DNA of 64,000 bases, taken from NCBI RefSeq assembly GCF_024168485.1, contig NZ_JALJVY010000006.1, forward strand, positions 1 to 64,000, read 5' to 3'. Position 1 is the first letter of the stretch; the number at the start of each line of letters is the position of its first letter. The DNA comes from Sphingobium sp. OAS761. GTDB lineage: Bacteria > Pseudomonadota > Alphaproteobacteria > Sphingomonadales > Sphingomonadaceae. The notes beneath the pieces are model-generated. The model searched no databases, had not been told where the DNA came from, and saw only the letters and a list, made by a program, of their open reading frames with translations. Position numbers and translations under genes: made by a program. Of the stretch, positions 1 through 64,000 are shown one piece after another.

Positions 1-42
1 GATCGCAATGATCTGCTCTTCGCTGAACCTGCTCCGCTTCAT
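1..42 (-). CDS. IS3-family transposase OrfA, N-terminal 14 residues (partial)
   Basis: The minus strand from the ATG at 42 reads MKRSRFSEEQIIAI and runs off the left window edge. This is the typical start of IS3-family OrfA, the helix-turn-helix subunit that is normally joined to OrfB by programmed frameshifting. Only the first 14 codons are visible, so intactness is unknown. It sits directly inside the IS terminus ending near 106. Confidence 0.65.
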   Translation of the reverse strand, partial: MKRSRFSEEQIIAI

Positions 43-106
43 ATCCGTCCGACTCCTTCGCGTCGGACTCTACTCAAAATCGGTCACATTTCAGGGGAGC
101 ACGTCA
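1..106 (-). mobile_element. IS3-family insertion sequence, end with terminal repeat (cut by window edge)
   Basis: The minus strand from about position 106 down carries an IS terminus starting TGACGTGCTCCCC, followed by a leader and the start of an OrfA transposase gene. Terminus plus OrfA start is the layout of the left end of an IS3-family element (IS407-like group by resemblance). The rest of the element lies left of the window, so the other inverted repeat and any target duplication cannot be checked. The exact outer boundary at 106 is inferred from the terminal TG. Confidence 0.6.
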
Positions 107-361
107 AGGCGCATCAATTCTGGAGGGCGCGCTGGCGGCCTGCACGACGGACGCGTCTATGCCTTTTCTCCAGAAAGTCGTTGCCGACCCCGAGGTGGTG
201 CGAAGCATAGGATCGCGCATGTGCCGTCGTGATCGGCCCCCACGCCGAACTGCTGGGTCTTCGTCTATCGACAGTGGCGCGCCAGAACTTGCTGACACGG
301 CAGAGATAGAAAGGCTGGTCAGCGCCTTAAACGGACGCGTCGGGCCGGCTCCTCAGCATGA

Positions 362-1111
362 TTATTCTGTAAGCTGCGGGGCAAGCACACCAGGGAAGAG
401 GGGCACCACGTCCGTATTACCTGAGTCTTCGGGGGTCCAACGGGTCACCATCTCCGCACAGCGCTTCGCAAACACGGCAGCAATCTCTTCATCCCCGGCC
501 AAGATGGCGCGGACCATTTCCGCCCGCGTGGTCCAATATTGCCGAATGCGAGACGGATGATTGCGATACACATCCTGTTCAGGCGGCATTTCCGCGCAAA
601 AATCATAAAGCGTGTCGAGGAACAGGGCGAGCACCTTGTTGCCAGCCATAACCGAGAGAATTTGACTGAAACTCCGTTCGGAGCGCAAGAACGCCTTATA
701 GAGATTGCCGTCGTCGGGAATGTCCTGCTCCGCAAATTCCCGCAGAGCGGCATGCAGTTCCGGATCACGATTACGACTGGCCAGAATGGCGAGCTCTGCC
801 TTGATCGGGCTAACCGCTTGCAGAATTTCGCGCATCGACGTGGAGTGCGCCATCAAATAAACGGCCGCCGAATGTGCCACACCGCTGGTGTCAGGTCTGC
901 GCGAAAAATAGCCGCCGCCAACGCCGCGCTTGACGGTCAGCAATTGCTCCTGTGCGAGCAGCGATGCCGCTTGGCGCAGCGTCGGCCGGCTTACCCGATA
1001 GCGGGCCAGCAGATCATCCTCGGACCCCAGCATATGCTCGGGCGGTACGGCCAATATGTCCCCGCGGATTTGCTGTGCGACACGTCGGACGGTGGAAGAG
1101 ATCGATGCCAT
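362..1111 (-). CDS. GntR-family (FadR/FCD-type) transcriptional regulator
   Basis: 249-residue protein with an N-terminal winged helix (about residues 8-75, including SRPTLRQAASLLAQEQLLTV and the wing KRGVGGGYFSRRP) and a helical FCD-like ligand-binding part (about 85-225). Length is usual for single-domain FadR-type regulators. It is transcribed in the same direction as the ferredoxin and crotonase genes to its right and is the last gene before the IS end. It resembles one half of the three double-HTH regulators further right. The effector is unknown; CoA thioesters or organic acids are typical for the family. Family call is firm, target genes are inference. Confidence 0.9.
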   Translation of the reverse strand: MASISSTVRRVAQQIRGDILAVPPEHMLGSEDDLLARYRVSRPTLRQAASLLAQEQLLTVKRGVGGGYFSRRPDTSGVAHSAAVYLMAHSTSMREILQAVSPIKAELAILASRNRDPELHAALREFAEQDIPDDGNLYKAFLRSERSFSQILSVMAGNKVLALFLDTLYDFCAEMPPEQDVYRNHPSRIRQYWTTRAEMVRAILAGDEEIAAVFAKRCAEMVTRWTPEDSGNTDVVPLFPGVLAPQLTE

Positions 1112-1249
1112 TGTTACTCCTTTAACCGCTCACTGTAACGAGAGGGTTTCGGGCACGTCAAGAAGCGCATGCTGGTCATGCGAACGAAGCTTGGTGCGGG
1201 AACCGGCACAATCTCTGGTACCGCGCCCTTATGAGCGCAATTTCAGCAC

Positions 1250-1585
1250 TCAGGCGTTACCAGGCTCTGTCGAAAAAAACTTCTTCAGCTTGTCATCCAC
1301 ACCGTTCATTTCATCGGCATCAGCAGGCGCGCTGCCTTTGGCAGTGATGTTGGGCCATTCGGTGGAATATGTGGCGTTCAGCGCCAGCCAAGCCTCCAGA
1401 CCGCTTTCGGTATCAGGCATGATCGCTTCTGCAGGACACTCGGGTTCGCACACGCCGCAGTCGATGCACTCGCTGGGGTTGATGACCAGCATGTTCTCGC
1501 CCTCATAGAAACAGTCCACCGGACATACCTCTACGCAGTCCATATATTTGCAACGGATGCAGTTGTCGGTCACGACATAGGTCAT
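1250..1585 (-). CDS. fdxA: 7Fe ferredoxin (3Fe-4S/4Fe-4S, FdxA type)
   Basis: 111 residues from the ATG at 1585. The N-terminal half holds [17 protein letters not shown] and the next cluster motif [12 protein letters not shown], the arrangement of bacterial 7Fe ferredoxins with one 3Fe-4S and one 4Fe-4S centre; the C-terminal extension ending FFSTEPGNA is typical of the family. A longer reading frame starting at 1705 would overlap the upstream crotonase gene and adds a low-complexity basic leader, so the internal ATG is chosen. It is probably a soluble electron carrier; the ferredoxin-NADP reductase at 4863 is a plausible partner. Confidence 0.9.
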
Positions 1586-1671
1586 GGTTGTTTCAGTCTT
1601 TCTAGCTTTGGCTATCGTTTCGCACTGACGGACCGCCGCTTCTCTTCGTTTAGGTTGATGGCGCCCCTGCT

Positions 1672-2475
1672 TCAGCTTTCCCTGTTTTCGCCGAGTACCG
1701 TCCATGAGGGCTGGCGCTTTTCAAGGAAGGCCGCCGTGCCCTCGACCGCGTCGGGATGGCTGCGGTGACGAATCAATATGTCGAAGCCGTTGGCATAGGC
1801 TTCGGCCAGGGGCTTCTCGTAGGATTCCCAAACCGCCTTGAGCGATCCCTGGACAGCTGCGGGTGACACCCCCGCAACGATTTCCGCAAGGGCCATCGCC
1901 CGGTCGATCAACTGATCGGCAGGCACCACTTCCGATACCAGGCCGGCTGCCAGCGCCTGCTGCGCGTTCAGCCTTTCGGCCTTGCCCAATATGACCATGC
2001 GCAACACTGCGCTCGCGCTCATCTTGCGCAGCAGGCCGATCGGCTCCAGCGCAGTCACCTGGCCTACATTGACATGGGAGTCGACGAAGCTCGACGACTC
2101 GGACGCGATCACGATGTCGCCGTCCGCCACGAAATGCAGGCCCGCTCCCGCACAAACGCCGTTCACCGCCACGATCACCGGCTTCCAGATTCCGGCCATC
2201 CGGCTGGTGAATTTGGGAACGATCACCTTGGATGGATCATTGGTCGTCTCGGCCGCTTCCTTGAGCCCGCCTACATCCGCGCCGGAACAGAAGGCACGTC
2301 CCCCTCCGGTGATGACGATGACGCGCACGCCCGGGTCTGACGCGGCCAATGCATATTGTTCTTCCAGCGCATATTGCATCGGGCGGTTCAGCGCGTTGAG
2401 CCGATCGGGCCGGTTCAACGTCAGCTTCAGCACATATCCATGCCGTTCGACGAGCAAAGGCGGCGTTTCGGACAT
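1672..2475 (-). CDS. Enoyl-CoA hydratase/isomerase (crotonase) family protein
   Basis: 267 residues, crotonase fold: N-terminal [13 protein letters not shown], CoA/oxyanion region [14 protein letters not shown] (about 65-80) and [23 protein letters not shown] (about 115-140). The start at 2475 (MSETPPLL) follows a shine-dalgarno-like GGAG; the frame could extend seven codons further. The two glutamates used by classical enoyl-CoA hydratases are not at their expected places (Leu/His follow GAG instead of Glu; HVNVGQ replaces the PE region), so it may be an isomerase, hydrolase or other crotonase activity. It lies upstream of the ferredoxin and divergent from the acyl-CoA dehydrogenase pair. 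Confidence 0.85.
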
Positions 2476-2546
2476 CGCGATCTCCTGGTCCTGCAATTTG
2501 TCTGCGCCCGCTTACTATCATTGTCCTGCCAAGCGGCAAGTCAAAA

Positions 2547-2582
2547 GAGTATATTGAATTCAGTCCCGACAGCCTATAGGGA
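2547..2582. promoter_or_regulatory. Divergent promoter region with operator-like motifs
   Basis: The 185-base gap between the crotonase (minus) and acyl-CoA dehydrogenase (plus) contains GAGTATATTGAAT at 2547-2559, a weak match to the GAGTAAACTCAAT motif seen at 14796, and just after it the inverted repeat AGTCCC/GGGACT around 2562-2583. Suggestive of a shared regulator site; not proven. Confidence 0.3.
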
Positions 2583-2660
2583 CTTAATCGCATGCCGTCC
2601 GGAAGGCGGCCATGCCTGTGCGGCAAGGCGCGGGGCGGCGATAGGAGCAGGACCGGCTTA

Positions 2661-3680
2661 ATGGATTTGATCCCGACTGACGACCAGCAGCAGATCATCG
2701 ATCTGGCTGCCGACTTCATCATCAACGAACTGCCTTTGTCCCGGCTGTTCGACGCTCATTATGATGCCGACAAGGCTCGCCTTCAGCGGCAGTCGATGGC
2801 GCAGCTTGGCTGGATGGGCATTGGCCTTGCAGAGGATGGTGGCGGCGTCGGCATGACAGTGGTCGAGGAAGCGTTCATTCTCCGCGAGATCGGCAGGGTG
2901 ATCGGTCCGACGGCGATCATCCCTGCGATCCTGGCGGCCAAGCTCGCCCACGAGGCGGGCCTGAATGGTCTTCGCGATGCCCTCCTTTCGGGCGAAGGGG
3001 GCGCAGCACTGGCTGTCGCGGAAGCACCGCTGAGCGCTACGGCCGATGGAGTGAACGGGACAGCACGCATCTACAACGTGCAGGACGCGCAGGCCGTGCT
3101 CGCCATTGTCGGCGATGAGGCGCTGTTGCTCGACGCATCCGCCGCCGGTCTTCAAGAGCTGCCCTGGCTCGACGCCTTTACGCCGGTCGCCCGGCGCGAT
3201 CTGGCTGGGCTATCGGTGCTCGCCCGCGTTCCGGCCGCAGCGACGGTGCATAACGGCCTTCTGTTGACCGCCGCCTATCTGACCGGGCTTGCCGAAGGCG
3301 CCGTCGCCATGGTGCAGGAATATGCCGGCATCCGTGAGACGTTCGGACGCAAGATCGGCGCTTACCAGGCGGTTCGTCACCCGATTGCTGAGGGCGCGGC
3401 GCGCAGCGAGCATGCCAAGTCCCTGCTTTATGTCGCCGCGCTGGCTCTGCGCGATGGGCGTGACGATGTGGCGCTGCAACTTTCCTCGGCGAAGGTCGTC
3501 GCGCACCGCGCCGCCACCCGCAACGCGGATATCAACATCCAGTTGCACGGCGGCATCGGCATCACGAACGATCTGCCCGCCCACCATTTTATGAAGCGGG
3601 CGCTGATGCTGGCTCCCTGGTTCGGCGGCCGCAAACCGTTGCTCGACGCCCTGCTCGACGAACCGCTGCTGACGATCTGA
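2661..3680 (+). CDS. Acyl-CoA dehydrogenase family protein, short partner subunit
   Basis: 339 residues from the ATG at 2661 (MDLIPTDDQQQI). Acyl-CoA dehydrogenase features: N-terminal helical domain, a shortened middle domain, and the C-terminal domain with ETFGRKIGAYQAVRHPIAE and QLHGGIGITNDLPAHHFMKRA. It is followed 10 bases later by a 391-residue dehydrogenase. Pairs of a shorter and a longer subunit are typical of the alpha2beta2 dehydrogenases that act on steroid-like or bulky CoA esters; heteromer formation here is inference. An upstream in-frame ATG at 2592 adds only a basic, unconserved leader. Confidence 0.9.
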   Translation: MDLIPTDDQQQIIDLAADFIINELPLSRLFDAHYDADKARLQRQSMAQLGWMGIGLAEDGGGVGMTVVEEAFILREIGRVIGPTAIIPAILAAKLAHEAGLNGLRDALLSGEGGAALAVAEAPLSATADGVNGTARIYNVQDAQAVLAIVGDEALLLDASAAGLQELPWLDAFTPVARRDLAGLSVLARVPAAATVHNGLLLTAAYLTGLAEGAVAMVQEYAGIRETFGRKIGAYQAVRHPIAEGAARSEHAKSLLYVAALALRDGRDDVALQLSSAKVVAHRAATRNADINIQLHGGIGITNDLPAHHFMKRALMLAPWFGGRKPLLDALLDEPLLTI

Positions 3681-3690
3681 AGGACTGACC

Positions 3691-4866
3691 ATGGATCTGG
3701 ATTATACACCCGAGGACCTGGAGTTCCGCAGGGCCGCGCGCGCCTGGCTGGCCGCGAACGTTCCTACCGAACCGCGCCCGGCCGAAGTGCAGGCCGGCGC
3801 CGCCTTCGACAAGGCATGGCAGCGCCGCCTCTATGACGGTGGCTGGGCCGGGGTGAACTGGCCGAAGGAATATGGGGGGCTCGGCCTCAACGGCGTCCGC
3901 ACGCTCATCTGGTGGGAGGAATGCGAACGCGCTCGCGCGCCCGGTTATGAACGCTTCACCATCGCCTTGACCCACGCCGGCCCGACGATCATCACGCGCG
4001 GTACCGAAGAGCATAAGGCCGCCTATCTGGAGAATATCCTTAAAGGCGAGACCATCTGGTGCCAGGGCTTTTCCGAGCCGGGCGCGGGGTCCGACCTTGC
4101 CGCGCTCAAGACGCGGGGCGAGATCGACGGCGACTATCTGGTCGTGAACGGCCAGAAGACGTGGACTTCGGGCGCCGCGACGGCGGAGTTTCAGGAACTG
4201 TTGATCCGCACCGAGCCGGGGTCGGAACGGCATAAGGGCCTGACCTGGATCATCTGCGACATGTCGACGCCGGGCATCACTGTCCAGCCGATCTCGACCA
4301 TGATGGGTGAGAGCGACATCAACGCCACTTTCTATGACAATGTCCGCATTCCGCTGAAGAATGTCGTGGGCGAAGTAGGTGGCGGCTGGTCGGTCGCCAT
4401 GTCGACCCTCGCCTTCGAACGCGGCAACACCTTTCTGCGCGATCAGATTTCCATGGCCGGCAAGGTGGAACGCGCGATCGAACTGGCGCGCAAGACGGTC
4501 ACCGCTGACGGCAATCGCGCGATCGAGGACAAGGAGATCGCCCGCAAGCTCGCCGATCTCAAGGCCGACGCGATGGGCTTGCGCGCCATGGCGATCATGA
4601 ACGTGTCCAACATCGATCGCAAAGGCCAGCCGGGCCCAGAAGGGTCGATGGTCAAGTTGCTCGTCAGCCAGGTGAACAAGCAACTGATGGAAGTCGTGGC
4701 GGACCTCTCCGGCCAGCCCTTCCTCGACTATGACGGCACGCGTCACAGCAACGAATGGACGTTCGATCATATGTGGTCATGGGTGCTGACCATCGCCGGC
4801 GGGGCGACGGAAATCCAGAAGGAGATCATCGCCGACCGCGTTCTCAATCTACCGAGGTCACGATGA
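3691..4866 (+). CDS. Acyl-CoA dehydrogenase, long partner subunit
   Basis: 391 residues, full-length FAD-dependent acyl-CoA dehydrogenase. FAD/substrate motif WCQGFSEPGAGSDLAALKT (about 125-143), dehydrogenase loop NGQKTWTSGA, and C-terminal GGATEIQKEIIADRVL. It is expected to introduce an alpha,beta double bond into an acyl-CoA and pass electrons to ETF. It is translationally coupled to the ferredoxin reductase (ATGA overlap at 4863-4866) and follows the short subunit by 10 bases, so the three form one operon. Confidence 0.93.
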   Translation: MDLDYTPEDLEFRRAARAWLAANVPTEPRPAEVQAGAAFDKAWQRRLYDGGWAGVNWPKEYGGLGLNGVRTLIWWEECERARAPGYERFTIALTHAGPTIITRGTEEHKAAYLENILKGETIWCQGFSEPGAGSDLAALKTRGEIDGDYLVVNGQKTWTSGAATAEFQELLIRTEPGSERHKGLTWIICDMSTPGITVQPISTMMGESDINATFYDNVRIPLKNVVGEVGGGWSVAMSTLAFERGNTFLRDQISMAGKVERAIELARKTVTADGNRAIEDKEIARKLADLKADAMGLRAMAIMNVSNIDRKGQPGPEGSMVKLLVSQVNKQLMEVVADLSGQPFLDYDGTRHSNEWTFDHMWSWVLTIAGGATEIQKEIIADRVLNLPRSR

Positions 4867-5690
4867 GCAACGAACTGCATGATATGGATCAGGCCGGCCT
4901 TCAGGCCGTTGCCGACGACAAGGGGCTGCACCTCGCCAAGGTGACATGGGTCCATCACTGGACCGCCGGCCTGTTTAGTTTCCGCATCGAGCGGCCGTCG
5001 ACCTTCCGCTTCCGCTCCGGTGAATTCATCATGATCGGCCTGCTGGGCGCGAACGGCCGCCCGTTGATGCGCGCCTATTCGATTGCCAGCCCTAGCTGGG
5101 AAGAGCATCTGGAATTCTTCTCTGTCAAGGTGGAGGAGGGCGCGCTGACTTCCCGCCTCCAACATCTCAAGGAAGGTGATCATATCTTCCTGGGCAAGAA
5201 GCCGACCGGTACGCTGGTGCTGGACGCACTGCTGCCCGGCAAGACGCTCTGCATGGTGGGCACGGGCACGGGTCTCGCACCCTTCCTCTCGGTGCTGCGC
5301 GATCCCGAGACGCACGAGAAGTTCGAGAAGATCATCGTCACGCATACGGTGCGCCAAGCCGAGGAACTCGCCTATCGCCAATTCCTGGAGGAGGAAATCC
5401 GTGCGGACGAGATTTTCGGCGAGATGCTGAAGGACCGCTTTACTTACTATCCTACCGTCACGCGGGGCGAATTCCATCGCAAGGGCCGAATCACGGATTT
5501 GATCCGCGACGGCATCTTTCGCAACGAGGTGGGCGTGGTGGAGGAAGACCGTGGTTCCTTCCGCTTCATGCTGTGCGGGTCGATGGCGTTCAACAAGGAC
5601 ATGGGCGCGCTGCTCGAATCCAACGGGCTTGTCGAAGGGTCGAACTCCGAACCAGGCACTTATGTGATGGAACGCGCCTTCGTCGGCTAA
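4863..5690 (+). CDS. fpr: Ferredoxin--NADP(+) reductase (Fpr type)
   Basis: 275 residues from the ATG overlapping the upstream stop codon. FAD-binding RPLMRAYSIASP (about 60-71), flavin phosphate region FFSVKVEEGALTSRLQ, NADP motif MVGTGTGLAPFLSVLRDPE (about 131-149), and C-terminal FMLCGSMAFNKD with a terminal aromatic-containing tail. This is the bacterial Fpr subclass. It probably feeds electrons to a ferredoxin (7Fe at 1250 or 2Fe-2S at 37549) for the P450s. The coupling to acyl-CoA dehydrogenases in one operon is less usual. Confidence 0.9.
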   Translation: MSNELHDMDQAGLQAVADDKGLHLAKVTWVHHWTAGLFSFRIERPSTFRFRSGEFIMIGLLGANGRPLMRAYSIASPSWEEHLEFFSVKVEEGALTSRLQHLKEGDHIFLGKKPTGTLVLDALLPGKTLCMVGTGTGLAPFLSVLRDPETHEKFEKIIVTHTVRQAEELAYRQFLEEEIRADEIFGEMLKDRFTYYPTVTRGEFHRKGRITDLIRDGIFRNEVGVVEEDRGSFRFMLCGSMAFNKDMGALLESNGLVEGSNSEPGTYVMERAFVG

Positions 5691-5980
5691 TTGGCAAGCG
5701 CGGAGAGCGGGGGATCGTTGGTCGCTTCGCTGCCGTTCCGCCATCTGCGACCGCGATGATGCTCAGGACAGCAGCCGGATGGCGGCCACCATCAGCAACA
5801 GCGCCATGCCGCCGCCATGGTAGGCAGGCGCGACTTGGTGAGAGTCAGTTTGCGCCCGAGCCGGTCTGACAGCGCGTCCTGACAAGTCCGGGGCGACGCC
5901 GTGGCGGCCCCATGATGCAATCCCGTGTCTTTCCTTTGCAGCCTTTCAGGTAAATTTATCCTCAGGTAGATTTTCATAGC
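5691..5980. other. Gene-poor stretch with no intact gene
   Basis: No supported intact gene. Minus-strand reading of 5757-5880 gives short open stretches such as YHGGGMALLLMVAAIRLLS before a stop, which could be the tail of a decayed gene, but I cannot assign a family. With the SDR tail at 5981 it looks like a deletion scar between two operons. Confidence 0.4.
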
Positions 5981-6058
5981 TATTTCGCGAACGGCGCCTC
6001 CGCCTATCAGAACGGGACGACAATCGTGCTCGATGGCGGGCCCTCAACCCAGAAATGA
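5981..6058 (+). pseudogene. C-terminal remnant of a short-chain dehydrogenase/reductase
   Basis: The plus frame reads YFANGASAYQNGTTIVLDGG then a few residues to a TGA at 6056-6058. This matches the usual end of SDR proteins (ASxYxxGTTxxxDGG). No upstream SDR body (Rossmann glycines or YxxxK) is in frame, so about 25 residues of a deleted gene remain. A terminator-like hairpin follows at 6106-6129, consistent with it having ended an operon. Confidence 0.6.
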
Positions 6059-6105
6059 GCTGGTGGCAGCGAAGTGCCCCGTCGCATGGGGCCTGAAAGC
6101 AGGAA

Positions 6106-6129
6106 GGGGCGGATCGACTGATCCGCCCC
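6106..6129. terminator. Rho-independent terminator-like hairpin
   Basis: Perfect 10-base inverted repeat GGGGCGGATC / GATCCGCCCC with a 4-base loop, followed on the plus strand by ATTTT. It lies between the SDR remnant (plus) and the 3' end of the acyl-CoA dehydrogenase at 6191 (minus), and may serve both directions. Confidence 0.7.
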
Positions 6130-6190
6130 ATTTTGGTTCCGGCCACGATATTCTTCCGCGTCAACCTTCGTCAACGCGACGGCAATCCCT

Positions 6191-7498
6191 TCAGCGAACC
6201 GGATCTTCGGCGAAATATTCGCCGTACTTCTCATAGGCCGCCTTGAGCAGCGTCGGCACATGATCTGACGGCAGGAGGCCCTCGACCGGCTGGACGCGCT
6301 TGAGGATCTGCTTGCCGAGAACGGCGCGATGCACCTCGGTCGGACCGTCGACAATGCCCATACGAAAGGCCGCGCCGATCATCGGGCCGAAGCGGGTCTC
6401 GTTCGACGCACCCCAAGAGCCGTGAAGGTGCGCGACGCCCCAGATGATCTTCTCGCACACTTCGGCGGTCTTCACCTTGACCGCCGCGGTCTGGATATAG
6501 GCCTCGCGCTGCTTGGCCGGCCCCTGATCGTACAGCCAGGCGGTGTGCAGCACCAGCAGGCGGAACTGCTGAAGCTCGGCCCACCAGCCGCCGATCTGGT
6601 CGCGCACGACGCCGAGATCGGCGAGACGGCCTTCCTTCACCTCGCGGCTGACGGCGCGTTCGCACGCCATTTCCAGCGCTTTCTGGCACAGGCCCACCGT
6701 TCGCATCGCATGGTGGATGCGGCCGCCGCCCAGGCGCGACTGGGCGACCTTGAAGCCTTCGCCCGGATTGCCCAGCACGCAATTGTTGGGCACGCGGACG
6801 TTATTATAGTGGATATAGCCATGGGTGCACATGTCGCCCGTCTCGCCCCACAGGCCGACATTGCGCACGAAGTCGATGCCGGGCGTGTCGCCGGGGACCA
6901 GGAACATGGTCATGCGCTTGTGCGGCTCGGCATCTGGATCGGTGATGACCGGGACGATCAGGAAGCTGGCATAGCGGGCGTTGGAGGAGAACCACTTATA
7001 GCCGTTGATGACCCAGTCGTCGCCGTCACGCACCGCGCGCGTCTTGAAATTGGTCGGGTCGGAACCGCCATCGGGCTCTGTCATCGAATAGCAGCTGATG
7101 ATCTCGCCGTTGAGCAGGGGTTTCAGGAACCGCTCCTTCTGCTCGGGCGTGCCGAAATGGGCCAGGATCTCGCCATTGCCGCTGTCGGGCGCATTGGCGC
7201 CGAACACGCGCGGGGCCCAGTTGGAGCGGCCCAGAATCTCGTTGATGAAGCACAGCTTGGCCTGGCCGAAGCCCTGGCCGCCCATCTCCGGTGTCAGATG
7301 CGGCGCCCAGATGCCCTTGTCGCGGACCTTCTGCTGCAGGATCTTGAGGAGCTTCATCGACCCGGTGTTGGTCGTCACATACGGCGCGTTGGTGCTGTAG
7401 CCGTGCACCACGTCCATCGGCTCGACCTCGTTCCTGACGAAGGTCCTGATCCACTCAAGCGTTTCCTCGAACTCCGGTTCGAGCGAGAAATCAATCAT
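6191..7498 (-). CDS. Acyl-CoA dehydrogenase (ACAD10/11-like)
   Basis: 435 residues. FAD-binding YSMTEPDGGSDPTNFKTRA (about 136-154), NGYKWFSSNARYASFLIVP, and C-terminal GIVDGPTEVHRAVLGKQIL. The length and the HGSWGASNETRFGPM region fit the ACAD10/11-type branch. Downstream partner of the APH-type kinase (7523) and alpha/beta hydrolase (8575) in the same direction, 24 bases from the kinase. In the characterised ACAD11 and levulinate (Lva) systems a kinase phosphorylates a 4-hydroxyacyl-CoA and the dehydrogenase eliminates phosphate; the same logic is inferred here. Confidence 0.92.
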   Translation of the reverse strand: MIDFSLEPEFEETLEWIRTFVRNEVEPMDVVHGYSTNAPYVTTNTGSMKLLKILQQKVRDKGIWAPHLTPEMGGQGFGQAKLCFINEILGRSNWAPRVFGANAPDSGNGEILAHFGTPEQKERFLKPLLNGEIISCYSMTEPDGGSDPTNFKTRAVRDGDDWVINGYKWFSSNARYASFLIVPVITDPDAEPHKRMTMFLVPGDTPGIDFVRNVGLWGETGDMCTHGYIHYNNVRVPNNCVLGNPGEGFKVAQSRLGGGRIHHAMRTVGLCQKALEMACERAVSREVKEGRLADLGVVRDQIGGWWAELQQFRLLVLHTAWLYDQGPAKQREAYIQTAAVKVKTAEVCEKIIWGVAHLHGSWGASNETRFGPMIGAAFRMGIVDGPTEVHRAVLGKQILKRVQPVEGLLPSDHVPTLLKAAYEKYGEYFAEDPVR

Positions 7499-7522
7499 CT
7501 GCTATCTCCTTGGAAATGGGTT

Positions 7523-8578
7523 TCAAGCCTGTCGCGTGATTTCCAGCGCGCCTGCCACCAGGCGCGGGATGAACGCGGCGAGGCGATGGGCCATGGACCC
7601 GGCCTCCTCGTGCAGGCTCTTGACGTGGTTGAATTCGATCAGGGCGGCGAGCTTGAACATGGACAAGGCCATATAATAGCGCAGATCCTGCACATTGAGC
7701 CCGCTCAATTCCGCATAACGCCGCGCCAGGCTTTCGCGGGTCGGATAGGCGGAAAGATCGACCGCGAGGCTGTAGCCCGGCGCGCCGCTTTCCGACGGGA
7801 AGGGATAAAGCGCCCGGCCGAGATCGAGCAGTGGATCGCCGATCGTCGCGATCTCCCAGTCGATCATCGCCGCGAGGCGCGGCGGCAGGTCGTTGGCGAA
7901 CATCACGTTGGAGAAGCTGAGATCGCCATGGATGATGGTGATGCGCTGGGTTTCCGGTCGATTGTCGCGCAGCCATTGCGCCAGCTCGTCCCAACCGGGC
8001 AGCTGCCGGTCGCCATAGTCGGGATGGGCGCGGTGCTTTTCCATCTGTGCCTGCCAGCGGTCGACCTGGCGCTCCAGGAAATTGTCGGGCTTACCGAAAT
8101 CGGTGAGGCCGACCGCCGCGACATCCACCTTCGACAGGGCGGCTAGCCCCTCGATCATCGCATAGGCCGTCTTGTGCCGCTCCTCCTCGGTCCAGCCCTG
8201 ACCGGCAGGGGGATCGCCCGATCCCATCCAGCCTTCGACGAAGCCGGTGAGACAGAAGGGCGCGCCGATCACGCCTTCATCGTCGCAATAGCCAAGGAAG
8301 GCGGGGTGCGGCACGGTCGACCCTTTGAGCGCCTCCAGCACGCGCGCCTCCCGCCGCAGGGCGTTGAGACTGTCGGGCCGCGCCGGCCAGGCTACCGTGC
8401 GCAGCACGGCCTTCCAGGCGCCCGCCGTGACCAGCATCACCGATCCGCTCGTACCGCCGGCCAGCGACACCAGCGTAGCCCTGTCGGCGTCGGCCTCGGG
8501 GAAGCGCGCGGCCAGCCATCGCCCCAGCCGTTCGCCCGCCGCTGCCTCGAACCAGGGTGCGGAAACTGTCTCGCTCAT
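7523..8578 (-). CDS. APH-type phosphotransferase, acyl-CoA kinase-like
   Basis: 351 residues with protein-kinase-like fold: nucleotide-binding GGTSGSVMLV (about 41-50), catalytic HGDLSFSN (His217 to Asn224) and metal-binding IDWEIATIGDPLLDLG (Asp240). This is the phosphotransferase family fused to ACAD10/11 in animals and present as LvaA in levulinate catabolism, rather than an antibiotic resistance enzyme. Its start overlaps the stop of the upstream hydrolase by four bases (ATGA at 8575-8578), so it is translationally coupled. The substrate is probably a hydroxyacyl-CoA; this is inference from context. Confidence 0.88.
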   Translation of the reverse strand: MSETVSAPWFEAAAGERLGRWLAARFPEADADRATLVSLAGGTSGSVMLVTAGAWKAVLRTVAWPARPDSLNALRREARVLEALKGSTVPHPAFLGYCDDEGVIGAPFCLTGFVEGWMGSGDPPAGQGWTEEERHKTAYAMIEGLAALSKVDVAAVGLTDFGKPDNFLERQVDRWQAQMEKHRAHPDYGDRQLPGWDELAQWLRDNRPETQRITIIHGDLSFSNVMFANDLPPRLAAMIDWEIATIGDPLLDLGRALYPFPSESGAPGYSLAVDLSAYPTRESLARRYAELSGLNVQDLRYYMALSMFKLAALIEFNHVKSLHEEAGSMAHRLAAFIPRLVAGALEITRQA

Positions 8579-9429
8579 ATAGTATATCCTGTTACCGCAT
8601 TGAAATGGGCAGACAAAAATACGGATATCGCCTCGATGAAGGCGTCGTTGCGGTCGTTCACCACCATATGCCCCGCATGCGCCACGTCCACATATTCGAG
8701 TTGCGGCGCGAGCGCGCGCAGCGCCTCCACCCCCGCTTCCCCGACGACATCACTTTGCAGGCCGTGGACCAGCAGCAGCGGCTTGCCGAAGGATGCGGCG
8801 GCGCATTCCAGGTCGATAATGCGCTGTTCGCCTCGCGGAATGCTGGTCAGGAATTTCGGGTCCCAGTGCCAGTACCAGCGGCCATCGTCACGCTGGCGCA
8901 GATTCTTCTCCAGCCCCGCCGTGTCCGTGGGCGCTGGCTCGCCCTTATAGTTGGCGATTGCCACTGCCGCCTGCTCCAGCGATTCGAATCCTTCGGCATG
9001 GGCCAGCATGAAGCCGCGGATGCGCGACGCGCCGTTCGGCTCGACGCGCGGCACGACATCGACCATGGCGACCGCGCCGACCGGCGAATCGGGTGCCGCG
9101 CCCGCCAGCAGCGACATCATGCCGCCGAACGAGGCGCCGACCAGCCCCACCGGTCGGCCCTCGCCATAAAGGCGTGCAATCTGGACAATGTCATCGGCAA
9201 ACAGGTCCAACCCGTAATGGGCCTCGTCCGGCCAGCTGCTCTCGCCATGGCCGCGCAGGTCCAGCGAAATGGTCTCGAACCCCCTGGCCCACAGCGACTC
9301 GGCGGCGCCGCGCCAGCTGTGGCGCGTCTGCCCGCCGCCATGGGAGAAGATAATGAGCGGGGCGCCAGGGCGTGGCAGGAAATCGCCGACGATAGTCGCG
9401 CCTTGATTCTCCAGAACCAGCTTTTCCAT
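8575..9429 (-). CDS. Alpha/beta hydrolase
   Basis: 284 residues from the ATG at 9429, which has a good ribosome binding site (GGAGGGAG). Oxyanion region IIFSHGGGQTRHSW, nucleophile elbow GASFGG (Ser100), acid and HxGHM region near the C-terminus (VAHAGHMVVND). Probably an ester, lactone or thioester hydrolase. A longer frame to 9597 exists but crosses the promoter region and adds unconserved residues. First gene of the minus-strand set hydrolase-kinase-acyl-CoA dehydrogenase. Confidence 0.88.
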   Translation of the reverse strand: MEKLVLENQGATIVGDFLPRPGAPLIIFSHGGGQTRHSWRGAAESLWARGFETISLDLRGHGESSWPDEAHYGLDLFADDIVQIARLYGEGRPVGLVGASFGGMMSLLAGAAPDSPVGAVAMVDVVPRVEPNGASRIRGFMLAHAEGFESLEQAAVAIANYKGEPAPTDTAGLEKNLRQRDDGRWYWHWDPKFLTSIPRGEQRIIDLECAAASFGKPLLLVHGLQSDVVGEAGVEALRALAPQLEYVDVAHAGHMVVNDRNDAFIEAISVFLSAHFNAVTGYTI

Positions 9430-9594
9430 TCGGGCTCCCTCCACCTTCCTGCGTCTTGCCATGTCGCGCATCGGAAGCGCGATCAAGAAAAAAGTGATCT
9501 CTTTTAGGCGGGAAACTGGTTTGCGGTCGATCAACATCCATATGGAGGCGCGTGTGCGACCAGACACGAATTGCATGGTCTTACTGGACGCAAG

Positions 9595-9609
9595 CAATAG
9601 AGATAGCTA
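9595..9609. promoter_or_regulatory. Operator-like motif CAATAGAGATAGCTA in divergent promoter
   Basis: In the 212-base gap between the hydrolase (minus) and the thiolase (plus). CAATAGAGATAGCTA differs in one base from CAATAGAGATACCTA at 20719-20733, which also lies between divergent genes. A shared transcription factor site is inferred. Confidence 0.4.
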
Positions 9610-9641
9610 TATCGCGGCAAAATTCGGAGCAGGAGTGAGCG

Positions 9642-10814
9642 ATGTCTGCATTGGTGGCTGGAGTGGGGATGGTGCGTTTCAGCAAGCCTGGGGCTCAGGA
9701 GGCCTATCCTGTGATGGCGTCGGAGGCGATCCGTGTGGCGTTGAGGGACGCGGGCCTCGGTCTTGAGGATGTTGCGCAGGCTTATGCGGGCTATTGTTAC
9801 GGGGCGACGACCTGCGGGCAGCGGGCGCTGTATGAAGTGGGGATGACGGGCATACCAGTGATCAATGTGCGCAATGCGTGCGCGACGGGGTCGTCTGCGT
9901 TGCTGCTGGCGAACCAGGCGGTGGCGTCTGGCGCGGTGGACGTGGCGCTGGCCTTTGGTTTTGAGGAGATGAAGCCGGGGGCGCTGGTGAACGAGGATTT
10001 CCGGGTGTCGCCGGTGGACCGGATCGTGGCGCGGTTCAATGAGCTGGGCTATCCTGTGGACGAGGCGATGTCGGCGCCGGGTTTCTTCGGGGCTGCGGGT
10101 CAGGAATATCTCAGCAGGTACGACGCGAAAGCGGATATCTTCGCGAAGGTGGCGGTCAAGACGCGGACCCATGCGGCGAACAATCCGATGGCGCTGTTCA
10201 CCAAGCCGATCACGGTGGAAGAGGTCATGGAATCGCCGGTGATCTGGGGCGACTATCTGACGCGGCTGATGGCATGCCCGCCGACCTGCGGCGCGGCGGC
10301 GGCTATCGTGGTAAGCGAGAGGTTTGCGCGCGAACGGGGTCTGACCCGTATGGTGCGGATTGCGGGGCAGGCGATGGGGACGGACGGACCCGAGGCGTTC
10401 GACAGCGCGATCGATCTTGTGGGCCGCGGCATCACGCAGCGGGCGGCCGCGAGCGCCTTCGCGCAGGCGGGCGTGGGTCCGCAGGATGTGGACGTGGTGG
10501 AGCTGCACGACTGTTTCACGACCAACGAGGTCATCAACTATGAGGCGCTTGGCCTGTGCGGCGAGGGCGAGGCGTCGAGGTTCATCGCGGACGGGGACAA
10601 CAGCTATGGCGGCAAGGTCGTCGTCAATCCGTCGGGGGGGCTGATGTCCAAGGGCCATCCTCTGGGTGCGACGGGTCTGGCACAGTGCACGGAGCTGGTG
10701 CAGCAGCTGCGCGGCGAGGCCGGCGCTCGGCAGGTCGAGGGCGCGCGCGTCGCGCTTCAGCACAATATCGGCATGGGCTCTGCCGGTGTCGTCACTCTCT
10801 ATGTGAAGGATTGA
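9642..10814 (+). CDS. SCPx-type thiolase / acetyl-CoA acetyltransferase
   Basis: 390 residues. Nucleophilic cysteine in VRNACATGSSA (Cys80), VELHDCFTTNE, GGLMSKGHPLGATGLAQ and the C-terminal QHNIGMGSAGVV. This is the lipid-transfer/SCPx branch of thiolases, which cleaves branched or sterol side-chain 3-ketoacyl-CoA. Start has AGGAG at a good distance. It is followed by an SDR (gap 4 bases) and the unknown protein at 11674, forming one operon. Confidence 0.92.
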   Translation: MSALVAGVGMVRFSKPGAQEAYPVMASEAIRVALRDAGLGLEDVAQAYAGYCYGATTCGQRALYEVGMTGIPVINVRNACATGSSALLLANQAVASGAVDVALAFGFEEMKPGALVNEDFRVSPVDRIVARFNELGYPVDEAMSAPGFFGAAGQEYLSRYDAKADIFAKVAVKTRTHAANNPMALFTKPITVEEVMESPVIWGDYLTRLMACPPTCGAAAAIVVSERFARERGLTRMVRIAGQAMGTDGPEAFDSAIDLVGRGITQRAAASAFAQAGVGPQDVDVVELHDCFTTNEVINYEALGLCGEGEASRFIADGDNSYGGKVVVNPSGGLMSKGHPLGATGLAQCTELVQQLRGEAGARQVEGARVALQHNIGMGSAGVVTLYVKD

Positions 10815-10818
10815 AGCC

Positions 10819-11622
10819 GTGGCGCGCATTCTCGTCACCGGATGTTCCAGCGGGATCGGTCGGGCGCTGGTCATGGAACTGAGCCAGCGCGGCCATGATG
10901 TGGTCGCGACCGCGCGGCGGGCGGAAACGCTGGCCGACCTGCCGGTCGCGCTTGCCCTGTCGCTCGACGTGACCGACGATGCCTCGGTCGCGGCGGCGGC
11001 GCAGGTGGCGGGCGATGTCGATATCCTCATCAACAATGCGGGCTTCAGCATCTGGGGGGCGGTGGAGGCGCCGGCGATCGCCGACCTCGAACGGCTCTTC
11101 TCGACCAATGTGCTGGGCCCGATCCGTATGGCCAAGGCGCTGCTGCCGGGCATGCGGGCGCGAGGGCGCGGGGCGATCTACAATATCTCCTCGGCCGCGG
11201 CGAAGCGCTCGACCGGATTGCTCGGCCATTATGCGGCGACCAAGGCGGCGCTCGATGCCTATACCGACGCGCTGCGGATCGAGCTGGCGCCGCTGGGCAT
11301 CGCGGCCTGCACCGTCGTGCTGGGCGCGGTGGAAAGCAGTTTCGGGGACAATCGCACCGACGTCTCGATGGACGCCTATGCCTTGCTGGAGGAGCGTGCG
11401 CGCGCGCGGATCGCGGCGAGCCGCAAGGCACCGGCGACAGCGCAGCAGGTGGCGTCGCGCATTGCCGACGCGATCGACGCGGGACGTCCGCCGCTCCGGC
11501 TGGACGGCACGGGTGACGGCTTCGCGCTGATCGCGCAGCGCACCGGGCAGGACGACGAGAGCTGGGAAGCGGGAACGCTGGCCGGGCTATTTCCCGAGGG
11601 GCTGGCCGCCCGCACCGGCTGA
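10819..11622 (+). CDS. Short-chain dehydrogenase/reductase
   Basis: 267 residues, GTG start at 10819 preceded by AAGGATTG. Rossmann motif VTGCSSGIGRALV (about 6-18), NNAGF, and catalytic YAATKAAL. Variable C-terminal region with FGDNRTDVSMDAY. NAD(P)-dependent oxidation or reduction of a hydroxyl or keto group on the pathway intermediate. Sits between thiolase and the unknown 385-residue protein in one operon. Confidence 0.9.
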   Translation: MARILVTGCSSGIGRALVMELSQRGHDVVATARRAETLADLPVALALSLDVTDDASVAAAAQVAGDVDILINNAGFSIWGAVEAPAIADLERLFSTNVLGPIRMAKALLPGMRARGRGAIYNISSAAAKRSTGLLGHYAATKAALDAYTDALRIELAPLGIAACTVVLGAVESSFGDNRTDVSMDAYALLEERARARIAASRKAPATAQQVASRIADAIDAGRPPLRLDGTGDGFALIAQRTGQDDESWEAGTLAGLFPEGLAARTG

Positions 11623-11673
11623 ATGGGGCCGGCTGACCAATTTCGAACCGATATCTTCATAGGGAGAGCAAGA

Positions 11674-12831
11674 ATGGCTGAGACGGTGGACTATGGCTGG
11701 CTGAAGGAAGAACGTGCGTTCAAGATGGACGTCAAGGAAGCGGGCTACAGCGCGCGCGAGATCGTGCCTGTTGGCGAGCAGACCTATGACCCGCAGCTGA
11801 TCTTCTGCCCCAACCAGGACTGGTTGGAGCCCGACGGCTCGATCATCTATGGCGACATCGGCGGCCAGCAGACCTATGGCTGGGACGAAACCAAGGGTCA
11901 TGGCTCGATCATGAAGCTGCACGCCGACAACAGCGTGGAATATCTGGTGCGGCCTGAGAATATGGGCACCTATATGCCGCTCTGTCCGATCCGCATTCCC
12001 CCTGAGTTCGGGGCGTACAAGGATCAGGTGATGCTGGTCGGCCAGGCGGGGCCAGGCCGCGTCGGCGCGCGCAACCAGCATTATGTGTTCAAATATGCCC
12101 AGGGCGACAGCAAGATGGAGGTGTTCGCCGAGATCCCCCATGCCGGTACGCTCAATGACGGCATTCCCGGCGCCGGTCTGACCGGCGGCTTTGGCCCCTA
12201 TGGCAGCCCGCAGGAGGGCAAGTTTTTCTGCATGTCGATGATGAACTGCACCATCTACACGGTGGACAACAAGGGGCACATTGAACCCTGGGTGACGCTG
12301 ACACCGCCGGTAACGCCCGCGCCGATGATGCCGCTCGACATCCAGGTCGCGCCGGCCTGGTGGGGCGAATATGCCGGAGAATATATCGTGCTGGGCAAGA
12401 TGGGCGCCTCCTATATCGACGATGTCGACTTCAAGGCGACCGAAAAGCCCCAGTGGCTCCATTATCTCATGGATCGCAACGGCAAGATCGATCCCACCCC
12501 GATCCCGCTCGACAAGGTTCCCGCGCTGATCGACGCAGTCAAGGCGCCCGAAAGCTTCGGCAGGTTCGCAGGCGACCTCTTCTGGGTGGACGAGGGCGGG
12601 GTCGACCTCAACCATGTCACCACCTGGGACGAGCCGGTGCCCTACAAGGCGCGCCTGCTGCGCACCGACAAGGACGGCAAGACCCACGTGTTCGCCGACA
12701 ATTTCCAGGGTGCCTCCACCATGCTGGCGTTCCGTGGCAACGAACTGCTCATGTCCATCATGGGCAAATCCTACTCCACCGGTGAATATCACCACCCAGA
12801 CGGCTCCATCTACGCCGTCACAGCAGAGTAA
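11674..12831 (+). CDS. Uncharacterised protein, probable beta-propeller-like
   Basis: 385 residues from the ATG at 11674 (MAETVDYGWLKEE), which has a GGGAGAG ribosome binding site; the longer frame from 11623 overlaps nothing useful. No signal peptide or membrane segment is visible. Repeated short stretches of the form DGSIIYGDIGGQQ, KGHGSIMKLHADN, KGHIEPWVT, DGKTHVFAD and DGSIYAVTAE suggest beta-propeller blades as in SMP-30-like proteins, but canonical motifs are lacking. I do not recognise the family. Third gene of the thiolase-SDR operon and followed by a strong terminator, so it probably acts in the same pathway, for example as hydrolase or isomerase. Confidence 0.75.
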   Translation: MAETVDYGWLKEERAFKMDVKEAGYSAREIVPVGEQTYDPQLIFCPNQDWLEPDGSIIYGDIGGQQTYGWDETKGHGSIMKLHADNSVEYLVRPENMGTYMPLCPIRIPPEFGAYKDQVMLVGQAGPGRVGARNQHYVFKYAQGDSKMEVFAEIPHAGTLNDGIPGAGLTGGFGPYGSPQEGKFFCMSMMNCTIYTVDNKGHIEPWVTLTPPVTPAPMMPLDIQVAPAWWGEYAGEYIVLGKMGASYIDDVDFKATEKPQWLHYLMDRNGKIDPTPIPLDKVPALIDAVKAPESFGRFAGDLFWVDEGGVDLNHVTTWDEPVPYKARLLRTDKDGKTHVFADNFQGASTMLAFRGNELLMSIMGKSYSTGEYHHPDGSIYAVTAE

Positions 12832-12864
12832 CGGGCGGGCCGGCTAGCCAAGCATCAGCGTAAA

Positions 12865-12893
12865 GGCGCGGGCCTCTCGGCCCGCGCCTTTTT
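12865..12893 (+). terminator. Rho-independent terminator
   Basis: Perfect 10-base stem GGCGCGGGCC / GGCCCGCGCC with TCTC loop, followed by TTTTT. Ends the thiolase-SDR-unknown operon. Confidence 0.9.
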
Positions 12894-13068
12894 CACAACT
12901 TAGTTCATTGATAAATTAAGGTTCTTGCACGCCATTGTGTGCCGACTGGGACCTGGATTCCGGCTCGCGCGGAGCCGGCTAGATTGCCCCGTCGCGGTCA
13001 TCAGCATCCCGTGCGCTATCAATCGGCCGTACCGGAAGGCGCGCAGATGCGTTCACGCTGGCAGGGGG

Positions 13069-13869
13069 CTACCAGTTGGAGCGGCCGTCGAAATATTCGA
13101 CGCCGCCCAACGCGCAGCGGGATGTCATGCCGCTGTCGACTGTCAGCAACGCCCCGGTGATGCCAGTCGCCTTGCTCGACAGAAGAAAGGCGATGCTCTC
13201 CGCCACTTCCTGAGGAGATGTGATGCGGCCGAGCGGATTCCACTCACTATAGCGCGCCTCCATCTGCTCGCCGAGCAGGCCGACGGCGCGAGATGTCTTG
13301 GTGGCGCCGGGCGCTACGACATTGGCGCGAATGCCATATTTGCCCAGTTCCGCCGCCATGGAGCGGGTGAGCGCGACGACTCCGGCCTTCGCTGCGCCAT
13401 ATGGCGCGTGGAAGGTGGCAGAGGGAAGGGCGCTGACCGAGGCGATGTTGACGAAGGCGCCGGCGATCTTCCGCTCGATCATATGAGCTGCGGCATCGCG
13501 GCAGATGGTGAACACATAATCGAGATTGAGTGCCATCACCGTGCGCCACACCTCGTCCGGCGTACCTTCGAACCGGCCCCATTGCGTCGGCGCCATTCCG
13601 CCCGCGATATTGGCCACGGCGTGGATGGTCCCTGCCATCTCCACCGCCCGCGCGATGATCGTGCTGCGCTGGGCAGGGTCGCGCAGGTCCGCGACGATGC
13701 CGTGGCACGTAGCGCCCACCGCGGTTACCTGACGGATCGTTTCGTCCACCAACGCCTGGCTATGATCCACCGCGACGACGTCCACCCCCTCGCGCGCCAG
13801 CGTCAAGGAGGTGGCGATGCCGATGCCGCCGCCGCCCGCGCCGCAGATCAGGGCCGTCGTTTTTTTCAT
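13069..13869 (-). CDS. Short-chain dehydrogenase/reductase
   Basis: 266 residues from the ATG at 13869 (MKKTTALICGAGGGG), with GGAGAG upstream; the frame could extend to 13929 but this would cross the divergent promoter. Cofactor motif GAGGGGIGIATSL (about 8-20), N-A-G equivalent NIAGG, catalytic YGAAKAGVVAL, and SDR-type end ITGALLTVDSGM. Slightly longer C-terminal tail than usual (CALGGVEYFDGRSNW). Oxidoreductase acting on a pathway alcohol/ketone, divergent from another SDR at 13987. Confidence 0.9.
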   Translation of the reverse strand: MKKTTALICGAGGGGIGIATSLTLAREGVDVVAVDHSQALVDETIRQVTAVGATCHGIVADLRDPAQRSTIIARAVEMAGTIHAVANIAGGMAPTQWGRFEGTPDEVWRTVMALNLDYVFTICRDAAAHMIERKIAGAFVNIASVSALPSATFHAPYGAAKAGVVALTRSMAAELGKYGIRANVVAPGATKTSRAVGLLGEQMEARYSEWNPLGRITSPQEVAESIAFLLSSKATGITGALLTVDSGMTSRCALGGVEYFDGRSNW

Positions 13870-13917
13870 ATGTCTCTCCTTCATGCCTGCGGCGGTGCCC
13901 GGCGACACTTGCCATTT

Positions 13918-13930
13918 GAGTAAGTTCAAT
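13918..13930. promoter_or_regulatory. Operator-like motif GAGTAAGTTCAAT
   Basis: Lies between divergent SDR genes at 13869 and 13987. Eleven of 13 bases equal GAGTAAACTCAAT at 14796 and nearly the same as CAGTAATCTCAAT at 25984. Inferred shared operator. Confidence 0.45.
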
Positions 13931-13986
13931 TAGAGACTTTCGGATCGGGCGAATAGAGGCAATGCGCGTGCTTGGCTGGAGAGGAT

Positions 13987-14763
13987 ATGAGCGGAGAGCT
14001 GGCGGGATATTGCACCATAGTGACCGGCGGGGCACGCGGCATCGGTGCGGTCGTGGCGCAGGGCTTCGTCGAAGCCGGAGCACAGGTGCTGGTGTTGGAT
14101 AAACGCGACGATCTTGGTAAGGCGCTCGTCGCCGCACTGCCGTCCGGCCAGGCGCGCTACCGCCGATGTGATGTCACCGACGCCGCGCAGGTCGCCGCCG
14201 CTTTCAAGGGCGGGGCGGACTGGATGGGCGGGCTGGACGCACTGGTCCATTCTGCCGGGATGGACAAGCCGGGCTACACACCCGAGGACCTGCCCGAGGA
14301 GGTTTGGGATCTGGTTCTATCGGTGAATGCGAAGGGCACTTTCCTCACCAATCAAGCCGCCTTCCGCCTGATGAAGAACAATGGCGGCGCCATCATCAAT
14401 TTAGGCTCTTTCGCGGGGATTCGCGGCATGGCCGATCGCCCCGCTTATTCCGCGGCCAAGGGCGCCGTGCTCGCCTGGACCCGGGCCGTCGCCGCCGCAT
14501 GGGGGCCTTACGATATCACAGTCAATGCTATTGCCCCGACCATGGGCACGGACGTGGCTGAGCGCTATCTGGCGCAGCTCGATCCGAAGGAACGCCGGAA
14601 ACTGGAAGAGGACAGGAAGCGTTTCTCACCACTGGGTGGGCGGCTGGGCAATGTAGAGCGTGATCTGCTGCCGCTGGTGCGCCTGCTCGCCGGGCCGGGT
14701 GGCCGTTATATGACCGGCCAGACTTTCGCGGTCGATGGCGGACGAACCATGCTGGGTTCGTGA
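13987..14763 (+). CDS. Short-chain dehydrogenase/reductase
   Basis: 258 residues from the ATG at 13987; a TTG five codons upstream is possible but less likely. Rossmann motif VTGGARGIGAVVAQG (about 11-25), catalytic YSAAKGAVLAW, and typical SDR end YMTGQTFAVDGG. Between cofactor motif and catalytic residues the protein is of standard length. It is followed by the CYP101-like P450 60 bases later, in front of which another operator-like motif occurs. Confidence 0.9.
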   Translation: MSGELAGYCTIVTGGARGIGAVVAQGFVEAGAQVLVLDKRDDLGKALVAALPSGQARYRRCDVTDAAQVAAAFKGGADWMGGLDALVHSAGMDKPGYTPEDLPEEVWDLVLSVNAKGTFLTNQAAFRLMKNNGGAIINLGSFAGIRGMADRPAYSAAKGAVLAWTRAVAAAWGPYDITVNAIAPTMGTDVAERYLAQLDPKERRKLEEDRKRFSPLGGRLGNVERDLLPLVRLLAGPGGRYMTGQTFAVDGGRTMLGS

Positions 14764-14795
14764 TGACAGGTTGCAGCTGAAGCGCAGAAGACTTA

Positions 14796-14808
14796 GAGTA
14801 AACTCAAT
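14796..14808. promoter_or_regulatory. Operator-like motif GAGTAAACTCAAT
   Basis: 16 bases upstream of the P450 start. GAGT-AA-ACTC forms a short perfect inverted repeat. It is the best-formed member of the set at 13918, 25984 and (weaker) 2547. Confidence 0.45.
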
Positions 14809-14823
14809 AATTCGGAGATGGCA

Positions 14824-16038
14824 ATGAACGTCGCGACTTCCACCCAGATACCCGATCATGTCCCGGCCGATCTGGTGCAGGACTGGGCTTTCGATTCGAT
14901 CGAAGGCGTGACCAGCAATCCGCCTCAGGCGATGGATGGGACCCGGGACGAACGGCCGATCATCTATGCGCCGCGCGGTCGTCGCGGTCGGGGTACGTGG
15001 GTCGTCAAAAGCTATCCGCTGATCGTCGAAGCCTTCCAGACGCCGGAAATCTTTTCCAGCGATCGCTATTCGGGCTTTTCCCAGCTGCTGGGCGAAGATT
15101 GGCCGATGTTACCGCTGGAGGTCGATCCGCCGCTGCACCGCCCCTATCGCATGTTTCTGAACAAGGTTTTCTCGCCCAGCCGGATGAGCATGCTGGAGGA
15201 AGGCATCACCGAATTCGTCGCCGATATGGTGGAGAAGGTGAAGCCGCTGGGCAAATGCGATTTCCAGGAAGCCGTTGCATTGCCGGTGCCGACCACCGTG
15301 TTCCTGCGTCTGATGGGCCTGCCGCTGGAAGACGCGCCGCTGTTTCTGGAATGGGAAAAGCAGCTTCTGCACGGTACGGTGATTGAGGAACGGGCGAACG
15401 CGGCGCGGGCGATCAAGGACTATCTGGTCGACACGTTGAAGGCGCGGAAGGCAGATCCGAAGGATGATGTGGTGAGCTATATCGCCAATTCGGAATTTGA
15501 GGGCCGTGCGCTGACCGACCAGGAGCAGTTGGGCATGGCCTATGTGCTATATGGTGCGGGCCTCGATACGGTTGCGGCTGGCCTTGGCTTCTTCTTCAAG
15601 TTTTTGGCGGAAAATCCCGATCGTCAGGAGGAGTTGCGCGCGAATCCGGACCTGCGGCCCAAGGCGATGGAAGAAATGCTGCGCGCCAATTCCATGGTAG
15701 TGTCGGGCCGCTTCGTGACGAAGGATGTCGAATTCCACGGCGTCCAGATGCGCAAGGGTGATTATGTGTCGCTTCCGACTATGTTCGGTAACCGCGATCC
15801 CAACCAGTTCGCGGATCCGACGAAGGTCGACTTTGAGCGTCGCGATGTAATGCGGCATATCGCCTTCGGGTCGGGCGCGCATAATTGCCTGGGTTCGCAC
15901 CTTGCGCGGCGCGAACTGAAGATTGTGCTGGATGCATGGCTCGACAATCTGCCTCCCTTCCGCATCGCACAGGGCGACAGGGCCGTGACTTATGGCGGAT
16001 CGGTTTTCGGCGTCGATTATCTGCCGCTAGAATGGTGA
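14824..16038 (+). CDS. Cytochrome P450, CYP101-like
   Basis: 404 residues. Heme-binding FGSGAHNCLGSHLA near the C-terminus, I-helix YGAGLDTVAAGLGFF, and N-terminal region VPADLVQDWAFDSIEG with GRGTWVVKSYPLI. The GLDTV I-helix and overall features resemble CYP101 (camphor-type) hydroxylases, which need a 2Fe-2S ferredoxin and its reductase. ATG at 14824 is favoured over 14818 because CGGAG lies six bases before it. Probably hydroxylates a terpenoid- or steroid-like substrate; substrate is not known. Confidence 0.93.
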   Translation: MNVATSTQIPDHVPADLVQDWAFDSIEGVTSNPPQAMDGTRDERPIIYAPRGRRGRGTWVVKSYPLIVEAFQTPEIFSSDRYSGFSQLLGEDWPMLPLEVDPPLHRPYRMFLNKVFSPSRMSMLEEGITEFVADMVEKVKPLGKCDFQEAVALPVPTTVFLRLMGLPLEDAPLFLEWEKQLLHGTVIEERANAARAIKDYLVDTLKARKADPKDDVVSYIANSEFEGRALTDQEQLGMAYVLYGAGLDTVAAGLGFFFKFLAENPDRQEELRANPDLRPKAMEEMLRANSMVVSGRFVTKDVEFHGVQMRKGDYVSLPTMFGNRDPNQFADPTKVDFERRDVMRHIAFGSGAHNCLGSHLARRELKIVLDAWLDNLPPFRIAQGDRAVTYGGSVFGVDYLPLEW

Positions 16039-16045
16039 AGGCGGG

Positions 16046-16063
16046 GGCCGCCTTTGGGCGGCC
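16046..16063. terminator. Terminator-like hairpin between convergent genes
   Basis: GGCCGCC-TTTG-GGCGGCC, 7-base perfect stem followed by GTTTG, just after the P450 stop and before the 3' end of the MaoC gene. Probably bidirectional; the U-tract is weak. Confidence 0.5.
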
Positions 16064-16082
16064 GTTTGCCTCGGCAGCCGAC

Positions 16083-16928
16083 TCAGCGCAGTTTGGCAGA
16101 GCCGTTGTTCAGCACGATTGCGTTCCGCTTGGGGACGCGGCAGCGGAAGGAGACATGGTCTTCCTCTTTCCACATCTCCGTCACGATCAGGTCACCGGGG
16201 TAGACCGGGCTGGTAAAGCGCGCGTCGAAACGCTGGATCGCCGCCGGATCATTGTCGCAGGCCGCGCGCAACACATGTCGGCAGGCGATGCCATAGCTGC
16301 AGAGACCATGCAGGATCGGACCGGGCAAGCCGGCGGCGGCAGCAACGCCCTCGTCGATGTGGATCGGGTTATAGTCGCCCGAAGCCAGGCGATAGACCAC
16401 CGCCTGGTCGACGGACGTCTGATAGGCATCGATGAAGTCAGGTGAGCGATCCGGCAGCTTGTGCGGCGCGGGCGCCGGGTCCGATGGGCCGCCATAGCCG
16501 CCGTCGCCGCGCAGGAACACGGTGATGCGCACGTCCGCGATCGGCTCGCCCGTCTCCGCGTCGGACAAGGCGCGCTTCATCGTCATCAACGCGCCGCGAC
16601 CTTCGCCCTTGTCGTGCAGCATCTCGACCGTCATCTGGCTCTTGATCGTCGCGGCCGCCTCCAGAGGACGGTGGATTTCCGTACTCTGTTCGGCGGCCAG
16701 CATCTTGACGATGTTGAGGCCATATTTGGCGTCCGTCAGCCAAGGCTTTTCGCGCCCGAGCGTCACCGCAAAGGTCGGCAGCGCCTTCAGCCCCTTTTCA
16801 TAGACGAAGGGGCGGTCGGCGGGATCGGCGCCGGCACCCACGCCAAGGGCATAGAGCATGGCGTCCTTCTCGCCATAGGTCTGCGTCACGATTTCGGAAG
16901 CGAAGTTCCGTACGAGTTCATGGTCCAT
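16083..16928 (-). CDS. MaoC-like enoyl-CoA hydratase (hydratase 2 type)
   Basis: 281 residues from the ATG at 16928; the frame extends to a TTG at 16946. Double-hotdog architecture: N-terminal hotdog (about 1-130) without active site and C-terminal hotdog with the hydratase 2 signature YRLASGDYNPIHIDEGVA and GPILHGLCSYG, giving catalytic Asp and His. This matches the peroxisomal MFE2 hydratase domain and steroid-side-chain hydratases. Produces (3R)-hydroxyacyl-CoA. Fourteen bases from the acyl-CoA synthetase upstream; likely works with the MFE2-like SDR at 19745. Confidence 0.93.
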   Translation of the reverse strand: MDHELVRNFASEIVTQTYGEKDAMLYALGVGAGADPADRPFVYEKGLKALPTFAVTLGREKPWLTDAKYGLNIVKMLAAEQSTEIHRPLEAAATIKSQMTVEMLHDKGEGRGALMTMKRALSDAETGEPIADVRITVFLRGDGGYGGPSDPAPAPHKLPDRSPDFIDAYQTSVDQAVVYRLASGDYNPIHIDEGVAAAAGLPGPILHGLCSYGIACRHVLRAACDNDPAAIQRFDARFTSPVYPGDLIVTEMWKEEDHVSFRCRVPKRNAIVLNNGSAKLR

Positions 16929-16942
16929 CGTCGCGGCTCCAC

Positions 16943-18547
16943 TCAACCGCGGGTGACGACGAAGTCGGTCGATTCGCGGTCCCAGCTATCCGCGGTCACG
17001 CCCTCGTCGCGCAATTCGTTCTTCTGGATGCGGCCATGCGCGTTGCGTGGCAGCTCGTCGATGAAGCGGATGAAGCGGGGCACGTAGAAATAGGGTGCTT
17101 CATCATTGATGAAGCGGGCCAACTGCTCGACTGTCACGCTTGCGCCGGGGCGGCGGACGACGGCGATCATCAGTTCTGCCTCTGACTCCAGTTCCTCGGA
17201 CTGGATACCATAGGCGGCCACGTCCGCCACTTCCTCATGCTTGTCCACCACCTGCTCGATCTCGAACATGGACAGACTGCGGCCCTTATAGCGGATATAA
17301 TCCTTCTTGCGGTCGGCAAAATAATATTGGCCGTCCTCGTTCAGCACCGCCATGTCGCCGGTGTGGTGCCACAGGTTGGTCCAGCTATCGAGCGTACGCT
17401 GCGGATCGTTGAAATAGCCCAGGAACAGGTGGCCCGGCTCTTTCGGCCGCACGCAGATCTCGCCGCCGGTGCCGGCCGGCACGGGCAGGTCGTTGGCGTC
17501 GAGCAGCGCAACTTCGTAGCGAGGGACGGGCGTCCCGATGAGGGCACCGGTCTTGTCACTATTGTCGTCCGGCGAATCGAACACGCGGAAGGTCTCGCTG
17601 GTGCCATAGCCCTGCGACATGGCGGCGATGCCGAAACGCTTCTTGAACTTCGGGATCAGATCGCTGGGCATGGGGATGGCGACGAAGCGGCGCAGACTGT
17701 GGTCGGTGTCGCCCGGCGTGGGCGGCTGCTTGTAGAGCAGGATGTGCATCGCGCCCAGCGTGAAGGCCTGCGTCGCCTTGTAATGGCGGATGCGGTCCCA
17801 GAAGCGGCTGACCGAGAAGCGCGCGTCGATCGCGGCGGTGACGCCATAGACCAGCGAGGTCCATAGCGAGCCGGACCAGGCGCTGCCCAGATAGAGCGGC
17901 GTGCAGGCGTAGAGCACCTCGCCGTCGAGATATTCGCGGTTGTAGGCGGTGCACTGCACCAGCACCGAACTGTGGCTGTGCAGGATGCCCTTGGGCTTGC
18001 CGGTCGTGCCCGACGACCACCAGCATTGCACCGGATCGAGCCAGCCCGACTGTTCCTCGACCGGGTCGCTGCTGAGGGAGAGCCAGTCTTCGATATTCGT
18101 GTGCTCGATCACCTCGATCGCGGGGGCCGCGCCGATGGTGAAGACCTTTTCCAGGCCTGCGAGCGTCGGCAGCTTGTCGAGGCGCGGCAGATATTGCGGG
18201 TCGACGATCAGCTTGGTCGACAGCGCCTCGCGAAGCGCATCCTCCAGAAAGCCGGTATGGAAGTCGGTGTTGATCGTCGTGAAGAGCGCGCCGGTCCGCG
18301 TCACCGCCATCGCCAGCAGCATCGCTTCGATCGACGGATCGACCAGCATGGCGACTGATTCGCCCTTCTCGACACCGGCCGCGATCAGCCCGCGCGCATA
18401 TTGGTTCACGATGGCCTCGGCCTGCGCAAACGTAACCTTGCGGTCATCCGAATGCAGCCAGACAACATCCCCGATATGTGCCGCCTGATCTCGCAGCACT
18501 TTCCCTACGACACGGCTTTCCGGGTCGGTCAAATCATAGCAACGCAT
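16943..18547 (-). CDS. Acyl-CoA synthetase (AMP-forming)
   Basis: 534 residues with P-loop-like SSGTTGKPKGILHSH (about 179-193), A5 motif GYGTSETFRV, hinge TGDMAVLNEDGQYYFADRKKDYI and catalytic lysine in NAHGRIQKNEL. Activates a carboxylic acid to the CoA ester via an adenylate. It resembles the CaiC/medium-chain or cyclic acid ligase branch. First gene of an operon with the MaoC hydratase; divergent from the oxidoreductase at 18697. Confidence 0.93.
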   Translation of the reverse strand: MRCYDLTDPESRVVGKVLRDQAAHIGDVVWLHSDDRKVTFAQAEAIVNQYARGLIAAGVEKGESVAMLVDPSIEAMLLAMAVTRTGALFTTINTDFHTGFLEDALREALSTKLIVDPQYLPRLDKLPTLAGLEKVFTIGAAPAIEVIEHTNIEDWLSLSSDPVEEQSGWLDPVQCWWSSGTTGKPKGILHSHSSVLVQCTAYNREYLDGEVLYACTPLYLGSAWSGSLWTSLVYGVTAAIDARFSVSRFWDRIRHYKATQAFTLGAMHILLYKQPPTPGDTDHSLRRFVAIPMPSDLIPKFKKRFGIAAMSQGYGTSETFRVFDSPDDNSDKTGALIGTPVPRYEVALLDANDLPVPAGTGGEICVRPKEPGHLFLGYFNDPQRTLDSWTNLWHHTGDMAVLNEDGQYYFADRKKDYIRYKGRSLSMFEIEQVVDKHEEVADVAAYGIQSEELESEAELMIAVVRRPGASVTVEQLARFINDEAPYFYVPRFIRFIDELPRNAHGRIQKNELRDEGVTADSWDRESTDFVVTRG

Positions 18548-18618
18548 GTCTCTCAGTCATCCCGCTCGAATCTGGCCGCTGAAAATCTGGCCATTGCACC
18601 TTCGCACAAGGACGATAA

Positions 18619-18633
18619 AGGTATCTGAATAGA
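18619..18633. promoter_or_regulatory. Operator-like motif AGGTATCTGAATAG between divergent genes
   Basis: Partial match (about 11 of 15 bases) to the reverse complement of CAATAGAGATACCTA at 20719. Lies between acyl-CoA synthetase (minus) and the MDR-type oxidoreductase (plus). Weak on its own. Confidence 0.25.
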
Positions 18634-18696
18634 GGTCAATAGCTTCGCGTGCGGAAAGCGCGTAGCCAGAACAGCAAGCACAGAAAGAAGGGTGCG

Positions 18697-19680
18697 ATGA
18701 AGGCTCTGCAGGTAAACAGTTTGTCGGACGATCTGTCCGGCGTGGGAATCAACGAAGTGGCGGTGCCGGAGCCCGGGGCGGGGCAGGTGCTGATCCGCGT
18801 CTTTTCGGCAAGTCTCAACTTTCCGGATCTGCTGATGACGCGCGGCCTCTATCAGATGAAGCCGGACATGCCCTTTACCTTGGGCGGCGATTGTTCGGGC
18901 GAGGTCGCGGCCGTGGGCGAGGGCGTGTCGCGAATCAAGGTGGGGGATAGGGTGACGGGCATCGGCGTGGGCGCGTTCGCCGACTATGTCGTGCTTCCCG
19001 AGGCGACCGTAGATCCCATGCCCGCGGGTCTTTCCAACGATGAAGCGGCGGCCTTTGGCGCGGCTTATCTGACCGCCTATGTGGCGCTGGTGGAACGGGC
19101 GCGCATCCAGGCGGGCGAGACCGCGTTGATCCACGGTGCCGCGGGTGGCATGGGCCTGGCCGCGACGGACTTGGCGCGGGCGCTGGGTGCCCGCGTGATA
19201 GCCACCGGCATCGAGGATCACAAGCTCGCCAAGGTGGATGAGCTTTATACGCCCAGCCTGCTCATCAACAGCCGCGACGGCTTCAAAGACAGGGTGAAGG
19301 AAGCGACCGGCGGCGCCGGCGCGGACGTGATCTTCGATCCGGTGAATGGCGACGTGTTCGATGAAAGCGTGCGCTGTATTAACTTCTGCGGCCGTATTCT
19401 GGTCGTCGGTTTCGTGGGTAATCGGATCACCAGCCTGCCTACTAACCTCACCATGATCAAATGCTTCTCGGTCGTGGGCGTGCGCGCGGGTGAATATGGC
19501 CGACGCTTCCCCGACCGGCGCCGATTGGTCAGCCAGGAATTGAAGCGGTTCGCTGAGGAAAAGGCGATTCAGCCGCACGTCCACGCCTCGTTCGACTTTG
19601 ACGACTGGCGCTCCGCCTTCGCATCGATGCAGCAGCAGGACGCGGTGGGTAAGGTCGTAATCCGGGTGAACGCCGAATAA
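18697..19680 (+). CDS. Quinone oxidoreductase-like MDR protein (NADPH:quinone reductase family)
   Basis: 327 residues from the ATG at 18697 (MKALQVNSLSD). Medium-chain dehydrogenase/reductase without the zinc ligands: SLNFPDLLMTRG, GGDCSGEVAAVG, and nucleotide motif IHGAAGGMGLAATDLARALG (about 145-164). This subfamily reduces enones or quinones, for example saturating an alpha,beta-unsaturated ketone. The longer frame from 18649 adds a basic leader only. Ends at a convergent terminator before the SDR. Confidence 0.9.
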   Translation: MKALQVNSLSDDLSGVGINEVAVPEPGAGQVLIRVFSASLNFPDLLMTRGLYQMKPDMPFTLGGDCSGEVAAVGEGVSRIKVGDRVTGIGVGAFADYVVLPEATVDPMPAGLSNDEAAAFGAAYLTAYVALVERARIQAGETALIHGAAGGMGLAATDLARALGARVIATGIEDHKLAKVDELYTPSLLINSRDGFKDRVKEATGGAGADVIFDPVNGDVFDESVRCINFCGRILVVGFVGNRITSLPTNLTMIKCFSVVGVRAGEYGRRFPDRRRLVSQELKRFAEEKAIQPHVHASFDFDDWRSAFASMQQQDAVGKVVIRVNAE

Positions 19681-19692
19681 GCGGCCAATGAA

Positions 19693-19718
19693 AAGGGCGC
19701 CGCATCGACGGCGCCCTT
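19693..19718. terminator. Bidirectional terminator hairpin
   Basis: Perfect 9-base stem AAGGGCGCC / GGCGCCCTT with 8-base loop between the convergent oxidoreductase and SDR genes. A run of A before and T-rich end support termination in both directions. Confidence 0.75.
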
Positions 19719-19744
19719 CCCGGCTTCCCCCGACGGACTGGCGA

Positions 19745-20662
19745 TCAGCCGATCGGGTCGTAGGGGAAGACCGCCGCCGGCACGCACAGTTCGATGTTCG
19801 AGGGTTTGAGCGAGGGCAGGCCCGCTTCCAGGATCGAGTTCACATCCCAGCCGCCGATGCGCGATACCGAGCGGATCGGGCGGGGCTGGCTGAAGAGCAG
19901 TATCTCGTCGCCGCGCACGGCGTAGATCTGGCCGGAAATGTCCGCACCCGGCGCGCAGAGCGCGACCGCGAATTCGGCGACCTGGTCGGCGCGCATCGTC
20001 TTCTTCATGCGGTCGAGGCGCGCGGCCTGTTCGTCATTCTGGGGCACGACGCTGTCCATCATGCGGGTCCAGGCGAAGGGGGCGAGCACGTTGCTGCGGA
20101 TATTGCGCGACTGGCCCTCGATCGCGACAACCCGCGACAGGCCGACAATGCCCATTTTGGCAGCGGCGTAGTTGGCCTGCGCCACATTGCCGATCAGGCC
20201 TGCGGTAGAACCGAACAGCACATAGCTGCCCTCGCGCTGCTCGCGAAAATGCTCGATCGTGGTCTTCACGATGTTGAACGAGCCGCGCAGGTGGACGGCG
20301 AGAACGGAATCCCAGTCCGCCTCGGTCATCTTGTGTAGCGTCAGATCGCGCAGGATGCCGGCGGGGTTGATGACGCCATGCAGGCCGCCCAGCTCATCCT
20401 TGGCCTGCTCGACCATTTGAGCCACATCCTCGATCTTCGCAACATTGCCGCCATTCGCCGCAGCAGTGCCGCCGGCGGCGCGGATTTCGTTGACAACTTC
20501 CTCCGCCGGGCCGATCGAACCATCTTCCGTGCTGGCCATGCCGCCGCCCAGATCGTTCACCAGCACCTTCGCGCCATATTTCGCCGCGGCGAGCGCGCAT
20601 TCACGGCCGATGCCGCGACCGCCGCCGGTGACGAGGATTGTCTTTCCCTCCAAGATCGCCAT
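19745..20662 (-). CDS. SDR of MFE2 type, (3R)-hydroxyacyl-CoA dehydrogenase
   Basis: 305 residues from the ATG at 20662, with GGAG upstream. Cofactor motif VTGGGRGIGRECALAAAKYGAKVLVNDLGGG with long insertion of the MFE2/17-beta-HSD4 type (STEDGSIGPAEEVVNEI), NPAGI, catalytic Tyr-Lys in YAAAKMGIVGLS. The family oxidises (3R)-hydroxyacyl-CoA, matching the MaoC hydratase at 16083. A 758-residue frame reaches 22021, but its extra part is antisense to the CoA-transferase and is not a gene. Confidence 0.92.
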   Translation of the reverse strand: MAILEGKTILVTGGGRGIGRECALAAAKYGAKVLVNDLGGGMASTEDGSIGPAEEVVNEIRAAGGTAAANGGNVAKIEDVAQMVEQAKDELGGLHGVINPAGILRDLTLHKMTEADWDSVLAVHLRGSFNIVKTTIEHFREQREGSYVLFGSTAGLIGNVAQANYAAAKMGIVGLSRVVAIEGQSRNIRSNVLAPFAWTRMMDSVVPQNDEQAARLDRMKKTMRADQVAEFAVALCAPGADISGQIYAVRGDEILLFSQPRPIRSVSRIGGWDVNSILEAGLPSLKPSNIELCVPAAVFPYDPIG

Positions 20663-20718
20663 TATTTTTGCTCCTTCCAGTCTGCCGCACTCCTCCTTCC
20701 TCAATCCGATGGACAAAT

Positions 20719-20733
20719 CAATAGAGATACCTA
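20719..20733. promoter_or_regulatory. Operator-like motif CAATAGAGATACCTA
   Basis: Lies in the 162-base divergent gap between the MFE2-like SDR and the CoA-transferase. Fourteen of 15 bases are identical to the site at 9595-9609. Inferred operator for a shared regulator. Confidence 0.4.
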
Positions 20734-20824
20734 AAACCGTGCAGGGCCGGTGGGCGGCAGCTATTCGTCTGCCGCATTGAATTTCGTCGCTCCGGGCGGC
20801 ACAAGACAAGAAGAAGGGTTGGAC

Positions 20825-22051
20825 ATGCTGCTTTCGGGTTACCGGATCATCGAATCGTCCATGCTGCTGAACGGGGCTGCGACCGGCATGATGCTGGTAG
20901 ACCTGGGCGCGGACGTCATCAAAATAGAAAGTCCTTTCCTGGGGGACTATCTGCGCCTGCCGGATACGCGACACCTTCACCTCCAGGCGAGCAAGGGCAA
21001 GCGCAGCCTGGCGCTGGACATGAAGCAGGAAGCGGGGCGAGAGGTGTTCCGCCGTCTGCTGGCGACGGCTGACGCCTTCGTTACAAACGCGGTCGCCGAC
21101 CGCAACGACAAGCTGGGCCTTGGCTATGCCCAGTTGAAAGCGCTCAAGCCTGACATCGTCTATTGCCAGAATACCGGTTTCGGCGCGACCGGCCCATTCC
21201 GAGAGGTGCCTAGCCACGGGCAGATGATGGACGCAATGGGTGGAGCCATCCCGATGAAGATGTGCGACGACGGACTGGTCTGGCCGGATGAGACATATCT
21301 GCGGCGCGTCAATTCGATGGCGGGGGGCGGCGAGGGCACGACGATGGGAGCAATCTATGCTGCGTTCCACATCGCGGCGGGTCTTGCTCACCGCGAACGC
21401 ACCGGCGAAGGCTGCTATATCGATGTGTCGTCGGCCCATGCCGTCGTCGCCAGCGCCTGGGCGGGCGCCACTGTGGAAAATAATCGGCCAGCGCGCATCG
21501 GCTGGTGGCAGAATCCTGACAATATGCGTCCGATCGCTCGGTATCAGGCCTATCAGACGCGCGACGGCAAATATGTGCTGATCTGCCCGGAGGAGAAGAA
21601 GTTCTGGCATCTCTTCTGCGATCTCGTCGATCGTCCAGATCTCAAGGATCAGGAACGTGGCGAATCGCTGCGGCGCGAACTTCAAAAGGTCATGTGGACG
21701 CGCGACCAGGCCGACTGGTTGGCCATGGCGATCGAACATCGTATCCCCATCGGGCCGATCAACAACGGCATAGAAGAGGTGCGCAACGACCCGCAAATCG
21801 CCAGCCGGCCGATGTTCGTCGAAGGGGAAGCGGACGGCAAGCCCTTCACCTACGTCGTTCAGCCCGCGATCGTGAACGGCCAGGCGCCAACATCCTTCAC
21901 ACAGGCGCCGGAACTGGGCGAGCATAATGAAGAACTGCTGGCCGAGCTGGGCTATGGCACCGCCGACATCGAACGCTTGACCGCCGAAAAGGTGATCGCC
22001 GCTCCCGTCGTCAGCGATCATATCGCCAGCGCCATATATGGGGAGGGGTAA
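20825..22051 (+). CDS. CaiB/BaiF-family (class III) CoA-transferase
   Basis: 408 residues from the ATG at 20825 (MLLSGYRIIES). Family I signature VDLGADVIKIESPFLGDYLR, SLALDMKQEAGREVFRRLLATADAFVTN, and the catalytic aspartate region CYIDVSSAHAVV (about 198-209). Transfers CoA between acids, an alternative to ATP-dependent ligase for activating the substrate. The upstream frame to 20750 is antisense leader. Divergent from the MFE2-like SDR and followed by degenerate sequence. Confidence 0.92.
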   Translation: MLLSGYRIIESSMLLNGAATGMMLVDLGADVIKIESPFLGDYLRLPDTRHLHLQASKGKRSLALDMKQEAGREVFRRLLATADAFVTNAVADRNDKLGLGYAQLKALKPDIVYCQNTGFGATGPFREVPSHGQMMDAMGGAIPMKMCDDGLVWPDETYLRRVNSMAGGGEGTTMGAIYAAFHIAAGLAHRERTGEGCYIDVSSAHAVVASAWAGATVENNRPARIGWWQNPDNMRPIARYQAYQTRDGKYVLICPEEKKFWHLFCDLVDRPDLKDQERGESLRRELQKVMWTRDQADWLAMAIEHRIPIGPINNGIEEVRNDPQIASRPMFVEGEADGKPFTYVVQPAIVNGQAPTSFTQAPELGEHNEELLAELGYGTADIERLTAEKVIAAPVVSDHIASAIYGEG

Positions 22052-22390
22052 AGCCCTCGAAAAAGACAGCAGCGACTGGGACCGAAACAGGAGACGACGG
22101 TCAAGGCGGGCCGAGATACGGATGAATAAGCAGCATCGGCTTCAATGATAAAGTCATACTGAACTGACGCACGTTCGGGCATTGCTCGGGCAGCGGCGCT
22201 GGAGTTCGCACGGAATATTTTTCCGGCCATGGCCGATAGGTTCGCACCGTTGCAGAACGCCAGCGACCAACTACTGACCTGTCGTCTGACGGGCTCTCGA
22301 TCCATTCACTTGACAGAAAATCCACCTTCTTGACAGGGAGGGTGCGCACGCGCAGCGCGGGGTAAAGCGTTAATTGTTTGAGCGGAGAGA
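22052..22390. other. Gene-free stretch, probably decayed
   Basis: No intact gene is supported. It contains promoter-like TTGACA stretches near 22313 and a partial frame without recognisable domain. It precedes the fused fragments at 22390-22830 and is probably what remains of a rearranged region. Confidence 0.5.
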
Positions 22391-22394
22391 TATT

Positions 22395-22505
22395 CGTGCG
22401 GCGAAATATTTCACGGGACACGCTTCTTGAAATATATCGCCGAATGCGCCGCATTCGGACGTTTGAAGATCGCGCGGACGAAGTTCATCGCAACGGCGAA
22501 ATTCC
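22395..22505 (+). pseudogene. Remnant of 2-oxoacid dehydrogenase E1 alpha, N-terminus
   Basis: The frame reads RDTLLEIYRRMRRIRTFEDR and then ADEVHRNGEIPG, the conserved N-terminal part of pyruvate or branched-chain 2-oxoacid dehydrogenase E1 alpha. After about 22505 the frame loses similarity and stops at 22624; the E1 body and TPP site are missing. It is joined directly to an E2 fragment in another frame, indicating an internal deletion in an E1/E2 operon. Confidence 0.7.
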
Positions 22506-22620
22506 CGGCAAGCGCGCTGATGAAGGCGCCCGATGTCAACGTTACCTGGACCGACGTGGCGATGCAGCGCCATTCGGTCGCCGACATCGCCATGGCGGTG
22601 GTAACCGAAGGCGGGTTGTC
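22506..22620 (+). pseudogene. Remnant of 2-oxoacid dehydrogenase E2 (acyltransferase domain)
   Basis: Frame reads ALMKAPDVNVTWTDVAMQRH then SVADIAMAVVTEGGL, which is a typical stretch of the E2 catalytic domain (V-N-x-x-W-x-x-x-A-M...H-x-D-I-x-V-A-V-x-T-x-G-G-L). The lipoyl domain and active site HxxxD are absent. It continues in frame into the ALDH fragment. Confidence 0.7.
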
Positions 22621-22623
22621 TCG

Positions 22624-22825
22624 TGACACGATCCTGATCAATGGTGAGTGGCGATCGACCGCTTCGGGCGGTACGCAAGAAATCGGCGAGGCGGTGCAGT
22701 CGACCAAGCGAGCCTTCCCCGCATGGCGCAAGGTCACGGCTGACGTTCGCCGCGATATTCTCTACCGCTTCGCCCAGCTGCTCAACGAAAATGCGGCCAG
22801 CTTTAGCCATATGCTGCGGCGCCAG
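22624..22825 (+). pseudogene. Remnant of aldehyde dehydrogenase, N-terminus with internal deletion
   Basis: Reads ILINGEWRSTASGGT, then EAVQSTKRAFPAWRKVTAD and RRDILYRFAQLLNENAASFS. This is the N-terminal part of an ALDH, but the usual cofactor and linker section (about 20 residues, NPATGE...) is missing and the gene stops matching near HMLRR. Fused in frame to the E2 piece. No catalytic cysteine present. Confidence 0.65.
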
Positions 22826-22855
22826 TCCATGGCCGGGCGCGGCTTCCCGCTACCT

Positions 22856-23230
22856 TCAGGCCGGGGCCGCAGTCGGCTCCGGCCTGACCGGCGCCTCGAT
22901 GGGGCAGGCATAACCCCGCGCCTTCAACTTGCGGTCAAAATCGGCAAATAGTGGGTCGAGCGCGCCGGCATTGGTGAGCCGCGCCCGGAAGGTCCTGATC
23001 ATGTTCGCATCGAAGACGTTGTTCTGCGCTGCCAGCCCAAGCACTTTCAGCATCACCACCGGAACGTAGGGTGGGCGGCCGCCCTTGCTTCCGTCCGCAT
23101 AGGTTCACGCGGCAACCAGCGTTGGACGAAACGCCTCGAAATCCACCACCCGTGCCAACACCTGCAGCGGATCGCCGTCCGCCGCTTCATATGGTCCGAT
23201 AACCCGAAAAGCCCGGATTGCCGCAACGCT
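22856..23230 (-). pseudogene. IS5-family transposase remnant with in-frame stop and deletion
   Basis: Minus-strand sequence has IS5-type ADGDPLQVLARVVDFEAFRP followed by an in-frame TGA at 23105-23107, then TYADGSKGGRPPYVPVVMLK VLG..., but jumps from AAQNN to FDANMIRTFRARLTNAGALD, an in-frame deletion of roughly 40 residues, and ends at KLKARGY. The catalytic DDE part is lost. A frame change occurs before ADGDPL. It abuts the TonB receptor 3' end at 23441. Not active as such. Confidence 0.7.
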
Positions 23231-23440
23231 CGCTCCCACTGCCCGGAGCCAGTGAGCCACCCCTCAGCGGATTTGGCGAGCGGTAAATGGAAGTGCTCGC
23301 TTAGCCCCGTCGCCACCCCGAGCAGCGCGCTAAACACATGCCGTCTCCCTTGGTGCTCTTGCTCCATAATGCCGGGTAAATACAAAAGGGAAACGGCGCG
23401 CCCGTCGCCAGGACAGACGCGCCGTTCAATTACACTGGGA

Positions 23441-25786
23441 TCAGAAGCGGTAGGTTGCCTCGGCGCCGTACATCCGCGGCTCCCCGATCGTTGCCGGGGC
23501 CAGGTTTCCGCTGATGATACCGGCAGCATAGTACTTCTTGTCGGTCACGTTCGTCGCGAACAGCGAAATGTCCAGATGCTCGCCGATCAGGTAGCTGGCC
23601 CGCAGGCTCAGCGTTCCATAACCGGGCAGCTTCCGATCCGCCTTGTTCGGGGACATGTAGAAGCTGCTCACATGGCTGTAGTCGGCATTGAGACGAAGCG
23701 TGTTCGATTCCCCTATGGCCAGGTCGTAGGTCGCTCCGAGCGCGTACTGCCACTCAGGAGTGAAGAACTGCACGCGGTTCGGATTGGGGAACTTGGTCTT
23801 CACGTAGGATACCGACCCGCGAAGCGTCAGCCCGTCGATCGGGCGGGCCGTGCTTTCGACTTCGAAACCGTCAACCTTCGCCTTGCCCGGGTTGTTGATC
23901 ACCTGGGTCGTCGTGGTCGGGACGACCGGTGGCGCCAGGATGACCTGCTGCTGAACGTTGGTGTAGTCGACATGGAACACCGCAGCATTCGTGCGGAACG
24001 TGCGGTTGAACAGGTCCGCCTTGATACCGGCTTCGTAGTTCTTGACCTTGTCCGGGAAGAAGGCGGTCGCCGAATTGAAGTTCACCGCGCGGGCCTGCTG
24101 GCCGCCACTGCGAACGCCGTTGTTGGTCTTGGCGTAGAAGAAGATATCCGACGAGATCTTGTAGTTGATGCCGACATCATAGGTGAAGTAATCGAACTTG
24201 TCGGTCCGATCGAGCAGGCACGGTCCGTCGGTCGTGGTCGAAGTGGTGATGTCGGGGCCCGGCGAGTAGATGCACGAGCGCTCGAGGTGAGGAGCCAAGC
24301 CGATGAGCGGATTGCCCGCCGTGGCGAAGCTCCATCGGTTACGCCCCTGCAGCGACTTGGTATCCCAAGTGTACCGACCGCCGGCATTGATCGAAAGCGC
24401 ATCGGTAACGGCAAACTCGGCATAACCGAAGAGCGACTTTGACGAGTTCACGCTGTTTGCGTCGAAGGTGACCGAGCCGCCGGGATCGCCGAAAACCTTG
24501 GTGATGCCGGTATTGGTTTCAAAGCCCTTTTCCTTGAAATAATAGGCACCCAAGATCCAGTTGAGGCGCGAGTCGAAGCTCGTACCGAGCAGTTGGAACT
24601 CCGCCGACCGCTGGTTCTGCGCCTGCAATGTGGTCGGCGTGAACTGGAACAGGGCCAGGGAATCCGTGACGATGCCGCTGGTGTTGTTGTTGTTCGTGGT
24701 CGCATGCGACTTGGCGTACGAAACGGCCAGCTTCGCGGTGATTTCGTCGGAAAGATCGTACTCGATTGTCCCCTGGACATATTTGGTCAGCGCCTCCGTC
24801 GAAGGCACACCGCCGTTACGAATGGTAACCGGAATAAGCGCTGAGTAGAAGTCGGCAGCCCGCTGCGGCGAGTTGCGGAACGAGGTTGCGAAAGTACTCA
24901 GGTCGAGCGTGGCGATATCGCCGCTCAGATTCGCAACCAGCGCCCCGTTGCTGGTGCCCCTATAAAGGAACCCGCTAACGTCAACGCGAAGCCCGTCCAC
25001 CGGCCGCCACGCGAGCGAGAGCCGGTGCGTCTGGCGGCTGTAATCGTTCATGTCAAACGAGTCGATCGGGGTGAGATTGGGTTCCGCGACCAGATAGCCG
25101 GTCGTATAGCCGTTGCGCTTGCGGTATGAACCGGCGTAGCGGAGGGCGAGCTTATCCTCGATGATGGGTATGGTTACCGCGCCAGAGATGGATGCCGCGT
25201 TGTAATTGCCGACGCCGGCATTCACGAAACCTGTGTACCCTCCGCTGACGTCGGGCTTGACCGCCGTGATCTTGATCGCGCCGCCGATGGTGTTGCGACC
25301 GAACAGCGAACCTTGCGGCCCCCTCAGGACTTCGACCCGCTCGACATCGAGCAGGTCGCCGAGGACGCCGTAAGCGCGCGCGACGTACATGTCGCCGATG
25401 TACACGCCCACAGCGGGATCGACGGTGATGTTGGTTTCGTTCTGCTGCTGGCCGCGGATCGTGATGATCGCCGAATCCGGATTGTTTGACTGCCTGCGGA
25501 TGGAAACGCTGGGCGTACTCCCGGCAAGATCGGCCAAGTTGACCACGTTCTTTTGCTTCAGGGTATCGCCGCTCAATGCGGTGACGGCCACCGGCGCAGT
25601 CTGAATTGACTCCTCGCGCCGCCGCGCTGTGACAACGATCTCATCGAGGCCGACCGAGGACCGAGCCTCTTGGGAGGAAGGTTGCTGGGGAAGGGCAGCT
25701 TCGTCTTGGGCGAAGGCCGGAAAGGCAACGCCGCACATCGCGATGGTCAGCAGGCTGGACCGGACCTTAAGAACTTTTTTCTTCAT
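23441..25786 (-). CDS. TonB-dependent outer-membrane receptor
   Basis: 781 residues. N-terminal signal peptide MKKKVLKVRSSLLTIAMCG ending near FAFAQ, then a plug domain (DEIVVTARRREES, VDPAVGVYIGDMYVARA, VERVEVLRGPQGSLFGRNTIGGAIKI at about 120-150) and a long beta-barrel ending in YGAEATYRF with the terminal aromatic residue expected for outer-membrane insertion. Active uptake of a hydrophobic or large substrate, powered by TonB. Sphingomonads use such receptors in catabolic clusters. A promoter motif like those of neighbouring catabolic genes occurs upstream at 25984. Confidence 0.94.
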   Translation of the reverse strand: MKKKVLKVRSSLLTIAMCGVAFPAFAQDEAALPQQPSSQEARSSVGLDEIVVTARRREESIQTAPVAVTALSGDTLKQKNVVNLADLAGSTPSVSIRRQSNNPDSAIITIRGQQQNETNITVDPAVGVYIGDMYVARAYGVLGDLLDVERVEVLRGPQGSLFGRNTIGGAIKITAVKPDVSGGYTGFVNAGVGNYNAASISGAVTIPIIEDKLALRYAGSYRKRNGYTTGYLVAEPNLTPIDSFDMNDYSRQTHRLSLAWRPVDGLRVDVSGFLYRGTSNGALVANLSGDIATLDLSTFATSFRNSPQRAADFYSALIPVTIRNGGVPSTEALTKYVQGTIEYDLSDEITAKLAVSYAKSHATTNNNNTSGIVTDSLALFQFTPTTLQAQNQRSAEFQLLGTSFDSRLNWILGAYYFKEKGFETNTGITKVFGDPGGSVTFDANSVNSSKSLFGYAEFAVTDALSINAGGRYTWDTKSLQGRNRWSFATAGNPLIGLAPHLERSCIYSPGPDITTSTTTDGPCLLDRTDKFDYFTYDVGINYKISSDIFFYAKTNNGVRSGGQQARAVNFNSATAFFPDKVKNYEAGIKADLFNRTFRTNAAVFHVDYTNVQQQVILAPPVVPTTTTQVINNPGKAKVDGFEVESTARPIDGLTLRGSVSYVKTKFPNPNRVQFFTPEWQYALGATYDLAIGESNTLRLNADYSHVSSFYMSPNKADRKLPGYGTLSLRASYLIGEHLDISLFATNVTDKKYYAAGIISGNLAPATIGEPRMYGAEATYRF

Positions 25787-26599
25787 ATTTTCCTCCCTTT
25801 CGACATTTTAACATTCTGAGTTGAGCGACACAGACAACTGCATCCCGCCCGCATCGGCACAGGCAAGCAACCGCCGGGTGGCGTGGAGTAGGTTGACCTT
25901 CGGAAGCATAGCTCGGCGCCCATAGAACGGGCCGCCCAATCCTAAACACCTCTCCCGCCTCGTCTGATATTATGCTCCTCTTACAGTAATCTCAATTGGC
26001 GCAAGGTGCAATATCATTGTCGACCTAGATTTTTCGCGATGTCGTTCGAATTCTGGAACTGCCCGGTCTCGCGGCTGCGCGGAGGGGGAGGGGAAAGTGC
26101 CTGTTCGCAGCATCGAACCCGAACGACGCCCGGTGCGATACGATCATCAATTATCCCGCGCTCGTCCGCATCAGCTCCGATGAATTCATCCATCTCTATA
26201 TCAAATAGCAGCTGCACGCTGCGGAAGGCTATCGAGATCATGTCCGAGGCCGATCCGCACGCGATCCGGGAACGGGCCGACGCGCTGCCGCCTTGCCACT
26301 GCTGATCGGATTAGGGCGAACCTACCGCCCGTCCTTCGTACAGAGGATTGAGATCGCAGGCGTCTGGCGCGGATGGAGTGGATGCATGGAAATACGAGCG
26401 ATGCGAGCAGTCAATTTTTCGAGAGCATGGCAATCTGGCGAACCGGTGCGTGCTGGCCTCGTCTAGGATTCCGTATATCCACGCATTGACGCCTAAATCA
26501 GTATCAGGGCGTTGACGAAGGTCAGTTTATGGCACACCGTGTCAAATAATAAGTGGCCGGTGGATCGTCTGCCGGGTGATGCCCCATGGAGAGTGAGAG
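25787..26599. other. Intergenic stretch, no supported gene
   Basis: About 810 bases between the receptor (minus) and a P450 (plus), holding the receptor promoter and an operator-like site. A small plus frame at 26110-26215 (NYPALVRISSDEFIHLY before a stop) has no recognised family and may be a decayed gene. No RNA gene seen. Confidence 0.5.
25984..25996. promoter_or_regulatory. Operator-like motif CAGTAATCTCAAT
   Basis: About 200 bases upstream of the TonB receptor. Eleven of 13 bases equal GAGTAAACTCAAT at 14796. Suggests receptor and P450/SDR genes share a regulator; inference. Confidence 0.4.
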
Positions 26600-27817
26600 A
26601 TGACGTTCGTGGAACGCCCCCTTTGGAATTTCGACCATCATGGGTCGCGCTACGCGCAAAACTGGGAAGATCTGGTCCGAGAATTACACGCAATGGACTT
26701 CCCGCTGGCCTGGTCGGAGGCCAATGGCGGCTACTGGATTCTGGGTGCATGGGCTGAAGCGAAGAAGGCGCTGGAGGATTGGGAGGCTTTTTCGGCGGAT
26801 AATGATGTCAAGCATGAACGTCGCGGCGGCAAGGGATCACGCATTCCGCAGCATTCCTATCCGTTGATGCTCAGCGAGTCCGATCCACCCTTTCACACGG
26901 CGCGTCGTCGGATCGAGATGCCGTTTTTCACGCCCAAGGCATTGCGCGAATATGGTCCGATGATCGATCGCTTCATGGATGAAGCGCTGAAGGGAATTCG
27001 AGCGAAGGAAGAGGCGGACATGCTGCGGGATGTGATCCTGCCGATCACTGCCCGCGCGACCTTTCACCTGGTCGGCTATCGCGAGAGTTGGAGCGAAGTA
27101 GCCTATTCGGTGCACCTGGTGTCACATACAAAGGAGACGGACCCCGGTTATCCCATCGAGATGATCCAGCGCATACAGGCCGGGTTCCGCACGATGGTAG
27201 CCGAGCGCCGCGCCGAGCCGAAAGACGATATCGCATCGGCGCTGGCGCAGGGCGAGGTGCTGGGCCAGCCGCTGTCGTTCGAAGAGGCCGAGAGCATGAT
27301 GACCGCACTCGTCTTCGGAGGGTTCGACACGACGACCGCGTCGGTCATCAACGCCCTGATCTGGCTGCAGGATCGTCCCGAAATCCGCCGGCAACTCCTC
27401 GACGATCCCAAGCTTCTCGACAATGCCATTGAGGAATGGCTGCGCGTCTGGCCGCCTGCGCAGGGGATTGGACGGACGGTGATGCGCGACATGGAGATTG
27501 GCGGCCGCCAACTCCGCGCGGGCGAACGCATCTTTATCTGGTTCGCAGGCGCCAACCGCGATCCGGCGAAATTTCCCGATCCTGAGACGGTTCAACTCGA
27601 CCGTCCCAAGGCGTCCGATCATCTCGCATTCAGTGGTGGTGGGCATCGCTGCCTGGGTGCGCCGCTCGCCAAGATCGAGCTGCGCACCATGATCCGCGCC
27701 GTGCTGACGCGCATGCCGGACTATCGGATCGATCTCGACAGGGTCACCCGTTTTCCGACCTACGGGGCGGTGGCGGGGTATCTGGAAGTTCCGATGCGGC
27801 CAGGTGCGATAAGCTAA
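26600..27817 (+). CDS. Cytochrome P450
   Basis: 405 residues. I-helix GGFDTTTAS (about 235-243), ExxR in the K-helix (EEWLRV), and heme motif FSGGGHRCLGAPLAKIEL. N-terminal LHAMDFPLAWSEANGGYW and MPFFTPKALR are shared with the P450 at 33234, so they are paralogues. Start at 26600 has GAGAG seven bases before. Soluble bacterial class I P450, needing ferredoxin; substrate unknown. Convergent with the P450 at 27864. Confidence 0.94.
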   Translation: MTFVERPLWNFDHHGSRYAQNWEDLVRELHAMDFPLAWSEANGGYWILGAWAEAKKALEDWEAFSADNDVKHERRGGKGSRIPQHSYPLMLSESDPPFHTARRRIEMPFFTPKALREYGPMIDRFMDEALKGIRAKEEADMLRDVILPITARATFHLVGYRESWSEVAYSVHLVSHTKETDPGYPIEMIQRIQAGFRTMVAERRAEPKDDIASALAQGEVLGQPLSFEEAESMMTALVFGGFDTTTASVINALIWLQDRPEIRRQLLDDPKLLDNAIEEWLRVWPPAQGIGRTVMRDMEIGGRQLRAGERIFIWFAGANRDPAKFPDPETVQLDRPKASDHLAFSGGGHRCLGAPLAKIELRTMIRAVLTRMPDYRIDLDRVTRFPTYGAVAGYLEVPMRPGAIS

Positions 27818-27823
27818 GCCTGA

Positions 27824-27857
27824 GCCGACGCCCGCTCCTCGATCGGCGGGCGTCGGC
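27824..27857. terminator. Bidirectional terminator hairpin
   Basis: Perfect 12-base inverted repeat GCCGACGCCCGC / GCGGGCGTCGGC with a 10-base loop in the 46-base gap between two convergent P450 genes. Confidence 0.75.
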
Positions 27858-27863
27858 AGAACG

Positions 27864-29087
27864 TCAGACGACTTTCATGGGAAGTCGGCTGATCGCGTTG
27901 ATCGAGACGGTGATGGCGTGCTTCCACTCTCCGTTGAGATCGAGCCGCAGCCCGACCTTGCGGAATTCCTCGAAGAGGATCTCTACCTCCAGCTTGGCGA
28001 GATGCGATCCGATGCAATAGTGCGGACCGCCCGCGCCAAAGGCGGAATGACCCGCGCGGCGCCGGGAGATGTCGAATTTGTGCGGGTTCTCGTACACTTC
28101 GGGATCGCGGTTGCCGGCGGTGTACCACAGCATGACGAACTCGCCCTCGCGGATCGTCTTGCCGTGAAGTTCGACATCCTGGCGCGCGGTACGCCCCATG
28201 TGCATCACCGGCGACGCGATGCGCAGCAGTTCCTCGACGACGATCTTCAGCGGCCCGGTCTCCACTTGCTGCCGGGCATCCTCGTCGGTGGCCATCAGCA
28301 GGAGGGACTGAGCGATAAGGGTGTGCGTCGTTTCAAATCCGGCGATCAGGATCATGAGCCCCGATTCGACATATTCGTCCAGCGTGATGGGATCGCCCTG
28401 ATGATGGGCGGAGAGAAGCTCCGTAGCCATGTCGGCGGCGGGTTCGGCCAGTTTGATCTCCCGCAGCTTGTGGAGATAGTCGATGACGCCCTGGTGAGCC
28501 AGCGCGCCCTTTTCGAACCCGATCTCGGGATCCATCCGGCCAAACATGTCGTTCGCCCAGGAGACGATCAGGTGACGGTCTTCTTCGGGTACGCCGAGGA
28601 CGCTGGCCACGACCTGCGCGGGCAGTTCCGCCGCAATCTGGGGGATCGCATCGAAGGTCTGCTTGTCCTGCACTTCCCGGACGATCCGGACGCAGATCTC
28701 GCGGATCCAGTGCTCGAACCGCGCCACGACGCGTGGCGAGAAAGCGCTGGCAAGGAAGCCGCGCAGCCGCGCGTGATGCGCCCCGTCATGCCACATCAGG
28801 TTGTTGACCAGCTGGCCCCGGAAATGTTCATTGTCCTGCCCTGCCGCCCGGAGAGAAGAAGCGAGGGCAGCCGGGTAGAGGAAGCCGAGGCCAGACGTGA
28901 ACCGCTCGGTATCCATGCTGACCGCACGAATGTCGGCCGCGCGGGTCAGCGCCCAGAAACGGTCCCCATAGGGCGCACGAAGTTCATGGCACGGATCGTT
29001 GCGCCGAAGATGGTCGAAATAGTCGTGCGGCGGACCGCGCACGAAACTTGCCGGGTCGAGAAGATCGAGCTCAGTGATCGTATCCAT
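27864..29087 (-). CDS. Cytochrome P450
   Basis: 407 residues. I-helix LIAGFETTHTLIAQ, K-helix ExxR (VVEELLRIA), and heme motif FGAGGPHYCIGSHLAKLEV. N-terminal MDTITELDLLDPASFVRGPPHDYF. It is a different subfamily from the P450s at 14824, 26600 and 33234. Downstream of an SDR by 10 bases, transcribed as a pair; together they could hydroxylate and oxidise one position. Electron donor is probably the 2Fe-2S ferredoxin at 37549. Confidence 0.94.
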   Translation of the reverse strand: MDTITELDLLDPASFVRGPPHDYFDHLRRNDPCHELRAPYGDRFWALTRAADIRAVSMDTERFTSGLGFLYPAALASSLRAAGQDNEHFRGQLVNNLMWHDGAHHARLRGFLASAFSPRVVARFEHWIREICVRIVREVQDKQTFDAIPQIAAELPAQVVASVLGVPEEDRHLIVSWANDMFGRMDPEIGFEKGALAHQGVIDYLHKLREIKLAEPAADMATELLSAHHQGDPITLDEYVESGLMILIAGFETTHTLIAQSLLLMATDEDARQQVETGPLKIVVEELLRIASPVMHMGRTARQDVELHGKTIREGEFVMLWYTAGNRDPEVYENPHKFDISRRRAGHSAFGAGGPHYCIGSHLAKLEVEILFEEFRKVGLRLDLNGEWKHAITVSINAISRLPMKVV

Positions 29088-29097
29088 TCATTCTCTC

Positions 29098-29952
29098 CTA
29101 CTCAGGCGATCCGCCGCTTGCGCAGAATGCCTCAAATTCTTCCTGGAAATCGGGGTGCCAGCGCGAGAGCGCCGGGCGATTGCGGATGACGTCGTCCTGC
29201 GCCCATTGCAGGCGGCGCTCATCGATCGCGCGGGACGTTTCATTGTCCTGGCACCAGATGTAAAAATCGCGCTGCGCCAGACCTGCCAACAGGGCTTCGG
29301 CAACCTGATCGCAGGTCCATGCGGCGGCGGGCTTTTCCGCGAAATGGCGGGACATCATGGCGGAGTAGGTGAAGCCGGGCACGAGGAGGTGGGCCGAGAC
29401 CCGGCATCCTTCGATCTGGCGCAAACTGTGGGCCAGTCCCTCCGTCAATGTCCTGACCGCGGCCTTGGTGACGTTGTAGGCCGTGTTGCCCGGCGGCGAG
29501 GTGAAGCCCTGTTTTGATCCGGTGTTCACGATGGCGGCGGGCGTGCCCTGGTCCACCATGGGCTGCACGAAGGCCTGCACGCCGTTGAGAACGCCGTTGA
29601 GATTGACGCCGAGGATCCCGTCCCAGCTGCCGGGGCCGGAGAACAGGTCGCCGCCGACGCCGATGGCCGCGTTGTTCATCAGCAGTCCGACTTCCCCGAA
29701 CCGCTCGAACACGGCATCGCGGAGGTCACAGACCTGAGCGACGTCCGCGACGTCGATCGTCCGATACATGACATCAGGCGCACCTGCCCTGGCGACTGCA
29801 TCGGCCGCGTCCGCCAGCCCTTCGCTGATATCGGCCAGGCACAAGCGCATACCCGCAGCGGCACAGCGCAAGGCCACGGCGAGACCGATGCCGTTCGCGC
29901 CGCCGGTGATGACCGCGGCCCGACCCGGTGCAATGGCCGGATGGTTGTTCAT
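29098..29952 (-). CDS. Short-chain dehydrogenase/reductase
   Basis: 284 residues, ATG at 29952 with GGAGGGG upstream (a GTG at 29961 is the alternative). Cofactor motif ITGGANGIGLAVALR (about 15-29), NNAAI, catalytic YNVTKAAVRTLT. C-terminal region with VSAHLLVPGFTYSAMM is long, similar in layout to the SDR at 39851, so they are probably related paralogues. First gene of an SDR-P450 pair. Confidence 0.9.
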   Translation of the reverse strand: MNNHPAIAPGRAAVITGGANGIGLAVALRCAAAGMRLCLADISEGLADAADAVARAGAPDVMYRTIDVADVAQVCDLRDAVFERFGEVGLLMNNAAIGVGGDLFSGPGSWDGILGVNLNGVLNGVQAFVQPMVDQGTPAAIVNTGSKQGFTSPPGNTAYNVTKAAVRTLTEGLAHSLRQIEGCRVSAHLLVPGFTYSAMMSRHFAEKPAAAWTCDQVAEALLAGLAQRDFYIWCQDNETSRAIDERRLQWAQDDVIRNRPALSRWHPDFQEEFEAFCASGGSPE

Positions 29953-29979
29953 CGTGGACACCCCTCCCGATCGGTACTT

Positions 29980-29997
29980 ATATAAATGGGATTATAT
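29980..29997. promoter_or_regulatory. Inverted repeat ATATAA-N6-TTATAT
   Basis: In the divergent gap between the SDR (minus) and the double-HTH regulator (plus). Perfect 6-base arms; could be an operator or an AT-rich promoter element. Confidence 0.3.
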
Positions 29998-30106
29998 TTG
30001 AGGAGGTAGGATGTCAAGCGGCTTGCCCTGGCCTTTCGTTGAGCTTGGAGAAATCGCGGACAATGCCTAAGCTCAGCCTCTTTGCGTGCGGGAGCGAGGA
30101 AGTTTG

Positions 30107-31318
30107 GTGACGTCAATCGACAAGATTCGGAAACCGGATCATGGAGGCGCGAGGTCCTCCAGGACGTCGAAACTCGCAGAAACAGTCGCGCGAAATCTTG
30201 AGGAGCGGATCATCTCCGAAGGCTGGCCGGTGGGTCATCCCATCGGTCGCGAAGCCGATCTTGCCACATCGGCCGGAGTAGGGCGATGGGCCATGCGGGA
30301 GGCGCTGTGCCTTCTGGAGGAAGGTGGTCTTATCGAATCCCGGCGTGGAAATGGCGGCGGGATGTTCGTCGCCTCCCTGCCGTCCACCATGGTGATAACA
30401 CGTCTCAGCAACTATATTGACTTCATGGGTGCGCCCGCCGCCGAGTTGTCGATCCTGCTGGCCGCGTCCGACAAGGTCATGATCGACCGCGCGGCATCCC
30501 GCATGAAGGCAGCAGATCGCCGGGAGTTGAAGGAAATTCTCGCCAGCGTGGAATCGCCGGTAAGGCCAGAAACCATCAGGTCGCTCGCACCCATCCGTCC
30601 TTTGTTGTTGCGGGTGGCAGGCAATTCCGCCCTCAAGTTGATATCGGGTTCGGTGACCTTGGCCACGATGCAAGCGTGCTGGTATTCAACGCTGGCGGAT
30701 GAGGCGTATCGGGAAGCCTTCATTCCGGTCGCTATCGCCGAGCGGGATATCGCGACGGCACTGGTGGGGGCGGCGGTTGCGGATGCCCATGTCGCCTCGA
30801 CCCTTTTCGTGTCCGCATGCGAAAAGCTGTTCCGGGCCTCGGCGAACTCGCTCCGTTTGCCGGGACATACGCAGGCAGCGGTTCGCGCGTACGAACTTTT
30901 TCCGGCGGGCAGGCCGATGAAGAAAGCGGAGAGCGTCGCGCGCCACTTGCGGGAGATGATTCTGGATGCGGGGTGGCCGGTGGGCGCGCAACTGGGCACT
31001 CTTCCCGAACTGATGGAGCGTTTCGATGTCGGGCGCCCGGTATTGCGGGAAGCGCTGAGAGGTCTGGAGCGTATGGGCGCTATCAGGGTCGAGAGGGGAA
31101 TCGGGGGTGGGGTGAAAGTCGCGTCCCCCGATCCAGATGAAATCATCTCTGCCTGCCGTCGGCACCTGGAGCGCGAAAATCTCCAGCCGGATGAGGCCCA
31201 TGAGATGTTGGATGCCATTGCCGAAGCAGAAATGCGCAGAGGACGACCGAACGGCGGCGAAGCGGAACTGACGACATTGCTGCCACTTGTCCGGCAGATA
31301 TTGATGCTGGACAAATGA
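30107..31318 (+). CDS. Double-HTH FadR/GntR-like regulator
   Basis: 403 residues, GTG start at 30107 with GAGGA upstream. First winged helix at about 25-90 (EGWPVGHPIGREADLA, VGRWAMREALCLLEEGGLIE, RRGNGGGMFVAS), an FCD-like helical middle (about 100-270), then linker YELFPAGRPMKKAE and a second winged helix at about 280-345 (DAGWPVGAQLG, VGRPVLREALRGLERMGAIRV, IGGGVKVASPDPDE). Normal FadR proteins have only one such domain. Paralogues are at 45349 and 51940. Divergent from the SDR-P450 pair, its likely target. Confidence 0.85.
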   Translation: MTSIDKIRKPDHGGARSSRTSKLAETVARNLEERIISEGWPVGHPIGREADLATSAGVGRWAMREALCLLEEGGLIESRRGNGGGMFVASLPSTMVITRLSNYIDFMGAPAAELSILLAASDKVMIDRAASRMKAADRRELKEILASVESPVRPETIRSLAPIRPLLLRVAGNSALKLISGSVTLATMQACWYSTLADEAYREAFIPVAIAERDIATALVGAAVADAHVASTLFVSACEKLFRASANSLRLPGHTQAAVRAYELFPAGRPMKKAESVARHLREMILDAGWPVGAQLGTLPELMERFDVGRPVLREALRGLERMGAIRVERGIGGGVKVASPDPDEIISACRRHLERENLQPDEAHEMLDAIAEAEMRRGRPNGGEAELTTLLPLVRQILMLDK

Positions 31319-31369
31319 TGCGAGTCAACCCTGCGTCAAACAAGGTCGCTCGCCCACCTGAAGCAGGGT

Positions 31370-31393
31370 GTCATTTGATATTTTACCAATGAC
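31370..31393. promoter_or_regulatory. Inverted repeat GTCATT-N12-AATGAC before TetR gene
   Basis: Perfect 6-base arms, 17 bases before the TetR start. Position suggests an autoregulatory operator; inference. Confidence 0.35.
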
Positions 31394-31410
31394 CGCTCTA
31401 CAGTGATCCC

Positions 31411-32070
31411 ATGTCCAGCCAAGCCGAGCAACTTTCCCCGGGGATCCCAGCCAGACCGGCGAACAGGAAGATAGCGGGGGTGCCTCGGACCCGTTCGCAG
31501 CAGAAGCGCGAGACGGCGCAAGCCTTGCAGGATGCGGGCATGGCGCGTTTCGTCAAGGATGGGTTCGAAGCAACGACCATAGAGGACATCGCGCGAGACG
31601 CCGGCGTCTCGCGGCGCACTTTTTTCCGCTACTTCCCGACAAAGGAAGAACTGATCCTCTCCCAGTTCGAGGAAATGGGTACGATCATTTTCGACGAGAT
31701 CCGGTGTCGGCCCAAGAGCGAGGGGCCGATGCTGGCCTTGCGCAACGGTTTCAGGACGCTGGACGTCCAGGATACGGCGCAACGCCGCCGGATGGAATTG
31801 CTCGGCTGGCTGATCGCGGAGACGCCCGCTCTACGAGGCCTGATGCTCCTGCGGCAAGAGCGGTGGGAGGCGGAGATTGCCGACAGACTGGCCGACAGGC
31901 TCGGCAAGCCGCACGGCGATCCGGTTGCGCGGCTGGTGGCTGCCGCCGGCTATGCCGCCTTCAGAGTGGCTTCGTTGAAGAACAACATGAGCGGCCGGGG
32001 AAATTTCGGAAAAACTCTGGACGAGACCTTCGACTTGCTCGGTGAAGTCGCGGGGCATTTGCAAGGCTGA
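31411..32070 (+). CDS. TetR-family transcriptional regulator
   Basis: 219 residues. HTH at about 32-80 (RSQQKRETAQALQDAG, FEATTIEDIARDAGVSRRTFFRYFPTKEELI), followed by a helical ligand domain with LDETFDLLGEV at the end. An N-terminal extension of about 28 residues precedes the HTH, so a later start is possible, but no better ribosome binding site is visible. An inverted repeat lies in the promoter. Possible repressor of neighbouring catabolic genes. Confidence 0.88.
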   Translation: MSSQAEQLSPGIPARPANRKIAGVPRTRSQQKRETAQALQDAGMARFVKDGFEATTIEDIARDAGVSRRTFFRYFPTKEELILSQFEEMGTIIFDEIRCRPKSEGPMLALRNGFRTLDVQDTAQRRRMELLGWLIAETPALRGLMLLRQERWEAEIADRLADRLGKPHGDPVARLVAAAGYAAFRVASLKNNMSGRGNFGKTLDETFDLLGEVAGHLQG

Positions 32071-32121
32071 CTGTGGCGCGGTCCAGCGCAACATGGAAAA
32101 GGGCCACAGTCAGCCTTGCAA
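32059..32121. repeat. 19-base perfect inverted repeat overlapping TetR stop codon
   Basis: Arms TTGCAAGGCTGACTGTGGC (32059-32077) and its exact complement (32103-32121), 25-base spacer. The left arm contains the TetR stop at 32068-32070. May act as a bidirectional terminator for TetR and the convergent gene at 32221, but no U-tract follows; may instead be a duplicated gene end. Confidence 0.7.
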
Positions 32122-32220
32122 TGGCGGATGCGCAGACCCGGCCGCCATCCTCATCCCGCGCCCGCGAAGTCGGTTTCCGGCTTGATTACGGTAAGGCCTT
32201 CATGCTCGCTTCCCTGTCGG

Positions 32221-33237
32221 CTACGCGCGGGCGTCTACAACGGCGAGCGCCGCAAGAATCGCCGTCACCTCCATCGCATGCTCGGCCGTCTTGGTCATCA
32301 GCTCGACCTGCGAGGGTTCGGGCGACACGAAGGTGGAGGGCCCCCAACTGCCGTCGGAACGCTGGCGGGCGATGAACCAGTCGGCCATCTGCACGAGTGT
32401 ATCGGAATAGTCGTGCGTCGGATCGGCGATCTGCATCAGCGCCACGCCCCAGCCGAACTTACACGCCTGCACCGATGCGAGATCGTCAAACTGCGCCTGT
32501 GTGCCGGCAAGGTTGATGCCGAGATAGGCGTGGCCGCCGGCCAACGCGTCCTTGTCGCCCGTGCGCATCGCATAGAGCCCGAGGAAGCCGGCAGCAATGC
32601 CGGGGTAGAAATAAGCCTGTCGCGCTTCCTGGAACTTAACTGCGGCGACCCAGCCGAGATCGGCCGGGGGCTCAGTCACAAGCCCTTGGGGCGAGCGCAG
32701 CGTATAGAGGATGTTAGGAAGCGCTGGCTGTTCGGCCAGGCAGGCGAGCGTCCAGTCGCGGATGCGCTTCGCCAGATCCATGCGTCCGCCCAATATTGCC
32801 GCCATGCCCACCTGCGCGGTCGAGAGCAGATCGGTGAGGTCGGCATAGGGGCCGCCGGGCACATCGACGGGCATGCCGCCATTCTGCTCCAGCGCGCCAA
32901 TCCGGTTGAACAGCCGCGCGGCGACGTCGTGCCGTTCCAGCAACAGCGCGCCCATGGTGAGGTGGCCGATCGGATAGGCGCTGAACCGCCCCTGGCCATA
33001 AGCGACGCCGGCGGAGAAATCGCCATTCTCCCCAAGGCCTTCACGATTGGCCCATTCCAGCACGGAGGCGCCCGCTGCGGTTTCGCCCAGCAGAGCGAAG
33101 GTCCAGGGAAAGCGCGACCAGCCATTGCCCTTGTCGGCGTCGGCCGGGCGGCCGTTGGAGCAGACCCTTTCGAGCAGCCAGTCGCGGGCGCGGTCTCGCG
33201 ACGCCCGCAAGCGCTGCGCAGCGGCAACGACGCTCAT
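32221..33237 (-). CDS. Unknown all-helical protein, prenyltransferase/terpene-cyclase-like toroid suspected
   Basis: 338 residues from the ATG at 33237, overlapping the P450 stop by four bases. No signal peptide. Mostly predicted helical, with repeated segments and a late RQRSDGSWGPST resembling QW-like motifs of prenyltransferase/terpene-cyclase toroids, but no DxDD or DDxxD. WANREGLGENGDFSAG and AYPIGHLTMGALLLERH are notable. I do not recognise the family. Translational coupling to a P450 and an SCP2-hydrolase suggests a role in processing a cyclic substrate. A longer frame to 33522 is antisense-like leader and is rejected. Confidence 0.7.
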   Translation of the reverse strand: MSVVAAAQRLRASRDRARDWLLERVCSNGRPADADKGNGWSRFPWTFALLGETAAGASVLEWANREGLGENGDFSAGVAYGQGRFSAYPIGHLTMGALLLERHDVAARLFNRIGALEQNGGMPVDVPGGPYADLTDLLSTAQVGMAAILGGRMDLAKRIRDWTLACLAEQPALPNILYTLRSPQGLVTEPPADLGWVAAVKFQEARQAYFYPGIAAGFLGLYAMRTGDKDALAGGHAYLGINLAGTQAQFDDLASVQACKFGWGVALMQIADPTHDYSDTLVQMADWFIARQRSDGSWGPSTFVSPEPSQVELMTKTAEHAMEVTAILAALAVVDARA

Positions 33238-34457
33238 GCCGCCACTCCCGCATTCAGTCGGACCGGCACGCTGGAATAACCCAGGATGGTTCCCGTTCGC
33301 GGGAAGCGGACGGCGCGATCCTCGTCGATGGTATAGTCGGGCATTTCGCGGATGAAGGTCCCCAGCATGGCGGTGATCTCCAGCTTGGCCAGCGGCGCGC
33401 CCAGGCAGCGGTGCGGGCCGGCGCTGAAGGACAGATGGTCGCCCGCATTGGCGCGCGTCAGATCGAGCGTGTCGGGATCGGAGAATTTCTTGGGGTCGCG
33501 GTTGGCTCCGCCCAGCCAGCAAAAGATGCGATCACCCGCGCGCACCTTGCGCCCGCCGATTTCCACATCATGCCGCGCATTGCGCCCGACACCGGGCGTC
33601 GGCGGGAAAAAGCGGAGAAATTCCTCGATGCCCAGCGACATGGCCTGCGGACTGGTGATCAGCGTTTCGCGGGCGCCGGGCCGGCTCGCCAGCCAGATCA
33701 GGGCGTTCACGACCGCGCTGGTCGTGGTGTCGAAGCCGGCGAAGACGAGGGCGTACATCATGCTTTCCGCTTCGGGGTCGCTGAGCGGTTGTCCGTTCAC
33801 ATGCCCATGGGCAAGAGCGGAAATGATGTCGCCCGTCGGGTTCGCGCGCCGGTCAGCAAGATAGCGGGAGAACATCACCCGCGTATTGGCTATTTCCGTA
33901 TGCGGATAGTCGGGATGATCGGGCGGCAGATAGATGGCGCGGTGCGAAGACATCGCCGCGTCCTGCCAATTGTCCGCCTCAAATCCGACAAGGTTGAGCG
34001 TGGTGCGCGCAGTTGTCGGGATGACGATGTCATTGACCAGATCGACCTCGTCGCGCCCCTCGCAGTTCTTCAGGGCCTCCCTGAAGAATTCCTCTGCCTT
34101 CGCCCCCCAGGTACGCAGCGACTTGGGCGTGAAGAAGGGCATTTCCAGTCGCCGCCGCGCGGTAGACAAGGGCGGGTCGCTCTCGCTCAGCATCAGTGGG
34201 AAGGTCTGCTGCGGGATGGAGACGCCGCGATAACCTTCGCGTTCCTTGTGCACATCATTGTCGGACGAAAAATTCTCATAATCCGTCGTGACGCGCTTCG
34301 CCTCTTCCCAGTCGGCGAGTACCCAATAGCCGTCATGGGCGTCGGTCCACGCCATGGGATAATCCATGGCGTGCAACCGGCGGGCAGTGTCAATCCAATT
34401 GTCCTTGAAGTCGATCGACTGATGATCGAAATCGAATGTCGGCGACCGGTCCGTCAT
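33234..34457 (-). CDS. Cytochrome P450
   Basis: 407 residues. I-helix FAGFDTTTSAVVNALIW, ExxR (EEFLRFF), heme motif FSAGPHRCLGAPLAKLEI. Its N-terminal half (RRLHAMDYPMAW, MLSESDPPLSTARRRLEMPFF) is closely similar to the P450 at 26600. Middle gene of the operon with the SCP2-hydrolase upstream (23-base gap) and the all-helical protein downstream (4-base overlap). Hydroxylase of unknown substrate. Confidence 0.94.
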   Translation of the reverse strand: MTDRSPTFDFDHQSIDFKDNWIDTARRLHAMDYPMAWTDAHDGYWVLADWEEAKRVTTDYENFSSDNDVHKEREGYRGVSIPQQTFPLMLSESDPPLSTARRRLEMPFFTPKSLRTWGAKAEEFFREALKNCEGRDEVDLVNDIVIPTTARTTLNLVGFEADNWQDAAMSSHRAIYLPPDHPDYPHTEIANTRVMFSRYLADRRANPTGDIISALAHGHVNGQPLSDPEAESMMYALVFAGFDTTTSAVVNALIWLASRPGARETLITSPQAMSLGIEEFLRFFPPTPGVGRNARHDVEIGGRKVRAGDRIFCWLGGANRDPKKFSDPDTLDLTRANAGDHLSFSAGPHRCLGAPLAKLEITAMLGTFIREMPDYTIDEDRAVRFPRTGTILGYSSVPVRLNAGVAA

Positions 34458-34480
34458 GTTCCTGCCTCACTTGCCCTGTG

Positions 34481-35752
34481 TTACTTGCTTTGAACGCGTG
34501 CCAGCACCCGGTCGAGCACCGGGATCAGCATGTCGGCGAAGGCCACCGGATCGTCGGAGGGAGCGAAGTGGCCCAGGCCGTGGGCGACGATCACTTCGGA
34601 CCCGGGGACGTTGCGCTCGATCGCCGGGCCGCCGTGCACCTCGTCATAGGCAGCGGAGTCATATTGACCCTCGATCACCACCAGCGGCTTGGCATGCGCG
34701 TCGATCATGTGGCCGCATTGCTTCAGATCATGCCCATGCATGAAATAGTCGTTGTCGCCGGCATAGACGCCCGGGAAATTGCTGCGGTAGATCCAATAAA
34801 CTTCCTGCGCCAGCGCCTCGGGCGCGACGGGGGTCGTGCCCCCCAGGATGATCGACATCGGATAATCTTCCGAGACGGACGGCGTGCGAAAGATGTCATT
34901 GTTGATCGCGTCGGGCGGGATCGGATTGTCGTACCAGCCGTTGAGCGAGATGAAAGCGCCGAAGCGGTCCTTGTGATAGGCGGCAAGATCGAGCGCGAGT
35001 TGCCCGCCGACCGAGCAGCCGGCGAAGAAGGGTTGGTCGAGCTTGAGATAATCGGCGAGGGCGACGACCCAGTTCATCAGCTCCTCGCGCGTCGTCTTGT
35101 AGGGCTGCTCCCACCAGCGCACGCCGATCGGCGGCAGCGACTTGCCATGATAGGGCAGGTCATAGGCGATCATGGTGAAGCGCTTCTGCATCTCGGGATG
35201 GGCGAGCAGGTAACGATATTGGCGGCTATCTGCGCCCGCAGTGTGCTGAAGCAGCAGCGGCGTCGGGCCGGTGCCAGCGGTCTCATAATAGACGCGAGCT
35301 TCCACGCCGTTCGCCTGGATATAGCCATAACGGCCAACTGCGGTGTCGGTGTCGCGGAAGGGAGCGGGTTCCGCGCGGCGCTCGTTGAGGCCGCAGACCG
35401 CCTTGCGGAAGACGAGGTAAAGACGCTGCCATGCGGCCTGATAAGCGGCAACGTGCGCCGCAAAGTTGCCCTCAATCTTGAGCCCATGCGAAAAGCTCAT
35501 CGTCACCGTCTCATAACCTGGCTCGGCGAGCGGCTTGGACAGCGCCTGCGCCCAGAAGGCATCAGGTGCGGAGATGACAACGTCTGCATCGCCTGACGCG
35601 GGGCGCACATCCTTGATCTCACCGCCCACGATCTCCAGATCGAAGGCTTCGGCATCGGGGCCGATCCGCACGGTCGCGTCGAGACCGCGCAGCTTGTAGG
35701 TCAGTTCCTTGTCACCGGTGGCTTCGGCCCGGAATGTGTCGATTGTCGGCAC
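34481..35752 (-). CDS. SCP2-like domain fused to alpha/beta hydrolase
   Basis: 423 residues. Residues about 1-115 look like an SCP2 (sterol-carrier/lipid-binding) domain (DATVRIGPDAEAFDLEIVGG, ADVVISAPDAFWAQALS, FSHGLKIEGNFAAH). Residues about 130-420 are an alpha/beta hydrolase with nucleophile elbow FAGCSVGG (Ser247), LLQHTAGADSRQYRYL oxyanion region and C-terminal His in VAHGLGHFAPSDDP. A lipid-binding domain on a hydrolase fits a hydrophobic ester or lactone substrate. First gene of the P450 operon. Confidence 0.85.
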   Translation of the reverse strand: MPTIDTFRAEATGDKELTYKLRGLDATVRIGPDAEAFDLEIVGGEIKDVRPASGDADVVISAPDAFWAQALSKPLAEPGYETVTMSFSHGLKIEGNFAAHVAAYQAAWQRLYLVFRKAVCGLNERRAEPAPFRDTDTAVGRYGYIQANGVEARVYYETAGTGPTPLLLQHTAGADSRQYRYLLAHPEMQKRFTMIAYDLPYHGKSLPPIGVRWWEQPYKTTREELMNWVVALADYLKLDQPFFAGCSVGGQLALDLAAYHKDRFGAFISLNGWYDNPIPPDAINNDIFRTPSVSEDYPMSIILGGTTPVAPEALAQEVYWIYRSNFPGVYAGDNDYFMHGHDLKQCGHMIDAHAKPLVVIEGQYDSAAYDEVHGGPAIERNVPGSEVIVAHGLGHFAPSDDPVAFADMLIPVLDRVLARVQSK

Positions 35753-35875
35753 TGGTAGGATCCTCTCTAAGATAGAATTCTTGTGATTTGCGGCAGACTG
35801 TCATGCGTTGCAGGAAACAGAACAAACCCGGAAGCGGACATGCTGACCGTTTGCCCATCGCCGGTCCGATGTCTT

Positions 35876-35889
35876 AATATAGCACTTTT
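35876..35889. promoter_or_regulatory. AT-rich motif AATATAGCACTTTT upstream of SCP2-hydrolase operon
   Basis: Ten of 14 bases equal AATATGATACTCTT at 41164. Lies about 125 bases before the operon start on the minus strand. See related sites at 37984 and 41164. Low certainty. Confidence 0.25.
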
Positions 35890-35941
35890 AATAGAATTAT
35901 GTGACTTGTGGCGCAAGCCCGCGCGACGCGCGCTGGCCGGT

Positions 35942-37381
35942 TCACAATCCACCCATCATCACATATTTGAGTTCCAGATATTCCTGGATGCCGTGCCGTG
36001 AACCCTCCCGACCCTGGCCGGAAGCCTTGATGCCGCCGAACGGAGCGACCTCTGTGGAAATGGCGGCCTCATTAAGTCCAATCATGCCATATTCCAGAGC
36101 CCCCGAGACGCGCATCGCCCGCCCGATGTCGCGGGTGTAGACATAGGCGGCGAGGCCAAACTCGGTGTCGTTCGCCATGCGGATCGCGTCGGCTTCGTCC
36201 GAAAAGCGGATGATGCCGGCGACCGGACCGAACGTCTCTTCCCGCGCGATGATGGCGTCGGCGGGGACATCGGCGATCAGCGTGGGCGTGAAGAAAAGAT
36301 CATGGTCGAGCGCGCCGCCGGTGACGAGCTTACCGCCGCGGGCGACCGCATCGGCCACATGCTGCTCCACCTTCGTCACGGCGCGCTGGTTGATCAGCGG
36401 GCCGATGGTGGATTGGGGATGGGTCCCGGGGCCAACGACCAGCCGGTCCATGCGTGCCGCCAGCGCCTCGACGAACGCGTCATGTACCTTGTCATGGACC
36501 AGGAAGCGGTTGACGCAGACGCAGGTCTGGCCGGCATTGCGGAACTTGCCGAGAATAGCGCCATCCGCCGCAGCTTCGATGTCAGCATCCTCGAACACCA
36601 GGAAGGGGGCGTTGCCGCCCAGTTCCAGCGATAGACGCTTGAGCGTGGGCGCCGCCTGCGCATAGAGCATCTGCCCGACCGCGGTCGAACCGGTGAAGGA
36701 TAGTTTGCGCACCACGGGGCTTTTCATGAAGGCGCCGCCGATCGCCTGTGCATCGCCTGTCACGACGTTGAACAGGCCGGCCGGGATGCCCGCTTCTTCG
36801 GCCAGCCCAGCCAGCGCGAGCGCGGTCAGCGGGGTTTCGGGAGCCGGCTTCAGGATGACTGCGCAGCCCGCCGCAAGGGCCGGCGCAACTTTGCGCGTGA
36901 CCATGGCGGCGGGGAAATTCCACGGAGTAATCGCGGCAACGACGCCGACCGGCTCTTTCCAGACCAGCACGCGCTGATTGGAGCGGGGGGCGGGGATGAT
37001 CTCCCCGTCGATGCGGCGCGCCTCTTCCGCGAACCAGCGCACGAAGCTGGCGGCATAGGCGATCTCGCCCGCTGCCTCCGCCAGTGGTTTGCCCTGCTCG
37101 GCTGTCAATATCGCGGCGAGCGCGTCCTTGTGGCATAGGACCAGTGCATGCCAGGCATGCAGCAGGTCCGCCCGCTCGATCGCCGGGCGCGCGCGCCACG
37201 CGATCTGCGCTCGCTCCGCCGCTGCGATGGCGCGATCGGCCTCCTCGGCGCCCAGCGCCGGCACCTGTGCAATGATTGCGCCGGTCGCGGGGTCGTGAAC
37301 ATCGGTTGTGGCGGTACCGCTGATCCATTCGCCGCCGATCAGGGCGCGGTCGCGATAGGGGGGCAGGGTTTGCAATGTCAT
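35942..37381 (-). CDS. NAD(P)-dependent aldehyde dehydrogenase
   Basis: 479 residues from the ATG at 37381, preceded by CGAGGTCGAG. Full ALDH: PWNFPAAMVTRKVAPALAAG (about 140), SFTGSTAVGQ, ELGGNAPFLVFEDAD, and catalytic Cys in NAGQTCVCVNRFLV. Most like the succinate-semialdehyde dehydrogenase branch. Frame could extend to 37432, but that crosses into the promoter. Oxidises an aldehyde from the P450/SDR steps to a carboxylate. Neighbour of the 2Fe-2S ferredoxin, same direction. Confidence 0.92.
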   Translation of the reverse strand: MTLQTLPPYRDRALIGGEWISGTATTDVHDPATGAIIAQVPALGAEEADRAIAAAERAQIAWRARPAIERADLLHAWHALVLCHKDALAAILTAEQGKPLAEAAGEIAYAASFVRWFAEEARRIDGEIIPAPRSNQRVLVWKEPVGVVAAITPWNFPAAMVTRKVAPALAAGCAVILKPAPETPLTALALAGLAEEAGIPAGLFNVVTGDAQAIGGAFMKSPVVRKLSFTGSTAVGQMLYAQAAPTLKRLSLELGGNAPFLVFEDADIEAAADGAILGKFRNAGQTCVCVNRFLVHDKVHDAFVEALAARMDRLVVGPGTHPQSTIGPLINQRAVTKVEQHVADAVARGGKLVTGGALDHDLFFTPTLIADVPADAIIAREETFGPVAGIIRFSDEADAIRMANDTEFGLAAYVYTRDIGRAMRVSGALEYGMIGLNEAAISTEVAPFGGIKASGQGREGSRHGIQEYLELKYVMMGGL

Positions 37382-37548
37382 GATGCTCGACCTCGGTGGA
37401 ATAGATGCCTGGGAGAATGACGTTGCCGCCATCCTCCAACCGATCTCGCTATCTTGCAGTGGCGGATGGACATTTTTAGGCGCAGGCCGATGCGGACGCC
37501 CTCACGGCCATAGCCGCTCTGCGATCGTCGCGATCGGTAATGCCAGGA

Positions 37549-37869
37549 TCAATATTGCGACTCGGGCCAGCGAACGGTCATGCCATCAAGTTCCGGCGTT
37601 ACGATGATCTGGCAGGTCAGGCGGCTGGTCGGCTCGGGAGCGATCGTCCCGTCCAGCAGCATCTCCTCATTCTCGTCCGGCTTGGGCAGCAGGTCGTAGA
37701 ATTTTTGGTCCAGATAGCCGTGACAGGTCGAGCAGGAGAGATTGCCGCCGCATTCGGCCTGAAGCCCCGGTACGCCATTTTCGATCGCGACGCGCATCAC
37801 GGACTCGCCATCCTTCGCATCAACGACATGCTCGGTGCCGTCATATTCCTTAAAACAGATTTTCGTCAT
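37549..37869 (-). CDS. 2Fe-2S ferredoxin, adrenodoxin type
   Basis: 106 residues, with the cysteine pattern C-X5-C-X2-C...C (Cys40, Cys46, Cys49, Cys86; AECGGNLSCSTC and RLTCQI). This is the putidaredoxin/adrenodoxin-like class that donates electrons to class I P450s. Four P450 genes lie in the window and no dedicated ferredoxin reductase of the putidaredoxin type is visible, so the reductase is either the Fpr at 4863 or elsewhere in the genome. A motif similar to that at 41164 lies upstream at 37984. Confidence 0.93.
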   Translation of the reverse strand: MTKICFKEYDGTEHVVDAKDGESVMRVAIENGVPGLQAECGGNLSCSTCHGYLDQKFYDLLPKPDENEEMLLDGTIAPEPTSRLTCQIIVTPELDGMTVRWPESQY

Positions 37870-37983
37870 GATAGTCTCTTCTCCTCAACGCCAGCAGCTC
37901 GCACGGCGCTCGCGCGGCCATCCGCCGGGCGTAGAGGGAGCGCGTGAACCACCGTGTTCTGTTGAAAGGGCTGCGGTCTTTTT

Positions 37984-37997
37984 AATATATTACTCTT
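37984..37997. promoter_or_regulatory. AT-rich motif AATATATTACTCTT upstream of ferredoxin gene
   Basis: Twelve of 14 bases equal AATATGATACTCTT at 41164-41177, and it lies about 115 bases before the ferredoxin start on the minus strand. Possible shared operator. Confidence 0.35.
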
Positions 37998-38094
37998 CGT
38001 TTTCACCTGCCGCATTTCGGTTGGCCATGCAAGCAGAGTTTGACAGGCATTCGGAGTATATGGGGGGCAAAACCGAACACAAAAGCGCGGATAC

Positions 38095-38847
38095 TCACCG
38101 GAGGACCGTGCCCTGGGAGACTCCCTGCCATTGGTCGGGATCATGGCCGAACAGCATGCGCGTTCCCCGCTCGCGCATCGAGCGGAGACGCCGCAGCACG
38201 TCGAGGCTCATCTCCCGGTCGAAATTGCCGGGAGATATGACGAGCTCGTCCAGGTTCCGGGCGAGATAGCAGCAGTCTGACGTCAGCACGACATCACCGT
38301 CCGCCAAACGCACCCGCGCCGACTGATGACCGGGCGTATGGCCGTAGGTGGGGAAAAGGATCAGCGATCCGTCGCCCCACAGGTCATACTCGCCATCGAC
38401 CGCCAGGAAAGATTGCCCCGTCTCGAAGTCGTCGTCAGCGTAGAGCATGCCGTCGATATGCGCCCGTGCGAAATCCAGCTCCTTCCGCTGGATGACGATG
38501 GTCGCGTTGGGAAAGGCGCCGTTGCCGCCGCAATGGTCGGCGTGGAGATGCGAGTTGATGACCCAGCGGATGTCGGCCGGATCGATGCCGGCCGCGCGCA
38601 GACGGGCGGCCAATTCGTCGCCCTCCCGGAAATCGAAGCCGACCTCCTCCGGCCCGAGCTGCGCGTCAATCTCCCTCCGGAAGCGGTGATGAAGGCCCGT
38701 GTCGAAGATCGCCATCCCCTTGTCGGGATGACGGATCAGATAGGCTGGAACGGGCGAGGTCAGCAAACTTTGATCCTCGCCACCCAGGAAAAAGGTCAGC
38801 GGCGCCTGAAAGGACCCGCAAGTGAAGCGAAGCAGCTCAATTCCCAT
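38095..38847 (-). CDS. MBL-fold metallo-hydrolase, lactonase-like
   Basis: 250 residues with metal motif HLHADH (His100, His102, Asp104, His105), plus FPTYGHTPGHQS and TSDCCY supplying further ligands. This pattern resembles N-acyl-homoserine lactonases and other lactone hydrolases. A good ribosome binding site (GTAGGAG) precedes ATG 38847. It is 12 bases after the aldo/keto reductase in the operon, where it might open a lactone formed in the pathway; quorum-signal hydrolysis is the alternative. Confidence 0.88.
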   Translation of the reverse strand: MGIELLRFTCGSFQAPLTFFLGGEDQSLLTSPVPAYLIRHPDKGMAIFDTGLHHRFRREIDAQLGPEEVGFDFREGDELAARLRAAGIDPADIRWVINSHLHADHCGGNGAFPNATIVIQRKELDFARAHIDGMLYADDDFETGQSFLAVDGEYDLWGDGSLILFPTYGHTPGHQSARVRLADGDVVLTSDCCYLARNLDELVISPGNFDREMSLDVLRRLRSMRERGTRMLFGHDPDQWQGVSQGTVLR

Positions 38848-38859
38848 GGTCCGCCGCTC

Positions 38860-39846
38860 CTACTGCCCGAAGGTGAAGACCGGCCGCGTCGCATAGGCGG
38901 CGTCCAGCAGGTCGCGCTCGGCATCGGTCAGCCTGATGGCGACGGCAGCGAGCGATTCCTCGAGTTGCGCCATCTTGGTCACGCCGATGATGGGGATCAC
39001 GCCGCTCTGCCGGGTCGCGAACCAGGCGAGCGCGATCTGCATCGGCGATACGCCATGCGTCTGCGCGATCTCGGCCAGCAGCGCCTGCAATGCGAAATCT
39101 TCCTCACGAAAGTAAATCTGCTCTGCCGTCTTGTCGGCCTGCGCACGCGCCGTTTCACCGCCGCCCTCGCGCTTGCGGTTGCCGGCAAGGAAGCCGCGTG
39201 CCAGCGCCGACCAGGCGAGCACGCCCAGCCCCTGATCCTGGCAGAGCGGGATCATCTCCCGCTCTTCCTCGCGATAGACGAGATTATATTGCACCTGCAT
39301 GGTCGAATAGCGCGTCCAGCCGTTAAGCGCCTGGATCTGCAAGGCCTTGGCAAGCTGCCATGCCTTGTAGTTGGACGCGCCGATGTGCAGGACTTTGCCC
39401 GACCGCACCAGATCCTCGAACGCGCGCAGCGTTTCGTCCAGGGGCGTCGTGCCATCCCAGGCATGCTGTTGGTAGAGGTCGATATAGTCCGTGCCCAGCC
39501 GTTTCAGGCTGCCCTCTACCGCCTGCATGATATGCTTGCGTGACGCGCCCCATTCATTGCGGCCGGGGCCTGTCGGCGCGAAGAATTTGGTGGCGAGTAC
39601 CAGATCCTCGCGCCGGCCGAACTCTTTGATGGCCTTGCCTACGACGATTTCGCTCTGCCCCTCGGCATAGCCGTCGGACGTGTCGATGAAGTTGACGCCC
39701 CCCTCGAACGCGCGCTGGAAGAAGGGGAGGCTCTGTTCCTCGTCCAGCGTCCAACCAGAATGGAACTGCCCCTTGCCGAAGCTCATGCAGCCAAGGCAGA
39801 TGCGCGAAACGGTAAGACCGGTGGTGCCGAGTTTGGTATAATCCAT
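38860..39846 (-). CDS. Aldo/keto reductase
   Basis: 328 residues from the ATG at 39846. NFIDTSDGYAEGQSEIVVGKAI carries the catalytic Asp and Tyr, YIDLYQQHAWD the catalytic His, and GVLAWSALARGFLAG and GVIPIIGVTKMAQLEESL the typical cofactor-binding end. NADPH-dependent carbonyl/alcohol oxidoreductase. Longer frame to 39945 overlaps the upstream SDR. Four bases after the SDR stop, so translationally close. Confidence 0.9.
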   Translation of the reverse strand: MDYTKLGTTGLTVSRICLGCMSFGKGQFHSGWTLDEEQSLPFFQRAFEGGVNFIDTSDGYAEGQSEIVVGKAIKEFGRREDLVLATKFFAPTGPGRNEWGASRKHIMQAVEGSLKRLGTDYIDLYQQHAWDGTTPLDETLRAFEDLVRSGKVLHIGASNYKAWQLAKALQIQALNGWTRYSTMQVQYNLVYREEEREMIPLCQDQGLGVLAWSALARGFLAGNRKREGGGETARAQADKTAEQIYFREEDFALQALLAEIAQTHGVSPMQIALAWFATRQSGVIPIIGVTKMAQLEESLAAVAIRLTDAERDLLDAAYATRPVFTFGQ

Positions 39847-39850
39847 GGGA

Positions 39851-40717
39851 TCAATTTCCGTCTGCTGAAGCGATGCCATAGTCGGCAAGCCGCGTGTCGA
39901 GCCGGTCCAGCGCCTCGCCGACTTCGCCATGCCGGCGTTCGGCAAAGGTCCGGATCACCGGATCGGTGATGATCATGAACTCATCCTGCGCAACACCGTC
40001 AAGGCAGATGCGCGCGGTGAGCGCCGGGTCTTGTCCGGCGGCCTTGAGGTGCGCGTCCATTGCAGCGCCTTCTTCTTCGGGCATCTTGACCGGCCCGCCG
40101 TAGCGATCGTGTCGCAGCGCACGCGCATCCCACAAACGAGTCGCCGTCAGGCCGGGGCAGAAGATGGCGACCGTGACCTTCGTCTCCTGCAAATCACGGC
40201 GCAGCGCATCAGCGATGCCGAGGATCGCATGCTTGGTCGATGTATAAACGGATGCAGGGCCCAGCGCAGGCAGGCCAACCGAATTTTCCGATCCGGTAAA
40301 AACGATGCGGGCGGCGCCCTTCTCCGCCGATCGCGCCTCCAGAGCCGGATAAAAGGCGCGCACGGTGGAGACGGCGCCGATCACGTTGACATCGTAGAGC
40401 CACTGAACCTCCTCGGGCGCAATGTCGATCACCGTACCCCCCAGGGCGATGCCGGCATTGACGAATAGCAGGTCGACGCCACCGAAATCCCCGACCACAG
40501 CATCGGCCAGTGTGGCGAGCGACGCCGGATCCGTTACGTCGCAGGCATAACCGCCTGCCCGCTCTCCCAGCGCAGCGGCGACACTCTTCGCCCGCTCGCC
40601 ATTGATGTCCGCCAGCGCCACGCGGGCGCCCCGACCGATCAATGCTTCACCCAGCGCCAGCCCGATGCCGTTGGCGCCGCCGGTGACGACCGCCACGGTC
40701 TCGCTGTTGATTTCCAT
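39851..40717 (-). CDS. Short-chain dehydrogenase/reductase
   Basis: 288 residues. Cofactor motif VTGGANGIGLALGEALIG (about 11-28), NAGIALGG, and catalytic YTSTKHAILGIADA. Extended C-terminal region similar to the SDR at 29098. ATG with GGAGAG before it. In the minus-strand operon EthD-SDR-AKR-MBL. Oxidises or reduces a ring or side-chain oxygen. Confidence 0.92.
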   Translation of the reverse strand: MEINSETVAVVTGGANGIGLALGEALIGRGARVALADINGERAKSVAAALGERAGGYACDVTDPASLATLADAVVGDFGGVDLLFVNAGIALGGTVIDIAPEEVQWLYDVNVIGAVSTVRAFYPALEARSAEKGAARIVFTGSENSVGLPALGPASVYTSTKHAILGIADALRRDLQETKVTVAIFCPGLTATRLWDARALRHDRYGGPVKMPEEEGAAMDAHLKAAGQDPALTARICLDGVAQDEFMIITDPVIRTFAERRHGEVGEALDRLDTRLADYGIASADGN

Positions 40718-40770
40718 CCGGCTCTCTCCGTCAGAAGGATGATGAATTAAATTCGAATTCGGAACAGGCT

Positions 40771-41115
40771 TTACAACGAGGTGATGTCCGAGATGTGCTC
40801 CTTGACCAGCATGGCAGTAACGGTCGCGCGATCCATGAAGCTCTCTTCATCTGCTTGCAGCAGCTTGCCCTGTTCCGACTGGGCCACCGCGATCGATGCC
40901 TGCCAGCCGGCCTCATCATCGAACCACAACTCGGTGATCGCATCGAAGGCCGGTGCTTCCCCGGCAAGCGTGGACTCGGGATAATTGCGAACATAGGCCC
41001 GCAGGCTGGGGAAAAGCGATTGGGCGAGCGGCGCGTGAACATTCTCATAATGATCGCGAAAAGCCTGAACGTCCATGCCCTGCTTACGCCGAACCAACAT
41101 GACGAGCTTGATCAC
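40771..41115 (-). CDS. EthD-domain protein
   Basis: 114 residues from the GTG at 41115, which has GGAGGGG seven bases before; an ATG-started frame to 41223 passes through the promoter and is rejected. Reads IKLVMLVRRKQGMDVQAFRDHYENVHAPLAQSL, typical of EthD/ferredoxin-like alpha-beta barrel dimers. EthD proteins accompany P450 or dioxygenase systems and some are decarboxylases or cyclases; function here is unknown. First gene of the EthD-SDR-AKR-MBL operon. Confidence 0.82.
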   Translation of the reverse strand: MIKLVMLVRRKQGMDVQAFRDHYENVHAPLAQSLFPSLRAYVRNYPESTLAGEAPAFDAITELWFDDEAGWQASIAVAQSEQGKLLQADEESFMDRATVTAMLVKEHISDITSL

Positions 41116-41163
41116 CGCACCCCTCCATCTGCCTATAAATACGCCAGCGCTCTTTTGGCGCCA

Positions 41164-41196
41164 AATATGATACTCTTTCTGCATGTGTATCATATT
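41164..41196. promoter_or_regulatory. 10-base inverted repeat AATATGATAC-N13-GTATCATATT
   Basis: Perfect arms (41164-41173 and 41187-41196). It lies about 50 bases before the EthD gene, between it and the TauD stop. Arms extend into an AATATNATACT half-site also found near 53300 and a similar direct motif at 37984. Strong operator candidate for a dimeric regulator. Confidence 0.5.
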
Positions 41197-41264
41197 CATC
41201 GTCGGCGCAAGAAAAATCCCCACCCTCCCGGACGGGGATCAATAGCCGTCGATTTGGCAGTTTT

Positions 41265-42353
41265 TCAGCGATCCAGCAACGAAACCATCACCTCGCGCGG
41301 CCCCGAAAAGGGATTGCGGCCATGTGCGCAGAGCAGGTTGTCGAGGATTGCGACATCGCCATCCTGCCAAGGCCAGGCGAGTTCGACATCGTCATAGAGT
41401 TTGAAAACCGCTTCGATCTCCTCCTCGGTGAATTTTTCGCCCGTATCGAGATAATGGCCGGAGGGATATTTCTGCGCGGCGCGCACGGCGGCGACGATGC
41501 CGGCGAAGGCGGGGTTACGATCGAAATTGGTGTTGGTGTGGAGATTGGTCCGATAGATGCGCTCGCCGGTTATCGGATGAACGGTGAAAACATCTGTTTC
41601 CTCGCGGAGGGTCAGACTGCCGTCCGCGTGCCAGATCGGTTCCATGCCCAGCTTCGCGCAATGCGCCTCCACCTCTTCCCGGCTTTCGGTGAAGAAGGCG
41701 TCGTCCCAACCGATCTTGTCGGGATGGTCGACCGATGCGGCATTCTTGGTGCTGCCGGCAGGGGCATAGTTGCGCACGATGTGCACTTTGCGCCCTTCCA
41801 GCCGTTGCATCAGCCAGTCGGGGAAGCGGCGCATGAACAGCCGCATCGATCCAATGATCGTCTCGCCGCCGACTGGCGCGGTCGTCTTGCTGAACAGCGC
41901 GATGCGCGGCGGATAGCGCTTCATATAGGCCATCTCACTGTGCAAATTGATCTTGAACTTTTCGTCCAAGCGTGTCGATTCCAGCACCTGCCCCGTCACC
42001 GTCTTGCGCGGCGACATGCCGGCAACATAGCCGGGCTCATAACGCGGAAAGAGCGCCATAAGACGGTTGAAATCATCTGCCGAGCCGACGGGAAAGCCGC
42101 GCAGCATAACGCCGCCATGCTCGATCATCAGCGCGTCGAGCGTGGCCCGATGATCGCGTACCCAGTCAAGAAAGACGTCGAGCGCATTCAGCGCCTCGCC
42201 CTGCCGCTCGATGAAGAGCGGCGGCACGTCGGAACCGCCGGTCCAGCAGCGCACATCCCCGCCTAATTCAGGCACCTCTACGGCCATGCGGGTGGTCAGA
42301 TAATCGGTATCGCGCATCGCCGCCGGCGCGGGCTGCTCTGCTATCGTAGCCAT
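41265..42353 (-). CDS. TauD/TfdA-family Fe(II)/2-oxoglutarate dioxygenase
   Basis: 362 residues from the ATG at 42353. Metal ligands are likely His138 and Glu140 (NLHSEMAY) and His344 (LCAHGRNP), with Arg353 close by for 2-oxoglutarate. HxE instead of HxD occurs in the clavaminate-synthase-like branch. Hydroxylates or halogen-free oxidises an aliphatic substrate, releasing CO2 and succinate. The frame up to 42593 overlaps the cupin gene, so the internal ATG is chosen. Operon with bicupin and class II aldolase. Confidence 0.9.
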   Translation of the reverse strand: MATIAEQPAPAAMRDTDYLTTRMAVEVPELGGDVRCWTGGSDVPPLFIERQGEALNALDVFLDWVRDHRATLDALMIEHGGVMLRGFPVGSADDFNRLMALFPRYEPGYVAGMSPRKTVTGQVLESTRLDEKFKINLHSEMAYMKRYPPRIALFSKTTAPVGGETIIGSMRLFMRRFPDWLMQRLEGRKVHIVRNYAPAGSTKNAASVDHPDKIGWDDAFFTESREEVEAHCAKLGMEPIWHADGSLTLREETDVFTVHPITGERIYRTNLHTNTNFDRNPAFAGIVAAVRAAQKYPSGHYLDTGEKFTEEEIEAVFKLYDDVELAWPWQDGDVAILDNLLCAHGRNPFSGPREVMVSLLDR

Positions 42354-42384
42354 TTCATTCTCTCCCAATGCCTCGAATATCGCT

Positions 42385-43164
42385 TCAGACGTCCTGATAG
42401 TCCGGCCGGGCAAGCTCGGTATAGAAGGCCAACTCATCGACCGGATGTTCATCTCCCGCCCGTGCATAGGAGGGGCGCCCGGCGCGGAAATTGATAAAGC
42501 GCAGCCCGTTCTGGCCGGCGTGAAAACTATAGACTGCCTCCCGCTCGACCGCGATCGCGGTTCCCCGACCATAGCGACGGCGGCCGAGCACAATCTCCCC
42601 TGCCGTCACCATGATGACCTCATTTTCGGAATGATAGTGAGGATGCACCGGATAGCCGGGCGCGTGTAAACTGTTTTCATGCAGCCAAAGCTCGCAGGTC
42701 GGGCAGCGCGAATCTGCGAACAGGGCCGCGCCGACGCTCTCATTGCCCCTCATCCGCTCGACGCGCGGCTCCTGACCCGCTCCTAATATGTGGACGTGGC
42801 CGCCGGCTCGCTCCGGCATTGGTTCGCTGTCGGGATTGACATTGAAAACGATAATTTCCGCGCCTTCTTTCTCCGCCTTTATCTCCGCCGAAGCGCGATG
42901 TTCGATCAGCAGCACGCTGCCCGCACCCAATTTCCGGGCACCCGCTTGCACCGATCCGGACCAGATATAGGCGAGGTGGCCGCGCGCGCTGTTCTCCCAC
43001 CGGAACATCGCGTCGCCCGGCATCATGTGCATCCGCAGCTGAATGGGGGCGCTATCCGGAAAGGCCGTTCGGGTGAGGACGCCGCGGCCGGGCCGTTCGT
43101 CGCTCAGCACGACCGCCGGTTCGGCCGGAATTTCGGGAAGCTGCCTTACCGCTATTTTTGCCAT
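42385..43164 (-). CDS. Bicupin protein
   Basis: 259 residues from the ATG at 43164. Two cupin-like halves; the second has the classic HPHYHSENEVIMVTAGEIVLG and AVYSFHAGQNGLRFINF, which carries the metal-binding histidines. The first half lacks a clear metal set. This could be a dioxygenase or isomerase on a ring-cleavage product, or a non-catalytic regulator. Twenty-five bases after the aldolase and 31 bases before TauD, so part of that operon. Confidence 0.85.
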   Translation of the reverse strand: MAKIAVRQLPEIPAEPAVVLSDERPGRGVLTRTAFPDSAPIQLRMHMMPGDAMFRWENSARGHLAYIWSGSVQAGARKLGAGSVLLIEHRASAEIKAEKEGAEIIVFNVNPDSEPMPERAGGHVHILGAGQEPRVERMRGNESVGAALFADSRCPTCELWLHENSLHAPGYPVHPHYHSENEVIMVTAGEIVLGRRRYGRGTAIAVEREAVYSFHAGQNGLRFINFRAGRPSYARAGDEHPVDELAFYTELARPDYQDV

Positions 43165-43189
43165 CAACGCCTCCTGTCACACCACCGTT

Positions 43190-43987
43190 TCATCGCCGGT
43201 AGCTGGGATCGATCCGGTCAAGCTTGCGTAGCAGCCCGGGCCAGGCGAGTTGGCCGAGCGGCCCGTCGAACGTAGCCCGCGTGTTCCCCATCAGTCCGAC
43301 GATCCCCTGATTGACGCTGCGCACTTTTCCTCCTGCCTGCGCCCGGATCTGCATCGAGCAGGCGCGTTCCAGAAAATACATGCGCATGAAGGCGTCGGCG
43401 CACGTTCGCCCGACCGTCAGCGTGCCGTGATTGCGCAGGATCGCGAAATGCTTCCCGCCGATCGCGGCGGCCATCTCCTTGCCTTCGTCGGCATGCTGCC
43501 CTGGACCGCCATATTCATAATAGGCAAGGTCATTCACCACGATCATCGCCTGCTGGGTGATCGGCAACAAGCCGTCGTCCTGCGCGGATACGCCGGTGCC
43601 GTCATCGGTATGCAGGTGCATGATGCAATGCGCGTCGGGCAAAGCCATGTGGATGGCGCTATGGATGGCGAAACCGGCCGGATTGACCGGCGCGGGATTG
43701 TCATCGACCTTGTTGCCCTGCACGTCGACCTTCACCAGGCTGGAAGCGGTGATTTCCTCGAACATCCAGCCATAGGGGTTGATGAGGAAATGATCATCCG
43801 CGCCCGGCACCCGCGCGGAAAAATGAGTGAAGATGAGATCGTCCCAGCCGTGCATCGCAGCCAGCCGGTACAGCGCTGCCAGTTCCTGCCGCAACGCCCA
43901 TTCCCCGGGCGATACCTGCCCCTCCATCGAGTCGGTGCGGTATGCGCCCGCGACCACCCGCTCAGGGAGCATCTCGACCTTCGCCAT
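43190..43987 (-). CDS. Class II aldolase/adducin family protein
   Basis: 265 residues from the ATG at 43987. The class II aldolase fold is seen in LYRLAAMHGWDDLIFTHFSARVPG, HLHTDDGTGVSAQ (metal-binding histidines), and LRNHGTLTVG. Family members are zinc-dependent sugar-phosphate aldolases or decarboxylases of hydroxy acids. In a catabolic cluster a retro-aldol step on a pathway intermediate is likely. First gene of the aldolase-cupin-TauD operon, divergent from LysR at 44090. Confidence 0.9.
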   Translation of the reverse strand: MAKVEMLPERVVAGAYRTDSMEGQVSPGEWALRQELAALYRLAAMHGWDDLIFTHFSARVPGADDHFLINPYGWMFEEITASSLVKVDVQGNKVDDNPAPVNPAGFAIHSAIHMALPDAHCIMHLHTDDGTGVSAQDDGLLPITQQAMIVVNDLAYYEYGGPGQHADEGKEMAAAIGGKHFAILRNHGTLTVGRTCADAFMRMYFLERACSMQIRAQAGGKVRSVNQGIVGLMGNTRATFDGPLGQLAWPGLLRKLDRIDPSYRR

Positions 43988-44045
43988 ATCGCCTCTCCTC
44001 GCGTGCAATTCTGTATCGCTGACGGAAGATGCCTTGAAGCAGAGC

Positions 44046-44081
44046 ATTAATCGAATTAATATTTCTGAAAATGGAATTCAG
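44046..44081. promoter_or_regulatory. LysR-type operator candidates in divergent promoter
   Basis: ATTAAT-CGA-ATTAAT (44046-44060) and CTGAA-N7-TTCAG (44065-44081) lie between the aldolase start at 43987 and LysR start at 44090. Dyads of this kind are typical activation sites of LysR proteins; not tested. Confidence 0.45.
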
Positions 44082-44089
44082 TGTGACTA

Positions 44090-45052
44090 ATGTCGGATAT
44101 TGACTTCAACCTGATGCCTGTGTTCGAGGCGCTGTATGAGGAGCGGCGGGTGGGCCGCGCCGCCGTGCGCTTGGGGCTGACCCAGTCTGCCGTCAGCCAG
44201 GCGCTGGGCCGGCTGCGCCACGCGCTCAACGACCAGTTGTTCCTGCGTTCGTCCGAAGGGCTGGTGCCGACTGCGCGGGCGCAGCAGTTGGCGGCATCGA
44301 TGCACGCGTTGCTGTCGCAATGGCGCGCTGCCTGCCGTCCGCCGCTTTTCGATCCAGCGACCAGCACGCGTGAGTTCCGGATCGTGGCGGGATCCTATAT
44401 CGGCGAAATGGTGCTGCCGCCGATCATCGCGTCCCTTACGCACCGTGCCGCGAACATCGGCTTGCGCGTATGGAACATGAGCAGCAATGTGGGGGAATGG
44501 CTTGAAAATGGCATGATCGACATGGCGATCGGCACGTTCGAGCATCTGCCCAAACGTGTGCGTTCGCACCGCCTGTTCGGCCATCCCTACGTCTGGTACG
44601 CGCGGCGCGAGCATCCGACAGCCTTTTCTCTGCGGTCGATCGAGGAGGTGCTTGCGCTGCCGCGCGTGGAACTGGACGCAGGCGAGGGCCCGGTCAGCGC
44701 CAAGGGTTTGTGGCAGGAAGGCGGCATCCGGCGCCGCGCAGCCGCCGACGTGCAGTCGATGCTGCCAGCGGCCGCGCCGCATCGCGCATCGCCAGTGCCC
44801 CGGCTCTATCTCCATCAATGGCGCGTGGCGCTTGACGTCGTGGGCAAGACGGACCTGCTGGCCCTCATGCCGGAGCGCCTGGCCGTGATAGGCGGTCAGG
44901 AATTCGGCACTGCCGTCCTGACCCAGTTCACGCCGGTCGTTACGTCGGACCCGTCGCTGATCTGGGACGAAACGCAGACCAACGATCCGGGCAACCGCTG
45001 GCTGCGCGACCTGATTCTAGAAACCGTCGGCGAGGGGACAGCGGCCCGTTGA
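44090..45052 (+). CDS. LysR-family transcriptional regulator
   Basis: 320 residues. N-terminal HTH at about 5-65 (FNLMPVFEALYEERRVGRAA, LTQSAVSQALGRLRHALNDQLFLR), then the two-lobed ligand-binding domain from about 95 (FRIVAGSYIGEMVLPPIIASL). Divergent from the aldolase-cupin-TauD operon with inverted repeats between, the classic LysR arrangement, so it probably controls that operon. The effector is probably a pathway intermediate. Confidence 0.93.
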   Translation: MSDIDFNLMPVFEALYEERRVGRAAVRLGLTQSAVSQALGRLRHALNDQLFLRSSEGLVPTARAQQLAASMHALLSQWRAACRPPLFDPATSTREFRIVAGSYIGEMVLPPIIASLTHRAANIGLRVWNMSSNVGEWLENGMIDMAIGTFEHLPKRVRSHRLFGHPYVWYARREHPTAFSLRSIEEVLALPRVELDAGEGPVSAKGLWQEGGIRRRAAADVQSMLPAAAPHRASPVPRLYLHQWRVALDVVGKTDLLALMPERLAVIGGQEFGTAVLTQFTPVVTSDPSLIWDETQTNDPGNRWLRDLILETVGEGTAAR

Positions 45053-45348
45053 TCGGAAGTCGGCACGCTCTCGGTTCCGCACGACGTGTCAAAGGGCTTC
45101 GCGAATATCGAGATGCCGGCGCGAAAGTGCCGGACGGTCATGAATTATGTCGCGCGCTACCCACAAAATCCGCTTTTCATCGAGCGCGCGCGATGTTTCG
45201 CCTCGGCCGCTCGAGCTGTGAGAGTCGGCATCCTGGAGGCGTCCCGCCTCTCATCGCTGGCGTCGGCGGTCCTCATCCGTTAGCGAAGGCGCTCAAACCT
45301 TGTGCAATGCATCCCGCCGCGCTTTGCAGGCTGCGTATCGGAGAATAG

Positions 45349-46554
45349 ATGGCAACTAAGTTGCAGGTCGAGAGACGCGGAGCATCAGAGGAGGCGAAGC
45401 GGCCACTGCGCCGTCCCCGTCTCGCGGCGCATGTCGCCCGGACGATCGAGGATCGGATTTTGGCGGGGCAATGGCCGATCGGGTTCCAGATCGGCCGGGA
45501 AGCTGAACTGGCGATCGATTTCGGCGTGTCGCGCTGGACGTTGCGCGAAGCCGTGCGGATTCTCGAGGCCTCGGGCTTCGTTGAAACGCGCAAGGGCGGG
45601 GGAGGAGGCCTGTTCGTTGCGTCGAGCGCGCATGATTTCGTGTGCAAGATGGTCAGCAATTATTTCGAGTTCATCCATGTCGGTCGCGACGAGTTCGCTG
45701 CCGTGACGGCCGCACTGGCGCGGCAGGCGCTCGACCTATCGGTTGCCCAACTCACGGCAGCCGGCCGTCAGGATATCCAAGCAAGGCTGGATGCCATCGC
45801 GGCTCTCCCGCTCGCGCGCCAGCTGGAGGAGGCCGGCGCGATCCACCGGGCCCTGATCGACGGGTCGGACAACCCGGTTCTCGCCCTGTTCCTTGGCGCG
45901 CTGATGCGGATCACCTCCAACGCGGCGATCTATTCGGACCTGGACGATGCGGAGTGGTATGGCGCTTTCGCGACAGTGATCGACGCGACGAAAAGCCTGG
46001 GGCGATCCGCGCTGGACGGCGACCTGACGAGCGCCCATGCTGCCAACGACAGGGTGATGGAGCAGTATGTCTTGCTGTTCGAAAACAGTCAGCTGCACCT
46101 GCGCAAGTCGATCACCGAAACGGCGACCGACCGGGCCTATGGCTTTTTTCCGCCCTCCCGCCCGACGAAAAAGGCCGACCATGTCGAGCGCGCGATCCGC
46201 GAGATGATCTTCGGGCAGACCCTGCCCCCCGGCGCCGGCCTTGGTTCGGAAGCTGATCTGCTGGATCGATTCCGGGTAGGGCGATGGGTGCTGCGGGAGG
46301 CGCTTCGCTCGCTTGAGCAGTTGGGCGTGGTGGAGATGGGTTGGGGCTGGCGCAGCGGCCTGCGGGTCGTGGCACCCGATCCCGCCATGGTCGCGCAGGC
46401 CTGCTGTCGGCAATTGCGTCGGGAGCGCGTGCGGCGCCGGCATCTGATGCCCGTCGCGGCTATGCTGCGCGACCTCGGCCGCGCGGAGGGCGGCCCCACG
46501 CCGATCGTTGATTTCTTTTGGAAGGTCCTGGACGAAGTGCAGGCTCAGCCGTAG
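45349..46554 (+). CDS. Double-HTH FadR/GntR-like regulator
   Basis: 401 residues. First winged helix at about 20-90 (GQWPIGFQIGREAELAIDFG, VSRWTLREAVRILEASGFVE, RKGGGGGLFVAS), middle FCD-like helical domain, linker AYGFFPPSRPTKKADH and second winged helix at about 275-345 (VERAIREMIFGQ, VGRWVLREALRSLEQLGVVEM, WGWRSGLRVVAPDP). Paralogue of 30107 and 51940. Convergent with the MBL gene at 46562. Regulated genes unknown; the MBL-GMC-ALDH operon is nearby. Confidence 0.85.
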   Translation: MATKLQVERRGASEEAKRPLRRPRLAAHVARTIEDRILAGQWPIGFQIGREAELAIDFGVSRWTLREAVRILEASGFVETRKGGGGGLFVASSAHDFVCKMVSNYFEFIHVGRDEFAAVTAALARQALDLSVAQLTAAGRQDIQARLDAIAALPLARQLEEAGAIHRALIDGSDNPVLALFLGALMRITSNAAIYSDLDDAEWYGAFATVIDATKSLGRSALDGDLTSAHAANDRVMEQYVLLFENSQLHLRKSITETATDRAYGFFPPSRPTKKADHVERAIREMIFGQTLPPGAGLGSEADLLDRFRVGRWVLREALRSLEQLGVVEMGWGWRSGLRVVAPDPAMVAQACCRQLRRERVRRRHLMPVAAMLRDLGRAEGGPTPIVDFFWKVLDEVQAQP

Positions 46555-46561
46555 CTCCCGG

Positions 46562-47446
46562 TCATCTCACGGGCGGATCGAGCCGGAAGGCCTGCCCCTC
46601 ATGCCGGATCCGGCCGACGGTCGGCGCGGCGAAATGGGTGCCGATGACGAGCATCTCCTCGCGCGCCCATTGTTCGAATGTCGTGCGGCGGGTGCTGGCC
46701 GCTGCTTCCGGGTCGAAATCGAACGGCGTGTACCAGTCGGGTTCCGCCATCTGGCAGGGGTGATGGGCCATGTCCCCGGTGATTACGGCGCGCTGCCCCC
46801 GTGATTCGATCATTACGCTGACATGGCCTGGCGTGTGCCCGGGCGTGGGCACCAGCCGTATTTCGTCGCAGATGCAGTGATCCATCTCCACCAGGTCGAC
46901 AAGGCCCGCCTCCACCACCGGCAGTACCGAGTCAGCGAAATGTACACGATCATGCTCGTCGCCATGCGCGGTCCAATGGTCATATTCCAGCCGCCCGAAC
47001 AGATAACGCGCCTGGGGGAAGGTCGGGACCCACCGGCCTTCGACCAGCATAGTGTTCCAGCCGATATGGTCGAAATGCAGATGGGTGCAGATCACTGCGT
47101 CGATCCGATCGCGCGCGAAGCCTGCGCGCTCGATATCCTGGAGAAAGGAGGTGGCGAGCATCGTGCCCAGCGCCGCCCGATTCTTGTCATTGCCGATGCA
47201 GGTGTCCACGACCAGCGTCTTGCCCGGCGCTTCGACGATCAGCGCCTGGATGGCGAAGAGCAGCTCGTCCGCCTGATTGACGAAATGGGGGTAAAGCCAG
47301 GCATGCCGGCGCAACCCTTCGGGCGTCGCGGACGGGATTAGGCCGTTTTCCGGGATGCAGGAAACCGTCGTTTCCATCTCGATGATGCTGGTGACACGCA
47401 CGTCGCCGACCTGCCAGCGCTGGAATCCGTCCTTCTGCCCGCTCAT
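46562..47446 (-). CDS. MBL-fold metallo-hydrolase
   Basis: 294 residues. Metal-binding CTHLHFDHIGW (about 121-131), TPGHTPGHVSVMIES and ITGDMAHHP. Longer and different from the MBL at 38095, with an added N-terminal region and C-terminal MLVIGTHFAAPTVGRI. Likely lactone or ester hydrolase. Last gene of the ALDH-GMC-MBL operon; it could hydrolyse a lactone or an activated intermediate. Confidence 0.88.
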   Translation of the reverse strand: MSGQKDGFQRWQVGDVRVTSIIEMETTVSCIPENGLIPSATPEGLRRHAWLYPHFVNQADELLFAIQALIVEAPGKTLVVDTCIGNDKNRAALGTMLATSFLQDIERAGFARDRIDAVICTHLHFDHIGWNTMLVEGRWVPTFPQARYLFGRLEYDHWTAHGDEHDRVHFADSVLPVVEAGLVDLVEMDHCICDEIRLVPTPGHTPGHVSVMIESRGQRAVITGDMAHHPCQMAEPDWYTPFDFDPEAAASTRRTTFEQWAREEMLVIGTHFAAPTVGRIRHEGQAFRLDPPVR

Positions 47447-47467
47447 CTCCTGCTCCTCCTCCTGTGC

Positions 47468-49084
47468 TCAGGCCGCGTCTTCCAATATCATGTCGGCCGC
47501 CTTTTCGCCGATCATGATCGCGGGGGCATTGGTATTGCCCGAAGTGATGCGAGGCATCACCGACGCGTCCGCGACGCGCAGGCCCTCCACCCCCCGCAGC
47601 TTGAGGCGCGGGGTCAGCGGATCCTGCGCATTGCCGCCCATGCGGACGGTGCCGACCGGATGCGCGACGGTAGAGGTGGTGTCGCGGATATAGGCGGCCA
47701 GATCCTCATCGCTGATCCTGCCGGAGCCCGGTTCCAGTTCACCCGTGACGATCCCTTCCAGCGCCGGCATCGCCGCGATCTTCCGGATCTGCCGTAGCCC
47801 TCCGATCAATATCTGCATGTCGCGTTCGTCGGACAGATAGTTCATGTCGACCCGCGCGCGCTTGGCTGGATCATTCGACTGGATGCGTACATTGCCGCGG
47901 CTGTAAGGGCGCGTCTGGATCGCCGATATCATCATGCCCGGGAAAGTGTCGGTCGTCACATAGCCGGGCATGGGCAGCAATGAAAAGGGCCGCATCGCCA
48001 GCTGAAGATCGGCGCGCGGCAAGCTGTCATTCGATTTGATGAATGCGCAGAAATGCGCGCTCGATGCGCCGAGCAGGCCGCCGCCCGTGACGATCCATTT
48101 GGCCAGCTCCACGGCCATGCGCGGCGTTGAGCGCAGCTTGTGATTGAGGCTGTAGCGGCGGCCCGCGACGCCGAACTTTACATGCGCGAACATATGATCC
48201 TGCAAATTCTCACCGACCATCGGGCTGTGGACCAAGGGCTCGACGCCGATGGCTTTCAGATGCTGAGCGTCGCCGATGCCGGAATGCTGGAGGATATGGG
48301 GCGAGCCGACCGCGCCAGCAGACAGCACGACCTCCCGCCTGGCGCGGAAGGGGCCGGTCCCGCCGGGCAAGGCAACCTCCACCCCCGTTGCGCGGCCGTT
48401 CTCGATAAGGATGCGGCGGACATGTGCGTCGGTCAGAATGGTGAGGTTCTGGCGCCTGCGGCGGATGGGCTGGAGGAAGGCGCGCGCGGACGATTGCCGT
48501 CGACCGCGATGGATGGTGGCGAGCTGATAGCCCACGCCGTCCTGATGGCCGCTGTTTACATCCTCGTTGAAGGGCAGGCCGAATTGCTGCATCGCCTCCA
48601 TTGCCCTACGCGAAGTGAGCGGCAGGTCGTCGATCCAGCTGAGCTTGAGTTCGCCGGTGCGGCCGTGAAATTCGTCGCTGCCGCCCCGGCCGAGATTTTC
48701 CGATTTCTTGAAGTAAGGCAACACGTCGTTCCAGCCCCAGCCGGTGCAGCCTGCGTCATCGCGCCAGCCGTTGAAATCCTCCTTCTGGCCGCGAATATAG
48801 ATCATCCCGTTGACCGAACTGCCGCCGCCCAGCGTCTTACCCTGGATCAGGATCATGTCGCGCCCGCCCGTGCTCTGCGTCGCCAGGATCGGATCGTACC
48901 AGGCGAAACCGCCATGTTGCAGGGTGCGCATGAACGCCATCGGGACGTTCATCCAGAAATATCGGTCCTTGCGCCCCGCCTCGAGCAACAGCACATTATG
49001 TTTGCCCGACGCGGTCAGTCGGTTGGCGATTACCGCGCCCGCTGATCCGGACCCGATGATGATATAGTCATAGTCGGTTTGCAT
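47468..49084 (-). CDS. GMC-family FAD-dependent oxidoreductase (choline-dehydrogenase-like)
   Basis: 538 residues. FAD-binding N-terminus YIIIGSGSAGAVIANRLTAS (about 6-25), LLLEAGRKD, GMC signature GKTLGGGSSVNGMIYIRG, and C-terminal HPVGTVRMGGNAQDPL with ITSGNTNAPAIMIGEKAADMI. Oxidises alcohols to aldehydes/ketones, passing electrons to the respiratory chain. Twenty-one bases after MBL in direction of transcription and 42 after ALDH, so the alcohol-to-acid path GMC-ALDH is encoded together. Confidence 0.94.
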   Translation of the reverse strand: MQTDYDYIIIGSGSAGAVIANRLTASGKHNVLLLEAGRKDRYFWMNVPMAFMRTLQHGGFAWYDPILATQSTGGRDMILIQGKTLGGGSSVNGMIYIRGQKEDFNGWRDDAGCTGWGWNDVLPYFKKSENLGRGGSDEFHGRTGELKLSWIDDLPLTSRRAMEAMQQFGLPFNEDVNSGHQDGVGYQLATIHRGRRQSSARAFLQPIRRRRQNLTILTDAHVRRILIENGRATGVEVALPGGTGPFRARREVVLSAGAVGSPHILQHSGIGDAQHLKAIGVEPLVHSPMVGENLQDHMFAHVKFGVAGRRYSLNHKLRSTPRMAVELAKWIVTGGGLLGASSAHFCAFIKSNDSLPRADLQLAMRPFSLLPMPGYVTTDTFPGMMISAIQTRPYSRGNVRIQSNDPAKRARVDMNYLSDERDMQILIGGLRQIRKIAAMPALEGIVTGELEPGSGRISDEDLAAYIRDTTSTVAHPVGTVRMGGNAQDPLTPRLKLRGVEGLRVADASVMPRITSGNTNAPAIMIGEKAADMILEDAA

Positions 49085-49126
49085 GACGCGCTCCGATTTC
49101 GGGATTTGCAGAAGAGGTTTGGCCGC

Positions 49127-50563
49127 CTAGAGCTTCACGCGCACCGACTTTGTGTGGGTGTAATAATGCAGGGCCGCCATGCCCTTCTCGCGGCCGTAGC
49201 CGCTATTCTTGTATCCGCCGAAGGGCAATTCGATGTCGGCGCCGCCCCAGTCGTTAATCCCCACGGTGCCCGCCTCCAGCCGCGCCGCGACGCGATGGGC
49301 TCGGGAAATGTCCCGTGTCCATATCCCGGAATTCAGGCCATAGTCGGTATCGTTAGCGATCGCGATCGCCTCCTCCTCCGTGGCGAAAGGGATCACGGAC
49401 AGGACCGGCCCGAATATCTCTTCCCGTGCGATGCGCATGTCATTGCGAACGTCGGCATAGATGGTCAGTGGCAGAAACCAGCCGCCGCCCCAATTGTCCT
49501 GCCGCACATTAGGGCCACCCGCGACCAGCCGCGCCCCATCCTGCGCCGCGATGTCGAAAAAGGCCTGAACCTTGTCATATTGGGCGCGGGTCATGATCGG
49601 CCCCATTAAAGCGTCGGGTTCCGGGCCGATCTTGACCTTGGCGGCGGCGGCGACCAGCGCCTCCACGAATTCTTCCTGGATGGAGCGCTGGACGAGCAGG
49701 CGCATGCCGGCCGAGCAGACCTGCCCTGCATTAGCCGACGCGGTGCGGATCGCGCCCTGGACGGCGGCGTCGAAATCGGCGTCCTCAAAGACGATGTTGG
49801 GCGACTTGCCGCCCAGTTCCAGCGTCAGCGGAATGATCCGGTCGGCCGCGATATGGCCTATCTCCCGCCCCGCCCTTACGCTGCCGGTGAAGGCTACCTT
49901 GCGGATGAGGGGATGGCGGACGAGCGCCGCGCCCGCCTCGTGGCCGAGGCCGGTTACAACGTTGAAGAGGCCGGCGGGCAGGCCGCACTCCTCGACCGCC
50001 GCCTTGGCGAGCTTGAGGGCCGTGCCGGAGGTGAATTCGGACGGCTTGGACACTATGCCGTTGCCGACCACCAATGCCGGAGCCAAGCCGCGGCTCAACT
50101 GGTTCATTGGCCCGTTCCAGGGTGTGATGATACCAACGACGCCATAGGGCTCATGGCGCGTATAACAGTGATAGCCTTCGCCTATGTCGATGCGTTCGCC
50201 AGCCGGCAGATTGCAAAAGCCGGCATATATTTCAAAATAATCCGCACAGCCCTGAATCTCAAATGGGGCCATCCAGGCCGGTTTGCCGGTCTCGCGCCGC
50301 TCGATCTCGGCGAATTCGTTGACATGGGCGCGGATATAATCGGCGATGCGCATCATCACGCGGGCGCGCTCGATCGGGCGAAGCGCGGCCCAGGCCGGCT
50401 GGGCAGCAGCGGCGGCGCGCACCGCCGCATCGACATCGGCCGCCGTTGAGCGCACCACCGTGCCGCATTTTTCGCCGGTAGCGGGTGAGAAGACGTCGAT
50501 CCGTTCGTCGGAAGCCGCCGGCACGATTTTGCCACCGATCACATTTCCGCCTGTTTCCAGCAT
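49127..50563 (-). CDS. NAD(P)-dependent aldehyde dehydrogenase
   Basis: 478 residues from the ATG at 50563, GGAAGGTG upstream (the frame reaches 50605). PWNGPMNQLSRGLAPALVVGNG, FTGSVRAGREIG, ELGGKSPNIVFEDADFDAAV and catalytic Cys in NAGQVCSAGMRLLV. First gene of the operon ALDH-GMC-MBL and divergent from the UTRA-type GntR at 50847. Oxidises the aldehyde produced by the GMC oxidoreductase. Confidence 0.93.
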   Translation of the reverse strand: MLETGGNVIGGKIVPAASDERIDVFSPATGEKCGTVVRSTAADVDAAVRAAAAAQPAWAALRPIERARVMMRIADYIRAHVNEFAEIERRETGKPAWMAPFEIQGCADYFEIYAGFCNLPAGERIDIGEGYHCYTRHEPYGVVGIITPWNGPMNQLSRGLAPALVVGNGIVSKPSEFTSGTALKLAKAAVEECGLPAGLFNVVTGLGHEAGAALVRHPLIRKVAFTGSVRAGREIGHIAADRIIPLTLELGGKSPNIVFEDADFDAAVQGAIRTASANAGQVCSAGMRLLVQRSIQEEFVEALVAAAAKVKIGPEPDALMGPIMTRAQYDKVQAFFDIAAQDGARLVAGGPNVRQDNWGGGWFLPLTIYADVRNDMRIAREEIFGPVLSVIPFATEEEAIAIANDTDYGLNSGIWTRDISRAHRVAARLEAGTVGINDWGGADIELPFGGYKNSGYGREKGMAALHYYTHTKSVRVKL

Positions 50564-50725
50564 ATTCACCTTCCCGTTCTTCGAACTGAGGCAATCGAGA
50601 AGCACAAAACTTGATGGGTCGGCGGACCATAAGAGGTGGGAAGGCCGTTGCTCGCCATGCTGAACCTCTTCTGCAGAGCAGAGCCGCCGACGCTGGTGCG
50701 CTATAGTCTATCCTCGTGAGGTATC

Positions 50726-50757
50726 CGTATGTACGTACAATGTAAAGTACGGTACGT
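50726..50757. promoter_or_regulatory. Operator-like palindrome for GntR (GTACGTAC...GTACGGTACG)
   Basis: GTACGTAC at 50731-50738 and GTACGGTACG at 50748-50757 form an imperfect dyad in the 283-base divergent gap. GT-N-AC-type sites are typical for HutC/UTRA GntR proteins, so this is the likely binding site of the gene at 50847. Confidence 0.5.
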
Positions 50758-50846
50758 TGGCGGGACGCGGAAAGCCAACAAATCGCCAGCTTGTGCCCTT
50801 GGCTGGCATCGGTAAGTATATGACACGAAGTGAACAAGGAAACTGG

Positions 50847-51635
50847 ATGACTGGCCTTACCCGCAAGGAAGGAGCTGCGCTGCACCATCAGCTGTTCTCG
50901 ATATTGCGCACGGGCATTTTGTCTGGACGCTACGCCGTCGGGGATCTGCTGCCGAGCGAGGAGTGGCTTGCGGAAAATTACAATGTTTCCCGCGCGACCG
51001 TCCGCCGGGCCATGCAGACGCTACATGCGCGCGGCATGATCGAGCGGTGTCCCGGAGTGGGTACTCGGGTTCTGTTGTCGAAAGAACTGACTCCCGCCGT
51101 TTCGACCGGCCTGGACTTCGGCGATATCGATGTCGGGGAACTCGCCACGCAGAGCTTCGAATTCATCACGGCGCCGTCTGACGTTGCTGCCCAATTGGGC
51201 CTGCCGTCCGAGACAACGGTGCTGCGTATCGTTCGCTTGCGCAGTCACAACGGATTGCCGGTCCGGGTCACCAGTCATTATATGCCTCGCCAACTCGGTG
51301 AATGTCTTAAACCCGACATGCTGGGGCAGAAGATGGTCGTGGATGCTTTGGCCACGCTGGGGGCCGTGGGGCAACACGCAGTGGTGACGATCGGCGCCGT
51401 TATTGCCGACGCGGCTGACGCCGGCATGTTGCAGATCGAGGTCGGCACGCCGCTGATTGATCTGACCCGCGTCGTCCGAACGGAAGAAGACGAGTGCGTG
51501 CTGCTGCAACACACGCTGATCCCGCCGGAGCGGCAGAAGCTGGTGATAGACGTCGTCCGCGACGAGGAAAGCTCCTTGCCCGTGCTGGGTATAGGTCGTC
51601 ATGTCCGTGCAAGGGGGGCAGAAGCGGTCGACTAG
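50847..51635 (+). CDS. GntR-family regulator, HutC/UTRA type
   Basis: 262 residues from the ATG at 50847. N-terminal winged helix (LHHQLFSILRTGILSGRYAVGDLL, LPSEEWLAENYNVSRATVRRA) and C-terminal UTRA domain (FEFITAPSDVAAQLGLP, LRIVRLRSHNGLPVRVTSHY, LLQHTLIPPERQKLVIDV). ATG at 50847 has AAGGAAAC before it; earlier starts at 50757 and 50820 are possible. Divergent from ALDH-GMC-MBL and likely controls it. UTRA effectors are small molecules such as sugars or organic acids. Confidence 0.9.
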   Translation: MTGLTRKEGAALHHQLFSILRTGILSGRYAVGDLLPSEEWLAENYNVSRATVRRAMQTLHARGMIERCPGVGTRVLLSKELTPAVSTGLDFGDIDVGELATQSFEFITAPSDVAAQLGLPSETTVLRIVRLRSHNGLPVRVTSHYMPRQLGECLKPDMLGQKMVVDALATLGAVGQHAVVTIGAVIADAADAGMLQIEVGTPLIDLTRVVRTEEDECVLLQHTLIPPERQKLVIDVVRDEESSLPVLGIGRHVRARGAEAVD

Positions 51636-51849
51636 ACGCGAACCCGGCAAACCCGCGCCGGGGCGACGGCAGCTAGCGGAGAAGATGATGCTCGGCAGTC
51701 GGACTATCGATGAGAACGTTGCGCATACCGAAAACATATTGGACGCCGCCGAACGCAGCGCGCGCGGTGGGGATGCCGAGGCCCGGGCGATGGTCAGGGC
51801 CTGCCTGCTCGACTGGACTGCCTGCGCCATGTTTCCTTGGTGCCGATGA
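51636..51849 (+). pseudogene. Possible MmgE/PrpD-family remnant
   Basis: One plus frame reading on from within the GntR 3' end has ENVAHTENILDAAERSARGG then EARAMVRACLLDWTACAM, which resembles the N-terminus of MmgE/PrpD proteins (AR...R.CLLDW.G.A). It stops at 51847-51849, and a +1 frame continues LGADDRGVA, again reminiscent. A truncated and frameshifted gene is inferred. Low confidence. Confidence 0.3.
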
Positions 51850-51939
51850 TCGTGGCGTTGCGCCGCGGGTAAGGCGACGCTAGATCGCGATTCCGGCCGG
51901 CTGACGCCGGGGCAAGGGACTGAATTTTTGCGCGACGCA

Positions 51940-53136
51940 ATGACTTCGAAAGCCACGAACCCTGCGCCTGGCCGAGATACGGCTGGCCCCGCCGGGGAAG
52001 GTCGGCGACTTCGCCCGGCCGTGAAACTGCCGGTCCGGATCGCGCGGCAGATGGAGGATCGCGTCGTCGCGGAAGGCTGGCCGGTTGGTCATCGCATAGG
52101 GAGCGAGGCCGGGCTGGCAGTGGACATGGGCGTGTGTCGTCACACTTTGCGGGAAGCGGTGCGCATCCTTGAGGTGTCAGGCCTCGTGGAATCCCGCAAG
52201 GGCAAGAATGGCGGGCTGTTCGTCGCCGCGGACGCCTGTAATTTCGCCTGCAAGACCTTCAGCAACTATCTCGAGTTCGTTCAAGTGGATGTCGATGAAC
52301 TCAGCGCAATCCATCGTGCGCTGACGCATTTTGTTATCGACCAGGCGATGGCGGTACTGTCGCAGGCGCAGATCGTGACGCTGCGGCGGCAGATCTCGGA
52401 CCTTTCCATCCTTTCCGCGCCGGAGCAGATTCCCGCTGCGGAGGATTTGCATCATGCGCTGCTGGACGGCGTGGGCAATCCCGCGTTGACGCTGTTCGTC
52501 CGCGTGCTCAACAGGATGATGCTCGACGCGTCCATCTTCTCGACCTTGAGCGATGAACAATGGGTCGAAATGCCGCACAGGCTGGTCAATCTATTGGTGG
52601 ATAAGCTGACCGCCATATTGGATGGCGACCGCGACAAGGCCTTCGCGATAAGCGAGGCGTATGTCCAAGGCTGCGCCGCGCTGTTCGAGGCGTCCTCCTT
52701 GGCCGACCGGCAGCCGCTCGACGAGGGTGCCACCCAGCGTGCCTATGACTTCCTGCCCCGAGCCAAGCCGCTCAAGAAGGCCGAGCGGGTCGAGCAGGCC
52801 ATACGCGATCTGATATTTGCGCAGGGCTGGCCGGTCGGCCGTAATCTTGGCTCTGAAGCCGAACTGGGCGCGCGGTTCGGCGTGGGACGATCGGTCCTGC
52901 GTGAAGCACTGCGCTCGCTTGAGCAGCTTGGCGTGATCGAAATGGGACGCGGCGGGCGCAGCGGGCTGCGGGTCATCTCGCCCGACCCGGCGGCGGTGAT
53001 CGAAACCTGCCGCCGTCATCTGCGACGCGAGCGGCTGGATGCCGGGCAGTCATTGCGGTTACGCGCCGTGATCGAAGCCACCGGTTCGCCGGCTCCTGCG
53101 CGGATCGGACCGTTGCTGCTCAGCATCCTGGCCTGA
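51940..53136 (+). CDS. Double-HTH FadR/GntR-like regulator
   Basis: 398 residues from the ATG at 51940 (a TTG at 51928 is possible). First winged helix (VEGWPVG-like EGWPVGHRIGSEAGLAVDMG, LREAVRILEVSGLVESRKGK), FCD-like middle, linker AYDFLPRAKPLKKAER and second winged helix (FAQGWPVGRNLGSEAELG, VGRSVLREALRSLEQLGVIEMG, SGLRVISPDPAAV). Closest to the paralogue at 45349. Upstream of the ALDH at 53362; an AATATNATACT half-site pair lies in between at 53269. Confidence 0.85.
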   Translation: MTSKATNPAPGRDTAGPAGEGRRLRPAVKLPVRIARQMEDRVVAEGWPVGHRIGSEAGLAVDMGVCRHTLREAVRILEVSGLVESRKGKNGGLFVAADACNFACKTFSNYLEFVQVDVDELSAIHRALTHFVIDQAMAVLSQAQIVTLRRQISDLSILSAPEQIPAAEDLHHALLDGVGNPALTLFVRVLNRMMLDASIFSTLSDEQWVEMPHRLVNLLVDKLTAILDGDRDKAFAISEAYVQGCAALFEASSLADRQPLDEGATQRAYDFLPRAKPLKKAERVEQAIRDLIFAQGWPVGRNLGSEAELGARFGVGRSVLREALRSLEQLGVIEMGRGGRSGLRVISPDPAAVIETCRRHLRRERLDAGQSLRLRAVIEATGSPAPARIGPLLLSILA

Positions 53137-53268
53137 AGGGGGTAAAGCGTTATCTCAGCGCTCCCGTCCCACTCCCCTGGAGCCCGCGGGCAATGAGCCC
53201 GTCCGCTAGCATCCTGCTGCCGGCGATCGCAGGCCGAAAAGAGTTACCGGTATCTGCCATTGCGGGTT

Positions 53269-53301
53269 GAATATACTGACCGTCTAATAGTATGATATTT
53301 T
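53269..53301. promoter_or_regulatory. Imperfect dyad AATATACT...AGTATGATATT
   Basis: Upstream of the ALDH at 53362. The right arm is the complement of AATATCATACT, the half-site type seen in the perfect repeat at 41164; the left arm is three bases shorter. Candidate operator; linking it to the adjacent double-HTH regulator is inference. Confidence 0.35.
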
Positions 53302-53361
53302 CGCCCGGGGAGGAATCATGCGTCAAAGGCGCACTACCCCATCATATCTAAGGAGAGCCTG

Positions 53362-54849
53362 ATGAGCGTAGCCACCCTCCAGCGGTCGCCCGTTGCCCAC
53401 CCTGACAGATTCTTCATCGACGGCCAGTGGGTGGCCCCGTCAAGCAGTGCGACGATCGATGTCATCAACCCGACCACGGAAGAAGTCTTCCTGACCGTGG
53501 CGGAGGCGCAGAACGCCGACATCGACCGCGCCGTCGATGCGGCGCGTCGGGCGTTCGACAAGGGTCCATGGCCGCGCATGACGCCAGCCGAGCGCGCCCA
53601 TTATCTGCGCGCGATCGCTCAGGAGATCAGCGCGCGCATGGGCGATATCGGTGACGTGTGGACCAGCCAGATGGGCGGACTGCGGGCGCAGGCGGATGGC
53701 ATGATTCATCATGCTGCCTTCAACTATAATTTTTATGCCGATCTGGCGGATAGCTTTGTCTTCGAGGAGGTGCGGCCCAGCATGAATCCGGGCAAGACCG
53801 GCATGCTGGTGCGGGAGCCGGTAGGAGTGGTTGCGGCGATCATTCCGTGGAACGGGCCGGTCGCGCTAACCTCCAACAAGGTCGCTCCTGCGCTGCTGGC
53901 CGGCTGCACCATCGTCGTGAAGCTGTCTCCCGAAGCACCGGGCGAGGGGCTGATCCTCGCCGAGATCTGTGAGAAGGTTGGCCTGCCCGCCGGCGTGGTC
54001 AACGTGTTGACCTCCGACCGAGCCGCGTCCGAGCATCTGGTACGCAACCCGGCCGTGGACAAGGTCAGCTTCACCGGGTCGAGCGCGGCGGGCAAGACGA
54101 TCGCGTCGATCTGCGGCGAGCGGATCGCACGCTACACGCTGGAACTGGGCGGCAAGTCGGCCGCCGTGATTCTCGACGATTATGATCTGGGTGCGGCTGC
54201 GAAGGCGCTGGCGCAGCAGTCTGTCAACTTGACGGGGCAGGTGTGCGCCTCACTCACCCGCATCGTCGTGCCGCGCCATCGCCACGACGAGTTGGTAGAG
54301 GCGATGGCTGCCACCTATTCCGCGATCCGGGTGGGCGACCCGTTCGCCGAAGGAACAGAGATGGGTCCGCTCGCCATGCGCCGCCAGCGCGACCGTGTGG
54401 AAAGCTACATCGAACAAGGCCGTCAGGCCGGCGCACGGATCGCCGCGGGCGGTGGTCGCCCGGCGCATCTCAACCGCGGTTTCTTCGTCGAGCCGACCGT
54501 CTTTGCCGACGTCAGCAACGACATGGTGATTGCGCGCGAGGAGATTTTCGGGCCCGTCGCCAGCGTCATCCCGGCCGATAACGAGCAGCATGCCATCGAC
54601 ATTGCCAATGACACGGTATTCGGCCTCAACGCGGCGGTCTTCACCCATGACAACGACCGTGCCTATTGGGTCGCGCGCCAATTGCGCTCCGGCTCGGTTG
54701 GTCACAACGGTTTCTTTCTTGACCCCTCGATCGCGTTCGGCGGGTTCAAGCAGTCGGGCATCGGTCGTGAAGGCGGGGTGGAAGGGCTTTATCCCTATCT
54801 GGAGACCAAGACGCTTATCCTGGACGGTGCGCCTTCGAACAGCAAATGA
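53362..54849 (+). CDS. NAD(P)-dependent aldehyde dehydrogenase
   Basis: 495 residues. PWNGPVALTSNKVAPALLAG, FTGSSAAGKTIA, ELGGKSAAVILDDYD and catalytic Cys in NLTGQVCASLTRIVV. Strong ribosome binding site (AAGGAGA). A four-base overlap (ATGA) couples it to the alpha/beta hydrolase. Likely oxidises an aldehyde released by the hydrolase or aldolase reactions of the same cluster. Confidence 0.94.
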   Translation: MSVATLQRSPVAHPDRFFIDGQWVAPSSSATIDVINPTTEEVFLTVAEAQNADIDRAVDAARRAFDKGPWPRMTPAERAHYLRAIAQEISARMGDIGDVWTSQMGGLRAQADGMIHHAAFNYNFYADLADSFVFEEVRPSMNPGKTGMLVREPVGVVAAIIPWNGPVALTSNKVAPALLAGCTIVVKLSPEAPGEGLILAEICEKVGLPAGVVNVLTSDRAASEHLVRNPAVDKVSFTGSSAAGKTIASICGERIARYTLELGGKSAAVILDDYDLGAAAKALAQQSVNLTGQVCASLTRIVVPRHRHDELVEAMAATYSAIRVGDPFAEGTEMGPLAMRRQRDRVESYIEQGRQAGARIAAGGGRPAHLNRGFFVEPTVFADVSNDMVIAREEIFGPVASVIPADNEQHAIDIANDTVFGLNAAVFTHDNDRAYWVARQLRSGSVGHNGFFLDPSIAFGGFKQSGIGREGGVEGLYPYLETKTLILDGAPSNSK

Positions 54850-55643
54850 TGGGGCGGCTCGGCCCTGTTCATCATGTGATCGAAGGGCGGAGCAAACCGG
54901 TGCTGCTGATGGTGCACGGGGCGATGTGCGACCATCATAATTGGGATCGGCTCGCGCCGCATCTGGTGGAGCGCTTTACTATCGTGCGCATGGATATGCG
55001 CGGCCACGGACAGTCGCCCGGATCGGCGGACGACTGTTCGATGGGACAGTGGGCAGACGACATCAACACGCTTGTCGAAAGGCTGGACCTGGGGAAAGTC
55101 GTGCTGGTGGGGCACAGCCTGGGCGCGCGCGTCGTGGCCGAAGCGGCGGCGCGCGCACCCGACAGGGTCGCGGGCGTCGTGCTGGTCGATGGCAGCCGCC
55201 TGACGTACGCAGAGGTGGAGGAGGCCTCCTCCGCGCCGCGTGCCATCACCAGCTTCGACCTGCTCGTGGGTCCCTATGCCGACGCCGACATCCGCGCGGA
55301 GATCCGAGCGAGCATCTCCCGCCGGTCGCGGTCCTTGTTCGAGGAGATCGCCGATGACCTTAAATCCTGGGACGGTGCGCGAGCACAAGAGGTCTATTCC
55401 AGTATGGCTGCCGCCCGCATGCCCATGCTCGTTATTCAGAGTACCTATCATGATCGCGTGACGTCCCGCTACTCCTTAACGCGGGCGGAGGAGCGGTCGC
55501 CCTATCTCGACTATCTGGCACGTACGGTCGAGCATGCCGCCATCCATGTTGTTCCAAAAGCGGGTCATTTCCCCATGATGGAAAAGCCGGCGGACGTCGC
55601 CGCGCTGATCGCCGACTTCGCTGGGCGGCTCCGCGAGATTTGA
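54846..55643 (+). CDS. Alpha/beta hydrolase
   Basis: 265 residues. LLMVHGAMCDHHNWDRLAPHL, catalytic elbow VGHSLGARVV (Ser91), and C-terminal VVPKAGHFPMMEKPADV with His. Belongs to the compact esterase/haloperoxidase-like type. Translationally coupled to the ALDH. Cleaves an ester, lactone or C-C bond; exact reaction unknown. Confidence 0.9.
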   Translation: MMGRLGPVHHVIEGRSKPVLLMVHGAMCDHHNWDRLAPHLVERFTIVRMDMRGHGQSPGSADDCSMGQWADDINTLVERLDLGKVVLVGHSLGARVVAEAAARAPDRVAGVVLVDGSRLTYAEVEEASSAPRAITSFDLLVGPYADADIRAEIRASISRRSRSLFEEIADDLKSWDGARAQEVYSSMAAARMPMLVIQSTYHDRVTSRYSLTRAEERSPYLDYLARTVEHAAIHVVPKAGHFPMMEKPADVAALIADFAGRLREI

Positions 55644-55722
55644 AGCCGAGGAGGGGCCGGCAGCATGCGCCGCACTCCAATTGCGGCTTGCAGATTTAAG
55701 TCGATCGGCGCAGGCCGTCGGC

Positions 55723-56277
55723 ATGAAGAATGAACGAGCCCGGTCACCGATGGCTAAGAGACCGAAGAACAAGACTGACACCGATGACGACAGTGCAGGG
55801 CGTTTCTATTCGGCTTTGCTCAGCATGTCGGTCCCCGACGACAGTCCGCAGACCTACAGGCGCAAGGTTCTCGGCCAGTTGCAAGCCATTGCAGCGCTCA
55901 CACGCTCGCGCAGCAAGAGTTCCGCCGACCTGACGGGACAACATCCCACTTCCCACCTGATCACGGTGCTGGCCTATCGCGTCAATGAGGCGCACCTCAT
56001 CAAGGTGCGCGAACTGCAACGGGGCTTGGGCTTCACGGCCGGCGGAATAACCCGCCGACTGGATGCGATGGTTCGGGAGGGGCTGGTCGAACGCCTGCCG
56101 GACCCGGAGGATGGTCGCGCCCTGTTGGTACGCCTGACCCCGGCCGGCGTCGATCTGGCCCAATTTCTGCTCAAGGATGCGGATCATCGCAGTCACGCGC
56201 TGGAGCAGACGTTCACGCTGGAGGAATGGAAAATGCTGAGTGACCTGCTGCACCGTTTCGAGAAGGCGATCGAATGA
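55723..56277 (+). CDS. MarR-family transcriptional regulator
   Basis: 184 residues from the ATG at 55723; other starts at 55681 (TTG) or 55750. Winged helix at about 85-160 (LRELQRGLGFTAGGITRRLDAMVREGLVERLPDPEDGRALLVRLTPAG). N-terminal about 65 residues are extra compared with typical MarR proteins. Upstream of the amidohydrolase; the dyad TTGAC-TC-GTCAA at 56300-56311 between them is its probable operator. Repressor of aromatic or hydrophobic-compound degradation is a usual role. Confidence 0.85.
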   Translation: MKNERARSPMAKRPKNKTDTDDDSAGRFYSALLSMSVPDDSPQTYRRKVLGQLQAIAALTRSRSKSSADLTGQHPTSHLITVLAYRVNEAHLIKVRELQRGLGFTAGGITRRLDAMVREGLVERLPDPEDGRALLVRLTPAGVDLAQFLLKDADHRSHALEQTFTLEEWKMLSDLLHRFEKAIE

Positions 56278-56299
56278 GCGGGTCCGCATGTCAAAATGA

Positions 56300-56311
56300 T
56301 TGACTCGTCAA
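56300..56311. promoter_or_regulatory. Palindrome TTGAC-TC-GTCAA, MarR operator candidate
   Basis: Perfect 5-base arms just after the MarR gene and 68 bases before the amidohydrolase start. MarR proteins bind such short dyads. The role is inference from position. Confidence 0.45.
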
Positions 56312-56378
56312 CTAAAATTTGTGAAGCTCTCCATGAAGGTCCTCGCTGCACGAGAAGCGGGACAGAAGGAGAGACGAA

Positions 56379-57593
56379 ATGGCGAGCGCAGCCGAAACCC
56401 TTGAAGTGAACGCCGAAAACAAATGGCGTCTGGAAACCCCCCATCCGGTGGGTTGGGCGCGCACGCCTCGTCCCAACGCGAATAAGCAGAAATATTTCAT
56501 CTGCTCGGTCGATTCGCACATTACCCCGCCGATGGATCTCATTCCGAGTCGGATCGACGAGAAATATCGCGGCTATCTGCCGCGCATGGAAAATCGCGAG
56601 GATGGCCAGTATATGATTGCCGAAGGGCGCAAGCCCTTCAAGGTCATATCGGCCGATTTCCAGGGCGAGGACATGTACCGCGCCAAGGCTGCGGTGATGA
56701 CGCATGATACCGACGCGGGCATGCAGGTGCGGCTCACCGACATGGATTATGACGGCATCGACGCCGAAATCTGCTTCCCGAACGGCCCTGCGCTGGCCGC
56801 ATATGCCGCGCCGAGCGAAGTGGCGATGGCGGCGTTTCGCATCTATAATGACTGGGCCGCCGAAGTGACCGCCAAATACGGCAAGCGCTGCAAGGTTGTG
56901 CCGACCGCCGTCACGTCCGATATCCCAGCGGCCATCGCGGAGGTCGAGCGCATCGTCAAGATGGGTCTCGACATCATCGCGCTGCCGACAGACGCGGGCC
57001 GGGACAAGCCGCAATATAATCACAAGGATTATGATCCGCTCTGGGCGGTCATCGAGGAAGCGGGCATCCCGATCGCCATGCATGTGGCGACGGGCGACGA
57101 CCCCCGCCGGGTGCGCGGGCCGGGCGGGGCGATCATGAACCGGGCCTATTCGCACGAGATGATGGTCCACCCGATCGCGGCATTCTGCAGCGCGGGCGTG
57201 CTGGACAAATTCCCCAAGCTGCGCTTCGCCTGCGTGGAGGGCGGCGTGGGCTGGATTCCGGCGCTGCTCGACCTGATGGACGAGACTTACAAGAAGCATC
57301 ATTTCTGGTGCTTCCCCAAGCTCAAGCAAGGGCTGCCGAGCGAATATTTCCGCTCGAACGCCATCGGCTCCTTCCAGGAAGATCGGGCCGGCACGCTGCT
57401 GGTCGAGCCGTACGGCCTCGAAAACAACTTCTGCTGGTCCAACGACTATCCCCATCATGAGGGCACCTGGCCGCATTCGGGCGCTGCGATCGAACGCGAC
57501 TTCGCCCATCTGCGGGAAGATACGCGGGCCAAGATCCTCGGCTTGAACGCTGCGAAGTTCTTCAACTTCGAGATTCCTCAACCACTGATCTGA
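56379..57593 (+). CDS. Amidohydrolase-2 family TIM-barrel protein
   Basis: 404 residues. Conserved SVDSHITPPMDLIPSRIDEKY at the N-terminus, IPIAMHVATGDDP in the middle and WSNDYPHHEGTWPHS near the end, all characteristic of amidohydrolase-2/ACMSD-like decarboxylases and hydrolases. The usual DxHxH start is only partly kept (DSHI). Strong ribosome binding site AAGGAGAG. Often found in terpenoid, steroid or aromatic degradation clusters. Ring decarboxylation or hydrolysis; exact substrate unknown. A terminator-like hairpin follows. Confidence 0.9.
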   Translation: MASAAETLEVNAENKWRLETPHPVGWARTPRPNANKQKYFICSVDSHITPPMDLIPSRIDEKYRGYLPRMENREDGQYMIAEGRKPFKVISADFQGEDMYRAKAAVMTHDTDAGMQVRLTDMDYDGIDAEICFPNGPALAAYAAPSEVAMAAFRIYNDWAAEVTAKYGKRCKVVPTAVTSDIPAAIAEVERIVKMGLDIIALPTDAGRDKPQYNHKDYDPLWAVIEEAGIPIAMHVATGDDPRRVRGPGGAIMNRAYSHEMMVHPIAAFCSAGVLDKFPKLRFACVEGGVGWIPALLDLMDETYKKHHFWCFPKLKQGLPSEYFRSNAIGSFQEDRAGTLLVEPYGLENNFCWSNDYPHHEGTWPHSGAAIERDFAHLREDTRAKILGLNAAKFFNFEIPQPLI

Positions 57594-57602
57594 ATTGTGG
57601 CG

Positions 57603-57635
57603 GAAGCCGGGCTGCTAAAGATGTGGCCCGGCTTC
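57603..57635. terminator. Terminator-like hairpin
   Basis: Perfect 10-base stem GAAGCCGGGC / GCCCGGCTTC, 13-base loop, immediately after the amidohydrolase stop. U-tract is weak (TCTAC). Confidence 0.6.
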
Positions 57636-57863
57636 TCTACAGATGCATCTGTCATGATCGCTCGCTGCAACGGGTTCTGGGCAGGTCCCGGTGTGGGAAA
57701 GACAACTCGCGTACAGACATTCACTGCGTGGCAACTGTTGCCGTGCCTCCCGACATGGTGCAGATCATCGCCGTATTATGTAAGTACAATTGAACAGCCC
57801 TGCGGCCAGCGCGGGCGAAGATAGCAGGGCGGTGGGTTGCCTTCCGTTCGGTGGAAGGGAAGC

Positions 57864-58997
57864 ATGGATAAGGACATTAGAGGCAAGGTCGCGATCGTGG
57901 GCATAGGCCACACCGCGCAGGGTGAGTTGCCGGGCCAGTCGCCCGAACTCAATTCAGTGCTGGCGATCAAGGAGGCCATGAGAGATGCGGGTATCGACCG
58001 CTCCGCTCTCGACGGCTTGATAACCTGCAAGTCTGTCCAGGGCACGAACACCGATTGCCAGGTCGGGCCTCTGCTGGGAATCAATCCTCGTTACGCGCAG
58101 ACGCTCGATTACGGCACCTGCAATTTCTCGATCCACCTTGCGGTTCAGGCGATCGTGACCGGCATGGCGGATACCGTGGCGCTCTGCTATGGGGCCAATG
58201 CCCGCACTGCAAAATTTCCGTTCGGCTTTACCGCGCCCACCTTGGCTGGCGCGTCGGGGCTCATGCATGTCGGCGGTCCAGCCGCGCTCGCGCTTCAGCG
58301 TTACAAGTCGCTCTACGGCATGACCGATGAGGAATTCGGTTATATCGCCGTGGGCGCGCGCGAATGGGCGCGGCGCAACCCCGTCGCCCTGTTCCGGGAT
58401 CCCATGTCGATGGCGGACTATCTGGCGATGGATTATCTGATCGAGCCGCTGCGCCGCCCCGATCTCACCATGATTTCCGATGGCGGCGTCGCTCTGATCC
58501 TGACCAGCGCGGAGCGGGCGGGGGATTTTCCGAACAAACCGGTCTATATCCTTGGCATGTCGGAAGCGTCGCAGATCCGGGGTGAGTTCACGCCCAGCTA
58601 TCTCGACCGCGAATTTCTTGGCCTTGCGTCGCAGCAGATCTGGAATTCGACCGGCATGACCCAGTCCGACATCGACCTGCTCTACATCCAGGACCCGACA
58701 GCCTTCTGGGTGCTCCAGATGATCGAGCATTTCGGTTTCGCGCCGCTCGGCGAAGGCGGCAAATGGCTGGCGGAAGGGCATACGCTTCCCGGTGGCAGCC
58801 TGCCGCTCAACACCAACGGCGGTCAGCTGTCCGAATGCTATATGTGGGGCTGGATGCACATCGTCGAGGCGGTGCGCCAGCTGCGCGGGGTCGCCGGCCC
58901 CGAACGGCAGGTATCGGGCGCGGAAATCGCCATGTACCTGTCCACTCAAACCTGGTTCAAAGGAGGGGCGTCGATCATCTCGACGCATAAGGGATGA
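57864..58997 (+). CDS. Thiolase-like protein, Ltp2-type retro-aldolase suspected
   Basis: 377 residues from the ATG at 57864. Thiolase fold: VAIVGIGHTAQGE at the N-terminus, YGTCNFSIHLAVQAI in place of the catalytic cysteine loop, and LPLNTNGGQLSECYMWGWMHIVEAVRQLRG in the C-terminal domain. The latter is a hallmark of steroid side-chain Ltp2 proteins (retro-aldolase, with DUF35 partner). A DUF35 protein follows, overlapping by four bases (ATGA). Hence the call is C-C cleavage of a branched beta-hydroxyacyl-CoA. The frame extends to 57837 without conservation. Confidence 0.85.
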   Translation: MDKDIRGKVAIVGIGHTAQGELPGQSPELNSVLAIKEAMRDAGIDRSALDGLITCKSVQGTNTDCQVGPLLGINPRYAQTLDYGTCNFSIHLAVQAIVTGMADTVALCYGANARTAKFPFGFTAPTLAGASGLMHVGGPAALALQRYKSLYGMTDEEFGYIAVGAREWARRNPVALFRDPMSMADYLAMDYLIEPLRRPDLTMISDGGVALILTSAERAGDFPNKPVYILGMSEASQIRGEFTPSYLDREFLGLASQQIWNSTGMTQSDIDLLYIQDPTAFWVLQMIEHFGFAPLGEGGKWLAEGHTLPGGSLPLNTNGGQLSECYMWGWMHIVEAVRQLRGVAGPERQVSGAEIAMYLSTQTWFKGGASIISTHKG

Positions 58998-59413
58998 CAG
59001 AAACAGCCTATAGCAAGCCGGTGCCCGACCTGGACGATCCTGCCATGGCGCCGTTCTGGACGGCCGCCCGAGACCGCCGCCTGACCGCGCAGCAGTGCAC
59101 CGCCTGCAAATCCTATCGCTATCCGGCGCTGGAGATTTGCCCGACATGCCTCGAACAGGGGGCGAACTGGGTCGATGTATCGCAGGAGGGCACGGTCTGG
59201 AGCTTTGCAACCTATCATCGCGCTTTCCATCCCGGTTTCAAGGACGAGCTGCCCTACGTCGTCGCCATCGTAGAGAATGCGGACGGAGTGCGTTACACCG
59301 GTCGCATCCTTGGACCGCGCGACGGTTTGGCCGTCGGGGCGAAGGTTCGCGCACGGTTCGTCGATTGCACCGATCGCTTCACACTCCCCGCCTGGGAACT
59401 GGTCGCCGCCTGA
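58994..59413 (+). CDS. DUF35/OB-fold zinc-ribbon protein, Ltp2 partner
   Basis: 139 residues. Zinc-ribbon CTACKSYRYPALEICPTC (about 35-52) then OB-fold (GTVWSFATYHRAFHPGFKDELPY, VAIVENADGVRYTGRILG, VRARFVDCTDRFTLPAWEL). DUF35 proteins form complexes with Ltp2 thiolase-like proteins, in steroid degradation as retro-aldolase and as hydratase partner. Its start overlaps the stop of the thiolase-like gene by four bases. Convergent with the nitroreductase at 59449. Confidence 0.9.
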   Translation: MTETAYSKPVPDLDDPAMAPFWTAARDRRLTAQQCTACKSYRYPALEICPTCLEQGANWVDVSQEGTVWSFATYHRAFHPGFKDELPYVVAIVENADGVRYTGRILGPRDGLAVGAKVRARFVDCTDRFTLPAWELVAA

Positions 59414-59448
59414 GCGCTCCCGATGCATGGCAAAAGGGTGGCGGTCGT

Positions 59449-60114
59449 TCACATGCCCAGGAACCGAACCGTCTCCTCCAACGGCGCTCTGCTGGTGCGC
59501 AGCCTATTGACGATCGCATCCGGGTCTGCGTAGCCGATGGCAAGTCCACAGGCGAGGACATGGTCGTCCGCGATCCCCAATGCTTCGCGCACGGTGACGC
59601 CGCCATGTGACCATGCGCCCTGCGCGCAGGTCGATAGGCCCGCCTCTTCCATAAGCAACATCACCGTCTGCAACCAGATTCCAAGGTCGGCCCATTGGGC
59701 GACGCCCATGAAACGCGGAATGTGGCAGAACATGATGCAGGGCGCGTCGAAGCCGATCCAGTTTCGGGCCGTCTGCGCATGCCGCGCTTCCCTGTTTTCC
59801 CGGCCGATGCCCAGCGTGCCGTAGAGTTCGGCTGCATTCTGCCGCCGACGCGCCATCCACGGGTCGGGCAGGGCATCAGGATAGCTGGCATATTCCGAAT
59901 CAGTACGACCAGCCGCGATCCCGTCGGCGACCTTGCGGAGCAGCTGTTGCAACGGTTCGCCCGCGACGACCACGGCATTCCATGGCTGGACATTGCCGCC
60001 CGACGGAGAGAAGCGCGCCTGATCGAGTATCTTCTCGACAATGTTCCTCGCGACTGGTGTCGGCAGAAACGCCCGGACGGATCGCCGCGCGGCCACCGCC
60101 TCGCTCACGTTCAA
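59449..60114 (-). CDS. Nitroreductase family protein
   Basis: 221 residues. FMN-binding residues at RRSVRAFLPTPV (about 10-21), FSPSGGNVQPWNAVVV, and QTVMLLMEEAGLSTCAQGAW. Such oxidoreductases act on nitro-compounds, quinones or enones; in catabolic clusters they are sometimes ene-type reductases. Downstream of the etfA pseudogene and the thiolase remnant. Convergent with DUF35. Confidence 0.9.
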   Translation of the reverse strand: MNVSEAVAARRSVRAFLPTPVARNIVEKILDQARFSPSGGNVQPWNAVVVAGEPLQQLLRKVADGIAAGRTDSEYASYPDALPDPWMARRRQNAAELYGTLGIGRENREARHAQTARNWIGFDAPCIMFCHIPRFMGVAQWADLGIWLQTVMLLMEEAGLSTCAQGAWSHGGVTVREALGIADDHVLACGLAIGYADPDAIVNRLRTSRAPLEETVRFLGM

Positions 60115-60171
60115 TGTCGCCTCCTCCTCTCAAAGATCTCGTGGAGCCGCGCGTCGAATCAGCCTTGACGA

Positions 60172-60294
60172 TTACCCGCGTCCGCCTTGGTGGGCGATGC
60201 CCGCGCGAACCGCGATCTCGCTGGCGGCCTCGCCGGGGATCCCTCCCTGTTCGGTCGCGCCGACCCCGACAATGGCCGTCTTTGCCAGGCTCAT
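60172..60294 (-). pseudogene. N-terminal fragment of a thiolase-like gene
   Basis: From the ATG at 60294 (ribosome binding site GGGAGAGG upstream) the minus strand reads MSLAKTAIVGVGATEQGGIP then GEAASEIAVRAGIA and stops at 60174-60172. The start is homologous to the thiolase-like protein at 57864 (KVAIVGIGHTAQGELPG). Only about 30 residues match, so the rest of a thiolase/Ltp2 gene was deleted. It lies between etfA and the nitroreductase. Confidence 0.65.
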
Positions 60295-60318
60295 AGCATC
60301 CTCTCCCTTCTCGGCCAA

Positions 60319-61284
60319 TCAGGCCGTGCGCGCCGCGCGAACCTCCGCCGCCAATTTGGGCAGGAGTGTGCGCAAATCGCCCACGATCCCCAGATCGCAG
60401 AAGGACATGATCGGCGCGTCCTTGTCAGTGTTGATAGCGACGATGAGGCCCGATTTCTCGATCCCGATCTTGTGCTGAATCTGACCCGATATGCCGCAGG
60501 CGATGTAGAGGCGGGGGCTGACCACCGTGCCGGTTTGTCCCACCTGCATTGCGCGAGGTGCCCAACCCATGTCCACCAGCGGGAGGGAGACGCCGACCGT
60601 ACCGCCCAGCGCATCGGCCAGATCGCGCACCAGATCGAGTTCGTCCGCGCTGCGCAGACCGCGCCCGCCCGACACGATGATATCGGCGGTATCGAGTGCG
60701 GCGGCGCCGGTGTCGGCGCCGGGGAGCAGTTCGATGGCCACGCGCTCGGGCAGGTCGGTTGCAGCCAAGGCGACTGCCTCGATCGGCGCCATCTGCGTGC
60801 CCGGCTCGGCCGGTGCGCATTCATGCGGGCGGAAGAGCGCAACCGCCAGCGCGGATGTCCAGGTCGCGGTCGTGCGCATGGCGTCGCCATGGGTCGCCCG
60901 GATAGCGCGCAGGCTGTCGCCATCCTGCTCAATGGAGGTGAGCCCTCATTGAACCGAGGCGTCAAAGCGGACAGCAACCTGCGCGGCAAGTTCGGTCGCG
61001 AGGACGGATGTTGCGAGCGCGACGGCCGCAAAGCCGCGCTGTGCGATCAGATCGCCGATCAGCGCGGCGCGTCGTTCGGGCGCGAGCGTTGCAAAGCTTT
61101 CGCTTTCGGCAACCAGGACGCCGGCGCAGCGATGGCACGCAACCGCCTGCGCGACCTCCTGTATGGACGAGCCGCAGACGAGCGCCCAGCTTTCCAGACC
61201 CTGCCCCGCCAGCCGTTCCAAGACGCCCAGCGAGTCCGGTGACGGGCCGCCGTCGGTCAATTCGATTGGGATGAGCGCTTTCAT
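60319..61284 (-). pseudogene. etfA: Electron transfer flavoprotein alpha subunit, interrupted by in-frame TGA
   Basis: One continuous frame from 61284 to 60319 encodes an etfA protein of about 320 residues, but codon 113 (60948-60946) is TGA. First part MKALIPIELTDGGPSPDSLG through VRFDASVQ; after the stop GLTSIEQDG then MRTTATWTSALAV, ADIIVSGGRGLRSADELD, GQTGTVVSPRLYIACGISG and DAPIMSFCDLGIVGD, the FAD-binding C-domain. No frameshift is needed, so it is a single nonsense codon (a true mutation, readthrough, or sequencing error). An internal ATG at 60879 could restart the FAD-binding half. Four-base overlap with etfB at 61281. Confidence 0.85.
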
Positions 61285-62042
61285 GCCAAAATCCTGTGGT
61301 CACGCAGCAATGCGATAAGTTCGGTCGCCGCCTCCTTGTCGGATACGAGGCGCGGATCGCGCGTGACCGGCGCAGGCGCGATATCGGTGATCTGCGTCTG
61401 CGACAGGACGGGCGCCGCATCCCCGAACAGGTCGGCCAGCGTGATCAGCTTCACGGGCTTTGCATTGGCCTGCGCCCGTCCCTTGAGCGAAACGCTGCGC
61501 GGCTTGTTGATCGAGTCATTGACCTCTACCAGGCAGGGCAGGGCGCAGGAGAGGGCATGATTGCCCGCCTCCGCCTGGCGCACGCCGCTGGCGCGGCCAT
61601 CGGCAATGTCGAGCGAGCGCAGTTGCCCCAGCGCCGGCAGGCCCAGGCGGGCGGCCGTCATCGCCACGAGCAGCGCGCCGTCAATGTCGCCGCTCCAAGG
61701 GCTGAAGAGCGTGAGGTCCGGCGCCTCCTGTTGCAGCAATGCGGCGAGCACGCGGCTGATCCCGGCCGTGTCGGCATCCGCCAGCGCGGGATCGGACAGA
61801 AGGATGGCGCGGTCCGCGCCCATGCCCAGCGCCTGGCGCAGGCCGCCTAGCCCCTCGCGCGCGCCGATCGAGACCAGCACGACCTCGCCGCCCAGCCGTT
61901 CACGGATGCGCAGCGCCTCTTCCACCGCATGGGTGTCGAACGCGGGCAGGACCGAGGGGAGGGTGCGGCCGACGCGCTGGAAGGCGTCGGCGGCATCCAC
62001 CGCCGCCCCGGTCATCATCTTGATGCAGACGGCGATCTTCAC
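61281..62042 (-). CDS. etfB: Electron transfer flavoprotein beta subunit
   Basis: 253 residues, MKIAVCIKMMTGAAVDAADAF start. Typical ETF beta features: DTHAVEEALRIRE, LGMGADRAILL, and SGDIDGALLVAMTAARLGLPAL, ending in TRDPRLVSDKEAATELI. Accepts electrons from acyl-CoA dehydrogenases in a heterodimer with EtfA. Its partner gene is interrupted, so it may lack a local partner. Overlaps the flavoprotein upstream (62039) and etfA downstream by four bases each. Confidence 0.92.
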   Translation of the reverse strand: MKIAVCIKMMTGAAVDAADAFQRVGRTLPSVLPAFDTHAVEEALRIRERLGGEVVLVSIGAREGLGGLRQALGMGADRAILLSDPALADADTAGISRVLAALLQQEAPDLTLFSPWSGDIDGALLVAMTAARLGLPALGQLRSLDIADGRASGVRQAEAGNHALSCALPCLVEVNDSINKPRSVSLKGRAQANAKPVKLITLADLFGDAAPVLSQTQITDIAPAPVTRDPRLVSDKEAATELIALLRDHRILA

Positions 62043-63448
62043 GCGTTCGCCCGTGATCGGCTGATACCCGCACCGGCGATGCGGCCGAAGGTGATGGCGC
62101 GCAGCACCGATGTGGCGGCGGGATATTCATGATAGAAGAGCCCTGCGATCTCGCCGGCGGCATAGAGGCCCGGGATCGGCGTGCCGGTTCCGGTCAGGAC
62201 GCGCCCCTGCGTGTCGGTCTTGATCCCGCCATAGGTGAAGGTGATGGCGGTGGTCAGCGGGTAGGCGAAGAAGGGCGCGCGATCGAGGGGATAGGCCCAG
62301 TTGGATTTGGGCGGCTCGATGCCGACGGTGCATTTGCCGTCGAGCCGGGCGGGATCGAACTCGCCGGGCTGAACCGCTCCATTATAGGAATCGATCGTCG
62401 CGACCAGCGCGTCCGGCTCGATGCCCAGCTGCAGTGCGAGCTCCTCGATCGTGTCGGCTTCGATCGGCGGCTGGTCGGTGTCGAACAGCGCCAGCAGATG
62501 CGGGTGATCGTGAACATGGCGATCGCCGATGAAGAAGGCGGCCTGGTTCTGGTTGCGCCAGATTTCGTAGCCGATGAGTTCGAAGGTCGCGTCCATCGTG
62601 TCGCGCCCTTCGTCGAAGAAGCGCTGGCCTTCGGCATTGACCAGGATACCATAGGGACAGCCATAGATCACGGCATCGGCGCGATCGGTACGGCTATCCA
62701 CCGCCTCGGCATGGATGCCATCGAACTGGCCGGCGGTGCCCGCGCCGATGTCCATCGCCATGCGGATGCCCGCGCCGCGATTATATTTGATGCCCGGTGC
62801 GATGAGCCGGAGATCGCAGGCTTTGGGCCCAACATATTGGGTCAGCATCTCGGCATTGCCCTCGAACCCGCCGCAGGCGAGAATGACGGACGGGGCATGC
62901 AGTGTCTTGAGCAGGCCGTCGGGTCCGCGCACCACGACGCCCGCCACGCGGCCCGCGTCGGACAGGGTGAGCCGCACCGCCTCGGTCTCATAATATATCG
63001 ACCCCATGCCTGTCGCCTCGAAGCACCGGGCGAGATTCTCGACGATCGCATGGCCGCCGCCGTTGGGCAGGCTGATCATGCCCTGCATGGTCGCCGCGAT
63101 CGGCGATCTATGCTCGATCAGTTCGACGCCATGATCGGTCAGGAAGGTGAGGCTGTCGCGGGTCTCTCGCTCCAGGGTCGAGCAGATGTCGGCATCGGCC
63201 AGCCCCTTGGACAGCTGCGCCGCCAGGCCCACCCAGAAGGGGTCGAGCCCGTCCTTGATCGTGCCGCGCAGGCCTGCGGTGGTCCAGCGGGTCGCGCCGC
63301 CGCGCTCGTCCTGGGGCGCGGCCTCCAGCACAGCGATCCGGGGCGAGCGCCCTTCCTTCTGCTCCGCCTCGGCAAAGCTCACCGCTGCCGACAGGCCGGC
63401 TGCCCCGCATCCCACGATGACCAGATCGAATGTTTCGCCCTGCGCCAT
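62039..63448 (-). CDS. FAD-dependent oxidoreductase (fumarate reductase/tricarballylate-dehydrogenase-like)
   Basis: 469 residues from the ATG at 63448 (GGGAGAG upstream; GTG at 63454 possible). FAD-binding VIVGCGAAGLSAAVSFAEAE (about 12-31), RWTTAGLRG, VILACGGFEGNAEML and C-terminal PIPGLYAAGEIAGLFYHEYPAATSVLRA. This is the flavoprotein subfamily with fumarate reductase, tricarballylate dehydrogenase and 3-ketosteroid-delta1-dehydrogenase. Together with ETF it could introduce a double bond in the substrate ring or chain. Upstream gene is a partial ALDH. Confidence 0.9.
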   Translation of the reverse strand: MAQGETFDLVIVGCGAAGLSAAVSFAEAEQKEGRSPRIAVLEAAPQDERGGATRWTTAGLRGTIKDGLDPFWVGLAAQLSKGLADADICSTLERETRDSLTFLTDHGVELIEHRSPIAATMQGMISLPNGGGHAIVENLARCFEATGMGSIYYETEAVRLTLSDAGRVAGVVVRGPDGLLKTLHAPSVILACGGFEGNAEMLTQYVGPKACDLRLIAPGIKYNRGAGIRMAMDIGAGTAGQFDGIHAEAVDSRTDRADAVIYGCPYGILVNAEGQRFFDEGRDTMDATFELIGYEIWRNQNQAAFFIGDRHVHDHPHLLALFDTDQPPIEADTIEELALQLGIEPDALVATIDSYNGAVQPGEFDPARLDGKCTVGIEPPKSNWAYPLDRAPFFAYPLTTAITFTYGGIKTDTQGRVLTGTGTPIPGLYAAGEIAGLFYHEYPAATSVLRAITFGRIAGAGISRSRANA

Positions 63449-63472
63449 GCTCACTCTCCCGTCTGTTTCATT

Positions 63473-64000
63473 TTAACCGTGATTGACCCAGACGCTCTTC
63501 ACCTCCGTGAAGGCCTCGAGGGCCTCGATGCCGGTTTCCCGGCCAATGCCGCTCGCCTTGAAGCCGCCGAAGGGGATGGCGTGGGTGCCCACGCGATAGG
63601 TGTTGACCCAGACTGTGCCGGCCCGCACTGCCTCGATCATGCGGTGCGCGCGGGCGAGGTCGCGGGTCCATACACCTGCTGCCAGGCCAAAGCGGGTATC
63701 GTTGGCGATGCGGATTGCCTCGGCCTCGTCTTCGAAAGGGATGACCACTGCGACGGGCCCGAAAATCTCTTCTAGGATCAGGCGCGAATCAGGCTTGGCA
63801 TCGGCATAGATGGTCGGCTGAACGAAGAAGCCGGGATGGTCGGGCCGTCCGCCACCTGCGACCACCGACAGCCCCTCTTCGCGCGCGCAGTCGAAATAGG
63901 CCGAGACCTTGGCGAGCTGGGGCCGGTTGGACAGCGGTCCCATCTGCGTTTCGGGATCGAGCGGGTCGCCCCAGCGCACATTTCTGGCCGTCGCGGCCAA
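63473..64000 (-). CDS. Aldehyde dehydrogenase, C-terminal part (partial)
   Basis: Minus-strand frame running off the right window edge, leaving 175 residues. Contains GGRPDHPGFFVQPTIYADAK, EEIFGPVAVVIPFEDEAEAI, NDTRFGLAAGVWTRDLARAH and the ALDH end IPFGGFKASGIGRETGIEAL. The catalytic Cys and cofactor part lie outside. First gene of the flavoprotein-etfB-etfA operon within the window. Confidence 0.9.
   Translation of the reverse strand: MAATARNVRWGDPLDPETQMGPLSNRPQLAKVSAYFDCAREEGLSVVAGGGRPDHPGFFVQPTIYADAKPDSRLILEEIFGPVAVVIPFEDEAEAIRIANDTRFGLAAGVWTRDLARAHRMIEAVRAGTVWVNTYRVGTHAIPFGGFKASGIGRETGIEALEAFTEVKSVWVNHG

Follow-up and report, generated by a model that had tools for sequence, protein, structure and literature searches.

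We have found that X338, a 338-residue protein encoded next to a cytochrome P450 gene in Sphingobium sp. OAS761, is a distant homologue of AprG with an alpha/alpha-toroid fold, as judged from its sequence and predicted structure, and that it is a further member of this recently described family. X338 probably cleaves a C-C bond and hands the resulting aldehyde on to neighboring enzymes. On balance, we favor a catabolic retro-aldolase of the AprG family that would act through a lysine Schiff base and feed its aldehyde to an enzyme resembling succinate-semialdehyde dehydrogenase (SSADH). With X338, the fold of AprG gains relatives outside aminoglycoside biosynthesis that carry an invariant Lys/Glu pair and have a recurring aldehyde dehydrogenase (ALDH) partner, which opens the lysine's catalytic role and the family's substrate range to direct tests. 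Under the proposal, catabolic clusters in which this gene bears no label but "hypothetical protein" would also be assigned a defined reaction, C-C cleavage that yields an aldehyde.

Gene content of the X338 locus

The window, i.e., the 64,000-nucleotide stretch of DNA that was analyzed, contains three tightly linked minus-strand genes at 32221-35752 (Table 1), just as the sequence-only reading had described them. The 23-base gap between hydrolase and P450 genes corresponds to 34458-34480, and the 4-base overlap is an ATGA common to the P450 stop and the X338 start. The P450 was correctly identified (Pfam p450, E 1.7e-26, 93.5 bits against a cut-off of 22.8); its translation contains the heme-ligand motif with cysteine, FSAGPHRCLG, and it is 53% identical to the P450 encoded at 26600-27817 in the window. 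The remaining gene had been taken for an SCP2/alpha-beta hydrolase fusion. Its hydrolase half stands (Abhydrolase_1, E 9.4e-12), whereas the SCP2 half, at 16.1 bits, stays below the cut-off of 21.3. The orthologue from genome G529 (55% identical) gave no SCP2 domain at E <= 1, and one of three more distant homologues gave 12.0 bits; the putative SCP2 similarity remains a lead. Prediction from the single hydrolase sequence produced a poor model (pLDDT 38.9). Within the genus, hydrolase homologues at E <= 1e-30 occurred in 2 of 94 genomes, namely the window's own and G529, each time within the trio.

Table 1 Features of the window in and around the X338 operon
Feature	Coordinates	Strand	Details
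Further P450, in the gene set common to the window and G529	27864..29087	-	51% identical to G529
Short-chain dehydrogenase (SDR) of the shared set	29098..29961	-	57% identical to G529
Regulator with two GntR-type DNA-binding stretches	30086..31318	+	36% identical to G529 homologue
TetR-family regulator	31411..32070	+	Divergent from X338 operon
X338	32221..33237	-	338 aa; alpha/alpha toroid related to AprG, proposed to be a Schiff-base (retro-)aldolase
X338 sites			Putative Schiff-base lysine, K260; putative acid/base, E319; QW motif, residues 292-298
Cytochrome P450	33234..34457	-	407 aa; overlaps X338 start by 4 bases (ATGA)
Alpha/beta hydrolase with marginal N-terminal SCP2-like domain	34481..35752	-	423 aa
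Aldehyde dehydrogenase	35942..37432	-	NCBIfam SSADH subfamily, 651.9 against cut-off 646.35
2Fe-2S ferredoxin	37549..37869	-	Candidate electron donor of P450
Metallo-beta-lactamase-fold protein	38095..38847	-	Relative of the AttM/AiiA lactonases that falls short of the equivalog cut-off
Aldo/keto reductase (AKR)	38860..39945	-	Homologue 61% identical in G529 cluster

A Pfam scan of 49 of the 57 called window genes identified oxidoreductases, P450s, lactonases, hydrolases and beta-oxidation genes as the neighbors of X338, and found no aminoglycoside biosynthetic cluster around it. Acyl-CoA dehydrogenases, thiolases and an MFE-2/MaoC-type hydratase are also present in the window. Relatives of the window's ALDH adjoin X338 in G529 and G914, and a homologue of the lactonase-like protein lies directly upstream of X338 at loci L003 and L004 and four genes away in G529. 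The TetR regulator had no homologue among the genes called at the G529 loci (L012/L013). The blc/att gamma-butyrolactone pathway consists of the AttM/BlcC lactonase, SSADH and an alcohol dehydrogenase. The window resembles it in that genes for an AttM-like lactonase and an SSADH-class ALDH belong to the same co-directional run, but its lactonase scores 136.6 bits against the AttM equivalog cut-off of 390, and P450, hydrolase and X338 are added. A literature search for the window's gene set returned no paper.

Assignment of X338 to the AprG family

The 338-residue protein had been considered unassignable, a view overturned by phmmer, which retrieved AprG from the PDB sequences at E 2.4e-11. A profile of five X338 homologues matched AprG at E 5.6e-26 over profile positions 12-339 of 345, with X338 itself about 23% identical. 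No family reached its cut-off in a Pfam and NCBIfam scan of X338, an NCBIfam scan of four other homologues gave no match at E <= 0.001, and a scan of viral contigs found no relatives. AprG, from apramycin biosynthesis in Streptoalloteichus tenebrarius, is represented by PDB entries 9lfi, 9lfq, 9lfy, 9c95, 9c99, 9c9a and 9c9b, released in 2025, whose titles name it a transaldolase. In PMC11033246, AprG, described in 2023 (Fan et al. 2023, as cited there), is an aldolase that builds the octose core of apramycin. No paper on the AprG mechanism was recognized among the matches listed in a literature search.

The AlphaFold2 model of X338 (pLDDT 84.6, pTM 0.88) is mostly helical, and its best fold matches are alpha/alpha toroids, which bears out the toroid-like repeats noticed earlier. 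In a Foldseek search with this model, the top 14 rows were all AprG chains (E 2.2e-13 to 3.7e-12, TM 0.82-0.85), and the first non-AprG row followed at E 3.3e-6. A structure aligner matched the model to AprG with Z 39.3 and an rmsd of 2.2 over 322 residues; the next family reached Z 25.9. X338 has significant full-length similarity to AprG and, on the predicted model, the same fold (TM 0.85). The sequence-only reading had named a match to a well-known unrelated family as the result of a fold search that would speak against it, and the match found answers this description only partly, being to a recently described enzyme. The late DGSWG motif is real and belongs to a QW motif (QRSDGSW), a structural motif that AprG also has. 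Acidic catalytic motifs are absent from X338 as claimed, neither DxDD nor DDxxD being present; the G529 homologue has one DDxxD.

Conserved residues

K260 and E319 are the only invariant ionizable residues across 11 X338 homologues and AprG, and T140 and T317 are likewise invariant in all 11 and in AprG. D136 is not invariant, being Leu in the Rhodococcus homologue. X338 and AprG have K260, E319, T140, T317 and the QW motif in common; they differ in that AprG, according to PMC11033246, builds an aminoglycoside octose, whereas X338 is found among catabolic genes. In one distinct PDB sequence, u167612, the AprG lysine that aligns with K260 is printed as X. This sequence covers nine chains from the GlcNAc and GalNAc entries 9lfq and 9lfy; a printed X denotes a non-standard residue in the deposited chain and is not proof of a Schiff base. 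The same lysine prints as an ordinary K in the sequence holding the apo entry 9lfi, in u167601 (other chains of the GlcNAc entry 9lfq) and in u158890 (9c9b, which contains an epimer of the product). We infer that this AprG lysine, with which K260 aligns, is the one that would form the Schiff base in AprG. Just before K260, residues 253-256 of the X338 model have pLDDT < 50, and AprG shows a three-residue gap in the alignment.

X338 loci in other genomes

Neighborhoods were compared at 10 of the 11 X338 loci, with the window counted in and L002, on a 3.6 kb contig, left out of the counts. Genes were called with a simple GC3-based script that gives approximate starts, and a scan for short peptide patterns yielded at least four loci. 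A partial match in G060 (86 residues, E 2.9e-4, one internal stop) was dropped as a homologue. The supposition that the trio is a conserved unit fared unevenly. It recurs in G529, a member of the same genus, with the same gene order and the same ATGA overlap (hydrolase 55%, P450 39% and X338 44-45% identical), but this is only one of the nine other assessable loci; X338 mostly occurs without P450 and hydrolase, and direct coupling to a P450 gene is absent at 8 of 10 assessable loci.

At five of the ten loci (G529, G914, G923, G968 and G915) the gene adjoining X338 in the same orientation encodes an ALDH, and in the window an ALDH is the third gene along from X338, while none lies beside X338 at L003, L004, L005 and L007. 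The adjoining ALDHs are of two types. About three independent ALDH associations are left, since G923, G968 and G915 have the same locus, with X338 homologues that are 79-87% identical to one another; in G923 and G915 a compact set of GMC alcohol oxidoreductase, X338 and ALDH is seen. As background, none of 332 genes sampled from 400 kb of the window's genome had an ALDH next to it; the sample was small, came mostly from contig starts and contained no ALDH match at all. An AttM-like lactonase lies near X338 at 4 of 10 assessable loci. Other neighbors vary and include vanillate-demethylase-like Rieske oxygenases (L022), CaiB-like and acyl-CoA-dehydrogenase-like genes (L003/L004, by similarity to annotated L007 genes), CoA ester lyase, CaiB and MaoC genes (L007), and MFS and TonB genes (L024 and L026). 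Neighbors that differ so between loci point to no particular substrate; the cyclic terpenoid considered in the sequence-only reading is one possibility. In a phylogenetic tree, AprG joined the G923/G968/G915 lineage (99/98); AprG was flagged as a long branch and rooting was by midpoint only, and this placement was not relied on. The X338-type gene in the Rhodococcus record has "hypothetical protein" as its sole annotation, and the matches listed for the literature on Rhodococcus GD02, as far as their excerpts go, do not mention the X338 locus.

Proposed function

The mechanism that we propose draws on the homology to AprG, the predicted fold, the conservation of K260 and E319 and the gene neighborhood observed for X338. 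Counting against it are the low identity to AprG, the poorly modeled stretch and the alignment gap just before K260, the sugar- and epimer-bound AprG chains in which the lysine prints as K, the four loci where no ALDH adjoins X338, and the small number of independent ALDH associations. P450, SDR and AKR steps would convert an oxygenated substrate to a beta-hydroxy carbonyl compound, the putative substrate of X338. K260 would form a Schiff base with this aldehyde or ketone, E319 would assist proton transfer, and the bond that joins the alpha carbon to the beta carbon of the carbonyl compound would be split in the presumed retro-aldol direction. The putative product, a freed aldehyde, may then be oxidized by the neighboring SSADH-like enzyme, and the AttM-like lactonase and the alpha/beta hydrolase could open lactone or ester intermediates.

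More tentatively, and at somewhat less than even odds, the X338 family as a whole may be a catabolic branch of toroid Schiff-base aldolases, working as retro-aldolases in a variety of degradation clusters of sphingomonads, Xanthobacter and Rhodococcus, where they would split plant-derived compounds oxidized by a P450 or GMC enzyme and release an aldehyde to the co-encoded ALDH. If so, the family would be mainly catabolic, with AprG as its biosynthetic member. Class I (lysine/Schiff-base) aldolases and transaldolases are, to our knowledge, TIM barrels, whereas AprG is an alpha/alpha toroid, and the toroid would then be a second, independent home of this chemistry.

Alternative explanations

Lysine Schiff bases serve dehydratases and isomerases too, and the X338 lysine could act as a Schiff base or general base in isomerizing, epimerizing or dehydrating a carbonyl intermediate whose C-C bonds all stay intact. 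We regard this as unlikely, with some points in its favor: the second-best folds are AGE-family sugar 2-epimerases (Z 25.9), and the neighboring SDR and AKR genes would suit a keto intermediate. Against it are the large drop in Z from AprG (39.3) to AGE and the recurrent adjoining ALDH, which better suits a released aldehyde. Moreover, AGE epimerases use histidines in catalysis, whereas no alignment column has His in at least 9 of the 11 X338 homologues, and an AGE epimerase was rejected on the lack of a conserved histidine. The AGE-family epimerases and isomerases (8h1l, 3wkf, 1fp3) share the alpha/alpha toroid with X338 at Z of about 24-26, but are only 8-14% identical to it. It is improbable that X338 instead works like AprG in the aldol/transaldol direction, forming a C-C bond in the modification or salvage of a small molecule. 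The transaldolase name of its characterized relative would fit such a role; the catabolic-looking genes around X338 would not, whether in the window (P450s, ALDH, lactonase, hydrolase, acyl-CoA dehydrogenases, thiolases and hydratase) or at L003/L004 (CaiB-like and acyl-CoA-type genes) and L007.

The sequence-only reading had suggested a cyclase or binding protein. Of these, a role for X338 in binding or chaperoning the P450, with no catalysis of its own, is given little credence. The ATGA suggests translational coupling to the P450 both in the window and in G529; at the eight loci where this direct coupling is absent, however, K260 and E319 are invariant as well, which weakens the idea. That X338 is a class II terpene cyclase, or resembles one and acts on a terpenoid, is strongly disfavored and highly improbable. 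The QW motif is typical of class II terpene cyclases, SQHop_cyclase_C matched X338 below threshold (14.3 against 26.1 bits), and toroid structures of MstE (6sbc-6sbf), drimenyl diphosphate synthase (7xq4) and squalene-hopene cyclase (8pak) are among the fold matches. AprG, which also has the QW motif, is nearer by seven orders of magnitude in Foldseek E-value and by about 14 units in Z (39.3 against at most 25.6 for terpene cyclases), and DxDD is missing in all 11 homologues; a terpene cyclase or prenyltransferase was rejected on the missing DxDD and the weaker fold match. A GH76 mannanase, also among the fold matches, was rejected; one distant homologue scored just 16.0 bits against 25.9.

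Identity and fold of X338

The 338-residue protein X338 is a new variant of the AprG-type toroid aldolases, catabolically placed. It matched no Pfam or NCBIfam family at the family's cut-off, and the sequence-only reading had left it as a protein that could not be assigned; homology to AprG, by sequence and by predicted fold, now provides the assignment. AprG was matched by X338 in a phmmer search of PDB sequences (E 2.4e-11) and by a five-homologue profile (E 5.6e-26), the match spanning positions 12-339 of the 345-position profile. With the AlphaFold2 model of X338 (pLDDT 84.6, pTM 0.88), the top 14 Foldseek rows were all AprG chains (E 2.2e-13 to 3.7e-12), and the next row was the terpene cyclase MstE (3.3e-6). 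A second structure aligner placed 322 residues of the model on AprG (Z 39.3, rmsd 2.2), followed by sugar 2-epimerases (Z 25.9) and drimenyl diphosphate synthase (Z 25.6). AprG is named a transaldolase in PDB titles and is described in PMC11033246 as the aldolase making the octose core of apramycin's precursor.

A terpene cyclase was another candidate, as DGSWG in X338 had been taken to recall prenyltransferases and terpene cyclases. This string is part of a QxxxGxW motif shared by all 12 compared sequences (11 homologues and AprG). DDxxD occurred in one of the 12, the homologue of genome G529, and DxDD in none. Since QxxxGxW is common to AprG, DxDD is absent from the set and the cyclase folds match less well than AprG, the cyclase assignment was rejected.

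Conserved residues

The 11 homologues (window, L002, L003, L004, L005, G914, G529, Rhodococcus L007, G923, G968 and G915) were aligned with AprG. K260, E319, T140 and T317 were kept in every homologue and in AprG, K260 and E319 being the sole invariant ionisable residues, and position 136 was Asp in AprG and 10/11 homologues (D136). HMMER and MAFFT alignments both paired K260 with the same AprG lysine. That lysine is printed X in PDB sequence u167612 (nine chains, 9lfq and 9lfy, entries whose titles name GlcNAc and GalNAc complexes). It is printed K in u167601 (nine chains, apo 9lfi and 9lfq) and in u158890 (apo 9c95, 9c99, 9c9a, and also 9c9b, the entry with an epimer of the product). Judged from the printed letter rather than from coordinates, X may denote a lysine-sugar adduct, i.e. 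a Schiff-base lysine, in some chains only.

Gene neighbourhoods

The trio of hydrolase, P450 and X338 is a genuine unit, though rare.

Coordinates of the trio in the window
Feature	Position	Strand	Basis
alpha/beta hydrolase	34481-35752	-	Pfam cut-off passed
P450	33234-34457	-	Pfam cut-off passed
X338, 338 residues	32221-33237	-	homology to AprG

The close linkage read from the sequence was borne out, with a 23-base gap between hydrolase and P450 and a 4-base overlap (ATGA) between P450 and X338. The supposed SCP2/alpha-beta hydrolase fusion stood for its hydrolase half, which exceeded the Pfam cut-off; the SCP2 part fell short (16.1 vs 21.3 bits), and in the G529 orthologue (55% identity) no SCP2 domain was found at E<=1. 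Trio order and ATGA overlap were the same in G529, where the set ALDH (aldehyde dehydrogenase) - X338 - P450 - hydrolase - AKR (aldo/keto reductase) - lactonase is almost that of the window. Identities to the window were 51-63% for ALDH (two pieces), 44-45% for X338, 39% for P450, 55% for hydrolase, 61% for AKR and 56% for lactonase. The hydrolase was detected at E<=1e-30 in 2/94 genomes of the genus, G529 and that of the window, each of which also carries X338. The window P450s at 26600-27817 and 33234-34457 are paralogues (53% identical) among four P450 genes in total; the G529 P450 adjoining X338 was 41% identical to the former and 39% to the latter.

Full-length homologues of the SCP2-like hydrolase (28-29% identity) were also seen on Rhizobium plasmids (L031, L032), beside an AHL-lactonase-family protein, a GntR regulator, a Zn-alcohol dehydrogenase, an LLM flavin-dependent oxidoreductase and a flavin reductase. 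The grouping of hydrolase, lactonase and GntR therefore recurs outside sphingomonads; it was not found at the archaeal hydrolase homologue.

ALDH is a more general partner of X338 than the trio genes. Ten loci, counting the window but not L002, could be assessed for neighbours: a same-strand ALDH adjoined X338 in five and none lay next to it in four; in the window it is the third gene. ALDH lay directly downstream in G914, and the arrangement GMC oxidoreductase - X338 - ALDH was found in G923 and G915. Because G923, G968 and G915 represent one lineage, there are about three independent associations. The adjacent-ALDH background was 0/332 genes in 400 kb of the window's genome, a small sample, mostly contig starts, with no ALDH hit at all. 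The GMC gene by X338 in G968 is a C-terminal remnant (L025 9373-9765, 108 matching residues), the full gene being present in L024 and L026. In L003 and L004, where several neighbours were named solely from their resemblance to relatives with an annotation or a Pfam scan, a lactonase lies directly upstream of X338, and the stretches also hold GMC oxidoreductase, P450, ferredoxin, ferredoxin reductase, two CaiB-like genes and one acyl-CoA-dehydrogenase-like gene. In Rhodococcus, X338 is followed by a short-chain dehydrogenase (SDR) and an alpha/beta hydrolase.

Distribution

X338 is uncommon, with a patchy distribution. It was detected in 8/94 genomes of the genus (three of them distant homologues at 62-73 bits), 3/396 of the order sample, own genome counted, and 1/99 of the genus of G393, namely G393 itself. 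None was found beyond the window's own genome in the 385-genome class and 398-genome phylum samples. The single-sequence family sample gave matches in 2/249, the window's own genome and a weak fragment that was dropped as a homologue. Named carriers are Sphingobium (two), Novosphingobium rosa and Xanthobacter autotrophicus, and one of 72,556 plasmid records, from Rhodococcus rhodochrous, holds a homologue.

Proposed pathway and catabolic setting

Beyond the established homology, predicted fold, conserved Lys/Glu and gene partners of X338, a pathway can be proposed. P450, SDR and AKR steps would yield a beta-hydroxy carbonyl compound, with which K260 would form a Schiff base, allowing X338 to cut a carbon-carbon bond. 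The released aldehyde would be oxidised by the ALDH of succinate-semialdehyde dehydrogenase (SSADH) class (651.9 bits against a subfamily cut-off of 646.35), and lactone or ester intermediates might be opened by the AttM-like lactonase and the hydrolase.

The surroundings of X338 look like a catabolic region: the Pfam scan, covering 49/57 called genes, returned acyl-CoA dehydrogenases, thiolases, an MFE-2-type hydratase, an AMP-binding ligase, the four P450s and a TonB receptor, making a hydrophobic plant-derived substrate plausible. Rhodococcus GD02 is counted in published abstracts among degraders of lignin-derived compounds, and vanillate-demethylase-like genes lie near X338 in locus L022; neither proves a link.

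Elsewhere in the window, a protein of 402 residues that matches no Pfam family at E<=1e-4 is encoded downstream of an SDR gene (11623-12831), and genes for an EthD-domain protein, a TauD/TfdA-type dioxygenase and a class II aldolase/adducin-type protein (40771-44047) lie upstream, on the minus strand, of the AKR/lactonase genes. Three regulators of ~400 residues (30086-31318, 45349-46554, 51928-53136) each carry two GntR-type DNA-binding stretches per chain. A second lactonase-fold protein, GMC oxidoreductase and ALDH set (46562-50605, minus strand) comprises classes found beside X338 homologues elsewhere.
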